From an uncultured Granulicella sp. (GTDB taxonomy: Bacteria > Acidobacteriota > Terriglobia > Terriglobales > Acidobacteriaceae): a DNA stretch of 56,142 bases. Of this stretch, positions 1 through 56,142 are shown piece by piece. The stretch covers positions 1 through 56,142 of the forward strand of contig CALMVK010000148.1 of the NCBI GenBank assembly GCA_937873145.1, written 5' to 3'. Position numbers and translations under genes: made by a program. Every line of letters begins with the position of its first letter. The first letter of the stretch is position 1. The notes beneath the pieces were generated by a model, which made no database searches, had not been told where the DNA came from, and worked only from the letters and a program-made list of their open reading frames with translations.

Positions 1-5
1 ATTGA

Positions 6-188
6 CACCGGAACACCTTCCGCCCGGTAGTTCGGACAGGCGGACGCACGCGGTCGATTACCGAAAGCAAGGTCAGGGCGGCGAAGAAGCTGCTCTCAAG
101 CGGAGTTCCGGCGCGAGATGTGGCGAGCAATCTTGGTGCTTCCGTGCCTACCTTACATAGGTGGCTGACCGCGTCCATCCACGGCTGA
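6..188 (+). pseudogene. C-terminal remnant of a serine recombinase (resolvase/invertase)
   Basis: The open frame follows an in-frame TGA at 3-5 and ends at TGA 186-188. It encodes about 60 residues, including GRTRSITESKVRAAKKLL, then SSGVPARDVASNLGAS and VPTLHRWLTAS. This is the Hin/resolvase-type C-terminal helix-turn-helix that binds the recombination site: a Gly-Arg linker, then two helices with the pattern 'G.p...VA..l..s..TlhRwl'. The catalytic N-terminal domain (about 130 residues with the active serine) is absent from this frame, so this is a decayed or truncated copy. The window edge hides whether the rest lies upstream in another frame. It marks past mobile DNA next to the nitrate locus. 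Confidence 0.6.
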
Positions 189-521
189 TGTCATGCGCTT
201 CCGCTCAGGCCGAATTACTTCCGAGAAGCCGACTTGGCCTTCCTGACGCTCAAGATGTGCCCGTACGCGCCTTGCGGATGAGCCATACCCTTAACGGGAC
301 CTCGTACAGCAGGATACGCAACCAGAGCCGACACACCTGTTCTCGGTAGAAGGGTGGCGACGTAATAGGGTACACAACCCGGTTGCGGCCCTATGGTGAG
401 GACACCGGTTCATGTCATCCAGTGAGGAATGAGCCCCGCGATACACCCGCGATCAGCAGCGGGTGCAGGCGAGACATCCAGGTTGAAAGAGGCTTGGATT
501 TATAGACTGGGGTGGGTCGGA
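189..521. other. Non-coding stretch, no gene recognised
   Basis: About 330 bases between the recombinase remnant and the convergent narK gene. Short frames exist but none has a recognisable protein, ribosome-binding site or family motif. It is probably debris from the same mobile element or a 3' flank. No strong terminator hairpin was seen. Confidence 0.4.
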
Positions 522-1790
522 TTAGTCGCCTGCGAAGGTTGCGCCTTCCGCGGAGACCAGGATGGAGCCGTCGAGGGTTCGAGTTGAGGCGAGCGAACGA
601 CCGCCGGGGCCGACCCAGGTTCTGGTCCAGCTACGCGAAACGAGACGCAGCATCAACAGCACAACGAAGGCGATGCTGGCATACATGATCCAGCCGTTAC
701 GGTAGCTGCCGTAGTGCTGTTTGGAGTAGCTGAGGATGGTGGGGATCAAGGAGCCGCCAAGAGCGCCGATTTCGCCGATCATGCCGCCGGCAATGGCTGT
801 TGTGGTAGGCCAACGCAGGGGGACGAGCTGGAACGTGGCACCGTTGCCCGCGCCCAGAGCGCCAAAACACAGCATGAACAGCAGCGTGGTACTGACGAGG
901 GACGGGGTGGCCATTAGCCCGAACAAGCCCGCAATTGCGACGAGGAAGACGACGGACAAGGTGGTGATGCCACCGACTTTGTCTGCGAAGTAACCGCCCA
1001 GAACGCGGGTCGCGGAGCCGGTAAAGGTGGCGAGCACGGTGTACAGCCCGGCGTGGACCTTGGTCATGTGGAACTGGCTGACGTAGAAGGTGGTCAGAAA
1101 GCTGGACAGACCGATGAAGCCGCCGAAGGTGATGATGTACACCATGTTGAAGTACCAGCCATCGGCCTGGAAAAGGCATTGCAGGTGCTGCCCCAGGGAC
1201 TGGTGCTCAGTGTCCGGCGGTTCCTTGGCGAAGAAGATCATGATGAGCAGTGGAAGCAGCATGCAGCCGGCGGCGAAACCGTAAACGTGTTGCCAGCCGA
1301 AGTGCATTGCCAGTTTGGGCGCAAAAAGGGCGGCAAACGCAGTGCCGGAGTTGCCGGCGCCGGCGATTCCCATCGCGAGCCCCTTGTACTGCTGCGGGAA
1401 CCAGCCGGAGCCAAGTGAAAGCGCAATGCCGAAGCTGCCGCCGGCGATGCCGAGCAGGACCCCCATGGCCAGGACGGAGTTGAACGTGTGCACGAAGAAG
1501 AAGCCGTAGAGCAGGGCGAAGATGATGCAGCTCATTTCAAGGATCGCGGCCATTTTACGGCCGATATATTGCGAAAGCACGCCGAGTGGAAAGCGCATGA
1601 GCGCGCCGGCGAGGATGGGGATGGAGATCATGGTGCCGGTCTGGATGGGGGTAAGGTGGAAGCCTTCCGAGATGAAGGGCGCCATGACGCCGTTGAGGAC
1701 CCAGATGGCAAACGAGAAATCGAAGTAAAGGAAGGCGGCAAAAAGCGTGGGTGGATGGCCCGACTTCATGAAGATCTTGTAGCTTGCCAT
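522..1790 (-). CDS. narK: NarK-type nitrate/nitrite MFS transporter
   Basis: 422-residue major facilitator with about 12 hydrophobic segments, probably importing nitrate across the inner membrane (or exchanging nitrate and nitrite). The glycine-rich segment GIAGAGNSGTAFAAL in the middle of the protein matches the nitrate-signature motif of the NarK/NNP family, and a second Gly-rich stretch (GALGAGNGATFQLVP) sits in the C-terminal half, as expected. The start at 1790 is chosen because AGGAGAG lies a few bases upstream and the protein begins directly with a cytoplasmic lead into the first helix. A longer frame upstream is arginine/proline-rich and not protein-like. It is the last gene of the nirA-flavoprotein-anchor-nitrate reductase operon, 197 bases after the reductase. 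Direction of transport cannot be told from sequence. Confidence 0.88.
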   Translation of the reverse strand: MASYKIFMKSGHPPTLFAAFLYFDFSFAIWVLNGVMAPFISEGFHLTPIQTGTMISIPILAGALMRFPLGVLSQYIGRKMAAILEMSCIIFALLYGFFFVHTFNSVLAMGVLLGIAGGSFGIALSLGSGWFPQQYKGLAMGIAGAGNSGTAFAALFAPKLAMHFGWQHVYGFAAGCMLLPLLIMIFFAKEPPDTEHQSLGQHLQCLFQADGWYFNMVYIITFGGFIGLSSFLTTFYVSQFHMTKVHAGLYTVLATFTGSATRVLGGYFADKVGGITTLSVVFLVAIAGLFGLMATPSLVSTTLLFMLCFGALGAGNGATFQLVPLRWPTTTAIAGGMIGEIGALGGSLIPTILSYSKQHYGSYRNGWIMYASIAFVVLLMLRLVSRSWTRTWVGPGGRSLASTRTLDGSILVSAEGATFAGD

Positions 1791-1987
1791 GGTGGTGCTC
1801 TCCTGAAAGTGAGTTGGTGTTCGAGTCTTCGGACTGGCTAGGACGATCGGCGGCGACATCGTGGTCGCAGAGGAGCGGGGCCTGGGGAAGCGGACACCGG
1901 CGTCAGGGCCGGAGGTGTTGCAGGAAATCTGTTGTGGAAAGAAACGCAAGGAAGAACAGGTATGGCAGGACTGCAAACGCGGGGCGC

Positions 1988-4165
1988 CTAGTGCGCGGAA
2001 GACTTCTGTACGCAGACGGCGCACTGCTTGAAATTGGGCTCGCGGCTGATGGGATCGAAAGCGCCGAGCGTGACGCGGTTGGAGTTCGTTTCCGCAAAGT
2101 GAAACGGCATAAAGACCTGGCCGGGCGCGACGATCGAGGTGATGCGCAGTTCGACATCGGTGACCTTGTCGCGCCGGCTTACGATGGTGACCTTGTCATG
2201 CGAGCGAAGCTTGAGGCGTTCGGCATCGACCGGATTCATCTCGAGCCACGCGTTCGGAACCATGCCGTTGAGCATGTCGACCTGCGCCGTCTTGGTGCGG
2301 GTATGCCAGTGCTCGACGGTGCGGCCGGTATTGAGGATGAAGTTGAACTCGTCGTTGGGCTGCTCGGTAAAAGGCTCGCAGGGGACGTTGTGGAGCAAGG
2401 CACGGCCGTCGGGGGTCGGGAAATGGCCGTCGGCATAGAGCCGTTCGCCGCCCCACTGGATGCCGTTTTGAGCTTCGATGTCCGCCCAGGAGTGGGGGCT
2501 GTAGTCGCAGAGACGGCCGGCGGAGACGCGCTGCCACTCGGCGTAGGCGTCTGCGGTAGTGGTCCAGCCGGGATAGAGCTTCTCCTTTACGCCCAGGCGC
2601 GCGGCCAGGGCGAGGAAGATGTCGAAGTCCGGGCGGGCCTCACCCGGCGGGGTAACAATGCGGTTCACCTTGGAGATGCGACGCTCGGAGTTGGTGTAGG
2701 TGCCCTCCTTTTCGCCCCAGATGGCGGCGGGAAGAACCAGGTGCGCGAAGTCGGAGGTGGGGGTCGGGTGAAAGCCGTCCTGGACGACGAGAAACTCGAC
2801 GGATTCAAGCGCCTGCTTGAGCAGGTTGTAGTTGGGAAAGGAAACGACCGGGTTGGTGGCGATGAACCAGAGTGCCTTGATATTCCCGGCGACCGCTCCC
2901 TCGATCATGTCGGGGTAGGCCATCCCGCGGGCCTTCGGGATCTCTTCAGCGTCGATGCCCCAAAGCTGGGCCAGTTCTTCGCGATGCTGCGGGTTATCGA
3001 ATTTGCGGTAGCCTGGAAGCGCGGAGGTGAAGCCGCTTTCCCGCGTGCCCATGGCGTTGCACTGGCCGGTGATGGAGAACGGTGCCGCGCCGGCTCGGCC
3101 GATGTGGCCGGTAATCAACGCGAGATTGTTGATCGCAGCCACGGTAACCGCGCCCTGCGACGAGTGGTTGACGCCCATGGTCCAACCGATAAAGCCTGCC
3201 TTGGCACGGCCGTAGAGATGAGCCACCTGCTCGATCCTGTCAGGCGGAAGCCCTGTGATTCCCGCAACGTGCTCAGGGGTAAAAGCTGCGACGTACGCGG
3301 CGAAAGCTTCATATTGGTTGGTGTGGGCCGCGATATATGCGGGATCGGTGAGGCCATCGCGGATAAGGATGTGGGCGATGCCGTTGATCAGGGCGATGTC
3401 GCCGCGGGGCTTGATGGCCAGATGGATGTCGGCCATCATAGCGGTCTTCGTCACGCGCGGGTCTACCACGATCAGGGTGCGACCGGGACGCTTGCCCGGG
3501 CCCTCGCCGACGCGCGTGCAAAGGATGGGATGGTTGTCGGCGATGTTGGAGCCGATCAGCAGAACCACATCGGCGGAGGCCATATCGGCGTAGGAACCTG
3601 GAGGGCCATCCGAGCCGAAAGAAAGCTTGTAGCCGGACACCGCAGAGGCCATGCAGAGGGTGGTGTTGCCATCGTTGTGGGGCGTGCGGAAGCCGAGCTG
3701 CACCAGCTTGCCCAGGGTGTAGTACTCCTCGGTAAGGAGCTGTCCGGTGCCGACAACCCCTAGCGAGCCGAGCCCGTGACGGGCCTGGATGCCGGTGATG
3801 TTTTCCACCATCGTATCGAGCGCCTCGTCCCAGGAAACTGGCACAAGGACGCCGTTTTTGCGCAGAAGCGGCTGGCGGGCGCGCCCCGGTCCGTCGAGAA
3901 TGTGGTGCTCGCTCAGGCCTTTGGGGCAAAGCTTGCCGCGGTTAACGGGATGGTCGGGGTTGCCGCGAGCGGCGACGGCCTTGCCATCCTTGACGCCGAT
4001 CAGCATCCCGCAGCCGACCGAGCAATAGCCGCAGGTGGTTTTGACCCAGGTGTCGGCGAGGCGTGCGGTGGCGACCTTGCCGTAGACGGGATCCTGGGCA
4101 TAGCTGTATTTCTGCTGCCTGGTATCGATGCCGACAAGGCGTTTGACGCGGGTGAGCAGGCTCAT
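1988..4165 (-). CDS. nasA: Assimilatory-type nitrate reductase, molybdopterin catalytic subunit
   Basis: 725-residue bis-MGD molybdoenzyme of the Nas/NarB type, reducing nitrate to nitrite. C45, C48, C52 and C80 form the N-terminal [4Fe-4S] site. C171 in the segment NDGNTTLCMASAVSGYK is the likely cysteine ligand to molybdenum. The C-terminal molybdopterin dinucleotide-binding segment includes FNFILNTGRTVEHWHTRTKT. No Tat signal precedes the FeS motif, so it should be cytoplasmic. The start at 4165 gives a 4-base ATGA overlap with the upstream anchor gene and puts C45 at the usual distance from the N-terminus; the longer frame upstream lies inside the anchor gene. Typical Nas partners (NasB or a BFD-like [2Fe-2S] C-terminal domain) are absent, and the C-terminus ends soon after the cofactor domain. 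The electron donor is therefore probably the coupled FeS/membrane protein. Confidence 0.88.
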   Translation of the reverse strand: MSLLTRVKRLVGIDTRQQKYSYAQDPVYGKVATARLADTWVKTTCGYCSVGCGMLIGVKDGKAVAARGNPDHPVNRGKLCPKGLSEHHILDGPGRARQPLLRKNGVLVPVSWDEALDTMVENITGIQARHGLGSLGVVGTGQLLTEEYYTLGKLVQLGFRTPHNDGNTTLCMASAVSGYKLSFGSDGPPGSYADMASADVVLLIGSNIADNHPILCTRVGEGPGKRPGRTLIVVDPRVTKTAMMADIHLAIKPRGDIALINGIAHILIRDGLTDPAYIAAHTNQYEAFAAYVAAFTPEHVAGITGLPPDRIEQVAHLYGRAKAGFIGWTMGVNHSSQGAVTVAAINNLALITGHIGRAGAAPFSITGQCNAMGTRESGFTSALPGYRKFDNPQHREELAQLWGIDAEEIPKARGMAYPDMIEGAVAGNIKALWFIATNPVVSFPNYNLLKQALESVEFLVVQDGFHPTPTSDFAHLVLPAAIWGEKEGTYTNSERRISKVNRIVTPPGEARPDFDIFLALAARLGVKEKLYPGWTTTADAYAEWQRVSAGRLCDYSPHSWADIEAQNGIQWGGERLYADGHFPTPDGRALLHNVPCEPFTEQPNDEFNFILNTGRTVEHWHTRTKTAQVDMLNGMVPNAWLEMNPVDAERLKLRSHDKVTIVSRRDKVTDVELRITSIVAPGQVFMPFHFAETNSNRVTLGAFDPISREPNFKQCAVCVQKSSAH

Positions 4166-5799
4166 GCGTGCGCTCCCGCAGCGGGGCGCGACCGCACAAA
4201 CGTGAGCGCCATGCTCAGTGGGACGACCGTGACGAAAAAGAGGTACCGGGACAAGAGCACAGCAGCGAATCCAGCGGCAAGGGCGAGCAAAGGATGCAGG
4301 GTCGCCGCGCATACCAGCGTGATCAGAAGCAGGACGACGCTGCCCGCGGTAAACGGGAGGAGCGCGGACCCGGAAAGAAGCGACCATGCTGCGCGGGACT
4401 CGAATACGGTGGAGCGATGGAGGCGCCAGGCGCGCAGGGCCTGGTTGACGAGCCACGCGGCGGCGCAGACAAGGCTGAGAGCAAAGGCATGGGTCGGGGC
4501 CGCAAAGGCGCTGGTCAACGGGGTCAGAAGAGCGGGGAGAGGGAAAATGGTCGTGAGAGCAGGAAGCAGGTCTGCGAAGGCGGCGGCAAGGAGGCTACCG
4601 AGGAACGCGGCCGTGAGCACAAAGTCAGCAGGGGTGTACGGAGTGTTCCAGGCGGGACGTGCCGGTACAAGGTAAATGGCTGCGCTGGCCAGCGTGCCAA
4701 GGATGCCAAGGAACGCGGCGGTGAGATGGAGCGCGATCGGCAGCCAGCCGGGCAGCGCAAAGCCGTATTGCCGCGCGGCGGTAACGACTGTGGCAGCGGA
4801 GAGAGCGCCAAAGAAAAGAGTGAACAGGAGAACCTCGCGGCTGAGCCAGGAGCGCCGCCACATCTTGAGCGCGCGATACGCGTAGGCTGGACGACCAAGG
4901 TGCAGCGTGGAAAGCGTCAGAGCAAGTGCCGTAATGGCGAGCAGACCGGCAAGGCGCAGAGCGTCGAGCGCGTGCCACGCGAGCAGCACCCATAAAGCGC
5001 CGGCGACAGCCTGCATCAGCGCCGTCATATAGACCAGGGGGATGTGGGCGTGTTCCCGTTGTAGTTGGCCCAGGTCGATCCGCTGCAGTCCTCTCGATTC
5101 CGTGCCGGGGGCGGCCACTTTTGGAAGCGTGATCCGGGTGGTGGACACGGTCTGTTCGGCGGCAGGCATGCCTGGCGAATCCGCCAGCGCGTAGTCCGCG
5201 CGCCAACCGGCCATGTTGACCAGTTCGATTTCGATGGCGCCTTCCGGGCAGCTGTGCACACAGGCGGGCTCGAGCCCCTCATCCAGCCGGCCTTTGCACA
5301 TGTCACACTTGCCCACGACCCCGCGCTCCGGATTGAACTGCGGGACCGAGTATGGGCAATTCCAGACGCAGTAGCTGCACCCGATGCAAGCATCGGCCGA
5401 GTGCAAAACGATGCCGGTGACCGGGTCCTTGGTATAGGCATCGACGGGGCAGCCCTTCAGGCAATCTGCGTCCAGGCAATGATTGCAGCCCATGGAAAGG
5501 TAGTGCCGCTGAGTTTCTGGGTAGGAGCCGGCTTCAAGCTCGCCGATGCGCCGCCACAGGATGTCCGCGGGATTGTTGTTCTGCTCGTTGCAGGCCACTT
5601 CGCAGGACCGGCAGCCGATGCACTTGGTCATGTCGAAGTGGAAGCGGTACTGCTCCCCCGGGCCGGGCCTGCGCTCGGGAAGAAGGCTGGAGACGACCTC
5701 CGGGAAGACGATGCCACTCTCGCCGAGCGACAGGCCGGTAAGGCGCACGAGCTCCGGGCTCGTACCTTCCACGGCGCGCTCATGAAGGGGCAGGTTCAT
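4162..5799 (-). CDS. Fused four-cluster ferredoxin and DmsC-type membrane anchor (DmsBC fusion)
   Basis: 545 residues in two parts. Residues 50-200 carry four ferredoxin-type cysteine sets: C60/63/66/70, C105/108/113/117, C138/141/144/148 and C165/168/180/184. This is the pattern of DmsB/PhsB electron-transfer subunits with four [4Fe-4S] clusters. Residues 250-545 are hydrophobic with about eight membrane spans resembling DmsC/NrfD quinol-binding anchors. The protein should take electrons from membrane quinol and pass them to the neighbouring molybdoenzyme. There is no Tat signal, so the FeS part faces the cytoplasm. It begins immediately after the flavoprotein stop (no gap) and overlaps the nitrate reductase start by 4 bases. 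Fusion of B and C subunits and pairing with a Nas-type reductase are both unusual; the function is inferred from that coupling. Confidence 0.82.
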   Translation of the reverse strand: MNLPLHERAVEGTSPELVRLTGLSLGESGIVFPEVVSSLLPERRPGPGEQYRFHFDMTKCIGCRSCEVACNEQNNNPADILWRRIGELEAGSYPETQRHYLSMGCNHCLDADCLKGCPVDAYTKDPVTGIVLHSADACIGCSYCVWNCPYSVPQFNPERGVVGKCDMCKGRLDEGLEPACVHSCPEGAIEIELVNMAGWRADYALADSPGMPAAEQTVSTTRITLPKVAAPGTESRGLQRIDLGQLQREHAHIPLVYMTALMQAVAGALWVLLAWHALDALRLAGLLAITALALTLSTLHLGRPAYAYRALKMWRRSWLSREVLLFTLFFGALSAATVVTAARQYGFALPGWLPIALHLTAAFLGILGTLASAAIYLVPARPAWNTPYTPADFVLTAAFLGSLLAAAFADLLPALTTIFPLPALLTPLTSAFAAPTHAFALSLVCAAAWLVNQALRAWRLHRSTVFESRAAWSLLSGSALLPFTAGSVVLLLITLVCAATLHPLLALAAGFAAVLLSRYLFFVTVVPLSMALTFVRSRPAAGAHA

Positions 5800-7551
5800 C
5801 TAGTAAACGTCCCGATGGTAGCGTTTGCTGTCATGGAGGTCCTGCACGTAGGCTTCGGCGTCGGTGTTGCCATGCTGCGCGATCAGGGTGTGCAGCGCTG
5901 CGTCGACATCCTTGGCCATGCGGGAGGCATCGCCGCAGACGTAAAGGGTGGCTCCTTGTTGGAGCCAGGCAAAGAACTCTGCGCCGTGCTCGATCATGCG
6001 GTCCTGGACGTAAATTTTTTGCGCCTGGTCGCGAGAAAAAGCGGTGTCGAGCCGCGTCAACTTGCCGACAGCCAGCATCTGCTCCAGCTCCTCGCGATAC
6101 AGGAAGTCCGTGGCGGCGGAGCGATCGCCAAAGAAGAGCCAATTTTTGCCAGTGGCCCCGGTAACGCAGCGTTCGTGCAAAAAACCGCGGAACGGGGCGA
6201 TACCGGTCCCAGGGCCGATCATGATGACGGGGGTGGCGGAGTCGGTCGGCAGACGAAACTTTTTGTTGTGCTGGATGTAAACGGGCAGCGTTTCCTTTAG
6301 CTCGGCGCGGTCTGCAAACAGGGTGGAGCAGACGCCGCCGCGCTCGCGATTGTGGGCGCGATAGCGGACGACGGCGACAGTGGCGTGAACCTCGCCGGCA
6401 TGAGCCCTGGGGCTCGAAGAGATGGAGTAGAGGCGCGGGGCCAGCCTGGGCAGCAAGTCCGCAAGCTGCTGCGCCGAGGTGACGACGCCGGGGTACTCGG
6501 TAAGCAGGTCGATGGGGCCGCGGTCGTAAAGATAGGCGTCGAGATGCGTCTGCTGCTCGGGAAGAAGGAGGTTGTGCAGGGGCTTCAGGTCGCCGGCCCT
6601 GGCGTATGCGTCGACGAGCTTGCGGCTGAGGCGCGTGATTTGAAGGAGGTGGGTGAGCGCAGCGGAGAGTGGACGGCTGCCCAACTTCGGGACCTCGACG
6701 ACCTCTTCCCCGCTCAGATGCGCGGCTTCCAGGAGGTCTGCCACCAGCTTAGGGTCGTTCGAGGGGAGAACGGCGAGCGCGTCGCCGGTTTCGTAGGCGA
6801 GGTCGGACCCGGCGAGCGAAAAGCTGAGATGCAGGGTGGTTTTGCTGGATGTTTCCGCAGTCAGGACGCGCTTCTCGACGAGCGACGCGTAAAACGGGTT
6901 GTCGCGGTGATAGATGCTTGCCGGGGCAGCCGGCGCGGGCGCGGCCAATGCCGGCGGCGGCGGCGTGGGCGCGGCGGAGGTTTCCAGGCGTGCAAGCAAG
7001 GCGGATTTCCAGCGTTCAAACGGCTCGTCCACATCTACGTCCGCGGTCACCACGGGCTCGGCGCGCCTGGCGCCAAGCGCGGCAAGACGCTGATCGAGGT
7101 CGACGCCAAACTTGCAGAAATGCTCGTAATGGCTGTCCCCCAGGGCCAGCACGGTGTACTCAAGACGCTCCAGATGCGGTGCGGTCTCGGCGCACAGCGC
7201 GTCGAAAAAGCCCTTGGCTCCGTCGGGTGGGTCGCCTTCGCCGTAGGTGCTCGCGATGATCACGGCGCACTCTTCGACCGAAAGCTCGTGGACAGGGTAA
7301 GCGTCGAGCGAAGACAGCTTTGCCGTGTGCCCTTTTGCTTTCAGCTCCTTGGCTACCTTTTTCGCCAGGCGCTCGCCCGTCCCGGTCTGCGACGCGTAGA
7401 GCACGGCGACGTTACGCGGCTCGAAAGCGGCTTGCGGGCTGATCGCGAGCTCCGGCGCGCAGGAATAAAGCCCTGCCAGGAACCCGTTCAGCCAGGCGCG
7501 CTGCGCAGGATTGAAAGGAGCGGAATCCGGGATGAACGGAAGATTGCTCAC
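5800..7551 (-). CDS. CysJ-like NADPH diflavin reductase, electron donor to NirA
   Basis: 583-residue diflavin reductase. An N-terminal flavodoxin (FMN) domain contains YASQTGTGERLAKK and ASTYGEGDPPDGAK. A linker/FAD domain has RLYSISSSPRAHAGEVH, and an NADPH domain has MIGPGTGIAPFRGFLHER. It ends in RYHRDVY, the aromatic terminus typical of CysJ. In sulfite reductase CysJ passes NADPH electrons to a siroheme partner; here the partner gene upstream is nirA, so it most likely supplies nitrite reductase. Start is GTG at 7551, which overlaps the nirA stop as GTGA and has AGGTGGA upstream. The extreme N-terminus (PFNPAQRAWLNGFLAG) resembles a short motif at the N-terminus of the NirA protein. A role in sulfite reduction cannot be excluded. 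Confidence 0.87.
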   Translation of the reverse strand: MSNLPFIPDSAPFNPAQRAWLNGFLAGLYSCAPELAISPQAAFEPRNVAVLYASQTGTGERLAKKVAKELKAKGHTAKLSSLDAYPVHELSVEECAVIIASTYGEGDPPDGAKGFFDALCAETAPHLERLEYTVLALGDSHYEHFCKFGVDLDQRLAALGARRAEPVVTADVDVDEPFERWKSALLARLETSAAPTPPPPALAAPAPAAPASIYHRDNPFYASLVEKRVLTAETSSKTTLHLSFSLAGSDLAYETGDALAVLPSNDPKLVADLLEAAHLSGEEVVEVPKLGSRPLSAALTHLLQITRLSRKLVDAYARAGDLKPLHNLLLPEQQTHLDAYLYDRGPIDLLTEYPGVVTSAQQLADLLPRLAPRLYSISSSPRAHAGEVHATVAVVRYRAHNRERGGVCSTLFADRAELKETLPVYIQHNKKFRLPTDSATPVIMIGPGTGIAPFRGFLHERCVTGATGKNWLFFGDRSAATDFLYREELEQMLAVGKLTRLDTAFSRDQAQKIYVQDRMIEHGAEFFAWLQQGATLYVCGDASRMAKDVDAALHTLIAQHGNTDAEAYVQDLHDSKRYHRDVY

Positions 7552-9458
7552 TGGACTTCCACCTGCGCAAGGGCTCGCAGGTCGTCGACGGAGTGACGGC
7601 GAGTGAAGGCGAGAAAAGTCTCCTCTTCGCTTATGCGCCGCTGCTCGAACACGCCCAGCAGTCGTTCCATGACGGGCGGCAGATCGACGAACTTGATTGC
7701 CGGGATGAACTCGCGGGCGATTCCCTGATCTGTATCGGAGCCGCCGCCAAGCGACACGACATACCCTTCCTCGCCTTCCACCCTGGTGCCCATCAGCCCG
7801 ATATCACCGATGTAGTGCTGTGCGCATGAGTTGTTGCAGCCTGTGACGTGCAGGTTGATCGGCTGCGTGAGTTGTGGAAATCGTCCGTCGAGCGTGCGTG
7901 CGAGCGCGACGGCGTGAGTCTTGGTGTCACTGGCCGCGTACCGGCAGCCCTGATTTCCTGTGCAGGCGACCGTGCCCGAAAGCACGGGACCAGCCGTAAA
8001 CTGTAGGCCGGCAGCCAGCAGTGCCTCCCGCAACGGAGCCATGTTGCAGTCCGGGATGTCGGGAAGAATAACATTCTGCCACACAGTGAGCCGAATTTCG
8101 CCGGAGCCGAATCGTTCGGCGAGATCGGCTACGGCGTTCATCTGGGCGACGGGCAGGCGGCCCACCGGAACCGACACGCCCACGTAAGACAGCCCCGGTT
8201 GAGCCTGCGCGTGGACGCCGATGTGTCCCGCACGATCGATCGCGCCACGCGGTTCGCAGTCCCCGGCGGGCAGACGGAGGAGCGGAAAGGCGAGCAACTT
8301 CTCCGTTTCCTCTAGAAACTTAGCCATACCCCAGCGGTCCACGAGGTACTTGAGCCGTGCTTTCTTGCGGTCCGTCCGGTCCCCGTTTTCAGCAAAGACG
8401 CGGATCATGGCGGCAGCCACGGCCACCGCTTCGTGCGGCTTCAGGATGACACCGGCGTCGGACGCGAACTGCTTGTGCCCGGTGATGCCGCACAGGACAA
8501 CGCGAAAATAAATGCCTGGGGGAAGGGTCTTGCCTTCGCCGACGCGCACGGCCTGAAATCCGATGTCGTTGGTATCGGCGACGGTAGAAATGGTGCCGCC
8601 GTCGTCGAAAGCCACGTTGAACTTGCGGGGAAGGCCGAACATATCGCGCGAGTTGAGGATGTACTGCGCGAGCGCGTCCGCATGGGGCCGTGCGTCGAGC
8701 AGTGAACGGCTGTCGATTCCGCTGAGCGGCGACGCGGTGATATTGCGGATGTTGTCCGCGCCGGAGCCTCGCGAAGTCATGCCCAGCGCTACGATCTTGT
8801 TCAGCACGGGAACGAGATGCTTCGGCTGGAACTCGCGGATTTGCACATTGGAGCGAGTCGTCAGGTCGGCCCGCCCGCAGCCCCAGTCCGCCGCCAGTTC
8901 CGCCAGGCCGCGCATCTGAGCGGAGGTCATCACGGCTGCTGGAACGCGCATGCGGAGCATAAAGGAATCCTGCGCGGGCGCGACATAGAAGAAGCCGTGA
9001 AACTTGAAGCGGTAGGTGTTTTCAGGATCTGGCACCTTGTTTTCCGCGGTGTGCGCAAGCAGCTCATCCCAGGCGTCGAGCGGGTTGCGCTGGTATTTCC
9101 AGAGTTCTTCCCGGCAAAGGTCGTCGACCGGCGTGCCATGGAACAGGGCAGCGAGATTTTCAGTTCCGGACTGCGCGTCAGCCGTGATTTTGCCGCTTGC
9201 GGTAAGTCCCACGAACGGCGTCCGCTGGGCTGCACCCGCGAAGAAGCCTTCCAGGTACTGCTTCTGCTCGAGCGAAAACGGCTCGCCGCCGGCAAGTCCA
9301 GGCGCTGCCGTTGAGGGAAGGGTCACCTGCGAGTTTGGAGCTGCTGGCATAGGGGGCAAGTCCTTGCGAAGCGAGGGGAAGGAGTGCGGATCGAAGCCGT
9401 GCAAACGGTTCTGGTGCTCTCCAAAATGGAGAGTCTCGTCGTCGTCGTAGCTCGTCAT
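7548..9458 (-). CDS. nirA: NirA-type siroheme nitrite reductase
   Basis: 636-residue siroheme/[4Fe-4S] reductase of the nitrite/sulfite reductase superfamily, expected to reduce nitrite to ammonium in the cytoplasm with six electrons. The cofactor cysteines are C499 and C505 (CTGNQGC) and C541 and C545 (CNNSC), the standard C-x5-C...C-x3-C bridge. Two ferrodoxin-like half-domains are visible, the first containing RADLTTRSNVQIREF. The ATG at 9458 was chosen over an upstream TTG at 9479; neither has a perfect ribosome-binding site. First gene of the operon; its stop overlaps the flavoprotein GTG. An approximately 430-base divergent spacer separates it from the porin. NirA rather than CysI is favoured by the nitrate reductase and NarK genes in the same operon. 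The CysJ-like partner is the main argument for caution. Confidence 0.85.
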   Translation of the reverse strand: MTSYDDDETLHFGEHQNRLHGFDPHSFPSLRKDLPPMPAAPNSQVTLPSTAAPGLAGGEPFSLEQKQYLEGFFAGAAQRTPFVGLTASGKITADAQSGTENLAALFHGTPVDDLCREELWKYQRNPLDAWDELLAHTAENKVPDPENTYRFKFHGFFYVAPAQDSFMLRMRVPAAVMTSAQMRGLAELAADWGCGRADLTTRSNVQIREFQPKHLVPVLNKIVALGMTSRGSGADNIRNITASPLSGIDSRSLLDARPHADALAQYILNSRDMFGLPRKFNVAFDDGGTISTVADTNDIGFQAVRVGEGKTLPPGIYFRVVLCGITGHKQFASDAGVILKPHEAVAVAAAMIRVFAENGDRTDRKKARLKYLVDRWGMAKFLEETEKLLAFPLLRLPAGDCEPRGAIDRAGHIGVHAQAQPGLSYVGVSVPVGRLPVAQMNAVADLAERFGSGEIRLTVWQNVILPDIPDCNMAPLREALLAAGLQFTAGPVLSGTVACTGNQGCRYAASDTKTHAVALARTLDGRFPQLTQPINLHVTGCNNSCAQHYIGDIGLMGTRVEGEEGYVVSLGGGSDTDQGIAREFIPAIKFVDLPPVMERLLGVFEQRRISEEETFLAFTRRHSVDDLRALAQVEVQ

Positions 9459-9560
9459 GGAGCCTGGAAGGGATTGCAAAAGTCGAAGTGCGTGTACGCG
9501 AGTTCGATGGTACCGCGAGACAGCCTTGGTCTCTGCGGCACGAGAAAAGGAAGCCCTGCA

Positions 9561-9597
9561 GCCGACGTTGCGTTGTCGGCCACTTACGTCCAGTGGC
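9561..9597 (-). promoter_or_regulatory. Tandem hairpins in the nirA leader, candidate antiterminator target
   Basis: In the minus-strand leader about 100 bases before nirA, two perfect 6-bp stems lie back to back. The first is GCCACT/AGTGGC around a 7-base loop (9597-9579). The second is GCCGAC/GTCGGC around the 8-base loop AACGCAAC (9580-9561). They share two bases. A pyrimidine-rich CTTCCTTTTCTCG follows seven bases later. This resembles the two-hairpin-plus-terminator layout bound by ANTAR antiterminators, but the loops are not the canonical hexaloops with A1 and G4. The functional claim is an inference; the stems are directly visible. Confidence 0.4.
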
Positions 9598-9833
9598 GTT
9601 AGGATAGCCGTAGTTTGGCCTCAGTGCAAGGGGCCAGGCTTCCCCGTGTCGCTGGACGAGCAGGAGCGAAACCGCTTGCGTCGTGAGCGCGGCACGTGTT
9701 ACATCTCGGTAAATACTTAGTCTTTTGCGACCCCCTGACTGTGTCGCACTGTCCCTTCTCCGGCTCGCGCAATGCTGCGCTTTGCCGGCGAGGTCCCGTC
9801 TATCCGCCGCTTGAGCTTCCGTCCCGCAGCATG

Positions 9834-9870
9834 GGCCGGTCACCTCGGCCGTGCGCGATCTGATCCGCGC
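9834..9870 (+). promoter_or_regulatory. Tandem hairpins just upstream of the porin gene
   Basis: Two stems lie in the 57 bases before the porin ATG: GGCCG/CGGCC around a 7-base loop (9834-9850) and GCGCG/CGCGC around an 8-base loop (9853-9870). Their layout (7-base then 8-base loop) matches the pair in the nirA leader on the other strand. No T-tract follows, and GC-rich DNA makes chance hairpins common, so this is a weak candidate. Confidence 0.25.
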
Positions 9871-9890
9871 CCACATCACAGGGAGATCGC

Positions 9891-11582
9891 ATGACCCGTC
9901 GCGCCATTGCAGTTCCTCGCCTCTCAAACGTCCTTGGCCTTGTCGCCGTCGCAGCAGCAGCAATGGCGTCAGGCACGTCGCTGCATGCTCAGGAGCTTGC
10001 GGCCGTCTCCGTCGCGGCCTCACCGGCTTCAAGAAGCGACAGCAACCCCGCGGAAGAGGCAGGGGCGGCGCTGCAGAACGGCCCCACGCCACAGACGACC
10101 ACCGCTCCAAAGCCTGCGGCCGACAAGCTTCCCTTCGGCTTCATGGGCTCGCCCATGGCCACGGGAACGATCCAGCGCACCTACCCGGTGAGTATCTCGT
10201 TTTTGAGCCGCAACCGCGCCAACGCGGTGAACTATTACGATGACGGCAACTACACCAGCACCTACCCCTACGTCGAGCACCTGCTGCGGATCGCCGTTGC
10301 GCAGCGCATCGGCAAGTTCGACTGGCTGGCGGAACTGGCGGAAAACACGGTCTTCGATGTGCCCACTACCTCGGTCGATCCCGTCGCCGCACGCGGGCAG
10401 CTCTTTCTGGGCGGCAACTACTACACCTCGAATGGCCCCATGAACACGACGCCTTCGGCCGCATCGTTCAAGCAGGGCTGGCTGCGCTATCACGGCCAAG
10501 GCCCGGATACCATGCTGCGCATCGGCCGCTTTGAGTTCTTCGACGGCCTGGAAACGACCCCCCAAAATACAACTCTGCTTTGGCTCCAGACCAACCGCAT
10601 TGCTCAGCGCCTGGTGGGCAATTTCGGCTTTTCCAACGGCCAGCGGTCCTTTGACGGCATCGACGGACACTACGGCAAGGGCACATGGGACATCACCGCC
10701 ATGGCCGGGCGCGCTACCCAGGGCGTCTTCAACATGAATGCCAACCCTGAGCTCAACGTCGATATCCAGTACCTGGCCTACACGAAGCGGCAATTCAAAG
10801 ATCACCTGATGTTTCGGGTTTTCGGGCTGGACTACCACGACGGCCGCACCGGAATAACCAAAACGGACAACCGCACCGCCGCCGCGCGCGCTCTTGACCA
10901 TAAAAACATCCGCATCGGCAGTTACGGCGGGGACGTCATTGGGACGTTGCCGGCCGGACCTGGCGCCTTTGACGGGCTTTTCTGGGGGGTCCTGCAGAGC
11001 GGCCAGTGGGGAGTCCTGAACCAGCACTCCGGCGCCTACGCCGTGGAAGGCGGATACCGTTTCAACAAGGTCGCCTCCGGACCATGGGTTCGCGGCGGCG
11101 CCTTCCGCTCTACCGGGGACAACAACAACACCGACAACCAGCACAACACCTTCTTTGCCGTGCTGCCCACCCCGCGCATCTACGCCCGCTTCCCTTTCTA
11201 CAACTCCATCAACAACAAGGACCAGTACCTCCAGCTCATCGACAACCCCAGCAAGCGCTGGGAGCTGCGCAGCGACATGCACTTCTTGCAGCTCACCTCC
11301 AACACGGATCTTCTGTACAACGGGGGCGGCGCGTATGACAACAAGGTTTTCGGCATTACCGGCCGCACCGCCAACGGGCACAATAGCCTGGCCTCCATCT
11401 TCGACATCAGTTCGGACTATGCGGTCACTCCGTCACTCAGCCTGAACACCTACTATGCCCATTCCTATGGCCGCACGGTCCTCGCGGCGCTCTACCCCGG
11501 CAAGCAGGCCAACTATGGCTATTTGGAATTGATTTACAAGTTCGGCATCAAGCAAACGCCGCCAAGGGTCACCGGGAAGTAG
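9891..11582 (+). CDS. Alginate-export-type outer-membrane beta-barrel porin
   Basis: 563 residues with an N-terminal Sec signal (two arginines, then LGLVAVAAAAMASGTSLHA, cleavage near HAQE at about residue 35). A proline/alanine-rich linker (about 36-80) follows, then a long alternating, aromatic-rich region with many short turns, ending in LIYKFGIKQTPPRVTGK. This is the profile of an outer-membrane barrel of the alginate-export (AlgE-like) porin group. The strong ribosome-binding site CAGGGAG sits 5-6 bases before ATG. It is transcribed divergently from the nitrate operon and lies directly before the HemD-GAF-ANTAR regulator, so it may serve as an uptake channel for nitrate or nitrite. That role is inferred from position only; the family as a whole does not define a substrate. 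Confidence 0.7.
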   Translation: MTRRAIAVPRLSNVLGLVAVAAAAMASGTSLHAQELAAVSVAASPASRSDSNPAEEAGAALQNGPTPQTTTAPKPAADKLPFGFMGSPMATGTIQRTYPVSISFLSRNRANAVNYYDDGNYTSTYPYVEHLLRIAVAQRIGKFDWLAELAENTVFDVPTTSVDPVAARGQLFLGGNYYTSNGPMNTTPSAASFKQGWLRYHGQGPDTMLRIGRFEFFDGLETTPQNTTLLWLQTNRIAQRLVGNFGFSNGQRSFDGIDGHYGKGTWDITAMAGRATQGVFNMNANPELNVDIQYLAYTKRQFKDHLMFRVFGLDYHDGRTGITKTDNRTAAARALDHKNIRIGSYGGDVIGTLPAGPGAFDGLFWGVLQSGQWGVLNQHSGAYAVEGGYRFNKVASGPWVRGGAFRSTGDNNNTDNQHNTFFAVLPTPRIYARFPFYNSINNKDQYLQLIDNPSKRWELRSDMHFLQLTSNTDLLYNGGGAYDNKVFGITGRTANGHNSLASIFDISSDYAVTPSLSLNTYYAHSYGRTVLAALYPGKQANYGYLELIYKFGIKQTPPRVTGK

Positions 11583-11747
11583 AACCCGAAGTATGAGGCG
11601 ACACGCCAGCAGGAACACGATGGCGCAGCGCAGGCCGGCGAAGCGGATGTTACAAGCACGTATATTTATGCTACGTTAGTGACCACTAGTCCGACATTGA
11701 GCGAGCAAATGACCCGTCACGGACGCTTGTCCGCATTGGTCTAGCCG

Positions 11748-11762
11748 CCCGCCGCCGGCGGG
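11748..11762 (+). promoter_or_regulatory. GC-rich hairpin abutting the regulator ribosome-binding site
   Basis: CCCGCC/GGCGGG stem with a 3-base loop ends immediately before GGAAGGGAG, the ribosome-binding site of the HemD-GAF-ANTAR gene. It could limit translation. Seen directly; the effect is inferred. Confidence 0.3.
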
Positions 11763-11774
11763 AAGGGAGCGACG

Positions 11775-13499
11775 ATGGCGCACGCCAGCTTTGATGGTCT
11801 TCGGGTCCTTTCGCTTGAATCGAGAAGAGCAAAGGAAGTGGAAAAGCTGATCCGCACCTACGGCGGCCAGCCGTTCCTCGTGCCCTTCATGCGCGAGGTC
11901 AAGCTCGAGTCTAACCTCGCCGCGCTCGACTTTGCGGACAGGCTGATGCGCGGCGAGGTGGACGTGGTCATCTTCATGACAGGCGTCGGCGTGCGGGCTT
12001 TGCTGGAGATTGTTGAAACACGCTATCCGCGAAGCGAATTCATCGCTGCGCTCGGCAAGACCAAAATCGTCACGCGGGGTTCGAAACCGGAAGCCGCCTT
12101 GCGCGACCTGAAGCTGCGTTCTGTAGCGACCGCGGCAGAACCCACTACCTGGCACGAGCTGATGACTGCGCTGCGGTCGTACTTCGGCGAATCGCTAAGC
12201 CGCCAGCGCGTCGCCCTGCAGGAATACGGCGCTTCCAACCCCGAACTGCTTGCGGAGTTGACCGAGCAAAGCGCGTCTGTGCTGAAAGTGCCGGTTTACC
12301 AGTGGGCGCTGCCCTACGATCTGCAGCCTCTGCGCGAATGCGTGCATGGAATCGCGCATGCAAGCATCGATGTCGTCCTGTTTACCACCGCCGTGCAGGT
12401 CATTCACCTTATGCTGATCGCGCAGGAGATGGACCAGGTTCCCGCTGTGATGGCAGGCCTGCGATCCGTCGTTGTCGTATCGGTCGGGCCTACGACTACG
12501 GCGGAGCTGCTGCATTACGGCATCACACCGGACTTCGAACCGTCTCGGCCGAAGATGGGTTTCCTGATCAACGAGGCGGCCCAGTACTCCGCGCAGGTGC
12601 TGCAAGCGAAGCGGGAGCGAGCCGCGCTTCCGCCACCCACCGAGGACCTCGCCGGGCTTCCAGCAGACGAGTTGGCACGGTTGTCCCACACCGCCCAATC
12701 CAGCCTGAACGTCCGTCGTGTCGCAGCATCCACGCCCACCATGGCCGGCTTCAGCGATGGCCTGAGCCCGTTCAATTTCCTGCACGAGATCACGAGCCGC
12801 CTTGCCGCAGCGGACCCGCTGCATACCGTGCTGGACCGCATCCTTGAGTTTGTCACCACCATGATTCCCTGCGACTCCTGTTTTATTTACACCCTCGAAG
12901 GAGAAAAACTGCTGCTGCGCGCATCGCGCAACCCCCATGCGGATCTGGTCGATTCGCTTGGCATCAAAATGGGCCAGGGCATCACCGGCTGGGTGGCCGA
13001 ACACAGAGAACCGGTCGCGATTGCTTCCGGCGCTTCCCAGGACCCACGCTTTGCGCCCTTCAAAAACCTGCCTGAGGACACCTTTGAAGCGATGCTTTGT
13101 ACCCCGATCGTTTGCGCAACCCGTGTCGTGGGCGTCATTACCCTGCAACATCAACAGTCGTACAGTCACAGCAACGTAGAAGTGCGGTTGCTGTCCTTGA
13201 TCGGTCACCTTGTGGGTGCCGAGATTGAACGGGCGCGCCTTGACAGCGAAAATCTTCAATTGGCAGACCGGCTCGAGACCAGAAAGGCGATCGACCGGGC
13301 GAAGGGTTTGCTGCAACGAGACCTGAATCTTTCTGAAAGCGATGCCTATCGCGTGATGCAGCGAGAAAGCCGCCAAAGGCGAAAGACGATGCGCGAAATA
13401 GCAGAAGCGCTCCTGTTGAACGAAGAGATCAAACGCACAACAAGCGGCGCACGCGCCCGAACACTTCCGACGACGGTCCCCGACTCGACTCCTCATTGA
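11775..13499 (+). CDS. HemD-GAF-ANTAR three-domain regulator, putative RNA-binding antiterminator
   Basis: 574 residues in three parts. Residues 1-275 resemble uroporphyrinogen-III synthase (HemD): two alpha/beta lobes with DVVIFMTGVGVRALLEIV and a matching second lobe near 198-245. Residues 335-490 are a GAF domain (MGQGITGWVAEHREPVAIAS, then PIVCATRVVGVITLQHQ). Residues 500-552 are an ANTAR domain (AIDRAKGLLQRDLNLSESDA, then YRVMQRESRQRRKTMREIAE). ANTAR domains bind tandem RNA hairpins and prevent transcription termination, as in NasR and EutV. HemD-like domains fused to a DNA-binding module occur in an actinobacterial nitrate/nitrite regulator (NnaR). Here the output module would be RNA-binding. 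The gene follows the porin by 192 bases and lies in the nitrate locus, so sensing of nitrate, nitrite or a tetrapyrrole signal is the working hypothesis. Whether the HemD part is catalytic is unknown. Confidence 0.8.
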   Translation: MAHASFDGLRVLSLESRRAKEVEKLIRTYGGQPFLVPFMREVKLESNLAALDFADRLMRGEVDVVIFMTGVGVRALLEIVETRYPRSEFIAALGKTKIVTRGSKPEAALRDLKLRSVATAAEPTTWHELMTALRSYFGESLSRQRVALQEYGASNPELLAELTEQSASVLKVPVYQWALPYDLQPLRECVHGIAHASIDVVLFTTAVQVIHLMLIAQEMDQVPAVMAGLRSVVVVSVGPTTTAELLHYGITPDFEPSRPKMGFLINEAAQYSAQVLQAKRERAALPPPTEDLAGLPADELARLSHTAQSSLNVRRVAASTPTMAGFSDGLSPFNFLHEITSRLAAADPLHTVLDRILEFVTTMIPCDSCFIYTLEGEKLLLRASRNPHADLVDSLGIKMGQGITGWVAEHREPVAIASGASQDPRFAPFKNLPEDTFEAMLCTPIVCATRVVGVITLQHQQSYSHSNVEVRLLSLIGHLVGAEIERARLDSENLQLADRLETRKAIDRAKGLLQRDLNLSESDAYRVMQRESRQRRKTMREIAEALLLNEEIKRTTSGARARTLPTTVPDSTPH

Positions 13500-13539
13500 T
13501 CGCTCAAACGGGCCCCGAAAAGTAGGGCGGGTAACAGCG

Positions 13540-13743
13540 GAACCTGTGCTTGCGTTCCCCTCGCGCTTGATGACGAACCAACGGAGTCCTTTTTCGGAGT
13601 GGGGGATGTCGTAGCGGCAGGACCACCGCACTGCCCACAGGAGGATCTCATCTTCAATCGGACGCCACTTGAACTCTGATATAACCAGCTCCGCTCGTGT
13701 TCAGCCCATCCTCACGCAGTTACCGGAACTTGACCACAGAGCC
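13540..13743 (-). mobile_element. Remnant of an IS6-type insertion sequence (5' end of transposase plus terminal repeat)
   Basis: On the minus strand the frame RAELVISE-FKWRPIEDEILLWAVRW-SCRYDIPHSEKGLRWF resembles the N-terminus of IS6-family transposases ('FkgRhf...iIlwaVRWycrY..SyrdlEe'), joined to degenerate sequence; the DDE catalytic core is missing. About 70 bases upstream of that frame, 13723-13743 (minus strand, outer end at 13743) reads GGCTCTGTGGTCAAGTTCCGG, similar to IS6-type terminal repeats. The element is truncated on its left side near 13540. A related terminal repeat lies at 18247. Confidence 0.5.
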
Positions 13744-14012
13744 GTTTTGCAGGCCGTATAGGCCGACCCTACACTTAGCTCCTACTGAGGTTTCTTTCAA
13801 GGTTGTGTACATGCGTGTCTAGAAACTCTTGGTATCGCAGTCGCCGGCTTTTCATTATTGGCGCAGTTGCGGTTGCGATATTTTTCTTTGCCTCGTCTCG
13901 GAATGAAAGTAGCAAATTTGTGTCTTTTAAAGGTTCGGCGTCGAGATGGTTGTGCGATCTTCATGTTTAAGTCGCATCGTGGTTCGTTCATAAACATGCG
14001 TGCATAGAGTGG
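13744..14012. other. AT-rich non-coding stretch
   Basis: About 270 bases of clearly lower GC than the surroundings between the IS remnant and the VOC gene. Frames on either strand lack protein-like composition and ribosome-binding sites. No gene, terminator or RNA recognised. Confidence 0.4.
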
Positions 14013-14525
14013 CTAAGCGGGCCATCTATCGTTTGCTTGAAAAAGGCGATTCGAGGTGTTCTCTTCATAAGGAAGGTGCTCTGGACGCCAGAGGATTTCC
14101 ATGAATGCACCCCAGGGTGTCTTGAAGTACCAAATCCTTTCACCCTTTTTTACGTCACCTTTGGCTTCTAAAGGACCTGCGAGGAGTTCCGCTCCGTGCT
14201 GCTTCAGGGATGCCGCCGCAGCCTCGATGTCATCGACGAAAAACGCAATATGGGTCGCACCGAAATCGATGTTGCTTGGCATGGTTTGCTGCTGCTGGAC
14301 GGCATCGAAGGCCATCAGTTCCACATTTACATTGGGTCCGAGCCGAAGCATGGCAATGTGGATGCTCTTGATTGGAACGCCGGTGGGAGTCTCATGGAAA
14401 GGCCCAACTTGCCAAAGCAGTTGCGCTCCAAGGGCGTCTTCAAAGAATTGGATGGCTGCGCTCAAGTTGGGGACGGTGATGCCGATATGGTCGACGTGCC
14501 GAGCAGAAACGATTCCCTTTTGCAT
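14013..14525 (-). CDS. VOC-family (glyoxalase-like) metal-binding protein
   Basis: 170 residues with the vicinal-oxygen-chelate fold. A first beta-alpha-beta-beta-beta module begins SARHVDHIGITVPNLSAAIQ, with H near residue 10 as a metal ligand. A second begins FGATHIAFFVDDIEAAAASL, and EILWRPEHL near the end supplies a candidate glutamate ligand. Such proteins isomerise, cleave or bind small metabolites; the substrate cannot be told. AGGAGA sits just upstream of ATG 14525. It is the last gene of a five-gene operon (FMN reductase, SphA porin, hydrolase, XapX, VOC) under a divergent LysR regulator, which suggests turnover or detoxification of an organic compound. Confidence 0.8.
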   Translation of the reverse strand: MQKGIVSARHVDHIGITVPNLSAAIQFFEDALGAQLLWQVGPFHETPTGVPIKSIHIAMLRLGPNVNVELMAFDAVQQQQTMPSNIDFGATHIAFFVDDIEAAAASLKQHGAELLAGPLEAKGDVKKGERIWYFKTPWGAFMEILWRPEHLPYEENTSNRLFQANDRWPA

Positions 14526-14546
14526 TTAACTTCTCCTTTGTAGTAG

Positions 14547-14711
14547 TTAGCGAACGACCGTTTTGAACCACATGTAACCGCTCTCGCCCAGCACCATACC
14601 GAGCAATCCAAGCAAAGCAACGATGGGTGGCGCAGGGCTTTTTACCCGGAACAAGGCGTACAGCACGCCTACTGCGCACCCCAAAACGAAGGAAAACAGG
14701 TAGGCTTTCAC
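14547..14711 (-). CDS. XapX-domain small membrane protein
   Basis: 54 residues starting at GTG 14711, which overlaps the hydrolase stop as GTGA. The sequence has two hydrophobic stretches (KAYLFSFVLGCAVGVLYALF and PPIVALLGLLGMVLGESGYM) separated by RVKSPAP. This is the XapX pattern: a tiny two-helix inner-membrane protein of unknown function with the conserved 'R..SPAPP...L.GLLG...GE' core. It is often found next to hydrolases and LysR regulators. Coupling by overlap argues it is truly translated. The longer frame upstream lies inside the hydrolase gene and is rejected. Confidence 0.75.
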   Translation of the reverse strand: MKAYLFSFVLGCAVGVLYALFRVKSPAPPIVALLGLLGMVLGESGYMWFKTVVR

Positions 14712-15571
14712 AGTGCGGCAGCCTCCACACGGTGCAAGAACTCGATCAGGCGACTGGAGACCACCTCCGGTTGCTCCTCCATGACGTAGTGGCCGCAATC
14801 CTCGATTTCGCCACCTTCGACATGGATTGCGAGCGACTCCATCGACAGGCGTAAACGATCTCCCACGCCGCTTTTTCCGCCCAGGGCAAGCACGGGCATT
14901 TGCAGCTTGGTTTTGCTGAACTCGATATTTTGAGACGCGCTCTTGGCGGCGGCGCGATAGTAGGCGAAGCCTCGACTCATTGCGCCCGGCCTGGAGTAGC
15001 ACTCGACGTAGCGGGCGCGCTTGGCTTGGGAGAGCCGCTCCGGATGTTGCGCCTTATGCTGGAAGAGCCACTCGAAAAGCTGCCGCTCGCGGCCTTGGGT
15101 CAGCATTTCAGGCAAGTCGGGCAGCGTGTTGAAGGAAAACTGCCAAAGTTTGACGTTGACCTCGGGCGGAAGAGGAAAACTCAGCGGTGGGGCCAGGCCG
15201 GGAAGTGCGGAATCGAGCAGGGTCAGGCTACGGATGCGTTCGGGAAACTGCGCGGCCCAGGCGTAGGCGATCCAGGCTCCGACATCATGGCTGACGAGGT
15301 GGATCGGTTGCGGCGTGCATGAACGTAGAGCGTCCTCAAGCTGCTTACTGATGCTGCCGGTGTCGTAGCCGCCGGTGGACTCGGAAGATTCGCCCAATCC
15401 GGGAGGGTCGATCGCCAGCACAGAATGCCGCTCGGCAAGAGTTGGCAGCACCTCGCTATAGGCTTCCGCGGTTTCGGGCCAGCCGGGCAACAGCACCACC
15501 GGCGAACCCGAACCTGCCGTGAGAGCATGAACGCCCTTGCCGAGAGTTGAGGCTTGTACGGTTTGCATCAT
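14708..15571 (-). CDS. Alpha/beta hydrolase, epoxide hydrolase/haloalkane dehalogenase type
   Basis: 287-residue alpha/beta-hydrolase. The oxyanion segment is LLPGWPETAEAYSEVLP (compare HGWP). The nucleophile elbow is VSHDVGAWIAYAWAAQFPER, where the nucleophile is aspartate (HDxGAW), not serine. This is typical of epoxide hydrolases and dehalogenases that form an alkyl-enzyme ester. The C-terminal catalytic histidine is in EDCGHYVMEEQPEVV, and a cap region spans about 130-210. Substrate unknown. The ATG pair at 15571/15568 lies 36 bases after the porin gene, and the stop overlaps the XapX start. With FMN reductase, porin and VOC neighbours this looks like a detoxification or catabolic unit. 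Confidence 0.82.
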   Translation of the reverse strand: MMQTVQASTLGKGVHALTAGSGSPVVLLPGWPETAEAYSEVLPTLAERHSVLAIDPPGLGESSESTGGYDTGSISKQLEDALRSCTPQPIHLVSHDVGAWIAYAWAAQFPERIRSLTLLDSALPGLAPPLSFPLPPEVNVKLWQFSFNTLPDLPEMLTQGRERQLFEWLFQHKAQHPERLSQAKRARYVECYSRPGAMSRGFAYYRAAAKSASQNIEFSKTKLQMPVLALGGKSGVGDRLRLSMESLAIHVEGGEIEDCGHYVMEEQPEVVSSRLIEFLHRVEAAAL

Positions 15572-15606
15572 CCTGTGCCATCTCTTTCATTCGTTGACTT
15601 ACGTGT

Positions 15607-16545
15607 TTAGTTGCCGCTGCCGATACCGGGATGTCGGCCCGGTATCCATTGCATGCGCAAAACCAACTTGTTGCCCTGGGGGGAGTTTAGGGCATCGATC
15701 TCGTGGTAACCGTTGATATAAAAGAGATATTGCCCACGATCCCAGACCAGGCCTGGGCCGATGGAACCAACCTGCTCCGGTGATGCTTTGAGGTTTACGC
15801 CGTTCACTTTCGGATCGGTGATCTGCTTCAGGAAATATCCGTTGGCTCCGAGCCAGATCCCATGCGACAGCCTATACGCGACGGTTGCATTGAAGTGAAT
15901 GGCTTGGCCGGCCTGGGTTGAACGAGCATTGGTTTGGATGGCAGGTGAGTTGTTCGCACCGTTGTAAAGGTAATGGGTGCGCCAGCTTGTCTCGATCCTA
16001 TGCGTCGGAAAGAAGGTAAAAGCATAGTACGGATGCACCGTGAAAGCATGGCTGCTCAGGCTGGTGGCTAGATGCTGGCGGTACTCTCCGATGGGAACTT
16101 CGAAGTCAAGAACAAAGCGCTGATTCAGAAGCGTGGAGCCGATCTTCTTCTGCTTCCATTGCAGAACAAGCGGTGAAACCGTAAGGTCGCCAAAGCCGCC
16201 CACAACTCCAGGCTCGCCTGCATTGACGTGAGCGGCGACAAGAATAGCTTCGGTGCCATACCAAGCCCCGAACAGGTGATGCTTGGTAAGATCGACACCA
16301 TGGGTCAAGCCGCTGATGCTGTTGACAGCGGGCGCACTGCGGACGGTATGACCCAGGCTATCCGTGGTGCTGCCGCTATGATGCGCATCGCCAATCTGCT
16401 CCAGTAGGAGACCTGGGCCGCCGAGAGCATCGAGAAAACTCGTGTCGCCGAGATTGACCGTAGGCTCGGCCGAATGCATCTGCGCATGGCCTGCGCTCCA
16501 CGCCGGCAGCAAGGCCAAGAGAATGTGTTGGAGCGTTCGTGTCAT
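15607..16545 (-). CDS. SphA/phenol-degradation-type outer-membrane protein
   Basis: 312 residues with a probable Sec signal (TLQHILLALLPAWSAGHAQ, cleavage near residue 22). The rest is a barrel-like sequence rich in Tyr, Trp and Gly: GLTHGVDLTKHHLFGAWYG, VPIGEY, PYYAFTFFPTHRIETSWRTH, YRLSHGIWLGANGYFLKQ, then a final strand NKLVLRMQW. This matches the 'MetA-pathway of phenol degradation'/SphA group of outer-membrane channels that admit hydrophobic aromatics. The start overlaps the FMN reductase stop (ATGA). The domain assignment is good; the transported compound is not known. Confidence 0.72.
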   Translation of the reverse strand: MTRTLQHILLALLPAWSAGHAQMHSAEPTVNLGDTSFLDALGGPGLLLEQIGDAHHSGSTTDSLGHTVRSAPAVNSISGLTHGVDLTKHHLFGAWYGTEAILVAAHVNAGEPGVVGGFGDLTVSPLVLQWKQKKIGSTLLNQRFVLDFEVPIGEYRQHLATSLSSHAFTVHPYYAFTFFPTHRIETSWRTHYLYNGANNSPAIQTNARSTQAGQAIHFNATVAYRLSHGIWLGANGYFLKQITDPKVNGVNLKASPEQVGSIGPGLVWDRGQYLFYINGYHEIDALNSPQGNKLVLRMQWIPGRHPGIGSGN

Positions 16546-17120
16546 GACAGGACCGGCACTCGACGGCTGAGTACCTGCTGACGCAATCGATCGATGCCAG
16601 CAGCGATGAACGCAAGGCTGTCCTCATCTTGAAATTGTCCGTCGATTATTTTGCGATCCACGGACGGAATGACGATCTCTCGCGTCGAAATCACATCAGC
16701 TTGCATGGAAGCCAGCGTCTCGCGGAGTTGGTACTGAGCGCGAACGCCGCCGGTAAATGCCGTAGCCGAGCTGAGGATCAGAACAGGCTTCGCTCGAAAG
16801 CAGGACTCAAAAGCTGGCCGAGACGCCCAGTCGAGAGCATTCTTAAGGACGCCGGGTAAGCCGTGGTTATATTCCGGCGTCGCGATCAGGACGGCATCGG
16901 AAGCGGCTATCAAGCTTCGGAGGGCTGCGATCGCCGGCAAACCCGGTTTGCAATCCTGATCTTCGTTGTAGAGAGGAATCGTCTCAAGCGTCATAAGCTG
17001 CAGTTCTGTACCGAGAGTGAGCCGAGCTTGCACCGCGCGGAGGATGGCGGTGCTGAAGGAAGCTGCTCTGAGACTGCCCGAGATACCTAAGAGCCGAACT
17101 GTTTCCGTCTGCTCAGTCAT
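16542..17120 (-). CDS. NAD(P)H-dependent FMN reductase (flavodoxin-like)
   Basis: 192 residues beginning MTEQTETVRLLGISGSLR. The GSLR motif with AASFSTAIL binds the FMN phosphate, and TPEYNHGLPGVLKNALDW is the hallmark of the NADPH-dependent FMN reductase/azoreductase family. ATG 17120 has AGGCAGG just upstream; an upstream extension lies in the promoter region and is not protein-like. It is the first gene of the operon and divergent from the LysR gene with a 124-base spacer that must hold the operator. Role: reduction of flavin or quinone-like electrophiles. Confidence 0.85.
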   Translation of the reverse strand: MTEQTETVRLLGISGSLRAASFSTAILRAVQARLTLGTELQLMTLETIPLYNEDQDCKPGLPAIAALRSLIAASDAVLIATPEYNHGLPGVLKNALDWASRPAFESCFRAKPVLILSSATAFTGGVRAQYQLRETLASMQADVISTREIVIPSVDRKIIDGQFQDEDSLAFIAAGIDRLRQQVLSRRVPVLS

Positions 17121-17244
17121 GTTCCTGCCTCTAGTCAAGGGCTGCCTTGCTCTATCTCCAACCGTACGCGCGGCTTGTTTATCCGTCCAACGAAACATTT
17201 GCATAACAGTTATCCTTAACAAGGATGAATGGAGATTCTCAATA

Positions 17245-18162
17245 ATGGAGTTACGCCATCTAGTTCACTTCATCGCGCTTGCTGAGACGAAGCAGTTCAC
17301 CGCAGCGGCGAGACGCGTGAACGTGGTGCAATCGGGCCTTTCGGTGACGATTAAGGAGTTGGAAGAGGAGATCGGCGCCAAGCTGGTGAACAGAACCACG
17401 AGAAGCGTGGCGCTGACCGAAGCGGGAGAATGCTTTCTGGAGTATGCGCGATCGAGTCTTAGCTCACTTCACGAGGGAATCGTGGCCGTGAGATCGCAGG
17501 ATGGCATTGTGCGCGGACGGCTAAAGATCGGAATACTCCAAAGCTTGACGCCATACGTCGATCTCCCAGCGGTGTTGCAACGCTTTCGCGCGAAGTATCC
17601 GCAGGTGGAGTTTGCCGTACGTGCGGTGGACACGGATGAGGTTCCTGCCTTGGTGCGTTCCCGTGAGGTGGATCTGAGTTTTCAAGCTGTCGGGCAGAGG
17701 ACGACTCCGGAAGGGCTGGAGACAATCCCCTTTGCACATGACGTTCTCGTCGCCGTCTGCTCGAAGCGGTCTGATCTTGCGACGAGACGGAGCGTGAAGC
17801 TGGAATCGATCAGCACAGAAGAATTCGTCGATTTGGTTGCAAAGCGGGCCTTGAGGGCAATGCTGGATCATGTGTTTCTGGAGAGAGGCCTGAAACGGTC
17901 CAGCACTTATGAAGTGAGCGATGTGGAAACGCTGCTGCAGTTCGTGTCTTGCGGTCTGGGCGTGGCCATAGTGCCTGCCGCTCTTGTCAGGACTTCAAGA
18001 TATGCGAGTCAACTGCATATTCTGAAAATCAGGCAGGCAGGCCCTGCCATGCCGAAGTGGCGGATTGCGATTGTCGTCCGTGCACAAAAACGCCAACCGC
18101 ACGAAAAAACCATCGCTCAATTATTTCTTGAAACCCTCTCGGAAATGCAAAAGAAGGCCTAG
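17245..18162 (+). CDS. LysR-family transcriptional regulator
   Basis: 305 residues. N-terminal winged helix: MELRHLVHFIALAETKQF, TAAARRVNVVQSGLSVTIKE, LEEEIGAKLVNRTTRSVALT. From about residue 90 there is a periplasmic-binding-type effector domain (VRGRLKIGILQSLTPYVDLP). It is divergently placed against the FMN reductase operon, the usual LysR arrangement, so it probably regulates that operon and itself in response to a small molecule. The start at 17245 gives the canonical LysR N-terminus. It lies inside the segment bracketed by the two IS6-type repeats. Confidence 0.88.
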   Translation: MELRHLVHFIALAETKQFTAAARRVNVVQSGLSVTIKELEEEIGAKLVNRTTRSVALTEAGECFLEYARSSLSSLHEGIVAVRSQDGIVRGRLKIGILQSLTPYVDLPAVLQRFRAKYPQVEFAVRAVDTDEVPALVRSREVDLSFQAVGQRTTPEGLETIPFAHDVLVAVCSKRSDLATRRSVKLESISTEEFVDLVAKRALRAMLDHVFLERGLKRSSTYEVSDVETLLQFVSCGLGVAIVPAALVRTSRYASQLHILKIRQAGPAMPKWRIAIVVRAQKRQPHEKTIAQLFLETLSEMQKKA

Positions 18163-18559
18163 CGTCCGATTTTTCAAGGAATCTCTGGGGGGAAGTCACC
18201 CCGCACAATTCCGGCATGGCTGCTAAGGAACCAGTGAGCTACGGATGGCTCTGTTGCCAAGTCAGCGTTGAAGAAAGCCCGCCCCATAGCTTTGAAGGTC
18301 ACAGGTTTGTGGTTACATCGAACAAAAAGCAGCACTCTCGGCGATGCCGCCTCTTCTCCTGGCACTTTGGCGAGAGCAGCATCCAAAGGCTCACGAGCAA
18401 GTGCAGCTTGACTTCACATCGACAACACCCGCGGCGAAACGCGTTTCTCTCTCTTCGAACGAGCGCATGAAGTGGGCTAGTTGCTATGCCTGAAATGAAC
18501 CTAACCTGCCGTTTATGCACAATCCGTGGTTGCTGTTCGGTTGCCGGTTCAATATATAG
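18163..18559. other. Intergenic region with an IS-type repeat, no gene recognised
   Basis: About 400 bases between the LysR gene and the cobalamin riboswitch. It contains the terminal-repeat-like sequence at 18247-18267. Frames on both strands (for example one running into the riboswitch) lack family resemblance. The nrdA promoter must lie in its right part, upstream of about 18560; no confident -35/-10 pair is called. Confidence 0.4.
18247..18267 (+). repeat. IS6-type terminal-repeat-like sequence, partner of the one at 13723-13743
   Basis: Reads GGCTCTGTTGCCAAGTCAGCG. Compared with the minus-strand repeat ending at 13743 (GGCTCTGTGGTCAAGTTCCGG), 14 of the first 16 bases agree. The two outer ends face each other across 13744-18246. 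No clear transposase was found to its right, so only the end or a decayed copy remains. Confidence 0.45.
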
Positions 18560-18727
18560 TGGTTGTATTCCACGGTCGCTCCTTCGCGGGAGCGTGAAAA
18601 GGGAATCCGGTGAGAATCCGGAACTGCCCCGCAGCGGTAAGCAGATACGAACGCCACGACGACACTGGGGCCTAGCCTTGGGAAGTCCGGCAAGTAGGTT
18701 GGAATCTGCAAAGTCCGAAGACCTGCC
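18560..18727 (+). promoter_or_regulatory. Cobalamin riboswitch upstream of nrdAB
   Basis: The conserved core is visible in order: a GCTCC/GGGAGC stem, GGGAATCCGGTGAGAATCCG, CTGCCCCGCAGCGGTAAGC, CACTGGGG, then GGAAGTCCGGCAAGTAGG and a 3' end AGTCCGAAGACCTGCC. This includes the B12-box equivalent (GCCACGACGACACTGGGG region) and the closing strand. Binding of adenosylcobalamin should lower expression of the class I ribonucleotide reductase downstream, an enzyme that does not need B12. Confidence 0.93.
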
Positions 18728-18744
18728 ATGGAAATATTCGCTCA

Positions 18745-18795
18745 CGCCTCCGAGGGGAGGCGAGGTGACAGTGCAGTCTCCCCTTGCCGAAGGGG
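18745..18795 (+). promoter_or_regulatory. Two hairpins between the riboswitch and nrdA (likely expression platform)
   Basis: CGCCTCC/GGAGGCG with a GAGG loop (18745-18762) and CCCCTT/AAGGGG with a GCCG loop (18780-18795) follow the aptamer. No clean T-tract follows, so control may be of a weak terminator or of ribosome access; the AAGGAGA site is 40 bases further on. Confidence 0.45.
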
Positions 18796-18845
18796 CCGAC
18801 TTGTCATTGTCTTCTCGCATCGCTTCAGGGGCCAAGGAGAACTAC

Positions 18846-21683
18846 ATGGCCGCCTACGCTGTTGCTCCAGTTCCAGCTTCACTCATCCCTCCTGTAGACC
18901 AGATGCCGCAACAAAGCTTGGCAACGCTGCACATCGTTCGGCGCAACGGTACGCTTTCACCGTTCGATCCAAGCAAGATCTCAGTGGCAATCAGTAAAGC
19001 GTTTGTTGCCGTGGAAGGAACCGGGGCGGAGGCTTCGCAGCGCATCCATGCTGTAGTTGAGTCGCTAACGGCACAGATCGCCGGGGCGCTGTTGCGTCGG
19101 CATCAGGGATCACAGCATATCTCGATTGAAGATGTGCAGGATCAGGTGGAGCTGGCACTGATGCGCTCCGGCGAACACAAGGTGGCGCGGGCTTATGTGT
19201 TGTACCGCGAAGAGCGTGCGCAAATGCGCCGGACGCAGGAGGCGGGACCACATGCAACCCGTCTGAAGTACAGCGTGAAATTGCCTAATGGGGCGACGGA
19301 GCCATTAGACGAGGTGGCAATTCTGGCAGCGATCACGGAAGCCTGCCGAGGGCTCGATGGCGTCTCGGTCGAGGAGGTAATGGCCGAGGTTCGCCGCAAT
19401 GTGTACGACGGAATTCAACTGCATGAACTGGGTCTTGCGCAGACAATGGCGGCGCGAACACTGGTTGAGAGAGACCCTGGTTACGCTTTTGTGAGCGCCC
19501 GGCTGCTGTTGAACAATCTTCGTGTCGAAGCGATCAGGTTTGTGATGCCTTCAAATGCGGTGACCACGCAAGCGAGTGACGGCGTGACGTACGCGGAATA
19601 CTTTCCGGAGTATGTTCGGCGGGCCATTGACGTTGGTTTCCTCGATAAGGAACTGGCGAGCTTTGATATTGCCCGGCTCGGGGCGGCTCTAAGACATGAG
19701 CGGGATGGGTTGTTCCAGTTCCTGGGGCTACAGACGCTCTACGATCGGTACTTTTTGCAAAAAGATGGAGTGCGGTTCGAACTCCCGCAGGCCTTCTTTA
19801 TGCGGGTGGCGATGGGGCTTGCGGTGCGGGAGATCGACCGCGACGCGAAGGCAATCGAGTTCTATGAGCTGCTATCGTCTTTCGACTTTATGTGCTCAAC
19901 GCCGACTCTGTTCAATGCGGGAACGCTGCGTCCGCAGCTCTCCTCTTGCTTCCTGACCACGGTGGACGACCATCTCGATGGCATCTTCAAAGCGATCAAA
20001 GACAATGCACTCCTGGCAAAATACTCTGGCGGGCTGGGGAACGACTGGACTTCGGTGCGGGGACTTGGGGCACACATCGGCGGCACCAACGGTCAGTCGC
20101 AGGGGATTGTCCCGTTCTTGAAGGTGGCGAACGATACGGCAATCGCAGTGAACCAGGGTGGCAAACGCAAGGGAGCGGTTTGCGCGTATCTGGAGACGTG
20201 GCATATCGATGTAGAGGAGTTTCTGGACCTTCGTAAGAACACGGGCGATGAGCGGCGGCGGACACACGACATGAACACCGCAAACTGGGTGCCGGACCTG
20301 TTTCTGGAGCGAGTGGAGGCGGACGGCCCGTGGACGTTATTTTCTCCAGACGAAACGACGGACCTGCACGACCTTTACGGCAAGCCATTTGCGGAACGGT
20401 ACACGCACTACGAGGCAAAGGCTGCTCAAGGCGAAATGAAGGTGACCAAGACGGTGCGGGCACTGGACCTGTGGCGAAAGATGCTTTCGATGTTGTTCGA
20501 AACGGGGCATCCGTGGATCACGTTCAAGGATGCTTGCAACCTGCGCTCGCCGCAGCAGCACATGGGTGTGGTCCACTCGTCCAATCTGTGCACTGAAATC
20601 ACGCTGAATACCAACATGCGCGAGGTTGCGGTATGCAACCTGGGCTCGGTGAATCTAGCCAATCACGTGACGCCTGACGGTCTGGACACGGAGCGCCTGG
20701 GGCGCACGGTGAAGACAGCGATGCGGATGCTCGACAACGTGATCGACATCAACTACTACACGATTCCAGAGGCGCGCTACTCCAATCTCCGGCATCGACC
20801 GGTTGGGCTCGGTTTGATGGGATATCAGGACGCGCTCTATACGCTGAAGATTCCATTCGCCTCAGAGGCAGCGGTACGCTTTGCTGATACGAGCATGGAG
20901 CAACTGAGCTTCATGACAATTTCGGCTTCGGTCGATCTTGCGGCGGAGCGTGGGAGGTATGCGAGTTTCGATGGTTCCTTGTGGAGCAAAGGAATCCTTC
21001 CGTTGGACTCAGTCGACTTGCTGCAGCAGCACCGGTCGCACACGCTGGAGTTGAACCGCTCGTCGATGCTGGATTGGACGGGGCTGCGACAACGCGTGAT
21101 GACGACTGGAATGCGCAACTCGAACACGATGGCAATTGCGCCCACCGCGACGATCTCGAACATCTGCGGAGTGACGCAGTCCATAGAGCCGACCTATCAG
21201 AACCTCTTTGTCAAGTCCAATATGAGCGGGGATTTTACGGTCGTGAATGCCTCGTTGGTTCGAGACCTGAAGGCTCACGGGCTTTGGGACGAAGTGATGA
21301 TCTCGGACCTCAAGTATTTCGATGGCTCGCTCGGTTCAATTGAACGCGTTCCAGATGAGTTGAAGAAGCTGTATGCGACGAGCTTCGAAATAGAACCGAC
21401 GTGGCTGATTCAATCGGCCGCTTGCCGCCAAAAGTGGATCGACCAGGCGCAATCGCTCAACCTCTATCTCTCGGAGCCGAATGGCCGGAAGCTCGATGCG
21501 CTGTATCGCGAGGCCTGGCACTCGGGTTTGAAAACGACTTACTATCTGCGGTCGCGGTCGGCGACGCATGTGGAGAAGTCGACCATGCGAAGGACGGATG
21601 GAAAACTGAATGCCGTCACCATGACGCCTGTCGCATCAAAACAATGTGCGATCGACGATCCGACGTGTGAAGCTTGCCAGTAG
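18846..21683 (+). CDS. nrdA: Class I ribonucleotide reductase, large subunit
   Basis: 945-residue alpha subunit reducing ribonucleoside diphosphates to deoxyribonucleotides. Two N-terminal ATP-cone regions are visible (about 22-130, starting [20 protein letters not shown], and about 138-235), giving allosteric control. The active-site cysteine is C582 in the N-x-C-x-E motif (NLCTEI). Another conserved Cys lies in [11 protein letters not shown]. The swinging Cys pair at the extreme C-terminus is in CEACQ. ATG 18846 has AAGGAGA eight bases upstream; a long upstream extension reads through the riboswitch and is rejected. It is coupled to nrdB 20 bases downstream. Multiple ATP cones and its NrdB partner resemble the chlamydial enzyme. 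Confidence 0.93.
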
Positions 21684-21703
21684 CGATTCTTTTGGAGGAT
21701 GTT

Positions 21704-22843
21704 ATGCCTGTACTCGATTGGACTGAACCGGCGGAGGCGCCGGTGATGCTTGTGTTGACGCAGCCTTCGGCTGCCGACTTCGCCGGACCGGAACCTACGG
21801 GACTTGGCACGATTGAACGCGGCGGTGCGCGTGTTCATGTGGACGATAAAGCAATGATCAATTGCCGGGCAGATGTGAATCAACTTCTGCCGCTGAAATA
21901 CACGTGGGCCTGGGAGAAGTATCTTTCCGGATGCAATAACCACTGGATGCCGACCGAGATTTCCATGCAGGCGGATATCGCTCTTTGGAAATCACCCAAC
22001 GGCCTGACTGCGGATGAGCGCAGAGCGATTAAACGGAATCTTGGTTTTTTCGCGGCTTCCGAGTCGTTGGTGGCAAACAATATCGTACTTGCCATCTATA
22101 GGCACCTTACAAACCCCGAGTGCCGCCAGTACCTGCTGCGCCAAGCATTCGAGGAGGCGGTACATACCCATACGTTTCAGTACATCGTGGAGTCGCTTGG
22201 GCTCGATGAAGGCGAGTTGTTCAACATGTATCGTGAGGTGCCGTCGATCACGGGAAAGGCCTCTTGGGCGATCAAATATACGCAGAGTTTGAGCGATCCG
22301 CGCTTTGAGACCGGGACGACCGCGAGCGACCAGGCGTTTTTGCGGGACCTGATCGCTTTCTACGTGGTGTTCGAGGGGATGTGGTTTTACACGGGCTTTG
22401 CACAGATTCTTTCGCTGGGCCGCCGCAACAAGATGGTTGGCATTGCTGAGCAGTATCAATATATCTTGCGAGACGAGTCGATTCACCTGAACTTTGGCAT
22501 CGACGTGATCAACCAAATCAAGAATGAGAATCCGCACCTATGGACGCCGGCGTTTCAGGATGAGGTGAGCGGGATGATCCGGTCGGCGGCAGAGTTGGAA
22601 GCGTCCTACGGACGGGACACAATGCCGAATGGGTTCCTGGGCTTGAGCGCTTCGCTCTGTGAGCAATATATGCATTTCATTGCGAACAGACGATGTGGGC
22701 AGATTGGTCTTGATCCGGTCTTTCAGCTTACAGAAAACCCCTTTCCTTGGATGTCTGAAGCTATGGACCTGAAGAAGGAAAAGAACTTCTTCGAAACGAG
22801 GGTAATCGAGTATCAGAACGGCGGTTCCTTGGGTTGGGATTAG
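21704..22843 (+). CDS. nrdB: Class Ic ribonucleotide reductase, small (metal-radical) subunit
   Basis: 379 residues, ferritin-like. Metal ligands are visible at E120 ([12 protein letters not shown]), E151 and H154 (EEAVHTHTF), and in the second half in [12 protein letters not shown] and [13 protein letters not shown]. At the position of the classical tyrosyl radical the residue is F158, and E120 replaces the usual aspartate. Both substitutions define class Ic, known from Chlamydia trachomatis, which uses a Mn(IV)/Fe(III) centre in place of a tyrosyl radical. The C-terminal [19 protein letters not shown] also closely resembles the chlamydial protein from memory. GGAGG precedes ATG 21704. Cotranscribed with nrdA under the riboswitch. 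Confidence 0.92.
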
Positions 22844-22871
22844 TAAACCTTCTGCCCGAAGAACTAAGATA

Positions 22872-22987
22872 AGGCTGTGCAGGTCAGGCCGCTTCTGCGG
22901 CTTGTCAAATGGGGAAGTCGGTGCGACTCCGACGCTGTCCCGCAACGGTGATGGGTTTTCAGCCCAAAGTCCGAGAGCCAGCCTGCC
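22872..22987 (+). promoter_or_regulatory. Cobalamin riboswitch upstream of metE
   Basis: Compact cobalamin aptamer: GCCGCTTCTGCGGC stem, then GGGGAAGTCGGTGCGACTCC, GACGCTGTCCCGCAACGGTG, GGGTTTTCAGCCC stem and the 3' CAAAGTCCGAGAGCCAGCC ending CTGCC. It should repress the B12-independent methionine synthase when cobalamin is available. Confidence 0.93.
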
Positions 22988-23067
22988 GCCACCACCATGG
23001 AAGCGCATTCCGCTGACCGTGGGTGCGCTGAGGCCTGCCGCTCTCGTGGATTGGAACGGTGACCATT

Positions 23068-23102
23068 GCAAGCTGCCGCGCTCTATGCGCGTTGCAGCTT
23101 GC
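23068..23102 (+). promoter_or_regulatory. Strong hairpin between riboswitch and metE
   Basis: Perfect 9-bp stem GCAAGCTGC/GCAGCTTGC with an inner GCGC/GCGC pairing, located 80 bases after the aptamer and 41 bases before metE. A T-containing stretch (GGTTCTCGTTTTC) comes 10-25 bases later. This is the likely expression platform, either a terminator or part of a switch. Confidence 0.5.
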
Positions 23103-23142
23103 CTGCGTATGGGTGGTTCTCGTTTTCAAGGAGAGAACCAAG

Positions 23143-25419
23143 ATGCCAGTAGCCGCAGGCAGTACATCCCCGAAATTAAAGACCGCCAATTTGGGCTTCC
23201 CACGCATGGGCAGACAGCGTGAGTTGAAGTTTGCGCTAGAAGGCTTCTGGTCCGGCAAACGGACGGAGGCGGAACTTCTGGAAACCGCGAAGACGCTTCG
23301 CGCCGAGCACTGGAAGCTGCAGCAAGCGGCAGGGATCGATTTCATTCCCTCGAACGACTTCTCGTTCTACGACCAGGTTCTTGACATGCTCGTCTTGCTG
23401 GGGGCTACGCCAGAACGCTTCGGCTCAGGTTTCGTCACACCGGAGCGCTATTTCGCGATGGCTCGCAACAGCAAGGAACAGACCGCGATGGAGATGACGA
23501 AGTGGTTCGACACCAACTACCACTATTTGGTTCCCGAATGGAGCGCAGGTCTCGGATTTGGCGTGGACACCACGAAGCTACTGCGGGAACTGAGAGAAGC
23601 ACGCGACCTCGGCACCGAGACACGTCCGGTTCTCATCGGGCCATTGACGATGCTTCAGCTTGGCAAGGGCGTCGACGGCTTCGATCCGTTCCAACTCGGG
23701 GACAAACTCATCTCGGCTTACAAGGAAGTTCTGGGAACTCTTGCACAGCAAAACGTCACATGGGTACAGATCGACGAGCCGGTTCTCGCAACGGACCTTC
23801 CCAAGCACGCTATCGACTTTTTCCGCAGAGCCTATGCCGAACTGGCCGGTAGCCCGGTCAAGCTGATGCTGACGACCTACTTCGACCGGCTCGGGGACAA
23901 CCTCCACGCCGCGATAGAGGCCAGGACAGCAGGTCTTCACATCGACCTTGTAAGGGCACCGAAGCAACTGGAATCCGTACTGGCCGCGCTCTCGCCCGAG
24001 CAGATACTGAGTGTCGGGTGTGTGGAAGGGCGGAACATCTGGCTGACGGACTTCTCCGTTGCAGAGAGTCTGATCTCGCAAGCTGTTGAAACGCTCGGGG
24101 CAGAACGGGTGATCGTTGCACCGTCGTGCTCGCTTTTGCATGTGCCGCACGATCTCAAGGCGGAGACGAAGCTGCCAAAGCGGGTGAAAGGCTGGCTGCG
24201 CTTTGCGGAAGAGAAGCTGAGCGAGTTGGTGGCGCTGGCGTCCTCCGATAAAGAAGAAGCATCCGCGAACGCGGCTGCCCTCGCAGATCGTGCCGGCGCG
24301 GAGTCTTCCACCAACGGTTCGGTTCGAGCCAAGCTAACAGCTCTTACCGAATCGGACTTCACCCGCAAGTCGCCCTACAGCGAGCGGACTACCGTCCAGC
24401 GAGCAGAGCTCGGATTGCCTCTGTTTCCGACGACGACCATCGGCTCGTTTCCGCAGACAGCGGAGGTCCGTAAGCACCGTGCCGCGCACAAAAATGGACA
24501 CGAATCAACGGATGCGTACGAGGCGTTTCTCCGCGAGGCGACCGAGAGCTGCATTCGCAAGCAGGAAGAGATCGGGCTCGATGTGTTGGTGCATGGCGAA
24601 TTCGAGCGTAACGATATGGTGGAGTACTTCGCTGCATTTCTGGAGGGATTCACGTTCACCGAGAACGGCTGGGTGCAAAGCTACGGCTCACGTTGCGTCA
24701 AGCCTCCCGTCATCTTCGGCGATGTTTCCCGTCCGGAGCCGATGACGGTGAAGTGGACGGACTATGCCCGCTCCCTCACTTCGCGGCCAATGAAGGGTAT
24801 GCTGACTGGACCGATCACGATCCTGCAGTGGTCCTTTGTCCGGAATGACATCCCCCGGAGCCAGACCGCCTGGCAAATTGGCCTGGCGCTGCGCGAGGAG
24901 GTCACGGACCTTGAAGCTGCTGGCATACGCATCATCCAAGTGGATGAACCAGCTCTCCGCGAAGGATTGCCGCTTCGTGTCGTTGATTGGGAAGAGTACC
25001 TCGACTGGGCGGTGAAGGCGTTCCGTCTGGCGACGAGCGCGGTGGAAGATAAAACGCAAATTCATACCCATATGTGCTACTGCGAGTTTGAGGACGTGCT
25101 GCCTTCCATCGCTGCGCTTGACGCCGATGTAATCTCTATGGAGTCCGCACGATCCAAAATGGAGCTGCTGGACGCCTTCAAGGCGCATGGTTACCCCAAC
25201 GAGATCGGACCTGGCGTCTTCGACATCCATTCACCACGGGTGCCGTCTACGGATGAGATGCGCGGGCTGCTCGGCTTAGCGATGAACGTCCTGAAGCCAG
25301 AACAGATCTGGGTCAATCCGGACTGCGGCCTGAAGACGCGTGGCTGGCCGGAGACGGTAGAAGCGCTTACGAATATGTGCGCGGCGGCCGTCGACGCACG
25401 CTCTACATTCAACACTTAG
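23143..25419 (+). CDS. metE: Cobalamin-independent methionine synthase
   Basis: 758 residues, the usual MetE length, transferring methyl from methyltetrahydrofolate polyglutamate to homocysteine. The N-terminal half starts [20 protein letters not shown]. The catalytic C-terminal half starts [18 protein letters not shown]. Zinc ligands are seen in [12 protein letters not shown] (His and Cys), [13 protein letters not shown] (Glu) and [11 protein letters not shown] (Cys). AAGGAGAG lies before ATG 23143; the frame upstream is part of the leader hairpin. It stands alone behind its own cobalamin riboswitch and ends at a hairpin. Confidence 0.95.
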
Positions 25420-25424
25420 AACTG

Positions 25425-25456
25425 TGAGCGGGATAGAGAACAGCCTGTCCCGCTCA
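25425..25456 (+). terminator. Hairpin after metE, probable terminator
   Basis: TGAGCGGGA/TCCCGCTCA, 9 perfect pairs with a 14-base loop, begins six bases after the metE stop. No T-tract follows, so it may act as a factor-dependent or mRNA-protecting end. Confidence 0.5.
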
Positions 25457-25620
25457 TAGTAAGGCAAGCATGGCAGGTTGGTTCCGGTTGCCGAAGAGAG
25501 TTGACATCAGGTCGTTGATACGCGACCCGGACTGCCCTCTTTTCTTTCTGCTTGCGGACTTAACTGAGGCGCAAGTAGTACCTCAGTTCTGCCTGTGGTG
25601 CTGTCATTTCCGGAACAGCG

Positions 25621-25890
25621 CATCGTTTCACTTTTCTGCTTTGCGGCGCTGAAGTCGGCATCGAGGGATACACGTGGCACAATAACCGGCACACGTTCTG
25701 CTCCTGGCTAGCGATCGCCGGTACCCCGTTGCGTTCCATCCAGGAGCTCGCCGGACACAAGACTATCTCGATGAGCGCTCGGTACCCCCACCTATCGCCA
25801 GACTACAAGGTGGGCGAGATAGAAAAGCTGGTGAACGCCGGGAAGCCGAAGGTGGTATCCATCCGAAGTGCCACTAAAACTGCCAAGTAG
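25621..25890 (+). pseudogene. Truncated tyrosine recombinase (phage-type integrase) C-terminus
   Basis: The frame ending at TAG 25888 encodes VGIEGYTWHNNRHTFCSWLA, IAGTPLRSIQELAGHKT and ISMSARYPHLSPDYKVGEIE. The HxxR box (HNNR), the 'LGH' box (LAGHKT) and the nucleophile tyrosine in ARYPHLSP are all present, so these are the last about 80 residues of an active-looking integrase. The upstream part with the first catalytic arginine is missing: 25457-25620 has no matching frame. It ends 59 bases from a tRNA-Leu gene, a classic integration site, and so marks a lost or decayed genomic island. Confidence 0.75.
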
Positions 25891-25948
25891 CCTTTTGGCT
25901 GAGCCTATTTAGGCTGCGCGGAAACTTAGTCTCGATCAATGTTTATGC

Positions 25949-26037
25949 TGGTGCCCGGAGGGGGACTTGAACCCCCACGACCGTTTCTGGTCTGCGGATT
26001 TTAAGTCCGCTGTGTCTGCCGATTTCACCATCCGGGC
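25949..26037 (-). tRNA. tRNA-Leu (anticodon TAA)
   Basis: Reads 5' GCCCGGATGGTGAAATCGGC on the minus strand, with acceptor stem GCCCGGA/TCCGGGC, anticodon arm GCGGA-CTTAAAA-TCCGC (anticodon TAA), a long class II variable arm (AGACCAGAAACGGTC region), T-arm GGGGGTTCAAGTCCCCC, discriminator A and an encoded CCA (25949-25951). Confidence 0.93.
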
Positions 26038-26068
26038 CGAATCTGGCCGCATCTGTGCTGCCTTGATC

Positions 26069-28423
26069 CTACTGTACGCGGCTGATCGTGGGGGCATAGA
26101 GCATCCGATACATCTCGCGGTTGCGCAGAATGGCTTGTACGTATTCGCGCGTTTCAGTATACGGAATGGACTCGACAAACTCGGGCAAGTCTTTGTATTC
26201 GCCGGCCGCCATCCACTGCCGGACAGGCACATCTCCCGCATTGTAGGCAGCCAGCGCGTACTCCGGCTGGCCGCCAAAGCGGTCGAGCACCTGCCGCAGG
26301 TTGCGTGTGCCAAGCTGCAGGTTTATAGAAGGATTGAGCAGTTCGCTCGCCTGGAAACCTTTTACTCCCTCTCGCTTCGCGTTCTCCTTGCCGACCGAGG
26401 GAAGCAGTTGCATCAAGCCGTAGGCGTGCGCGGGGCTCACGGCACCGGGGTTGAACTCCGACTCCTGCCGGATGAGCGAAGCGACCAGGTAGGGATCAAG
26501 GCTGTTCCGTTCGGCGTCGCTGACCAGATCGCCCCAGTAGGGTTGGGGGAACATCAGCTTCCAATACTCGGTCGGCACCTCTCTGGCAGGAATGGAAAAG
26601 AAGGAGATACCGGAGTGCTTCATGGACTGAAGCGCGCGCGTGTACTCGCCATAAGAGGCATAGATCTGTGCCTGGGCCAGAGCGCCCCACTGGCCGGCAC
26701 CGGCACCAAGGGCGATCTCCGGCCCAATGTACTCATTTAAAGCGGCATTGGCGAGCAGCTTGGCCTTGATGACGTGCGGATCGCTTTGCGGCACCGCGTC
26801 GATCAACTCCGGTACGTTCAGCTTGCGGACCGAAGCCAAAACTACTGCCGGAGCCACTGCCGAAGCCTGGGTCGACAGGATCGCCAGACGCCTGCGGGCA
26901 AGGTCTCCGTAGTAGAAGTTGGTGTAGTTCGCGTTGAGGGCGCGATAGTAGTTCACCGCCTGCCCCAGGTCGTGTTCCTCATCTTCGAGGATGCGCCCAC
27001 GCCAGTAAAGAGCGCTTGAAGCCTCTACCCCGGCCCCATAACGGACAATCTGCTCATCCATCCACTTTGCGGAGTCCGCGTAACGACGCAGGCGATAGTA
27101 CATCCACGCCACGCGCCAATGCGCAGAGGGCGCGTAGACACTTGTGGGAAAGTGCTCGACCAGCAGCTTGTAGTGATAGATGGCCTGGTCAGTATCGTGG
27201 GTCAGCAGATACATGTTGCCGCCGGAGTAAAGCGCCTCCTCCAGCCAACGACTCTGCGGATAGCGGCTCAGCATCTCCGTGAGAATCGCGTCGTGACTGG
27301 CACGATCCTTTTCGGTCCGTGAGATTTCGGCGAGTAGATACATCTTTAGCGCGGCGGTATCGTCGCCTGTGGTGGGAAGCTTCTCGGCATCATGTCGGCT
27401 GAGGCGCTTGAGCTTCAGATCGCAGACCGCCGTGTAGAGCGCCAGTCCGTCGCGGTCCGCCTCGCTCAGGCTTGGGTCATTGCGAACCGCGTTGTACTCG
27501 GTTAGCGCATCGTTGTAGCGCTTGGCGTTGAAGAGCTGGTCGGCATGCAGTTTGCGCTCCGCAGCACTTGGCGGCGTGCCTAGGATGCTCAACTGCACCT
27601 GCGCTTGGCTAGCTTCAAAGCTGAGCGGCTGGTTTGTGTAGATGGAGCGGAAGAGCGCCGAGGCTTTTCCATTCTCGCCAGCCATCTGGTAGGCACGGGC
27701 AAGCGCGAGTTTAAAGTCGGAGTGCTCCGCCTCTGGAGTCCCGAGCATGGGTTCGAGTACCTTGACTGCGCCGGCTCCGTCCTTCTGCTGCACCAGCGCG
27801 TTGGACAGCAGCAGCGGCGCACTTACCTCGAAGACGCTGTCCGGGTGGCGATCAGAGAAGTGATCGAGCAGTGGAACTACCTCGGAGGAGCGCCCGGCGC
27901 CGATCAGTGCCTGCGCCCCAAGGAAGTCGGAGTAGTCGCTCAGGGCATCGCCGGTTCCGCCCGCCCGCCGATACGCGTCTACGGCGTCGGAGTAGCGGTG
28001 GTCGAGCGCGTAAGCATGCCCGAGCGCAAGATAGGCAGTCGCGGCGGTCACTCCAGGATGCGCTGAAGCGTAACTGGAAACTCCCGCAAAACTGGCAGAG
28101 GAACGGGTCGAGGCTAGCTGCTGAGCCATAGGCCGCAGCTGCGCAGTCGCGACGAAAGCGCTATTGAGCCGAACAACTCGCTCGGTGGCCGCGGCACGTG
28201 CCTGAGATTCGGCACGGCTAGTATGCTTGCCGGCCAGCTTTCCCTTGCTAGCCCTTGCTGATACCTTGGCGGTCTTATGCGACGTAGTCAGTGATCGTGG
28301 AGCCGCCTTCGGCGATTTCGTCTTCGGCGGCTTAGCCGTCTCCAGGGCAGAGCCTAAGCCTGCGCTAAGGCTTATTGCCAAGGAGAACAGCGCCGACCAT
28401 CGAATTGTATGCAGAATTCGCAC
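26069..28423 (-). CDS. Soluble lytic murein transglycosylase with TPR-like superhelix (Slt type)
   Basis: 784 residues. A signal sequence (WSALFSLAISLSAGLGSALE) is followed by a Lys/Ala/Ser-rich basic linker (about 30-75). A long helical-repeat region (about 110-600) includes many TPR-like units such as YNDALTEYNAVRNDPSLSEA. The C-terminal SLT domain has the catalytic glutamate in ASLIRQESEFNPGAVSPAHA, then YGLMQLLPSVGKENAKREG and EYALAAYNAGDVPVRQW. It cleaves peptidoglycan glycan strands forming anhydromuramyl ends in the periplasm. The start is GTG 28423 with GGAGAGAGAG upstream. It is divergent from the sigma factor gene across 313 bases. Confidence 0.88.
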   Translation of the reverse strand: MRILHTIRWSALFSLAISLSAGLGSALETAKPPKTKSPKAAPRSLTTSHKTAKVSARASKGKLAGKHTSRAESQARAAATERVVRLNSAFVATAQLRPMAQQLASTRSSASFAGVSSYASAHPGVTAATAYLALGHAYALDHRYSDAVDAYRRAGGTGDALSDYSDFLGAQALIGAGRSSEVVPLLDHFSDRHPDSVFEVSAPLLLSNALVQQKDGAGAVKVLEPMLGTPEAEHSDFKLALARAYQMAGENGKASALFRSIYTNQPLSFEASQAQVQLSILGTPPSAAERKLHADQLFNAKRYNDALTEYNAVRNDPSLSEADRDGLALYTAVCDLKLKRLSRHDAEKLPTTGDDTAALKMYLLAEISRTEKDRASHDAILTEMLSRYPQSRWLEEALYSGGNMYLLTHDTDQAIYHYKLLVEHFPTSVYAPSAHWRVAWMYYRLRRYADSAKWMDEQIVRYGAGVEASSALYWRGRILEDEEHDLGQAVNYYRALNANYTNFYYGDLARRRLAILSTQASAVAPAVVLASVRKLNVPELIDAVPQSDPHVIKAKLLANAALNEYIGPEIALGAGAGQWGALAQAQIYASYGEYTRALQSMKHSGISFFSIPAREVPTEYWKLMFPQPYWGDLVSDAERNSLDPYLVASLIRQESEFNPGAVSPAHAYGLMQLLPSVGKENAKREGVKGFQASELLNPSINLQLGTRNLRQVLDRFGGQPEYALAAYNAGDVPVRQWMAAGEYKDLPEFVESIPYTETREYVQAILRNREMYRMLYAPTISRVQ

Positions 28424-28736
28424 CTAACTCTCTCTCCGGGCGATCCGTACCCTTGCGTTTACTCTACCTGCCGGCAAGGAGCTACGCGGGCCATTCTGGA
28501 TCTGGCGGGTGCGGTGAATCAAGGGAATACATGCTCCCGGCCAACCCTGGACTCATTCGACCGACTTTATGCTGCTCCCTGCCACCTCTAGATTTAGACG
28601 CGTACAAAGCGGAACCGCTCGGGCAAGCTCCTTCGCGTTGCTCCCGTCATCATTGACGTTTACTATCAAGCTTAGGTGCGGGGAAATCCCCCAATCGCGT
28701 CGGGCAGCATCGCAGAAGTTGCAGCATCGTTTATTT
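28424..28736. other. Divergent promoter region between lytic transglycosylase and sigma factor
   Basis: 313 bases without a credible gene. It must hold the promoters of both flanking genes. The sequence includes several short direct and inverted motifs but no confident sigma-70 or ECF-type promoter is called. Confidence 0.35.
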
Positions 28737-29360
28737 ATGCCAGCCATCCAATCTCCAGAATCGGTTGAGATCCACCCTGACGTTGAGCTAGTCGCGCGGG
28801 CAAAGGATGGCGATGTCGCTGCGTTTGAAAGACTCGTTCGGCAGTACGACCGGCAGATCTTCCGGGTTGCCCAGCACATCACGCAGAATCGTGAGGACGC
28901 TGAAGACATCACTCAGGATGTCTTCTTCAAGGCTTACCAAAAGCTGGAGCAGTTCCAGGGGAACTCGAAGTTCTCTACCTGGCTGGTACGAATTGCAGTC
29001 AATGAGTCCCTTATGCGGCTGCGTAAACGCAAGACTTCAAAGACCGTTTCGATGGACGAGGATGTCCATACGGAAGAGGGGTCGATTCCGCGCGACTTTG
29101 CGGAGTGGCGTCCAAATCCCGAACAGGAGTTCAATCAATCCGAGCTTGGGGAGATTCTACGAAAGACCATTCAGGGACTGCCCCCAGGCTTCCGGACCGT
29201 CTTCACGCTTCGCGATATTGAGAATCTTTCTACAGAAGAGACTGCGGAGGCTCTCGGTTTGAGCGTTCCTGCCGTCAAATCGCGTTTGCTTCGCGCCCGC
29301 CTACAACTTCGGGAGCGGTTGAGTCGTTACTTCAAACGAAAGGAGAGCCAACCCGCATGA
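28737..29360 (+). CDS. ECF RNA polymerase sigma factor (RpoE-like)
   Basis: 207 residues with sigma region 2 (VARAKDGDVAAFERLVRQYD, then DAEDITQDVFFKAYQKL and STWLVRIAVNESLMRLRK) and region 4 (PPGFRTVFTLRDIENLSTEE, then TAEALGLSVPAVKSRLLRAR). ATG 28737 gives the usual sigma-E N-terminus; longer starts are rejected. The stop overlaps the anti-sigma start (ATGA), so the pair is cotranslated. It probably directs an envelope or oxidative stress regulon; target promoters are unknown. Confidence 0.92.
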   Translation: MPAIQSPESVEIHPDVELVARAKDGDVAAFERLVRQYDRQIFRVAQHITQNREDAEDITQDVFFKAYQKLEQFQGNSKFSTWLVRIAVNESLMRLRKRKTSKTVSMDEDVHTEEGSIPRDFAEWRPNPEQEFNQSELGEILRKTIQGLPPGFRTVFTLRDIENLSTEETAEALGLSVPAVKSRLLRARLQLRERLSRYFKRKESQPA

Positions 29361-29608
29361 CCTGCACAGACTTTCTCGCACGCCTGACCGACTACTTCGA
29401 TGGCACTGTCCCTTCGGGTTTAGTTGCCGAAGTACAAAAGCATATCTCTGAGTGCAAACATTGTGAGGTTGTTCTCGATTCAACAACCAAGACCATCAAT
29501 ATCTATCGCAACCAGGAAATGTACGACTTCACTCCGGAGCTTGAGGAGCGTTTGCATTCAGCCATTATGACGCGCTGCTATGGTGCGGAAAAGCAAACCG
29601 CGAAATAA
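29357..29608 (+). CDS. Small zinc-finger anti-sigma factor (ZAS type)
   Basis: 83 residues starting with the typical MTCTDFLARLTDYFDGTV and carrying the zinc motif H-x3-C-x2-C in HISECKHCEVVLDS. No hydrophobic span follows, so this is a soluble, cytoplasmic anti-sigma factor, possibly redox-responsive through the zinc-bound cysteines. Start overlaps the sigma factor stop by 4 bases. It should bind and inhibit the upstream sigma factor. Confidence 0.85.
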   Translation: MTCTDFLARLTDYFDGTVPSGLVAEVQKHISECKHCEVVLDSTTKTINIYRNQEMYDFTPELEERLHSAIMTRCYGAEKQTAK

Positions 29609-29760
29609 TGCGAAGCGTACGAATCCGCCGCCTAAAATCTTGCCTCGGCCTGTGAGCATCCACAACGAAGCGATCTTCACCACATCGAACTTCGTAGTTC
29701 TCTTGCGCATACACTGAGATCATTCTCGCTCAGGCCACACAGGATCAGGAGCCAAGATTC

Positions 29761-30348
29761 ATGTCTTCCATTGCAACCAAGACTGGCGACACCGGACTAA
29801 CGGGCCTGGTTGGCGGAATCCGGCTTTCAAAAGCGGATCTACGTGTCGAATCGTACGGCACGGTCGATGAACTTGGAGCCTCGCTCGGCTTCGCTCGTAG
29901 CCTGTGCTCGCATAGTGATGTCAAAGCCTGGACGGAAGAGATTCAGCGTACGCTGTTTCGCGTGGGGGCTGCCTTGTCGACACCACCTGAGGCACGGCGT
30001 ACCGATCCCTTTCTGAAGAACGAGGACGTTGAGCGTCTGACGGAGCTCGTCGATCAGATCGAATCTACCGAAGGCATTCTTTCTGACTGGTCGCTTCCCG
30101 GAGCCAACACCGAGTCGGCTGCCTACGAGGTGGCGCGCACCATCTGTCGCCGCGCGGAGCGACTCGCCGTACGCCTCGCCGAGAGCTCCCCCAGTGAAGC
30201 GTTCGTGCCTGGTGAGGTGCTTGCCTATCTGAATCGGCTATCAGATCTCATTTGGCTATTCGGTCGTTTGATTGAGCTGCGCGCCGGCGTGGATGCGCGG
30301 CTGCGCGACGAGACCAAGGCTGGACCCGACTTCTCGCGCGCCTGGTAG
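29761..30348 (+). CDS. PduO-type cob(I)alamin adenosyltransferase
   Basis: 195 residues. The ATP-binding N-terminus TKTGDTGLTGLVGGIRLSKA, then SYGTVDELGASLGFAR, and the signature WSLPGANTESAAYEVARTIC with RRAERLAVRL match the PduO family that makes adenosylcobalamin from ATP and cob(I)alamin. The C-terminal segment EVLAYLNRLSDLIWLFGRLI is also typical. A strong AGGAG lies before ATG. It is separate from the sigma pair (about 150 bases) and lies 101 bases before the first glycan-cassette gene, so could be cotranscribed. In this window it is the cobalamin-metabolism counterpart of two B12 riboswitches and a B12-binding radical SAM enzyme. Confidence 0.9.
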   Translation: MSSIATKTGDTGLTGLVGGIRLSKADLRVESYGTVDELGASLGFARSLCSHSDVKAWTEEIQRTLFRVGAALSTPPEARRTDPFLKNEDVERLTELVDQIESTEGILSDWSLPGANTESAAYEVARTICRRAERLAVRLAESSPSEAFVPGEVLAYLNRLSDLIWLFGRLIELRAGVDARLRDETKAGPDFSRAW

Positions 30349-30449
30349 TACGATCTCCATCTGCTTAGAGGACATCCCTCCCTTGTGCTCTACCATCTGA
30401 CACTCCAAGCAATTTACGCAACCGCCCATATGTGGCGCTGGAGAACGAA

Positions 30450-31553
30450 GTGCACTTTGCAATCTTCGGCCTAACTGTATCCTCCTCCTGGGGAAACGGT
30501 CACGCCACCCTTTGGCGTTCTCTGATCAAGGCGATGCTCAACCGGGGGCACCAGGTTACGTTTTTTGAGCGGGACGTTCCTTACTATTCTAGCGAGCGCG
30601 ATCTAAACGCGTTGCCCGCAGGCGGTACGTTGTGCCTTTACCCGGATCTGGCCTCGATCGAACCAGAAGTTCGCCGCACTCTCGACCACGCGGACGTTGC
30701 AATCTCTACCAGCTTCTGCCCGGATGGCCCAACCGCGTGCGATTGGATTCTGAACAGCGATGCACGCATCAAGGCGTTCTACGATCTCGACACCCCGGTA
30801 ACCCTCGATGCATTAGAGACTGGGGGCAACGTTGCCTATCTTCCCTCGGAAGGCCTTGGGGCGTTCGATCTAGTCCTAAGCTACACCGGCGGGCTTGCGC
30901 TCGAACAACTGCAGAGCCGGCTTGGAGCAAAACGGGTCGCGCCTCTTTACGGCTCGGTCGATCCTGAAAGTCATCATCCTGTCGCTCCTGTTGAGGAGTA
31001 TCGCGCGGACCTCTCCTATCTTGGAACCTACGCCGCGGATCGACAGGAACGCCTGGCCAGGCTGTTTCTCGAACCTGCAGCGCGCCTGCCTCATGCGGAT
31101 TTTCTCATCGGCGGCGCGCAGTACCCGGAGAGCTTTCCCTGGGCCGCAAACATCGCCTTCAAGCGGCATGTTCCGCCTACTCGACATCCAGCGTTCTTTT
31201 GCTCCAGCCGCGCCACGCTCAACATTACCCGCGCGGCCATGGCCCGCTACGGATTCTGTCCTTCTGGACGTCTCTTTGAAGCCGCTGCCTGTGGGGTTCC
31301 GCTGCTAAGCGACACGTGGGAGGGTTTGGATCGCTTCTTCGAGCCCGGACGCGAGATCCTTCCGGTACGCACGGCAGATGAAGTCACCCAGGCGCTTTCG
31401 CTTTCTGATCGTGAGTTGCAAGACATCGCCGCCGCCGCACGCGCACGAACGTTGGCTGAGCACACCGGCGAGTGCCGCGTGCTTGAGCTTGAGCGTCTCT
31501 GCGCAGCCGTTCTCCAAGCTGTTCCTGGCGCTGCGCTCGAGGTGGTCGCCTGA
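30450..31553 (+). CDS. CgeB-like glycosyltransferase (cassette GT 1)
   Basis: 367 residues. The N-terminal Rossmann half is FAIFGLTVSSSWGNGHATLW with GHQVTFFERDVPYYSSERDL. The C-terminal donor-binding half has CPSGRLFEAAACGVPLLSDT and FEPGREILPVRTADEV, as in CgeB/Glyco_trans_1_2 proteins. The GTG at 30450 is preferred over 30432 because GGAG sits six bases before it and its N-terminus aligns with the paralogue at 35869 (MKIVVFGLTITSSWGNGHAT). No membrane segment. The stop overlaps the CTG start of the next gene. Donor and acceptor are unknown. Confidence 0.82.
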   Translation: MHFAIFGLTVSSSWGNGHATLWRSLIKAMLNRGHQVTFFERDVPYYSSERDLNALPAGGTLCLYPDLASIEPEVRRTLDHADVAISTSFCPDGPTACDWILNSDARIKAFYDLDTPVTLDALETGGNVAYLPSEGLGAFDLVLSYTGGLALEQLQSRLGAKRVAPLYGSVDPESHHPVAPVEEYRADLSYLGTYAADRQERLARLFLEPAARLPHADFLIGGAQYPESFPWAANIAFKRHVPPTRHPAFFCSSRATLNITRAAMARYGFCPSGRLFEAAACGVPLLSDTWEGLDRFFEPGREILPVRTADEVTQALSLSDRELQDIAAAARARTLAEHTGECRVLELERLCAAVLQAVPGAALEVVA

Positions 31554-32305
31554 GTATCTGGGGCATCATTCCGGCCGCTGGCGCGGGAAGCCGCATCCAG
31601 CCACTCGCCTTCTCTAAAGAACTTCTTCCGGTTGGCAGCCGCATGGAAGACGGTCAGGAGCGTCCGCGTGCCGTCAGTGAGTATCTTGTCGAACGCATGA
31701 TTCGCGGCGGGGCCGACCGTCTTTGCTTCGTCGTCTCCCCTGGCAAAACCGATATCCTCGAGTACTATGGCTCGCGGGTCTGGGGCGCGGAGATCGCCTA
31801 CGTTGTACAGCAGCGCGCTGGCGGTCTTTGCGATGCCCTCTTCCGCGCTCTGCCCTTGCTTCATGCCGAGGACTCCGTGCTGATTGGCCTGCCGGATACC
31901 GTCTGGTCGCCCGTGGACGGCTACGCCAAACTTCCCAACGATGTCCTGTCGTTTCTGCTCTTTCCTGTCGAGCATCCGGAGTTCTTCGACGCGGTTCTCA
32001 CCGATCCGGATGGAACGGTACAAGAGATCCAGGTGAAGCAGAAAGACGCGCAATCTAGCTGGATTTGGGGAGGCATTCGTATGCCCGCGCAAGTATTCCA
32101 GGCGCTGTATCACCTGTGGTGTCGGCCAGAGCGCAAGGATGAATATCTGGGCACGCTGGTCAACGCCTGGATCAGCGAAGGGGGTAAAGCCGTCGGGATA
32201 CAGGCCGGCCAGGCGTATGTGGATGTCGGCACGCTGCACGGCTACCGGGCCGCGCTGCGTTGGCTCGAAGCGCATCCAGAACAGGAGAGTGAAGCATGGT
32301 TGTAA
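31550..32305 (+). CDS. Sugar nucleotidyltransferase with a CTG start
   Basis: 251 residues of the nucleotidyltransferase (NDP-sugar pyrophosphorylase) fold. The nucleotide-binding signature GIIPAAGAGSRIQPLAFSKE with LLPVG is encoded at 31562-31630, upstream of the first ATG in frame (31643), so that ATG cannot be the true start. The only suitable codon is CTG at 31550. It overlaps the preceding TGA as CTGA, mimicking the ATGA/GTGA couplings of the rest of the cassette. RVLVER-type and product-binding segments (QQRAGGLCDALFRALPLLHA, LIGLPDTVW, VDVGTLHGY) are present. Likely makes an NDP-sugar for the cassette glycosyltransferases. Confidence 0.78.
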   Translation: MSIWGIIPAAGAGSRIQPLAFSKELLPVGSRMEDGQERPRAVSEYLVERMIRGGADRLCFVVSPGKTDILEYYGSRVWGAEIAYVVQQRAGGLCDALFRALPLLHAEDSVLIGLPDTVWSPVDGYAKLPNDVLSFLLFPVEHPEFFDAVLTDPDGTVQEIQVKQKDAQSSWIWGGIRMPAQVFQALYHLWCRPERKDEYLGTLVNAWISEGGKAVGIQAGQAYVDVGTLHGYRAALRWLEAHPEQESEAWL

Positions 32306-33078
32306 GTCCGTCCGCAGAAAAACGTAGCGAGGTTGAGCGCCGCATCGAGGAGCTTGGCCCGTGGTTTCATAATATGGAGCTTGGCGGCGTTCGCACCGCA
32401 CCAGAACACTTTTTGGGCGACTATCCCGCGGTCAAGTACGCCCACTTCCGCACTTCTCTGCCGGCGGATATGTCCGGCCTTACCGTGCTCGATATCGGCT
32501 GCAACGGCGGCTTTTACTCGCTGGAGATGAAGCGGCGTGGTGCCTCCCGTGTTCTCGGCATCGATACCAATGACCACTATCTTCAGCAGGCTCGCTTTGC
32601 CGCTGAGATCTCCGGCCTTGAGATCGACTTCGAACGCATGCCGGTATGGGACATCGGTGCGCTCGGGGAGCGATTTGACCTGGTCATCTTTATGGGCGTG
32701 CTTTATCACTTGCGCCATCCTCTGCTGGCGCTCGATCTCATCCACGAGCACGTCGCGAAGGACCTGCTGCTCTTCCAAAGCATGCAACGTGGAAGCCGCG
32801 AGATCGCCGCGATTGAAGAGGACTACGACTTCAATGGACGCGCGCCGTTCGACGAGCCAGGCTACCCGAAGATGCACTTCATCGAACATCGATACTCCCA
32901 CGATGAGACCAACTGGTGGGTGCCGAATCGCGCGTGTACCGAGGCCATGTTGCGCTCGAGCGGCTTCCTGATCGAATCGCAACCGGAGGATGAAGTGTAT
33001 GTCTGCCGTTGGAGTTCTCTGGTAACGCCGCCCGATGGCCCCCATTGCGTCTACCCGAAAGCAGGCTCGACACGGTGA
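32296..33078 (+). CDS. SAM-dependent methyltransferase of the glycan cassette
   Basis: 260 residues with a class I methyltransferase fold: SAM motif I is LTVLDIGCNGGFYSLEMKRR, followed by VLGIDTNDHYLQQARFAA and FDLVIFMGVLYHLRHPL. It resembles the tRNA-cmo5U-like/DUF1698 group. From memory there is a dedicated family (Rta_06860 type) found in glycan cassettes; not checked. It starts with a good site (AGGAGAGTGAAGC before ATG) 10 bases before the end of the nucleotidyltransferase gene. The stop overlaps the next GTG (GTGA). Probable role: O-methylation of a sugar or intermediate. Confidence 0.82.
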   Translation: MVVSPSAEKRSEVERRIEELGPWFHNMELGGVRTAPEHFLGDYPAVKYAHFRTSLPADMSGLTVLDIGCNGGFYSLEMKRRGASRVLGIDTNDHYLQQARFAAEISGLEIDFERMPVWDIGALGERFDLVIFMGVLYHLRHPLLALDLIHEHVAKDLLLFQSMQRGSREIAAIEEDYDFNGRAPFDEPGYPKMHFIEHRYSHDETNWWVPNRACTEAMLRSSGFLIESQPEDEVYVCRWSSLVTPPDGPHCVYPKAGSTR

Positions 33079-34097
33079 TTCCCGAATCCGAAGCCTGGCT
33101 GCAACGTGCCGAGGCACTGCTGACCGAACGCAAACTGACCGACGCAGCGGAAGCCTTCCACCGCGCACAAGCGATAGGCGCCTCGCACGATCGATGCGAT
33201 GCAGGACGCTGGATGCTTGCCATGTTCAGTGGCGACTTTGACTCCGCGTGGTCGATCAGTGACGCTTTACGCGCGCGAAACGCACCCGACCCGCACCGGT
33301 TCTGGAACGGCCAGGACATCCGCGACGCACGCTTGATCGTTCGCTGCCTGCATGGCCTTGGAGATACGGTACAGATGCTGCGCTATGCGGCGCTCTTGAA
33401 GGCACAAGCAGCCTCCGTCGTCTTTGAAGTGCCTCCGCGCCTGCTCGATCTAGCGACCTGCTTTCAGGGCGTGCAGGAGGCGGTTACGTGGGGGGAACGA
33501 GCTCCCTATCGTCTTCCATCGTGGGAGGTGCAGTTGGAAGTGATGGAGCTGCCCTACCTGTTTCGCACGACACCCAAGGACCTGCCTGTCGCTACCCGCT
33601 ACCTGAACCTTCCGGAAAAGGAGGTGCGCGAGACAGCAGAAGCAATGGGCACCTCCGATTCGCTCAGGATTGGGTTGGTGTGGGCCGCAGGAGAGTGGAA
33701 CCCGGAACGCTCGATCCCACTCGCGGCGCTCAACCCTCTGCTGCAGATGGAGGGGCTGGAGTTCTGGAATCTGCAAGGTGGACCCGCCGCTGCGGAAGCC
33801 GGACCCACATCCATGCGAAACGCAGGAGAGCTCTGTGGCGATGGCCTGTTGGCGCTTGCGGCAACGATCGCCAACCTCGACCTGGTCATCACCGTAGACA
33901 CGCTCGCGGCTCATCTCGCCGGTGCCTTGGGCACACCTGCCTGGGTGCTGCTGCAGCAGGCCGCGGACTGGCGCTGGATGCATGCGCGCGACGACAGCCC
34001 CTGGTACCCACAGACGCGGCTCTTCCGCCAGTGCCGCCAAAGCGAGTGGAAGCCCGTCGTCGACGCCGTCCTCCTCGCGCTCAAAGGAGAACTATGA
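33075..34097 (+). CDS. GT9/TPR-like glycosyltransferase-type protein
   Basis: 340 residues. The N-terminal about 60 residues form a TPR-like helical pair (ESEAWLQRAEALLTERKLTD). The rest resembles heptosyltransferase-like (GT9) domains that are often fused to TPRs: LRIGLVWAAGEWNPERSIPL, then ATIANLDLVITVDTLAAHLA and WVLLQQAADWRWMHARDDSP-WYPQTRLFRQ. Start is GTG 33075 (GTGA overlap with the methyltransferase stop); a longer frame lies inside that gene. Catalytic activity is uncertain, as many TPR-fused GT9-like proteins are uncharacterised. Confidence 0.75.
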   Translation: MIPESEAWLQRAEALLTERKLTDAAEAFHRAQAIGASHDRCDAGRWMLAMFSGDFDSAWSISDALRARNAPDPHRFWNGQDIRDARLIVRCLHGLGDTVQMLRYAALLKAQAASVVFEVPPRLLDLATCFQGVQEAVTWGERAPYRLPSWEVQLEVMELPYLFRTTPKDLPVATRYLNLPEKEVRETAEAMGTSDSLRIGLVWAAGEWNPERSIPLAALNPLLQMEGLEFWNLQGGPAAAEAGPTSMRNAGELCGDGLLALAATIANLDLVITVDTLAAHLAGALGTPAWVLLQQAADWRWMHARDDSPWYPQTRLFRQCRQSEWKPVVDAVLLALKGEL

Positions 34098-34813
34098 GCA
34101 CGCAAAACGATATGGAAACGCCTACGCGACGCTGGGATGAGTACCAGGCTTACCTCTTCGATATCGATGGAACCCTGATGCATTGCACCGACGCAGTCCA
34201 CTACTTCGCTTTCTGCGAAGCCTTGACCGCGGTCGCTGGACGGCCATTGAACCTGGACGGCGTGGTCGCACACGGAAATGTAGATGAAGGCATCCTGCGA
34301 GATGCCTTTACGCTCGCCGGCGTTCCTGAAGAGGTGTGGCGTCCGCGCCTGGCGGAGATGCGCAGTTTTATGTGCAGCTTCGTACAGCAACGCAGCGCGG
34401 ATCTATGCATCCACATTCTGCCTCAGGTGCGCGAGGTACTGGCACACCTGCGCAGCCGTGGCGCGATCCTTGGCGTTGCTACCGGGAATCTTGCCGGCAT
34501 CGGAGAAACCAAGCTGGCACAGTGCGGGCTGCTTCCCTGCTTCGACTTCGGAGGCTATAGCGATACGTGCGAGTACCGTCGCGACGTCTTTCGAGGAGCT
34601 CTTGAGAAAGCACATGCATTCGCTGGAAATCATGCATCCGTGTGCGTTGTGGGCGATACTCCGGAAGATATCCGCGCTGCCCATGACAACCAGTTACCAA
34701 TCATTGCGACAGCCACGGGCATCTATCCCTATGAACAACTGCTCGCGGAAGGCCCGGAGTGGTGTGTTCACTCTCTCACGGAGTTGATGGAGAGCCTTTC
34801 AGCCAAGGCTTGA
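34094..34813 (+). CDS. HAD-superfamily phosphatase
   Basis: 239 residues. Motif I YLFDIDGTLMHCTDAVHYFA (nucleophile and acid Asp), motif II GVATGNLAGIGETKL (Thr), conserved Arg/Lys near YRRDVFRGALEKAH, motif IV VVGDTPEDIRAAHDNQ. The capped HAD architecture suggests a sugar-phosphate or phosphoglycolate-like phosphatase. AAAGGAGAACT before ATG 34094; ATGA overlap with the preceding gene. It is the last gene of the forward half of the cassette and its last 15 bases overlap the convergent glycosyltransferase. It may remove phosphate from a sugar intermediate. Confidence 0.83.
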   Translation: MSTQNDMETPTRRWDEYQAYLFDIDGTLMHCTDAVHYFAFCEALTAVAGRPLNLDGVVAHGNVDEGILRDAFTLAGVPEEVWRPRLAEMRSFMCSFVQQRSADLCIHILPQVREVLAHLRSRGAILGVATGNLAGIGETKLAQCGLLPCFDFGGYSDTCEYRRDVFRGALEKAHAFAGNHASVCVVGDTPEDIRAAHDNQLPIIATATGIYPYEQLLAEGPEWCVHSLTELMESLSAKA

Positions 34814-35869
34814 GACGATCTCCTCAAACTGTAGCGCGCGATGCTCCGCGCTGTGAGCGGCAAGAATCCGCGCACGCGCACGTTGGCCCATGCGCTCACG
34901 CTCTTCGTCTCCCATCTCCTTCAACAGATGTGCAACCTCGGTCGCATTCTTGGGCAGCAGGATCTCTTTGCCGGGAGTAAGAAACTCCGCAAGCCCTGGC
35001 CAATTGTCGGACAGGATCGTCGCGCCACACGCCGAGGCCTCAAACAAGCGCACGGAAGGCGAGTATCCAGCAGCCACCATATCGTCCCGCGTAATGTTCA
35101 ACGTAAAGCGGCTGGAGCAATAAAATGCAGGATGATCTCGCGGCGGCACATGCACCATCCGGCGCACGTTGCTTTGCCATTGAATGGCATCCTCCGGATA
35201 CTGCGGCCCAGCAACCATAAAAGTCTGCTGTGGAGCCAGCTCCGCCGCAGCATCAAGCAGACGCATCAGCTTAGGCTGGCGATCTGCCGCGTAGGTTCCC
35301 AGGTAGCTCAAATCGCAGGCGAACTCAGCCCGCGCCGCCACTGGTCGATAGAGCTCCGGATCCACTGAGCAATAAAACGCAATCGCCCTCTGTGCCCCGA
35401 AGACCTCTTCTAGCTCCCGCAACGCTGGGCCTCCCGTGAAGCTTAGGTAGGCTGCATAGGAAGGGATTAGCGCAGCCGTAAGGTATGCGGTGCCGCCGTG
35501 ATTCCGAAGCTGCTGCAACGTAATCGGCGTGTCAATGTCGTAGAACAAAACGGGACAGCGCACAGTCTTCAGCAAAGCAGTGGTTGCGGCAATTGCATCC
35601 GGGAAGTAGGAACCGACGACGATTGCGTCCGCGTCGAAGCATAGGCCAAGCAGCTCCGCCGAGTCCCGCTCCCACTCCTCGTAAAGAGAGACCGTGCAAA
35701 ACTTAGGTTCGGGAAGATCGCGATTGCTGCGATACCACTCCACATCCTTCTCGATAAATTGAATCGAGTGCCCGCGCCGCGCCAAAGCTTTCAGCAGCGA
35801 ACGGTACGTGGTCGCGTGCCCATTGCCCCAGGACGAAGTAATCGTCAGACCAAACACGACAATCTTCAT
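34799..35869 (-). CDS. CgeB-like glycosyltransferase (cassette GT 2)
   Basis: 356 residues, paralogous to the gene at 30450: MKIVVFGLTITSSWGNGHAT, RSNRDLPEPKFCTVSLYEEW, FTGGPALRELEEVFGAQRAI, DLSYLGTYAADRQPKLMRLL and a donor site LFEASACGATILSDNWPGLA. Soluble, no signal. It is the last gene of the reverse half; its start overlaps the upstream gene as ATGA and its end overlaps the HAD gene by 15 bases on the other strand. Confidence 0.85.
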   Translation of the reverse strand: MKIVVFGLTITSSWGNGHATTYRSLLKALARRGHSIQFIEKDVEWYRSNRDLPEPKFCTVSLYEEWERDSAELLGLCFDADAIVVGSYFPDAIAATTALLKTVRCPVLFYDIDTPITLQQLRNHGGTAYLTAALIPSYAAYLSFTGGPALRELEEVFGAQRAIAFYCSVDPELYRPVAARAEFACDLSYLGTYAADRQPKLMRLLDAAAELAPQQTFMVAGPQYPEDAIQWQSNVRRMVHVPPRDHPAFYCSSRFTLNITRDDMVAAGYSPSVRLFEASACGATILSDNWPGLAEFLTPGKEILLPKNATEVAHLLKEMGDEERERMGQRARARILAAHSAEHRALQFEEIVSSLG

Positions 35870-36963
35870 GCGAGCATGGAGCCCTGTGCAGTGTTACGCG
35901 CTGCAAGGCAGAACCGGAAGGCTGCGTCTGCCTGTACGGCACGCTGGGCATAGGTATGATCTCGCAACGCGCGCGCATGAAAGGCCGCGCCAATCCGGCG
36001 GCGTGCCGCGTCGTCGTGCTGCCTAAGTGCGTGCACGACATCTTGCGCGTTCTTTACAACAAGGATTTCGCTTCCGGGTTCGAAGCAGTCATCAATACCC
36101 GGCCAATCGTCGCAGAGCAAGCACGTGCCAGCCCCAGCCACCTCAAAGACGCGGGTCGGCGGGGAAAAGCCGGAAGATGCCATCGAAGCCCGATTGATAT
36201 TCATCACCATGTCGGCCGAGCAGTTCACGCGATTGTGCTCAGACGTTGGCACATGGCCCACATACCGCACGTTCGCAGGCAGCGGTTTATCCGCCCAGCC
36301 CTCGCCGCCGAGTAGAAACTGGCTCTCAGGAGCAAGCTCCGCTGCGTGCAAGAAAAGTTCTTCGACGCGTGCCTCACGATCGGGAAGGCGATTGCCAAGA
36401 AAGGCAATATCGCAGGCTAGTGCAGGATCGGCAGCCACCGGATAGTGCGTCTCCGGATCGAGCCCGTTGTACATGCTGAAGTAAGCGCGCGCGCCAAACT
36501 TCAGAAAGTGCTCGCGGCAGTACGGCCCGCCGCCGTAAGTCAGCACCGCATCGTAGTGCGGCATGTAGGTTCGGAACGCATCCTCCACATCGGCGTACAT
36601 CCGCGCCAATGTTGCAGGTGCGTCCACATCCCAATACGTAATGGCACAGCTTTGCTGCAACTCCAGCACACGGCGTTCAAGCGTCTCATCGTCTACTCCG
36701 ATGCCGCTATGCTTCACCACTACGTCGGCATTGGCAGCCATCTGCAGCATTGCATCCAGGCCCACACTGGGCTCGTAAACCAGCGAGTGCACATATGAGA
36801 AGTCATCGGAGTCCCGATGCTGTTGCCGTCCATACGCATCCGGCTCGGCAAAGGTAATTTCGTGGCCCATCCGCGCCAGGTACTTGTAACAACCACGGTA
36901 ATACGTCGCAGCGCCGTTCCAGTACGAAGAGACAATGCTCGATCCGAAAGCGAAGATCTTCAC
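35866..36963 (-). CDS. CgeB-like glycosyltransferase (cassette GT 3)
   Basis: 365 residues of the same group: MKIFAFGSSIVSSYWNGAAT, GHEITFAEPDAYGRQQHRDS, MYNGLDPETHYPVAADPALA, CDIAFLGNRLPDREARVEEL, RVFEVAGAGTCLLCDDWPGI and FEPGSEILVVKNAQDVVHAL. Start is GTG 36963 (GTGA overlap with the preceding gene). It is diverged from GT 1 and GT 2, suggesting a different donor or acceptor. Confidence 0.83.
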   Translation of the reverse strand: MKIFAFGSSIVSSYWNGAATYYRGCYKYLARMGHEITFAEPDAYGRQQHRDSDDFSYVHSLVYEPSVGLDAMLQMAANADVVVKHSGIGVDDETLERRVLELQQSCAITYWDVDAPATLARMYADVEDAFRTYMPHYDAVLTYGGGPYCREHFLKFGARAYFSMYNGLDPETHYPVAADPALACDIAFLGNRLPDREARVEELFLHAAELAPESQFLLGGEGWADKPLPANVRYVGHVPTSEHNRVNCSADMVMNINRASMASSGFSPPTRVFEVAGAGTCLLCDDWPGIDDCFEPGSEILVVKNAQDVVHALRQHDDAARRRIGAAFHARALRDHTYAQRAVQADAAFRFCLAARNTAQGSMLA

Positions 36964-38099
36964 GCGAGCAGCTCCTGACAGATCTGAGTAAGCTCCTGAG
37001 CACGGTGATCGCAGGTGTGACGAGCCAGAATCGTTTCAAGCCCACGCGCCGCCTGATCCTCAGCCTGGTCAGGATTCCGAAGCAGGTGCGTTATGGCCGT
37101 TTGCATCTGTTCACCGTTGGTTACAAATAGAAAATCTCCTGCACGGAAGAGCTGCTCCGTATCGCTCCAGGGTGCAGAGATCAACGGGATTCCACTTGCC
37201 AAAGCTTCAAACACGCGAATCGTTGGAATGCCAGGCATCGCTGAACTGTATTGCCGGCGAGGAATGTGTACCGTCAGCCTGGAGGATCGATATACGCAGG
37301 GCGCCTGCAGATTGGGAAGATAGCCGCCGTATCGCACACCCGCCTGCGCCAACGCTGCCAGACCCTCTGGAGGGTAGCGCACACCGTAGATCGCAAACCG
37401 ATGGATGCCTGCAAGGGCGGTCGCTGGCCGCAAGAAAAACTCCTCAATCTCCGCCGAGCGTTCCTCATCGCCCCAATTGCCGATCCACACCACATCCTCC
37501 GTACGTTCCGCCGTCTGCGGATGAAAGACCGAGACATCCGCAGCCTCATGCAAGGTCCACACGCGCTCCAGGCCGAAGCGCTCACGATACAAGTTGCGCA
37601 GCACCTCGCCAAACGCCAAGATGCCGTCGAATCGTTCAAGACCAAAAAGCGCTATCTGCTCAGGAGAGGAAGAGGCCCGATGATGCGTGTCATGGAAGAG
37701 CAGCCGGAAGCCCAACTCATCCCGCAGTTGGAGAAGTAATTGTGCCAGCACAGGCGGATGCCACTCATGCAAGATTACAAAGTCTACATCGTGCAACTTC
37801 TCTCGCAAACATGCGCAGAGCAAGTCGTCTGCTTGCGCCGAAGCATAGGTGTCGATGTGCAAGTCCGGATAGATGCGGGCAAACTCGTCAAGCGCGCTTT
37901 GGCCGGCGGCTTCCTGCCGTAAATTATCAATCGACCACTCGGATGCTGGCTCCAACAGCTTTACTTCATGTCCCATAGCTCCCATCGCACGCATTAGACC
38001 ACGCAGAAAATGTGCGTTGCCATTGTTCCAGTCAGACCGAAACGAGTGCGCAAAGTACGCTAGATGAAGTTTGGGCTGGTTGCTCAAATCAGTGCGCAT
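36960..38099 (-). CDS. CgeB-like glycosyltransferase (cassette GT 4)
   Basis: 379 residues beginning MRTDLSNQPKLHLAYFAHSF with RSDWNNGNAHFLRGLMRAMG, the same SxWNxGNA/H entry motif as the other CgeB-like members, and a donor half PTIRVFEALASGIPLISAPW. ATG 38099 gives an 11-base overlap with the upstream GT gene; the longer frame is inside that gene. An internal region (HEWHPPVLAQLLLQLRDELG, FHDTHHRASSSPEQIALFGL) is closer to ordinary GT4 proteins than its paralogues. Confidence 0.82.
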   Translation of the reverse strand: MRTDLSNQPKLHLAYFAHSFRSDWNNGNAHFLRGLMRAMGAMGHEVKLLEPASEWSIDNLRQEAAGQSALDEFARIYPDLHIDTYASAQADDLLCACLREKLHDVDFVILHEWHPPVLAQLLLQLRDELGFRLLFHDTHHRASSSPEQIALFGLERFDGILAFGEVLRNLYRERFGLERVWTLHEAADVSVFHPQTAERTEDVVWIGNWGDEERSAEIEEFFLRPATALAGIHRFAIYGVRYPPEGLAALAQAGVRYGGYLPNLQAPCVYRSSRLTVHIPRRQYSSAMPGIPTIRVFEALASGIPLISAPWSDTEQLFRAGDFLFVTNGEQMQTAITHLLRNPDQAEDQAARGLETILARHTCDHRAQELTQICQELLA

Positions 38100-39198
38100 G
38101 CGCTGCCCACTCCATCTCGGCCGGCTGCGCACTGGTCAGCAGATCACGATAGAGGCTCTCGTACTGATCGGCCATGTGCGTGGCCGTAAGCTGACGCGCT
38201 CGCACTGCGGATCGCTCTTGCAATTCATGGATCGCGTCCGTAGAAAGCGTCTCAAGCAGGTGGCTGAGCGACGCAGCATTGCAGAAGTAAAGCGCGGCGT
38301 CTCCCCAAATCTCACGAAATGACGGCAGATCGTACAGCAGCAAAGCACAGCCGCACTGCGCTGCCTCCAGCGGAGCAAGGCCGAAAGGCTCATAGCGCGA
38401 CGGCGCAAGATAAAGACTGCTTTCGCAGAAGAGTTTGAGGACTTCATCCTGCGTCAGCGAACCAAGAAAAGTGAGATTCCCACTACCGGCTTCCGCTGCA
38501 TCTCCGAAGCGCTGCTCACCGGCAATCAGGATGGGAAACGGCGCTTGAACTTCTGTAAGCAACGCGAAGTTCTTCGCTTCGTCCCAGAAGCGGCCCACCG
38601 AAACTGCTTGCAAACGCTTCGATTCCACGCCGCTTCGAGAGACAGCTCTTCCGTTCAGGATGACCTGTGGCGCACGTCGCAAGTAGTAAAGCTTGCACAG
38701 CGCATCGCTCATCCACTGTGTGGGTGCAACCACAACGGTAGCCCGCTCCAGTCCGCGTTCCACAAGCGATCGATAGCATGTAAGCCACGCACTAGCTTCC
38801 AGGCCATGCGGACGGCACGCTGCGGCCCAGCTCAACACATCACTATGAGCCGTAACCACCACCGGAAGACCAAGCGGCACAGCACCAAAACAAAACTGAC
38901 TGCTGTGCAGGATCTCTACCTGAAAGCTTTCCGCCAAAGCCAGCAGAGAATCGATGCCTTCACTGTAAGCGTGCTGATTATCTTCCATCCACTCCAAAGG
39001 AGCCACTGACGCTTCATAGCGAAAACGCTCACCAAAGCGACTTGAGAGACGCATACAGGTCTCGGCTTGCGAGACAGAAGGCGCACGGCCCAAGCTAAGC
39101 AACGCCACAGTATGGCCGCGCATTAGTAGCTCGGCAGACAGTTCCTGCGTAAACGTCCACACACCCCCAACCGTGTCCGTGGTCAGCAGGATGCGCAT
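38089..39198 (-). CDS. GT4-family glycosyltransferase (cassette GT 5)
   Basis: 369 residues, GT-B fold. Acceptor half MRILLTTDTVGGVWTFTQEL; donor half with VSVGRFWDEAKNFALL and the retaining GT4 signature SRYEPFGLAPLEAAQCGCAL (E-x7-E). This is a classic glycogen-synthase/GT4 type, not the CgeB type of its neighbours. Start overlaps the radical SAM stop by 16 bases. No membrane segment. Confidence 0.87.
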   Translation of the reverse strand: MRILLTTDTVGGVWTFTQELSAELLMRGHTVALLSLGRAPSVSQAETCMRLSSRFGERFRYEASVAPLEWMEDNQHAYSEGIDSLLALAESFQVEILHSSQFCFGAVPLGLPVVVTAHSDVLSWAAACRPHGLEASAWLTCYRSLVERGLERATVVVAPTQWMSDALCKLYYLRRAPQVILNGRAVSRSGVESKRLQAVSVGRFWDEAKNFALLTEVQAPFPILIAGEQRFGDAAEAGSGNLTFLGSLTQDEVLKLFCESSLYLAPSRYEPFGLAPLEAAQCGCALLLYDLPSFREIWGDAALYFCNAASLSHLLETLSTDAIHELQERSAVRARQLTATHMADQYESLYRDLLTSAQPAEMEWAAHAH

Positions 39199-40517
39199 GC
39201 CAGCTTCTCCTGCTGTCCACCTTCGAGCTCCTGCAAAGAAAGCGGCTGCTGATCCTGAATATCGCTGTAACCTTTATCCGCAAAAAGCTGAAGATAAAAG
39301 CTGTGCGCGCGCTCCCAGGCGGCCTCATCCGGCTGCACGCCAAAAGTAGTGACATATTCCGGACTGCCGGGAAATGGGAACATGGGTACCGGCTCGCTCA
39401 CCCACACACCCTTGGCTTTCAGGCCCGCCTGCCACGCCGCAACCAGTGCCGGATCGTCTTCCGGGGTCTTGATCAGATTTGCCTGCACCCACGGAATGCG
39501 CTGCTTGGCGTACACCAGCAGTTCTGTAATCCGATCCGTGCTGATACGGCAGTGCTTGTTCATCGCATCGCGGCCTTCATCGGTGATCGATTCCACCCCA
39601 CACTCAAAACTCACGCAGTGGGCGCGCGCCAGCAGATCGAGCGATGCCTCATCCCATAGGTCGATGCGCGTTTGAAAGCCAATGGACACAGGCCGCTGTG
39701 CAAGCGCCTCCAGCAACTCCCGCACCTGCTTGCCGACGCCAAAGATCTCGTCGATAAAGTAGATGTAGTCCACGCCTCGCGCCAGCAGCGCGTCGATCTC
39801 ACTCAGCACGGCAGAAAGCTGGCGTTCACGATATTTGTTCCGAAAAAGTGTCTTATTACAGAAGGTGCACGCGTACGGACATCCCCGCGCAAACTCAACT
39901 TCTGCCCCATGACGCAGATGATCCGCGCCGTTGCCCGGAAAGATGTGGTGCAAATGCGTATGCCGTTCCACGGGATAGTCCGAGTAGTCCAACGGACCAA
40001 GCGCGCGCATGTCGGTTGCGCCAAGCCCGGGCGTCGTGTGGACCACACCCTTCGCATCTCGCCAACAGCAGCCGGCAATCAACTCCCACGGCAATGTTGC
40101 GAGTTGCGGCAAGGTCTGGTCAGGCTCGCCTCGTAGAACGATATCCGCGCCGGTTTTCTCAAGTGTCGACAGCGGCGTTACCGAGCCGTGCGGCCCGATG
40201 ACAACGCGCTGCGAACGGCGGTTCAGAGCTGCAATCCATTGACGAGGCACACGTAGTTCCGGTTGTGGGCAGCGCCAGAAGAGATACGAAGGGGCCGTCG
40301 GCAAGACTAGGAAGTCTTCGCCAAATGCCTCTAGCCGCGCATGCACCTGCTCCGGCGTTAGATTTTCCATCCAGGCATCGACCAGCAGAACCTCTTGTCC
40401 GGCGGCGCGCAACATCTCGCGAGCGGAGAGCATCTCTAATGGAAAATGCGGCTCGGTACACCCAAAGTAAGTGGAACCTTCAAAGCTCCAGAACGGGTTC
40501 ACCAGAGCGAACTTCAC
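39183..40517 (-). CDS. B12-binding-type radical SAM enzyme of the glycan cassette
   Basis: 444 residues. Residues 1-150 have the alpha/beta Rossmann pattern of a cobalamin-binding domain (MKFALVNPFWSFEGSTYFGC, EVLLVDAWMENLTPEQVHAR, RVVIGPHGSVTPLSTLEKTG) without an obvious DxHxxG motif. Residues from 205 are the radical SAM core, with CX3CX2C in ARGCPYACTFCNKTLFRNKY. A C-terminal region extends past 380. GTG start 40517 overlaps the upstream epimerase as GTGA. From memory there is a family model for this exact type in a twelve-gene oligosaccharide cassette (called rhizo-twelve); I could not verify. Likely a methylation, epimerisation or dehydration of a sugar. Confidence 0.85.
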   Translation of the reverse strand: MKFALVNPFWSFEGSTYFGCTEPHFPLEMLSAREMLRAAGQEVLLVDAWMENLTPEQVHARLEAFGEDFLVLPTAPSYLFWRCPQPELRVPRQWIAALNRRSQRVVIGPHGSVTPLSTLEKTGADIVLRGEPDQTLPQLATLPWELIAGCCWRDAKGVVHTTPGLGATDMRALGPLDYSDYPVERHTHLHHIFPGNGADHLRHGAEVEFARGCPYACTFCNKTLFRNKYRERQLSAVLSEIDALLARGVDYIYFIDEIFGVGKQVRELLEALAQRPVSIGFQTRIDLWDEASLDLLARAHCVSFECGVESITDEGRDAMNKHCRISTDRITELLVYAKQRIPWVQANLIKTPEDDPALVAAWQAGLKAKGVWVSEPVPMFPFPGSPEYVTTFGVQPDEAAWERAHSFYLQLFADKGYSDIQDQQPLSLQELEGGQQEKLACASC

Positions 40518-41626
40518 GCAACCTCCTGACCGATGAAGTCAGCACGCGCACACTCCTCTGAGGCAAGCGCCTCGCGCTGCGCACTGATAGAGGCGCGGTT
40601 CTCCCGCCAGAAGCGATGGATCGCCTTCAGTGTCTCGCGGCATGAGTGACGTGGCCGCCAGCCTGTCTCAGCTTCAAGTTTTGTGGTGTTTGAAACATAG
40701 AGTGGCTGATCTCCCGGGCGAACGGCACTGTAGCGCAGGATCGGCGCAATGCCTGTCTCGTCCGCGATCGCCTCAAGCATGGCAAGGACCGAGACCGAAC
40801 GCTCCGGTCCGCCCCCGACGTTGTAGATCTGGCCCGCTGTACGATCCGCCGATCGATGCGCAGCCTCCATGGCGTCGACTAGATCATGAACATGCAAAAT
40901 ATCGCGTACCTGAAAACCATTGCCGTAGATCGTAATCGGCTTGCGCTCCAGAACCGAGTAGACAAAGTGAGCCAGCCATCCCTGATCTTCAGTTCCGAAC
41001 TGCCGCGGACCTGCGATGCAGGACATGCGGAACACCGTCGTATGCAGGCCATAGATACGCGCATAGTCGCGCACATACTGGTCTGCTGCGCCCTTCGAGC
41101 AGCCGTATGGCGAGTGGAAGTCGAGCGGCTCCGCTTCCGTCACACCTGCGAAACCGGCATACTGCGCCCGGTAGCGCGTGCCCTCCACATGCACCGGAAT
41201 CCTTTCAAGCGAACCGTAGACCTTATTCGTCGAAGTAAACAAAACATAAGGCTGGCGTCCGGAGCGGCGTGCCGCCTCCAATACATTCACTGTACCTGCC
41301 GCATTGATCTCAAAGTCATGCCGCGGCTCTTCAATCGACGTCGTCACCGCAACCTGCGCAGCCAGATGATAGATCTCGGTTGCGTCCTTCGCGGCTTTAT
41401 ACACTGCGGAGGCATTGCGGATGTCGCCACGCACAAACTCTAGTTGATTGCTATTCACCAGCCCAGAGAGCCAGGTTAAATTTTGCTCCACACCCCGTCG
41501 CGAAAGATCATCAAAGATACGAACCCGTGCTCCTGCATCCTGCAACAGACGCTCCGCCAGGTTCGATCCGACGAAGCCCGCGCCTCCGGTAATCAGCACC
41601 GTACGTTGCGCACCGGGCCCCTTCAT
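40514..41626 (-). CDS. CDP-paratose 2-epimerase-like SDR
   Basis: 370-residue extended SDR. NAD site TVLITGGAGFVGSNLAERLL; catalytic YxxxK in DFHSPYGCSKGAADQYVRDY; and YVLFTSTNKVYGSL, the segment characteristic of CDP-paratose/tyvelose epimerases. It should epimerise a nucleotide-activated hexose. The start at 41626 gives an ATGA overlap with the preceding epimerase; an upstream extension is inside that gene. Exact sugar is not determined. Confidence 0.82.
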   Translation of the reverse strand: MKGPGAQRTVLITGGAGFVGSNLAERLLQDAGARVRIFDDLSRRGVEQNLTWLSGLVNSNQLEFVRGDIRNASAVYKAAKDATEIYHLAAQVAVTTSIEEPRHDFEINAAGTVNVLEAARRSGRQPYVLFTSTNKVYGSLERIPVHVEGTRYRAQYAGFAGVTEAEPLDFHSPYGCSKGAADQYVRDYARIYGLHTTVFRMSCIAGPRQFGTEDQGWLAHFVYSVLERKPITIYGNGFQVRDILHVHDLVDAMEAAHRSADRTAGQIYNVGGGPERSVSVLAMLEAIADETGIAPILRYSAVRPGDQPLYVSNTTKLEAETGWRPRHSCRETLKAIHRFWRENRASISAQREALASEECARADFIGQEVA

Positions 41627-42762
41627 GCTGTCAACCCGTACGTGCTCAGCTCTTGAAGCATCGTTTCTGCTTTGTCCTCGGCCTGCTGCCCGGCCAGCCA
41701 CGCAGCAAGTTCACGAAAGCCTTGCTCATGGGTCACCTGCGGTGCATATCCAAGCAGGCGGCCGGCACAGGTTAGATCCGCGAAGCAGTGACGAATATCT
41801 CCCGCGCGATACTTGTGCGTGATCACGGGCGCGAGCTCCTGTTTGCCGAGCGCTGCCGCTAAAATCTCGGCCACGCGACGGATTGTGATGGGCACACCGC
41901 CGCCTATGTTGATGACCCGATCATTCGATTCGGGCCGCTCCATTGCCAAGAGATTGGCACGCACAATGTCATGAACATGCACAAAGTCCCGCATCTGTTC
42001 TCCATCCTCAAACACCAGGGGAGCTTGATCGTTGATTAACCGAGCAGCAAAGATTGCGGCTACCCCGGTATACGGATTCGAGAGCGCTTGCCTGGTCCCG
42101 TAGATATTGAAAAAACGTAGCGCAGTAACCGGGATGCCATAGGTTCGACCAAAGATCAGGCAAAGCTCTTCCTGGTCGCGCTTTGAGAGTGCGTAGACCG
42201 AGTTGATCTCCGACGGCTTGGTCTCGCTTGTCGCCTGCGGACGAAGCACTCCACCGCAAGCCGTGCAGTGCAACTCCCATTGCGATTGGCGAAGCTGCGC
42301 TACCGGACGCACAGACGGAAAAGCACTTTGTCCGCAGTCGGAACACAGATAAGCGCCTTCACCATAGATCGACATTGAGGAGGCCACAATTAATTTTTGC
42401 GGAAACGATTTGTTGTCCAACATGGCTTGCAGCAGCTCTGCCGTGCCTTGTGTGTTCACGCTCATGTAGCGGCTGATCTCGTACATCGACTGGCCCACAC
42501 CGACTGTGGCTGCAAAGTGAAAGACGACATCGACCCCCGCCAGCACCTCTCGCAGACGGTTTGGATCGCGCACGTCGCCCTGCACCAACTCGACCTGGGG
42601 AGAAAGATAGTCGGGTATCCCGCCCTGATGAACCTGCGGCGTTAAATCGTCCAGCACGCGCACCGCATGGCCCGCGGCCAGCAGTCCATCCGCTAGGTGC
42701 GAGCCGACAAAGCCTGCTCCGCCGGTAATCAGTATCTGCTTCGGTCTTGCGGATGTAGTCAT
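41623..42762 (-). CDS. NDP-sugar 4-epimerase-like SDR with zinc-ribbon insertion
   Basis: 379-residue extended SDR. QILITGGAGFVGSHLADGLL (NAD), catalytic YALSKRDQEELCLIF, and SNPYTGVAAIFAARLINDQA. Between strand 4 and the YxxxK helix is an insertion with two cysteine pairs (CSDCG and CTACG, separated by about 24 residues), suggesting a structural zinc site. This layout resembles dTDP-L-rhamnose 4-epimerases of the WbiB type. Start overlaps the GH gene stop as ATGA. Probable role: preparing a deoxy-sugar donor for the cassette. Confidence 0.8.
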   Translation of the reverse strand: MTTSARPKQILITGGAGFVGSHLADGLLAAGHAVRVLDDLTPQVHQGGIPDYLSPQVELVQGDVRDPNRLREVLAGVDVVFHFAATVGVGQSMYEISRYMSVNTQGTAELLQAMLDNKSFPQKLIVASSMSIYGEGAYLCSDCGQSAFPSVRPVAQLRQSQWELHCTACGGVLRPQATSETKPSEINSVYALSKRDQEELCLIFGRTYGIPVTALRFFNIYGTRQALSNPYTGVAAIFAARLINDQAPLVFEDGEQMRDFVHVHDIVRANLLAMERPESNDRVINIGGGVPITIRRVAEILAAALGKQELAPVITHKYRAGDIRHCFADLTCAGRLLGYAPQVTHEQGFRELAAWLAGQQAEDKAETMLQELSTYGLTA

Positions 42763-43706
42763 CGGGTGGGAAGCGTCTCCTCTGGTGCGGTCTCGAAAAC
42801 AGCGCTACGACTTTTTTCTACTGGAGGAGCATAGCGATCTACGGCCCATGCGGCAAAATCGGCAAATTGCTGCGGATCGCGTGGCGGGCTGGTGTGATGG
42901 TCTTCAAGGCCCAGGTGCGCCGGGGTGAAGCAAAGCGTCAAGGCAACACGAAAGGGAGCGAGTGCATGCATCTGCCGATCAAACCACTCCGTCGCCTGCG
43001 GACGGAACGAGTCTGCCCAGCTCAAGCCCGTCCGCAGATACTCCACGTTATGCTCCCTCATCCATACGATTGCATCCTCCAGCCGAGGGTCTTCAAAGTG
43101 AAACCACTGGCAAAAGCCAACGCTGCCATCCGTAGGAAAGTTTCGTACCGCAAGCTTAGGAGACCCATCCTCTTTAATCAATCCAAGATAATAATGCCGA
43201 TAATAGGAGGATCCCTCCGCTTCTTTGTGACGCGTCTCCGCCGGCCAGCTAGGAGGAAGATCGAACAGGCTATACCAGTGAATGCGCTTTGTGCGGCCTT
43301 GCAACAACTCGAGCGTGCGTTTGAAGCCGAACTCCTGGACCTCTTCCGCGCCAAAGCTGGACACACCTACTTCGGTGACCCACACCGGCAGGCCGCTCAC
43401 TTCGGCGGCTTCAGCAAGCCGCTCCGGCCATTCGGTGAGTTGCCAGTGGTTCCAATCCAGCGGAAAACCGTGTACGCCCACCGCGTCGACGTGCTGCATC
43501 ACCCCGTAACTGGCCATGAGCCGCAGAAAGTCGCAGTCGCAGGAAGACACCCCACCAAGCACAATGGGAAGATTTGGATTGACTCTTCGAATGGCCACAG
43601 AGGCAAGCTTCACCATCTCGGCAAAGCGCTCCCAGCCGGGGTCGAGTTTGAAGTTCCAGTGCGAAAGGTTATTCGGTTCATTCCACAAAACGACCGCTTC
43701 CACCAT
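42759..43706 (-). CDS. GH39-like glycoside hydrolase with apparently permuted barrel order
   Basis: 315 residues. The acid/base motif VVLWNEPNNLSHW is at residues 5-17 (E10), the nucleophile motif VWVTEVGVSSFGAEE at 108-122 (E112). Residues 200-295 carry what normally precedes the acid/base in this family: FHFEDPRLEDAIVWMREHNV, EYLRTGLSWADSFRP, RVALTLCFTPAHLG and FADFAAWAVDRYAPP. The barrel halves therefore appear swapped (circular permutation), unless the true N-terminus is missing. ATG 43706 has AGAGGA about ten bases upstream; the frame further upstream (to 43934) is not protein-like. No signal peptide, so cytoplasmic. First gene of the reverse half; ATGA overlap with the next epimerase. 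Confidence 0.72.
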   Translation of the reverse strand: MVEAVVLWNEPNNLSHWNFKLDPGWERFAEMVKLASVAIRRVNPNLPIVLGGVSSCDCDFLRLMASYGVMQHVDAVGVHGFPLDWNHWQLTEWPERLAEAAEVSGLPVWVTEVGVSSFGAEEVQEFGFKRTLELLQGRTKRIHWYSLFDLPPSWPAETRHKEAEGSSYYRHYYLGLIKEDGSPKLAVRNFPTDGSVGFCQWFHFEDPRLEDAIVWMREHNVEYLRTGLSWADSFRPQATEWFDRQMHALAPFRVALTLCFTPAHLGLEDHHTSPPRDPQQFADFAAWAVDRYAPPVEKSRSAVFETAPEETLPTR

Positions 43707-43964
43707 GCGAACAGGTTCCTCTATCTTCCAGGTGCACCCACACGTTAGAGACAAAATAAACTTTCGCCTTTGTCGCATCTCTGGGTTGTCGATGTACTTT
43801 GGAATGCAAGTAGATGTTGCAGGTTGCCTGACCTTGCAGGGTGAAATCTGCTCAATGCAGTCTTTTCTCGCGCCGGACGCTTGAGCAAAGTGACACAATG
43901 GGTTGACGTTCCGTGTGTATCTAGTCCATTTCACCTAAACTGACCCGTAAAGCAACCTTCGTCT

Positions 43965-44441
43965 ATGAACCCTTTCTTTACCAGTTTTATGTTCCTGGTG
44001 GGCGTCCAGGCCCTCAGTCCGCCCTCCGACGTCGTGCCTACCTTCACCACGAATGCAAAAGGTGTGCAAATCTATCGCTGCTCGGCAGACGACGCCCTCT
44101 ACCAATGGGTCTTCCAGGCGCCGGAGGCGACACTCTTCGATTCCATAACCCATCAGCAGGTGGCCACTCATGGGGCTGGGCCCTCCTGGACGTGGAAAGA
44201 CGGCAGCTCCATCATAGGCAACGTGCTTGAAAAGACGGCCTCGCCGGATCCGGCCAGCATCCCGTGGCTGTTGCTCGAAGCCCACACCACCGGCTCGGCC
44301 ACCGGAGCACTGACTTCGATTACCCGCGTCCGCCGCCTGGACACCCATGGCGGCAATCCTCCGGCCACGGGGTGCGACGCGGCCCATGCTAACACCGTCG
44401 TACGCGTTCCTTACACCGCAACCTATCTGTTCTATCAATGA
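43965..44441 (+). CDS. DUF3455-family secreted protein
   Basis: 158 residues. Short hydrophobic start (MNPFFTSFMFLVGVQALSPP) that may be a signal. Then the DUF3455 hallmarks: TTNAKGVQIYRCSADDALYQ, WVFQAPEATLFDS, THGAGPSWTWKDGSS, IPWLLLEAHTTGSATGALTS, and TGCDAAHANTVVRVPYTATY. The two Cys (near 39 and 139) may pair. Found in many soil bacteria and fungi; function unknown. Divergent from the glycan cassette with a 258-base spacer. Confidence 0.82.
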   Translation: MNPFFTSFMFLVGVQALSPPSDVVPTFTTNAKGVQIYRCSADDALYQWVFQAPEATLFDSITHQQVATHGAGPSWTWKDGSSIIGNVLEKTASPDPASIPWLLLEAHTTGSATGALTSITRVRRLDTHGGNPPATGCDAAHANTVVRVPYTATYLFYQ

Positions 44442-44479
44442 TCGGTAGGCTACGAGGAATCGATAGCCGGAGCAGCTAA

Positions 44480-45001
44480 CTAAAACGCCAGCCGCATCAC
44501 CGGATCCGTAAACGGAGTTTGCCCTAAAAAGAACGTTCGCGTGCCGATCTGCTCAAAACCATGCCTGCGATAAAACGCCATGGCGCGATGGTTCTCCGGA
44601 TGCAGCCCCAGCAGTAGGTGCGGCGCGCCCGCCTCTCGGGCATACGCAATGGCCGCCTCCATCAGACGCTTCCCTGCCCCGCCTCCATGAAAGCGGGAAA
44701 GCACGTAGATGCGCCGAAGCTCCAGATCGCCAGGTTGCACCAACTCCGGAGGAAACTCCGGCGGCGTCAGCAGCGCGTATCCAATCGGAGCTGCGCCAGG
44801 CTCGACTTCCGCCAGCCACGCACGCGACTCCGGCCGACGAAGCTCTGCTTCGTAGGCTTCCCGCACATGCAGCTTGGCGCAATGCGCGACTAAGGACTGG
44901 CCTGGAAGAAAGCCGGCATACGCATCGAGCAGCGTCGCTGACCCAATCACGGCCAGCGTAAACGCATCCGCGACCGTGCACATCCTCAAACGAACGTCCA
45001 T
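44480..45001 (-). CDS. GNAT-family N-acetyltransferase
   Basis: 173 residues: N-terminal helix pair, then the acetyl-CoA site in LSRFHGGGAGKRLMEAAIAY (motif A R/Q-x-x-G-x-G/A) and HLLLGLHPENHRAMAFYRRH, GFEQIGTRTFFLGQTPF (motif B). Acetylates an unknown amine. Convergent with the DUF3455 gene and divergent from agmatine deiminase. Confidence 0.85.
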   Translation of the reverse strand: MDVRLRMCTVADAFTLAVIGSATLLDAYAGFLPGQSLVAHCAKLHVREAYEAELRRPESRAWLAEVEPGAAPIGYALLTPPEFPPELVQPGDLELRRIYVLSRFHGGGAGKRLMEAAIAYAREAGAPHLLLGLHPENHRAMAFYRRHGFEQIGTRTFFLGQTPFTDPVMRLAF

Positions 45002-45058
45002 CTTCCAATCCTATCGGACCGCAAGCATCGGCTTGCCATGTGCGCGAAAATAGCTCAT

Positions 45059-46123
45059 ATGTCCTCCTTTGCCACGCCCGCCTTCCGCATGCCCGCCGAA
45101 TGGGAGCCACACGCCGCAACCTGGATCGCCTGGCCACACCATCGTCAGGACTGGCCCGGCAAATTTCAAACCATTCCCTGGGTCTACGCTGAGATCGTGC
45201 GCCATCTCTCCGCCGTCGAAGAGGTCCACATCCTCGTGGACGACCAGGCCTCGCAACGCCGTGCCACCTCCATCCTGAAGCGTAACGGCGCCAATCTTGC
45301 CCGCACGCACTTCCATCTTTGGCCTACCGACCGAGTCTGGCTGCGCGACTCCGGCCCCATCTTCACCACCGACCCTGGCGGCACTCTCTCCATCACCAAC
45401 TGGCGCTTCAACGCCTGGGCCAAGTACGCCAACTGGCACCACGACGACCAGATCCCGCAACGCGTCGCCGAGCTCTTTGCCTTGCCGGAACGCCGGCCCT
45501 CGATCGCTACGCCTGGCGGCGATCAACGCCTGGTGCTCGAAGGCGGAAGCATCGACGTGAATGGAGCCGGCCTGCTGCTCACCACGGAAGAGTGCCTGCT
45601 CTCCGACGTCCAGCAGCGCAATCCCGGGGTCTCCAAGCAGCAGCTCGAGCACGCCTTTGGCGAGCATCTCGGCATCGAGCAGACCGTTTGGCTGCATCGC
45701 GGTTGCGCCGGAGATGACACGCACGGCCATGTGGACGACATCACCCGCTTCGTCGGACCGAACACGATCCTTACCGCCGTCGAGCGCAACACCGCCGACG
45801 AAAATCATCTTCCGCTTGCCGAAAATCTGGAGCGCCTGCACGCCGCGCGGAACCTCCGCGGAGAAGCGTTCGAGATTGTCACCTTGCCCATGCCCTCGCC
45901 GGTAACCTTTGCCGGAGAACGTCTTCCCGCCAGCTACGCCAACTTCTACATCGCCAACTCACTGGTGCTGGTTCCTACCTTCAACGACCCTAACGACCGT
46001 CATGCGCTCAATACGATCGCTGCTTGCTTTCCCGACCGCGACGTGGTCGGCATCCATGCCGTCGATCTCGTCTGGGGGCTTGGCACACTACATTGCCTGA
46101 CGCAACAGCAACCCGCAGGATAA
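45059..46123 (+). CDS. aguA: Agmatine deiminase / peptidylarginine-deiminase-fold amidinotransferase
   Basis: 354 residues if started at ATG 45059 (45038 also possible; neither has a strong ribosome-binding site). Conserved core: MPAEWEPHAATWIAWPHH, DRVWLRDSGPIFTTDPGG, GAGDDTHGHVDDITRF with catalytic Asp/His, and the Cys nucleophile in GTLHCLTQQQ near the C-terminus. Hydrolyses agmatine to N-carbamoylputrescine and ammonia. Its putrescine-pathway partner (aguB) is not in this window. Confidence 0.85.
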   Translation: MSSFATPAFRMPAEWEPHAATWIAWPHHRQDWPGKFQTIPWVYAEIVRHLSAVEEVHILVDDQASQRRATSILKRNGANLARTHFHLWPTDRVWLRDSGPIFTTDPGGTLSITNWRFNAWAKYANWHHDDQIPQRVAELFALPERRPSIATPGGDQRLVLEGGSIDVNGAGLLLTTEECLLSDVQQRNPGVSKQQLEHAFGEHLGIEQTVWLHRGCAGDDTHGHVDDITRFVGPNTILTAVERNTADENHLPLAENLERLHAARNLRGEAFEIVTLPMPSPVTFAGERLPASYANFYIANSLVLVPTFNDPNDRHALNTIAACFPDRDVVGIHAVDLVWGLGTLHCLTQQQPAG

Positions 46124-46130
46124 AGCTGGC

Positions 46131-47264
46131 TCACGTCCAATACAGCACCCGGCAGCTTGGCAAGACCTCTGCGATCGCGCCATAAAACCACGCTTTCATC
46201 GTCGCCATCGGATCTTTCGGATACACATATTTGAAGCCGCCAAACTTGTTTCGTTTCTGCGTCCTCCCACCTTCGTCTAGATCGAGCGTCGTCTTCGGAT
46301 ACCAGCCCAGCAGCACCTCTTTTGAGCCCGGCGTAAAGCGATGTGTGATCAGCTCCGCAGTCAGATCCACGCCGTCGATGCCGGCCAGCGCCTCCGCCAC
46401 CGCGCCAAGCAGCGCTGAGTACTCCGCTTGCCAGCCCTCCACCGGCATAATGGGCGCAATCGTTAAGCCCACCGGATAGCCCGCCATAGCCATGGCCCGC
46501 ATGGCTCGCAGGCGTTGCTGCACGCTGGCCGTGCCTCCTTCAAAGTTGCGCGCCACGCTCGCCGCGTTCACCGAAAACCGCACCCGCGTCCGGCCTCGGT
46601 GCTCAAGCGCCAGCAGCCGGCCCACCCCGTCAAACTTCGTCGTAAACCGTAGCTGCACCGGAGCCTCCCAGCTTCCGAAGAAGCCGATTGCCGCCTCGAG
46701 CGCACCCGTCAGGTGCTCGATCCCCAATGGATCCGTGTAGCAGGACGCCTCAAACGTCGTGCCCTCGCCCATCCGCTCAAGAGACTTCGACGTTACCCCA
46801 CCCAGCCCTGCATACGCCCGAAGCCCCTCTAGAATCTCCGGCAGATTGGCGTACGCCCGTGTGATCGGCGGCCCGCTGAGGCTGCCCGCCAGGTAGCAGT
46901 ACTGGCAGTGCGCCGGGCATCCCTGCGCCACATGGAACTGCCAGTCCGCCGAAGGGGGAATCGGCTGTAGCTTCCTTTGCCCCGGCGGCGAGACCACAAT
47001 CGCAAACGAGGTCTTCGCCAGCGCATACGCCTTACGCTCGTCCTCTCCAGCCGACGCGCCCAGCCCCATCAACCGGTTGCTCTTCAGTCGAACTACTTCC
47101 GCGCCAAAACTCTCCGCCCGCGCCAGCATCACGCGGCCATGCTCGAGCGCGTAGGCCTCTGGCGTAATCAGCACTCGCCGCGGCCGCCACAGCTTGCCCT
47201 CTGCCGTTGCCTCGGCCACTCCAGCCGCCGGCCGAACTTCCTCTTCTGTCGCGCACACTTCCAT
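46131..47264 (-). CDS. Spore photoproduct lyase-like radical SAM protein
   Basis: 377 residues from ATG 47264 (other starts to 47324 possible; weak sites). CX3CX2C cluster in AQGCPAHCQYCYLAGSLSG with the SPL-type spacing; conserved TTFEASCYTDPLGIEHLTGA with a Cys and FSVNAASVARNFEGGTASVQ; ends GFKYVYPKDPMATMKAWF. SPL repairs the spore DNA lesion in Firmicutes. Members in non-spore-formers are of unknown role. It is divergent from the small hypothetical gene at 47342. Confidence 0.8.
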   Translation of the reverse strand: MEVCATEEEVRPAAGVAEATAEGKLWRPRRVLITPEAYALEHGRVMLARAESFGAEVVRLKSNRLMGLGASAGEDERKAYALAKTSFAIVVSPPGQRKLQPIPPSADWQFHVAQGCPAHCQYCYLAGSLSGPPITRAYANLPEILEGLRAYAGLGGVTSKSLERMGEGTTFEASCYTDPLGIEHLTGALEAAIGFFGSWEAPVQLRFTTKFDGVGRLLALEHRGRTRVRFSVNAASVARNFEGGTASVQQRLRAMRAMAMAGYPVGLTIAPIMPVEGWQAEYSALLGAVAEALAGIDGVDLTAELITHRFTPGSKEVLLGWYPKTTLDLDEGGRTQKRNKFGGFKYVYPKDPMATMKAWFYGAIAEVLPSCRVLYWT

Positions 47265-47341
47265 CCTCCATGAGAAGCTCCAGCCGGCGTGGACGCTGCC
47301 CGCGCCACCCGAGGCCACTTCCATCCCTCTACAATCAAACC

Positions 47342-47707
47342 ATGTCCGCCCCCGATTCCCGACCCTGGCCGCCACCGCCAGATCTGCCTTCCATCCAGGA
47401 GCTCGTCCGCACCGCCGACCCCGAAGGCCACCTCGCCGAAGGCGCACCCACCGACGAGTACGAGCCCGAAGAACAGGCCATCCTCGACTCCCTGCACGGC
47501 CTTAGCACCGCAGAGATCGTCGTCGCCAATCTCCTTCCCGCGCTCGAGCGCATCTGGCAGCAAGCCTTTGCGCTCTCGCCCGACGCTCTCGCCAGCCGCC
47601 GGCCCAAACTCCTCGCCCTTGCCAAGGAGATCGAGCGCTTCTTCGGTCCGGAGTCCCAGCCCCGCACGCGCACCCAAATACTTGAAGACAACGCCAGCGC
47701 TTCATGA
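47342..47707 (+). CDS. Conserved hypothetical small acidic protein, coupled to tadA
   Basis: 121 residues, acidic and proline-rich at the N-terminus (PDSRPWPPPPDLPSIQELVR), then helical (AEIVVANLLPALERIWQQAF, RRPKLLALAKEIERFFG). No recognised domain or membrane segment. The stop overlaps the tadA start as ATGA, so it is translationally coupled with tadA; a link to tRNA deamination is possible but untested. Confidence 0.6.
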   Translation: MSAPDSRPWPPPPDLPSIQELVRTADPEGHLAEGAPTDEYEPEEQAILDSLHGLSTAEIVVANLLPALERIWQQAFALSPDALASRRPKLLALAKEIERFFGPESQPRTRTQILEDNASAS

Positions 47708-48198
47708 CTTCCGACCCCGACACAGAGGAGCAATCGCAGGCAGACGAGCTCTTCCTGCGCGCCGCCATCGCCGAGGCTCTCAGCGCACAGGCCGCCGGTG
47801 AGGTTCCCGTGGGCGCCGTCCTCGTCCGCGACCGCCAGATCCTCGCCACCGGGGCCAACCGCGTCATCCGCGACTCCGACCCCTCCGCCCACGCCGAAAT
47901 TGTCGCCCTCCGCGCCGCCGGCCGCGCACTTGGCAACTATCGCCTGCTCGACTGCACCCTCTACGTCACGCTTGAGCCCTGCGCCATGTGCGCCTCCGCC
48001 ATCCTGCACGCACGCCTCCGCCGCCTGGTCTACGCCGCGCCCGACCCCAAAGCCGGCGCCTGCGGCTCGGTTCTCGAAGTCCTGAACCATCCGCGGCTCA
48101 ATCACCGCGTTGAGGTGACCAAGGGCCTGCTTGCCGAGGAGTGCGGCACCCTGCTCACCTCTTTTTTTCGGAGCCGCCGAGCTTCCAGCTTTTCTTAG
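47704..48198 (+). CDS. tadA: tRNA(adenine34) deaminase
   Basis: 164-residue cytidine/adenosine deaminase fold. Zinc site HAEIVAL and PCAMCASAI (H-A-E and P-C-x-x-C), and N-terminal AIAEALSAQAAGEVPVGAVL. Converts A34 to inosine in tRNA-Arg(ACG). Coupled to the small gene upstream by a 4-base overlap. Confidence 0.93.
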   Translation: MTSDPDTEEQSQADELFLRAAIAEALSAQAAGEVPVGAVLVRDRQILATGANRVIRDSDPSAHAEIVALRAAGRALGNYRLLDCTLYVTLEPCAMCASAILHARLRRLVYAAPDPKAGACGSVLEVLNHPRLNHRVEVTKGLLAEECGTLLTSFFRSRRASSFS

Positions 48199-48281
48199 CG
48201 GCCTTCGCGGATCCTTCCTATCCTTTGCGCTCCCTTCTTTGCCGTATTTGCATCTATCCCTGCAGAAATCAAGGAGCCTCC

Positions 48282-49052
48282 ATGTCTCGCTTCGCCGGCA
48301 AAGTCGCCATCGTCACCGGTTCTTCCTCTGGTATTGGACAAGCCATCGCCCTCCGCCTCGGCTCGGAGGGCGCCTCCGTCGTGGTGGATTACCTCACTCA
48401 TCCCGACGGGGCCAACGAGACCAAGTCCAAGATCGAAGCTTCGGGCAGCAAAGCGATCATTGTTCAGGCCGACATTACCAAGACGGAAGAGGTCCAGAAG
48501 ATGGTCGAGAAGGCCTACGCCGAGCTTGGCGGCTGCGACATTCTCGTCAACAACGCCGGCGTCGAGAAGCACGCGCCCTTCTGGGAGGCCACCGAAGCCG
48601 ACTACGACCTCGTTCTCGGCACCAATCTCAAGGCCGCGTTCTTCCTTACGCAACGCTTCGCCCAGAAACTAATAGCAGCTAAAAAACCCGGCTGCGTGAT
48701 CAATATCTCTTCCGTGCACGAAGACATGGTCTTCCCCAACTTCGCCAGTTACTGCGCGGCCAAGGGTGGCATCCGCATGCTCATGCGCGATCTCGCCATG
48801 GAACTCGGGCCCTATGGCATCACGGTGAACAACGTAGCTCCCGGAGCCATCAACACCCCGATCAACGCCAACCTGCTCGCGAACAAGCCGGAGCTTGACG
48901 CCCTGCTGCGTAACATTCCCCTTGGCCGCCTGGGCACCATCGACGACGTTTCTGGAGTCGTTGCCTTCCTCGCCTCAAGCGAAGGGGCCTACGTCACCGG
49001 CAGCACCTACTTTGTCGATGGCGGCCTGATCCGCAACTACAAGGAGCAGTAG
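48282..49052 (+). CDS. Short-chain dehydrogenase (glucose 1-dehydrogenase/FabG-like)
   Basis: 256 residues, classical SDR. NAD(P) site VAIVTGSSSGIGQAIALRLG, LVNNAGVE, catalytic S in ISSVHEDM and YxxxK in YCAAKGG; ends DGGLIRNYKEQ. AAGGAGCCTCC precedes ATG 48282. It lies five bases before larC and may share its transcript. Substrate unknown. Confidence 0.88.
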   Translation: MSRFAGKVAIVTGSSSGIGQAIALRLGSEGASVVVDYLTHPDGANETKSKIEASGSKAIIVQADITKTEEVQKMVEKAYAELGGCDILVNNAGVEKHAPFWEATEADYDLVLGTNLKAAFFLTQRFAQKLIAAKKPGCVINISSVHEDMVFPNFASYCAAKGGIRMLMRDLAMELGPYGITVNNVAPGAINTPINANLLANKPELDALLRNIPLGRLGTIDDVSGVVAFLASSEGAYVTGSTYFVDGGLIRNYKEQ

Positions 49053-49057
49053 CCGCC

Positions 49058-50461
49058 ATGCGCATCGCCTATCTCGACTGCTTTGCCGGCATCTCCGGCG
49101 ACATGCTTCTGGGTGCCCTGCTGGATGCCGGAGTCCCCCTGTCCGTCCTCGAAGACGCCACCAGGTCCTTGAACCTGGGTGCTTCCCTGACCGTCGAGAC
49201 GGTCGACCGCTCCGGCATCTCCTCCCGCAAGGTCACTGTCCTCGAGCATGGCGCACCGGCCGAGCCCGAGGTGCCCCTTAGTCACTCGCACATCCAGCAT
49301 CAGCACTCGCACGAGCATACCCACACGCATCAGCCGCAAACCCAGCACTTGCACAAGACCGGCCAGCCTCACACCCACGAGCCAGCCGAGCCACATACCC
49401 ACGAAGAACACGCCGAGCCGCACGCGCACTCTCACACCCACGGCCGGTCGCTCACCGTTATCCGCACCCTTATTCAATCCTCCTCTCTCGCCGGCCCAGT
49501 CAAGTCTCTCGCCATCCGCGCCTTCGAGCTGCTCGGTGCGTCTGAAGCCAAGATCCACAATATTCCGGTCGAAGACATCCACTTCCACGAGGTCGGTGCG
49601 GTAGACGCCATCGTCGACATCGTCGCTGCCTCCGCCGGCATCGTTCACCTTGACCTCGGCGCCTGGCACAGCTCTCCGCTCAACGTCGGCGGAGGCATGG
49701 TGGTCTGTGCCCACGGCACCTTTCCCGTGCCCGCGCCTGCCACGGCGGACCTCCTCCGCGGCATGCCCACCTACAGCGCCCACGTCCAAAAGGAGCTGGT
49801 CACCCCCACCGGCGCTGCTCTGATCAAGGCTCTCAATCCCACGTTCGGCCCCCAGCCCGCCATGCAGGTCGAGCGCATCGGCTACGGTGCCGGTTCACGC
49901 AACCCTGCCGACTTTCCCAATGTCCTTCGCCTGTCCGTCGGCGAATCTTTGGCGCAAGTAACTCCGGGTGCCCCATCTCAAACAGCTTCATTGTTTAAGG
50001 TGGGCTCAACGAACTCCACCCAGACCGTCACCCTGCTTGAAACAGCCCTGGACGATCTCTCCCCGCAACTCATCGCCAACGTCGCCGAGCAGGCACTTCA
50101 ACTCGGTGCCCTCGACGTGATGCTTACTCCTGTCGTTATGAAGAAGGGCCGCCCCGGCACGTTGATTACCCTGCTCTGCGACGAAGATCACCAACCTGCA
50201 CTGGCTCGCCTTCTGCTTACCGAGACCAGCACATTGGGTCTCCGTATCTCGCGCCAGCAACGCGTCTGCCTCGATCGCAAGCACGTTCCCGTCCAGACCC
50301 CGTATGGGGAGATCCGCATCAAGGCCGGCACTCTGCGCAACGAAGAACTCAATGCCGCGCCTGAGTTTGAAGACTGTCGCACCGCCGCCTCCAGCCACGG
50401 CGTTCCCGTCAAACTGGTCCAACAGGCCGCCGTCGCCGCCTACTTCGCGCCCAAAGCATGA
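49058..50461 (+). CDS. larC: Nickel insertion protein LarC (pyridinium-3,5-bisthiocarboxylic acid mononucleotide)
   Basis: 467 residues, LarC/DUF111. N-terminus MRIAYLDCFAGISGDMLLGA is a family hallmark. A histidine-rich stretch (about residues 74-128 with roughly two dozen His) is the nickel-binding region. Residues 150-240 and a C-terminal half (TLLETALDDLSPQLIANVAE) follow. It inserts nickel into the P2TMN precursor of the NPN cofactor. In some lactobacilli larC is read through a programmed frameshift; here both halves are one frame. Coupled to larB by ATGA. Confidence 0.9.
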   Translation: MRIAYLDCFAGISGDMLLGALLDAGVPLSVLEDATRSLNLGASLTVETVDRSGISSRKVTVLEHGAPAEPEVPLSHSHIQHQHSHEHTHTHQPQTQHLHKTGQPHTHEPAEPHTHEEHAEPHAHSHTHGRSLTVIRTLIQSSSLAGPVKSLAIRAFELLGASEAKIHNIPVEDIHFHEVGAVDAIVDIVAASAGIVHLDLGAWHSSPLNVGGGMVVCAHGTFPVPAPATADLLRGMPTYSAHVQKELVTPTGAALIKALNPTFGPQPAMQVERIGYGAGSRNPADFPNVLRLSVGESLAQVTPGAPSQTASLFKVGSTNSTQTVTLLETALDDLSPQLIANVAEQALQLGALDVMLTPVVMKKGRPGTLITLLCDEDHQPALARLLLTETSTLGLRISRQQRVCLDRKHVPVQTPYGEIRIKAGTLRNEELNAAPEFEDCRTAASSHGVPVKLVQQAAVAAYFAPKA

Positions 50462-51252
50462 CTCCCAAGTTCATTCTGGATCTCCTCCACGAAGTTCAGA
50501 GCGGCACGCTTTCCCCGGACCAGGCTTCCACCCGCCTCGCGAATCTCCCTTACGAGTCCCTAGGCTCTGAAGCCTCCGACATTCCCGAAGCTCGCATCGA
50601 CCACCACCGCGAGCTGCGCACCGGCCTCCCCGAAGTAATCTACGCCGCAGGCAAGACACCCCAACAGACCGCCGAGATCTTCGCCCGCATGGCTGCGGCC
50701 GGATCGCCGGCCTCTCCTGCAAAAGTGCTTGCCACCCGCGCCACCCGCGATCATTTTGCCCTCGTCCACGCCTATACTCCTGCCGCCGTCTGGCATGAGC
50801 CGGCCCGGTGCATTACCTTGAATCTTGAACCTGCCTCCACTCCCACCCGCGGTCACGTCGCCGTGCTGTGCGCCGGCACCAGCGACCTTCCCGTCGCCGA
50901 AGAAGCCGCCGTTACGGCAGATCTTTTTGGAGCCCGCGTGACTCGCCTCTATGATGTCGGGGTCGCCGGCCTGCATCGCCTGCTGTCCGTGCGCGCTCAA
51001 CTGCTCGAAGCCAACGTCGTCATCGTCTGCGCCGGCATGGAGGGTGCTCTGCCCTCGGTCGTCGGTGGTCTTGTCGCCGTTCCCGTCATTGCCGTCCCCA
51101 CCTCGGTCGGCTATGGAGCCTCGTTCCACGGCCTGGCCGCCCTGCTCGGCATGCTCAACTCCTGCTCGCCGAACGTCACCGTCGTCAATATAGATAACGG
51201 CTTCGGCGCCGCCTACTCCGCTACCCTCATCGCCCGGGCCGCTTCCCGTTAG
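50458..51252 (+). CDS. larB: Pyridinium-3,5-biscarboxylic acid mononucleotide synthase LarB
   Basis: 264 residues with a PurE-like core: CAGTSDLPVAEEAAVTADLF and ALPSVVGGLVAVPVIAVPTS, SVGYGASFHGLAALLGMLNS, CSPNVTVVNIDNGFGAAYSA. The N-terminal DUF-type helical region begins MTPKFILDLLHEVQSGTLSP. LarB carboxylates and hydrolyses nicotinic acid adenine dinucleotide to start NPN cofactor synthesis. LarE and the lactate racemase LarA are not in this window. Confidence 0.9.
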   Translation: MTPKFILDLLHEVQSGTLSPDQASTRLANLPYESLGSEASDIPEARIDHHRELRTGLPEVIYAAGKTPQQTAEIFARMAAAGSPASPAKVLATRATRDHFALVHAYTPAAVWHEPARCITLNLEPASTPTRGHVAVLCAGTSDLPVAEEAAVTADLFGARVTRLYDVGVAGLHRLLSVRAQLLEANVVIVCAGMEGALPSVVGGLVAVPVIAVPTSVGYGASFHGLAALLGMLNSCSPNVTVVNIDNGFGAAYSATLIARAASR

Positions 51253-51277
51253 CGTGTCTGCCAAGGTGAAGCCGTAC

Positions 51278-51640
51278 TTAGCTGAGTGTGCTCGAAGCGA
51301 ACTTGCGGACCATCGCCAAAAGCAGGCGGCGATCGCTCTCAGAGAGGTTGGCGGAGTACCGCTGGACCTGCGTCAGAAAGCGAATCTGCTCTTCACTGAG
51401 GTTGAGAGGCGAGGCCTCGCGGCTGACTGGATCTTCGGCAAAGAACTGCGAGAGCTGCAGGTCGAGCGCGCCCGCAATCTTCTGCAGCGTCTCCAGCGAG
51501 GGAACAGTATGGCCGTTTTCCACCCGGGAGAGATAGCAGCGTAGCAGGCCAGTGCGCTTTTCAATGTCTCCCTGAGACATTCCCTTCTGCAAGCGGTATT
51601 CCCGGATCGTGCTGCCGATGTTGTTGGAGATCGACTTCAT
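51278..51640 (-). CDS. XRE/Cro-CI family transcriptional regulator
   Basis: 120 residues from ATG 51640 (51676 and 51685 also possible). HTH_3 at residues 11-62: IREYRLQKGMSQGDIEKRTG, LLRCYLSRVENGHTVPSLET. A helical C-terminal tail (LSEEQIRFLTQVQRYSANLS). Convergent with larB. Regulated genes unknown. Confidence 0.83.
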   Translation of the reverse strand: MKSISNNIGSTIREYRLQKGMSQGDIEKRTGLLRCYLSRVENGHTVPSLETLQKIAGALDLQLSQFFAEDPVSREASPLNLSEEQIRFLTQVQRYSANLSESDRRLLLAMVRKFASSTLS

Positions 51641-51798
51641 GGGAGGACTTACCGGAACCGGAAGAACGATGCGCATGTCAGCCATTGCCGTAAAGTAACC
51701 CCCGCGCACGCAGCAGGCAAGCCCTAAGTTGCCGGGAACATAAATTTCCGTACCAGCCCAGGTTCAACACGCAACCGGACACGTACAAAGCGATTGAT

Positions 51799-52545
51799 TC
51801 ATCCCATGTACATCCCTCCGTTTACATCGAGTGTGTGCCCGGTGATGTAACTGGCGTCCTCGGAGGCGAGAAAGGCGACCGCCGCGGCAACATCGGCCGC
51901 GCTGCCCGCCCGAGGCAGTGGAATATGCATCGTCATCGCAGACTTCTGTTCCTCTGTCAAAACCGCGGTCATCGCCGTCTCGATGTAGCCAGGAGCAACG
52001 GCGTTCACCGTGATCGTGCGGCTGGCAAGCTCGCGGGCAAGCGACTTCGTTAGGCCGATCAAGCCCGCCTTCGAGGCCGCATAGTTGGCTTGGCCCGCCT
52101 GACCGACCTCGCCGACGACCGAGGTAACGTTGATGATGCGGCCCCAGCGGCTCTTGATCATGGATCCCATGCAGGCCTGGGTCATTAGAAAAACTCCAGT
52201 CAGGTTGGTCGCCAGGACGTCATCCCAGTCATGCCGCTTCATGCGCAGGGCCAACATATCGCGAGTAATGCCGGCGTTGTTAACCAGAATATCGACTTTG
52301 CCGAAGTGGGCGAGAACGTCTTTGGCACACGCCTTGATCGAGGCTTCATTGGCAAGGTCAAGCGGAAAAGGTCTTCCGACGGCACCCGTAACCGCCATCT
52401 CGCCGGAAACCTCTTCCAGCCGGGCTAGACTGCGGGCTGCGAGGGCGACCTGTGCGCCCTCCGCGGCGAGGCGTAGAGCGATCGCGCGGCCGATACCTTG
52501 CGAAGCTCCGGTAACCAGAGCGATTCGGCCTGTGAGAGAGGGCAA
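51799..52545 (-). CDS. fabG: 3-oxoacyl-[acyl-carrier-protein] reductase
   Basis: 248 residues. NADP site IALVTGASQGIGRAIALRLA, DILVNNAGITRDML, catalytic S and YxxxK in INVTSVVGEVGQAGQANYAA-SKAG, and the FabG end DVNGGMYMG. Start is TTG 52545, with AAGGAGTTTCGC upstream, the best match in the region. Acts in fatty acid elongation. Divergent from the ThyX-like gene across 50 bases. Confidence 0.9.
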   Translation of the reverse strand: MPSLTGRIALVTGASQGIGRAIALRLAAEGAQVALAARSLARLEEVSGEMAVTGAVGRPFPLDLANEASIKACAKDVLAHFGKVDILVNNAGITRDMLALRMKRHDWDDVLATNLTGVFLMTQACMGSMIKSRWGRIINVTSVVGEVGQAGQANYAASKAGLIGLTKSLARELASRTITVNAVAPGYIETAMTAVLTEEQKSAMTMHIPLPRAGSAADVAAAVAFLASEDASYITGHTLDVNGGMYMG

Positions 52546-52595
52546 GCGAAACTCCTTCGTTCAATGAGCAATCCCCTTAGGATACGCTGGGAAGG

Positions 52596-54152
52596 ATGAG
52601 CAGCGAAGAGCCCAAGCCGAACGAGACCGATGTCTATGCCATTCATGGGGCCGAGCCCGAGGTGTTGGCGTATGCCATGGCGAGGTACTCGCGGTCATCG
52701 CTTACCCTGCGCGAGTCGCTCAAGGAGATCAGCGCGCAGAAGGCCGAGCAGTTCCTGAACACCTTCTACTTTCAATATGGCCACCGGTCGATTGCGGATC
52801 TGGCGCACATTCCCATGGCCGTCGAGCAGCTCAGCTTGCTGGCGGCGATCGTGCTCGTGGACGAGCAGCGCTGGGATGGCCAGGAGCGGTCCACACGCTA
52901 CCAGGACTTTCGCCGGTCGGGATGGTACACGCCCGATCTGGCAGGGCAGACAAGCTTGTTCCGGGAGGCAGTAGAGCTGCTGTTTCGCGGCTACGACGAG
53001 GTGAGCCAGGGCATGCTGCAAACCCTGACCGCGGCGGTACCCAAGCCCGAAACGATGAAGCAGGACGCGTATGAGCGAACGCTCAAGGCGCGAGCCTTCG
53101 ATGTAGCGCGATACCTTCTGCCGCTGGCGACGAACACGTCTCTCGGCCAAATCGTCAATGCGCGGACCCTTGAAACGCAGGTGGCACGGCTACTGACCAG
53201 TGAGTTCGCGGAGGTGCGCCGGCTGGGCGAGAGACTCCGAACCGCGGCTGCGGAGCCGGCCTGGAATGTCCACCAGGATGCGGCACAAGCTGTGCTCGAC
53301 GAGCAAAAAGCCGAAAGCGGAACACGGCCGGCCGTGCTCGAAGACCTGCTGCTGAGGCCCGTCAAGGCAGCTCCGACGCTGGTGAAGTATGCGGTAGCGA
53401 ACGAGTATGAGCGAGAGACGCGAACCCAACTGACACAGGCCGCAGCCGAGATGATGCGTGGCCAGGCCATCGCGGCGGCACCGGTGGTGGATCTCGTTGA
53501 TGGAGAAGAGCCGCTTGAGGTGGAACTTGCCACGTCGCTCGTCTACCCGCACTGCCACTACTCCTATCGCCAAGTGCGGGATACGGTGGCTGGACTGGAT
53601 GAACCGCGGAGGGCGGAGTTGATTGAGCTCGGAACAAGAGCGCGCGGACGGCACGATGGTCTGCTGCGCGGGTTTCACGCAGGAGCGGCGCTCAAATTCG
53701 ACATCCTGATGGATATCGGCGGGTTTCGGGATATGCACCGGCATCGCCGTTGCACGCAGCTACTTCAGCAGTTTACCGATGCTCATGGCTACGAAACGCC
53801 GCAAGCTCCAGGGCAGCCGACGCTTGAGGAAGCCGGGCTGAGCGAGACGTACCGGGAAGCCATGGAGCGGGCCTTTGCGGCGTATCGAATGCTGCGGGAC
53901 GGGTTGGCGACAGAGGCTGCGCAGTCGGCGCAGTATTGTTTGCCGTTGGCGACGCGATGCCGGGCGATGTTCAAGATGGACGTGGCGGAGACGGTTTATA
54001 TCGCGGAGCTGCGGTCGGGCGTGGCGGGACACGACAGCTATCGGCGAGTGGCGTGGGCGATGTATGAGGCGGTGCAGCGGCAGTATCCGGGCCTGGCAGG
54101 CTTGTTCCGGGTGGACGATGTGCGGGTATCGGTGGATCTACTTAGGCGGTAG
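52596..54152 (+). CDS. Two-domain ThyX-like protein (duplicated flavin-dependent thymidylate synthase fold)
   Basis: 518 residues, about twice a ThyX monomer. The first half (about 1-245) has HRSIADLAHIPMAVEQLS and, at 89-102, DEQRWDGQERSTRY. This keeps the ExSxRY end of the ThyX motif RHRxxSxNExSxRY but lacks RHR. The second half (about 255-518) has DMHRHRRCTQLLQQF with RHR at 382-384 but lacks ExSxRY. The halves repeat a second element: YLLPLATNTSLGQIV in the first and YCLPLATRCRAMFKM in the second. So it is an internal duplication. Whether it makes dTMP is uncertain; such proteins are often annotated as FAD-dependent thymidylate synthase. ATG 52596; a weak ribosome-binding site. Confidence 0.75.
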   Translation: MSSEEPKPNETDVYAIHGAEPEVLAYAMARYSRSSLTLRESLKEISAQKAEQFLNTFYFQYGHRSIADLAHIPMAVEQLSLLAAIVLVDEQRWDGQERSTRYQDFRRSGWYTPDLAGQTSLFREAVELLFRGYDEVSQGMLQTLTAAVPKPETMKQDAYERTLKARAFDVARYLLPLATNTSLGQIVNARTLETQVARLLTSEFAEVRRLGERLRTAAAEPAWNVHQDAAQAVLDEQKAESGTRPAVLEDLLLRPVKAAPTLVKYAVANEYERETRTQLTQAAAEMMRGQAIAAAPVVDLVDGEEPLEVELATSLVYPHCHYSYRQVRDTVAGLDEPRRAELIELGTRARGRHDGLLRGFHAGAALKFDILMDIGGFRDMHRHRRCTQLLQQFTDAHGYETPQAPGQPTLEEAGLSETYREAMERAFAAYRMLRDGLATEAAQSAQYCLPLATRCRAMFKMDVAETVYIAELRSGVAGHDSYRRVAWAMYEAVQRQYPGLAGLFRVDDVRVSVDLLRR

Positions 54153-54252
54153 TCCCACCAAAGTGGCAGGGATGTCTTCGCCTTTTCTTTGCTATCCCGC
54201 ATGTTACTGCGGTAAGATCATCTGGGTACGTAGAGAGTTTTAGGGAGAACAA

Positions 54253-55323
54253 GTGGCCGACGATCGTAATAAGGCAATCGATGCAGCGCTCTCGCAACTG
54301 GAGAAGCAGTTCGGCAAAGGCTCGATTATGCGGCTCGGATCGAAAGAAGCGATCGTGCCGATCTCGGTGATTTCGACCGGTTCGATCTCGTTCGACGCGG
54401 CCCTGGGTGTGGGCGGCGTGCCGCGTGGCCGAGTAATCGAGATCTTCGGGCCGGAGTCTTCCGGTAAGACGACGATCACTCTGCAGATTATTGCCGAGGC
54501 GCAAAAGACCGGTGGTTTGGCCGCGTTTGTGGATGCCGAGCATGCACTCGATCCGAACTATGCGCGCAAGCTGGGTGTGGATGTGGACAATCTGCTGGTG
54601 TCGCAGCCGGACTATGGGGAGCAGGCACTCGAGATTGTGGAGGCGCTGGTGCGGTCGGGCGCGATCGATGTGCTGGTAGTCGACTCGGTGGCGGCGCTGG
54701 TGCCGAAGGCGGAGCTTGACGGCGAGATGGGAGACTCGCACATGGGGCTGCAGGCGCGGCTGATGTCGCAGGCGCTGCGCAAGCTGACCGGAACGGTCTC
54801 GAAGTCGCGAACTTCGCTGATCTTCATCAACCAGATTCGCGACAAGATCGGCGTCATGTTTGGCAATCCGGAGACGACGACCGGTGGCCGTGCGCTCAAG
54901 TTTTACGCCTCCGTCCGTATCGACATTCGCCGCATCGGCGCAGTGAAAGAAGGCGATGTCGTAGTCGGTTCAAGAACCAAGGTCAAGATTGTCAAGAACA
55001 AGGTGGCTGCGCCTTTTCGCGATGCGGAGTTCGACATTCTGTATGGCGAGGGAATCTCGCGTGAGGGCGACACGCTCGATCTGGCGGTGTTGCACAACAT
55101 CGTGGATAAGAGCGGCGCCTGGTACAGCTTTCAGGGCGAGCGCATCGGGCAGGGACGCGAGAATGTGCGGACATTCCTCAAAGAGAACCGTGAAGTGTTT
55201 GGGCGAATCGATGCGGAACTGCGCAAGAAGATGGGGATCGTAGCAGTCAATGTCCCGCTGCCGCCGGTTCCTGAGTATGGACCGGAGACGGTCGTCAACT
55301 TGGTAAAGGGAAAGCGCGGGTAG
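54253..55323 (+). CDS. recA: Recombinase A
   Basis: 356 residues. Walker [15 protein letters not shown], Walker [17 protein letters not shown]1/L2 regions and the [20 protein letters not shown] segment. Start GTG 54253 with AGGGAGAACAA upstream. RecA forms filaments on single-stranded DNA for recombination and SOS control. It stands before coaD with 42 bases between, so possibly cotranscribed. A LexA-type operator was not recognised. Confidence 0.96.
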
Positions 55324-55365
55324 CGAAACCCCCACAATCGCCTGGGCGCGGTATGCTTCGGAAGA

Positions 55366-55854
55366 ATGCATACCGTCAAAGCTGTCTATCCGGGAACTTT
55401 CGACCCGTTAACCAATGGCCACCTTGACCTAATTGCGCGCGGCGCAAAGATTGTGGACCAGCTCGTAGTGGCGATTTTGCGCAACTCAGAGAAGGGAACG
55501 CCTCTCTTCTCGGTTCCGGAGCGGCTGGAGATGATCACCGAGGCGGTCAGCGGATTTGCAAATGTGTCGGTGACGACGTTTGATGGCTTGTTGGTGGAGT
55601 TTGCGCGCGCGCAGGGAGCAAAGGCGGTGCTGCGCGGGATCCGGGCGATCTCGGATTACGAGTACGAGTTTCAGATGGCGATGATGAATCGTAAGCTCGA
55701 TCCGGAGCTCGAGACATTGTTCATGATGCCGGCGGAGAAGTACACCTATGTCAGTTCGCGGCTGATCAAAGGCGTGTTCCGGCTGGGGGGCGATGTGTCG
55801 GCGTTGGTGCCGGAGCTGGTGGTGGAACGGCTGAAGGCGAAGGCGGGTGCGTGA
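55366..55854 (+). CDS. coaD: Phosphopantetheine adenylyltransferase
   Basis: 162 residues. The nucleotidyltransferase signature AVYPGTFDPLTNGHLDLI (T/HxGH) and ISDYEYEFQMAMMNRKLDPE, then FMMPAEKYTYVSSRLIKGVF with the ISSS-type motif (VSSRLIK). Makes dephospho-CoA from 4'-phosphopantetheine. Typical length. Confidence 0.95.
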   Translation: MHTVKAVYPGTFDPLTNGHLDLIARGAKIVDQLVVAILRNSEKGTPLFSVPERLEMITEAVSGFANVSVTTFDGLLVEFARAQGAKAVLRGIRAISDYEYEFQMAMMNRKLDPELETLFMMPAEKYTYVSSRLIKGVFRLGGDVSALVPELVVERLKAKAGA

Positions 55855-55925
55855 TTGCGGCTCCGCGCTTGCGAGGAGCTGGTTGAGTTGCGGTGCTGGA
55901 CGTTGGAGAGGAACGCAACTTGAAT

Positions 55926-55939
55926 GGGGGTACTCCCCC
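55926..55939. repeat. Short G5/C5 hairpin between convergent genes
   Basis: GGGGG-TACT-CCCCC palindrome 72 bases after coaD. No T-tract; may be a dispersed repeat of the genome or a weak bidirectional end. Only one copy is seen here. Confidence 0.35.
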
Positions 55940-56000
55940 CACCCCTAAACTCTGCAAAGTCTTCGAACGAGGCGAGTTAGATTTGGACTTGGGTCTGGGC

Positions 56001-56142
56001 TTAGGTCTGTACGTCGGGTTTGACCTGATTTGAGGTTTGTTCGAGGGCAGCTTGTGCATTTTGCTGGTCGCGTGCCCATTGGCGCATGAGGATCTCTTCA
56101 AGGTTGAGCTCACGGTCGGCTTTACGAAAGTCGGCAGGTGGG
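56001..56142 (-). CDS. C-terminal end of a gene running out of the window
   Basis: Minus-strand frame without stop from 56141 to TAA 56001-56003, encoding 47 residues including PPADFRKADRELNLEEILMR and QWARDQQNAQAALEQTSNQV. It is charged and helical with no recognised domain. The start lies beyond the window. Codon use fits neighbouring genes, so it is probably real but unidentified. Confidence 0.55.
   Translation of the reverse strand, partial: PPADFRKADRELNLEEILMRQWARDQQNAQAALEQTSNQVKPDVQT

Follow-up and report, generated by a model that had tools for sequence, protein, structure and literature searches.

The closest described relatives of the locus reported here are gene cassettes marked by the NCBIfam families TIGR04295 and TIGR04290, annotated on plasmids of Bradyrhizobium, Azospirillum, Tistrella and Geminicoccaceae. 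NCBIfam gives no function for either model. The first-pass annotation had mentioned a similar cassette named 'rhizo-twelve' in family models for rhizobia, which may be this one; the name is absent from the NCBIfam descriptions shown for the two models, a literature search found no paper printing TIGR04295, TIGR04290, Rta_06860 or rhizo-twelve, and combined searches found nothing on the cassette. O-antigen and exopolysaccharide loci of the Wzx/Wzy or ABC type share its sugar-nucleotide enzymes and several glycosyltransferases (GTs). However, searches of the thirteen proteins studied here with NCBIfam (all 13) and Pfam (10 of them) yielded no initiating transferase, flippase, polymerase or exporter, and the cassette therefore appears unlike such loci. 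Across the thirteen proteins the 19-residue hydropathy mean peaks at 1.65.

The window is a 56,142-nucleotide stretch of a soil acidobacterium, an uncultured Granulicella sp. All thirteen frames of the first-pass annotation are present on the strands and within the limits it gave (Table 1). It had also claimed overlap at nearly every junction, and with the starts chosen here all 12 of 12 overlap, by 4, 10, 4, 4, 15, 4, 4, 11, 16, 4, 4 and 4 bp in order, including the convergent junction where the HAD and CgeB4 frames meet tail to tail. This count depends on a CTG start for the nucleotidyltransferase, as positions 31490-31600 hold no in-frame ATG, GTG or TTG and the first ATG lies at 31643. Two calls needed amendment. 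The forward GT is a GT and also CgeB-like, so that the cassette holds four CgeB-like GTs rather than three, and the GT9/TPR call is weak, with PF01075 just under its gathering score of 22 and TPR_16 likewise below its own.

Table 1. Predicted genes of the cassette, with positions in the window. Deep loci are the 38 well-flanked full loci.
Feature	Position	Strand	Evidence
CgeB-like glycosyltransferase CgeB1	30450..31553	+	PF13524 137 bits
Sugar-1-phosphate nucleotidyltransferase-like protein, CTG start	31550..32305	+	PF00483 32.5 bits, gathering score 21.2
TIGR04290 family methyltransferase	32296..33078	+	378 bits, cut-off 300
GT9-like protein, weak TPR match (accessory)	33075..34097	+	PF01075 21.4 bits; 17/38 deep loci
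HAD-type phosphatase-like protein (accessory)	34094..34813	+	NCBIfam HAD models below cut-off; 11/38 deep loci
CgeB-like glycosyltransferase CgeB4 (core)	34799..35869	-	PF13524 134 bits; 38/38 deep loci
CgeB-like glycosyltransferase CgeB3 (core)	35866..36963	-	PF13524 133 bits; 38/38 deep loci
CgeB-like glycosyltransferase CgeB2 (core)	36960..38099	-	PF13524 115 bits; 38/38 deep loci
GT4 family glycosyltransferase (core)	38089..39198	-	PF13439 55 bits, PF00534 52 bits; 37/38 deep loci
TIGR04295 radical SAM protein, B12-binding-type N-terminal domain (core)	39183..40517	-	609 bits, cut-off 400
SDRB, CDP-tyvelose-2-epimerase-like SDR	40514..41626	-	9rl0 270 bits, 1orr 269 bits
SDRA, extended SDR epimerase with Cys-rich insert (core)	41623..42762	-	GalE-like matches; 38/38 deep loci
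Circularly permuted GH39/PslG-like protein (core)	42759..43706	-	PslG profile match in two swapped halves

The window shares with the plasmid cassettes both markers, each above its cut-off, together with the epimerases, the radical SAM gene, GT4 and the CgeB-like GTs; the linkage of CgeB-like GTs, GT4, SDRs and a beta-xylosidase-like gene seen in alphaproteobacterial loci is likewise present. Its cassette differs in the two convergent runs, in the added GT9-like and HAD genes, and in lacking inositol-3-phosphate synthase (MIPS), the His-phosphatase, phosphopentomutase and UXS.

Gene-neighbourhood conservation across phyla, which had been proposed as a check, was found in many genomes. The core, consisting of the radical SAM protein, an epimerase, GT4, three CgeB-like GTs and the GH39-like protein, is collinear in Acidobacteriota, Alphaproteobacteria, Myxococcota, Nitrospirota and Thermodesulfobacteriota, and because the identical gene order recurs so widely the grouping is beyond chance. 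The order radical SAM-GT4-CgeB2-CgeB3-CgeB4 holds in 55 of the 56 full loci with all five genes. Among the deep loci the radical SAM and GH39-like genes join SDRA and CgeB2-4 in occurring in 38/38, the methyltransferase in 35 and SDRB in 33 (not found in five). CgeB1 is accompanied by the nucleotidyltransferase in every full locus that has it except L070. Moreover, protein distances of the core genes follow those of the radical SAM protein (r 0.81-0.90; lower for the methyltransferase, 0.51, and the GH39-like protein, 0.53), values as high being reached in 0 of 500 permutations. The cassette is nevertheless rare, with 5/297 sampled Acidobacteriota genomes and 14/385 Alphaproteobacteria genomes. 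A PduO cobalamin adenosyltransferase and an ECF sigma factor lie directly upstream in the window and had suggested B12-related or regulatory partners; neither was found next to the cassette in any of the 38 deep relatives, and both were therefore excluded as cassette parts.

Scattering of the genes in close relatives, which the first-pass annotation had set against its own reading, was found in part, as a two-locus cassette in 15 acidobacterial genomes, mostly of more distant relatives. In these the radical SAM piece stands alone at the first locus, and all 15 carry CgeB3 elsewhere (49-62% identity), and at all ten of these 15 places that were inspected GT4, CgeB2 and CgeB4 line up beside it. 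None of the 14 other genomes sampled from the window's own genus had a TIGR04295 match over the cut-off.

The predicted model of the radical SAM protein (AlphaFold pLDDT 92) matches TsrM, MgmA, OxsB and AprD4 over nearly its full length (Foldseek, TM 0.59-0.68 by query), matches that point to the same two-domain fold of an N-terminal B12-type Rossmann domain and a radical SAM domain. PF02310 scored 23 bits, below its gathering score of 32.1, and the CxxxCxxC motif is present in 76/76 radical SAM frames. TsrM and MgmA are methylases according to their PDB titles, but AprD4, which has the same fold, is titled a diol dehydratase, so fold alone cannot decide for methylation. Among solved sequences the window's protein is closest to AprD4 of apramycin. 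A C-terminal Cys tail (CASC) in the window's protein was considered as a special feature and rejected, as it is not conserved.

SDRB adjoins the radical SAM gene in 46/48 of the full loci that bear it. Its two best solved relatives stand well above the next match (129 bits; PDB), and by alignment to these CDP-tyvelose 2-epimerases it keeps the catalytic Thr124, Asn125, Lys126, Tyr164 and Lys168 as well as Gln205. In contrast, Tyr203 is replaced by Glu and Trp210 by His in 66/66 sequences; PMC13098431 and PMC7851689, from which the numbering is also taken, place these two residues at the cytosine or CDP. Judged from sequence, SDRB is thus a relative of CDP-tyvelose 2-epimerase with two altered nucleotide-pocket residues. 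SDRA matched GalE-like epimerases in NCBIfam, below the cut-offs, and also in the PDB. The nearest solved proteins are RmlA-type thymidylyltransferases for the nucleotidyltransferase (best 36 bits) and EvdMO1 for the methyltransferase (54 bits). In the PDB CgeB3 also hit de novo TIM barrels; these matches look like chance and were discarded.

Compared with the domain found fused to the epimerase in other carriers, the GH39-like protein is circularly permuted. Its predicted model (AlphaFold pLDDT 89) is a TIM barrel, and it shares this barrel and both catalytic-type Glu with PslG and the GH39 glycoside hydrolases. However, its strand order is not canonical for GH39, the barrel halves being swapped relative to both PslG and the fused homologues, and its conserved frame starts at the WNEP strand. 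The second Glu, E112, is invariant in 48/48 aligned sequences, and so is E10, but these sequences had been picked by the WNEP motif. No GH39 model in Pfam or NCBIfam matched at E 0.01. A Foldseek search with the permuted model found no good match over the full length (TM by query at most 0.51 among the matches listed, where several GH10 xylanases matched over half the length); such a weak result is what permutation would produce, and is no proof alone. The unpermuted fused domain of L147, searched alone, gave nothing convincing in the PDB. In the fused domain of L142 both catalytic Glu are lost, suggesting that hydrolysis may not be the role of the GH-like domain.

Precursor genes are linked to some cassettes. 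Ugd starts 1-4 bp past the radical SAM gene in four loci and UXS occurs in 13/59 full cassettes; the linkage of these genes, for UDP-glucose dehydrogenase and UDP-xylose synthase, suggests that the precursor derives from UDP-glucuronate. In the window's genome, neighbouring Ugd-like and UXS-like matches, the latter carrying one TAG, lie on another contig and neither is inside the cassette. MIPS was found in 10/59 full loci and is absent from most cassettes. It is present in 6/14 cassette-bearing alphaproteobacterial genomes against 29/371 others (Fisher p = 6.5e-4, kinship ignored); an earlier search with PF07994 (E 1e-20) had missed the cassette subtype. With 6 of 14 carriers MIPS was rejected as a universal partner, and the window's own MIPS gene, on another contig, is of the other domain type (PF07994 325 bits). 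The inositol-phosphate synthase of some alphaproteobacterial versions hints at an inositol acceptor.

What would such a cassette make? A surface-polysaccharide repeat unit, with polymerase and exporter encoded elsewhere in the genome, would account for the several GTs, the epimerases, the nucleotidyltransferase and the PslG-like protein, PslG being part of an exopolysaccharide system. We consider this unlikely, given that the NCBIfam and Pfam scans of the thirteen proteins revealed neither an initiating polyprenyl-phosphate transferase nor a flippase, polymerase or ABC exporter, a match to a known O-antigen or exopolysaccharide locus having been the other finding that would have counted against the first-pass annotation. 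Split locus L134, read by eye frame by frame, shows no such gene either. Moreover, in a Pfam tally of 146 flank proteins against 133 proteins from control stretches of the same genomes, ABC_tran reached at most 2 of 146 (not in the best 25 of 177 families) against 9/133. That controlled tally favoured a stress setting only faintly, through cytochrome c (5 of 146) and DUF892 (2 of 146); annotated plasmid flanks in various records, taken without a control, hold Ku/LigD, Mn catalase, DUF1003, YsnF, cytochrome oxidases and treZ, together a weak hint of a stress-island setting.

Non-processive GT-B-type enzymes without an exporter would also suit a membrane-bound acceptor, and the cassette might instead attach a fixed oligosaccharide, on the cytosolic side, to a hopanoid, another polar lipid or a protein at the membrane or surface. 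The hopanoid enzymes HpnJ and HpnR do appear in NCBIfam among the weak relatives of the radical SAM protein, far below cut-off, yet no lipid-synthesis or acceptor-protein gene is prominent among the gene groups shared by at least three loci, and we hold this reading to be improbable to a similar degree. A secreted bioactive oligosaccharide resembling the orthosomycins is very unlikely: EvdMO1 belongs to the everninomicin pathway, and the AprD4, OxsB and TsrM likenesses of the radical SAM protein lean the same way, but the EvdMO1 similarity is modest and no resistance, polyketide or exporter gene is prominent in the shared clusters or near the cassette in the annotated plasmid loci. MFS transporter genes lie within 15 kb of the cassette in some Azospirillum plasmids.

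Taken together, the two NCBIfam models, the conserved neighbourhood and the missing export and polymerisation genes uphold the first-pass reading of a single glycan cassette. What is shown comprises the genes and how they are conserved, their catalytic motifs and, by prediction, two folds. As an interpretation, we give about an even chance to a pathway, conserved but patchy in its distribution, that would build a small oligosaccharide in the cytosol, the product probably being methylated. In this pathway Ugd would oxidise UDP-glucose to UDP-glucuronate, which UXS could decarboxylate to UDP-xylose; SDRA and SDRB would invert centres on a nucleotide sugar, SDRB at C2, and the radical SAM protein may make a radical change, C-methylation or dehydration, on the same sugar or its product. 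GT4, CgeB2, CgeB3 and CgeB4 would extend an acceptor by one residue each, O-methylation would fall to the TIGR04290 enzyme, and the permuted GH39-like protein may trim, transglycosylate or merely hold the chain. The acceptor in some alphaproteobacteria may be free myo-inositol provided by inositol-3-phosphate synthase and a histidine phosphatase, while acidobacteria seem to use a different acceptor or step involving CgeB1, the nucleotidyltransferase, the GT9-like protein and the HAD protein. Because no export or polymerisation genes were found, a defined glycoside that stays inside the cell or is attached to the envelope seems the likelier product; it may serve as a stress solute.

A bolder and rather improbable hypothesis is that these cassettes make a new class of bacterial cyclitol oligosaccharide, in which a short chain of a radical-SAM-modified, C2-inverted pentose or uronic sugar is built on inositol or a related acceptor and retained intracellularly as a solute against desiccation or stress. 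The permuted GH39-like protein would then act together with the epimerase, as a synthetic transglycosidase or substrate holder and not as a degrading hydrolase. Within this one pathway a single hydrolase domain exists both permuted and unpermuted, which offers a natural experiment in protein topology. At least five phyla keep together the genes of a predicted complete sugar pathway that combines a radical SAM step with four to five glycosyltransferases and an odd hydrolase fold, and its split loci, linked precursor genes and epimerase signature make an unnamed cassette a testable pathway.

The thirteen genes of the cassette were all recovered as open frames in two runs. The forward run encodes a CgeB-like glycosyltransferase (CgeB1), a nucleotidyltransferase, a methyltransferase, a GT9-like protein and a HAD protein, and the reverse run a GH39-like protein, two SDRs (the epimerase SDRA and the CDP-tyvelose-2-epimerase-like SDRB), a radical SAM protein, a GT4 and three CgeB-like glycosyltransferases (CgeB2–4). 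The first-pass annotation had described near-universal junction overlap, and 12/12 junctions do overlap given the starts chosen in the frame analysis, one of which is CTG. Its three reverse CgeB-like assignments stood, but the forward enzyme, listed as a plain glycosyltransferase, is CgeB-like too. The NCBIfam search it proposed put two marker proteins over cut-off. The methyltransferase scored 378 bits with TIGR04290 (cut-off 300) and the radical SAM enzyme 609 bits with TIGR04295 (cut-off 400). NCBI thus already has two models of the cassette, neither naming a function. The remaining proteins matched only broad families, or specific models under cut-off, in NCBIfam and Pfam scans.

Positions of the cassette, selected genes and neighbouring features
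Feature	Sequence	Position	Strand
Thirteen-gene cassette	window	30450-43706	
CgeB1	window	30450-31553	+
SDRB	window	40514-41626	-
SDRA	window	41623-42762	-
PduO-type cobalamin adenosyltransferase gene	window	29761-30348	
PaiA-like acetyltransferase gene	window	44480-45001	
Agmatine deiminase-like gene	window	45038-46123	
Spore photoproduct lyase-like radical SAM protein	window	46131-47447	
Type IB DNA topoisomerase gene	L033 (Tistrella plasmid)	20969-22045	
584-aa frame	L035	7296-9050	
Dehydrogenase-type gene, split into two frames	L046	5169-6580	
GT4 and debranching-type genes	L134	4533-7843	
Ninth fused GH39-like protein	L142	7859-9784	

After three duplicates were dropped, 78 loci remained, of which 59 were full, 18 held the radical SAM part only and one (L049, 3.4 kb) was too short. 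Among the 38 full loci flanked by 8.5 kb or more in both directions, the radical SAM, SDRA, CgeB2, CgeB3, CgeB4 and GH39-like genes were present in 38/38, GT4 in 37, the methyltransferase in 35 and SDRB in 33. The order radical SAM-GT4-CgeB2-3-4 is collinear in 55/56 full loci holding all five. Accessory genes in the same 38 loci were CgeB1 (18), the nucleotidyltransferase (18), GT9-like (17), UDP-xylose synthase (UXS; 12), HAD (11), inositol-3-phosphate synthase (MIPS; 9) and a His-phosphatase (9). Across the 59 full loci HAD and His-phosphatase never co-occur, and the latter accompanies MIPS in 10/10. Moreover, protein distances of SDRA, SDRB, GT4 and CgeB2–4 correlate with radical SAM protein distances (r 0.81-0.90; methyltransferase 0.51, GH39-like 0.53), with 0/500 permutations as high as any of these, although part of this correlation could come from the genomes' shared ancestry alone. 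The cassette is real and conserved.

The PduO-type gene ends approximately 100 bp before the cassette and was rejected as a partner, found beside it in 0/38 deep relatives. The spore photoproduct lyase-like protein scored 289 bits against TIGR04070 (under the cut-off of 400); endospore formation is not known in its host group. The agmatine deiminase-like and PaiA-like genes, adjoining on opposite strands and both under NCBIfam cut-offs, possibly serve polyamine metabolism. Elsewhere, the topoisomerase gene lies between UXS and the TIGR04290 methyltransferase, and three Azospirillum plasmids carry a 583-584 aa frame (584 aa in L035), annotated in each next to the beta-xylosidase gene; the one of three scanned had no Pfam match, and the frame may be antisense.

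TIGR04295 exceeded its cut-off in 5/297 genomes sampled from the phylum, including the window's own, none of the other 14 sampled from its genus and 1 of 16 others from its family, and in 14/385 genomes from the class of a Paracoccaceae bin. Nine plasmid records matched at E 1e-30 (Azospirillum, Bradyrhizobium, Tistrella and one Geminicoccaceae bacterium). A single pattern scan across genome contigs yielded 58 loci, mostly acidobacterial, plus Myxococcota, Nitrospirota and Thermodesulfobacteriota, so that the cross-phylum neighbourhood comparison proposed at first pass finds the same genes together in several phyla. Two bins labelled Verrucomicrobia and Rhodanobacteraceae (L043 and L044) carry close relatives that branch beside the window among the acidobacterial loci, reflecting either misbinned contigs or transfer.

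Scattering among relatives, which would speak against a unit, was seen in part: 59/78 loci are full, but 15 genomes are split, with the parts still grouped. These 15 are the reduced loci taken as truly reduced, L072, L098 and L100 being excluded as short contigs or contig-end cuts. All 15 genomes have a CgeB3 relative (49-62% identity) outside the fetched locus, and the ten second places fetched, of 15, all hold GT4-CgeB2-CgeB3-CgeB4 in a row, with the GH39-like gene in 9/10, the methyltransferase in 5/10 and SDRA in 4/10. Therefore, the pathway is retained despite the broken gene block. SDRB adjoins the radical SAM gene in 46/48 full loci with SDRB and in 13/13 reduced loci where it was detected, of 15; the two form a separate unit. 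In one split acidobacterial locus (L134) a cassette piece is followed by genes for a GT4 and for a glycogen-debranching-type enzyme (GDE_N_bis).

SDRB scored 270 and 269 bits against CDP-tyvelose 2-epimerases, the next solved protein scoring 129. In PMC13098431 and PMC7851689, Thr124, Asn125, Lys126, Tyr164, Lys168 and Gln205 are named as catalytic or sugar-binding, Tyr203 closes over the cytosine and Trp210 is listed as binding CDP. By alignment SDRB retains the first six, whereas all 66/66 SDRB frames have Glu at Tyr203 and His at Trp210. The natural reading is that SDRB would be a C2 epimerase acting on a different nucleotide or sugar. The AlphaFold model of the radical SAM protein (pLDDT 92) matched TsrM, MgmA, OxsB, AprD4, CysS and TokK over almost its full length in Foldseek, and its frames hold CxxxCxxC in 76/76 and DxHxxG in 13/76; the fold occurs in methylases as well as in a dehydratase, and is thus compatible with either reaction.

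Stand-alone GH39-like proteins begin with the WNEPNN strand and place last what ordinary family members have first. Eight frames (seven distinct, L033 and L145 being one record) are fused to the SDRB N-terminus, and in 8/8 the order is ordinary, the match to residues 197-315 of the window's protein preceding that to 1-196 (32-36% identity; E 1e-9 to 3e-13 and 7e-27 to 1e-35, searching those eight frames alone). A profile built from 43 stand-alone proteins hits PslG (E 1e-6) with halves likewise swapped, profile 198-293 to PslG 25-130 (weak, 6 bits) and 2-152 to 132-301 (23 bits). The predicted fold is a barrel of eight strands (pLDDT 89). The stand-alone protein is a circular permutation, and its fused, unpermuted counterpart links the domain with the step catalysed by the epimerase. 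Of the two catalytic-type Glu residues, the second occurs in 48/48 aligned sequences, as does the first, for which selection was by the WNEP motif, and both occur in all eight fused frames. In L142, however, both are gone (IAAAP for WNEP, TGTG for TEAG), leaving a pseudo-hydrolase domain retained with the epimerase; hydrolysis may thus not be the domain's role.

A UDP-glucose 6-dehydrogenase-type gene (family checked on the L061 protein) starts 1-4 bp past the radical SAM gene end in four reduced loci; three full loci have one upstream of the GH39-like gene, split into two frames in L046, one of these three. UXS-like genes occur in 13/59 full cassettes. On another contig, the window's genome encodes a dehydrogenase sharing 60% identity with the L061 enzyme, adjoining a UXS-like match (50%) with one TAG within the matched stretch. 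This linkage suggests that the precursor is UDP-glucuronate or UDP-xylose. MIPS (PF01658) was found in 6/14 carriers versus 29/371 non-carriers (Fisher p = 6.5e-4, genomes treated without kinship correction); the alphaproteobacterial form scored 529 bits against TIGR03450, under the cut-off of 638, and the window's genome carries a MIPS of a different type, on a separate contig. The Azospirillum order MIPS, phosphatase, TIGR04290 methyltransferase, GH39-like hints at inositol, free or methylated, as the acceptor.

Against a known O-antigen or exopolysaccharide locus, NCBIfam scans of the 13 proteins and Pfam scans of ten of them recognised no initiating transferase, flippase, polymerase or ABC exporter, and hydropathy gave no clear membrane segment in any of the 13. 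ABC transporters make up at most 2/146 proteins in the cassette flanks of nine genomes (absent among the 25 families listed) versus 9/133 in control stretches, a contrast that is suggestive only. Our best reading is that the cassette works in the cytosol, making a small oligosaccharide, probably methylated, from a rare sugar, with inositol as the acceptor in some lineages.
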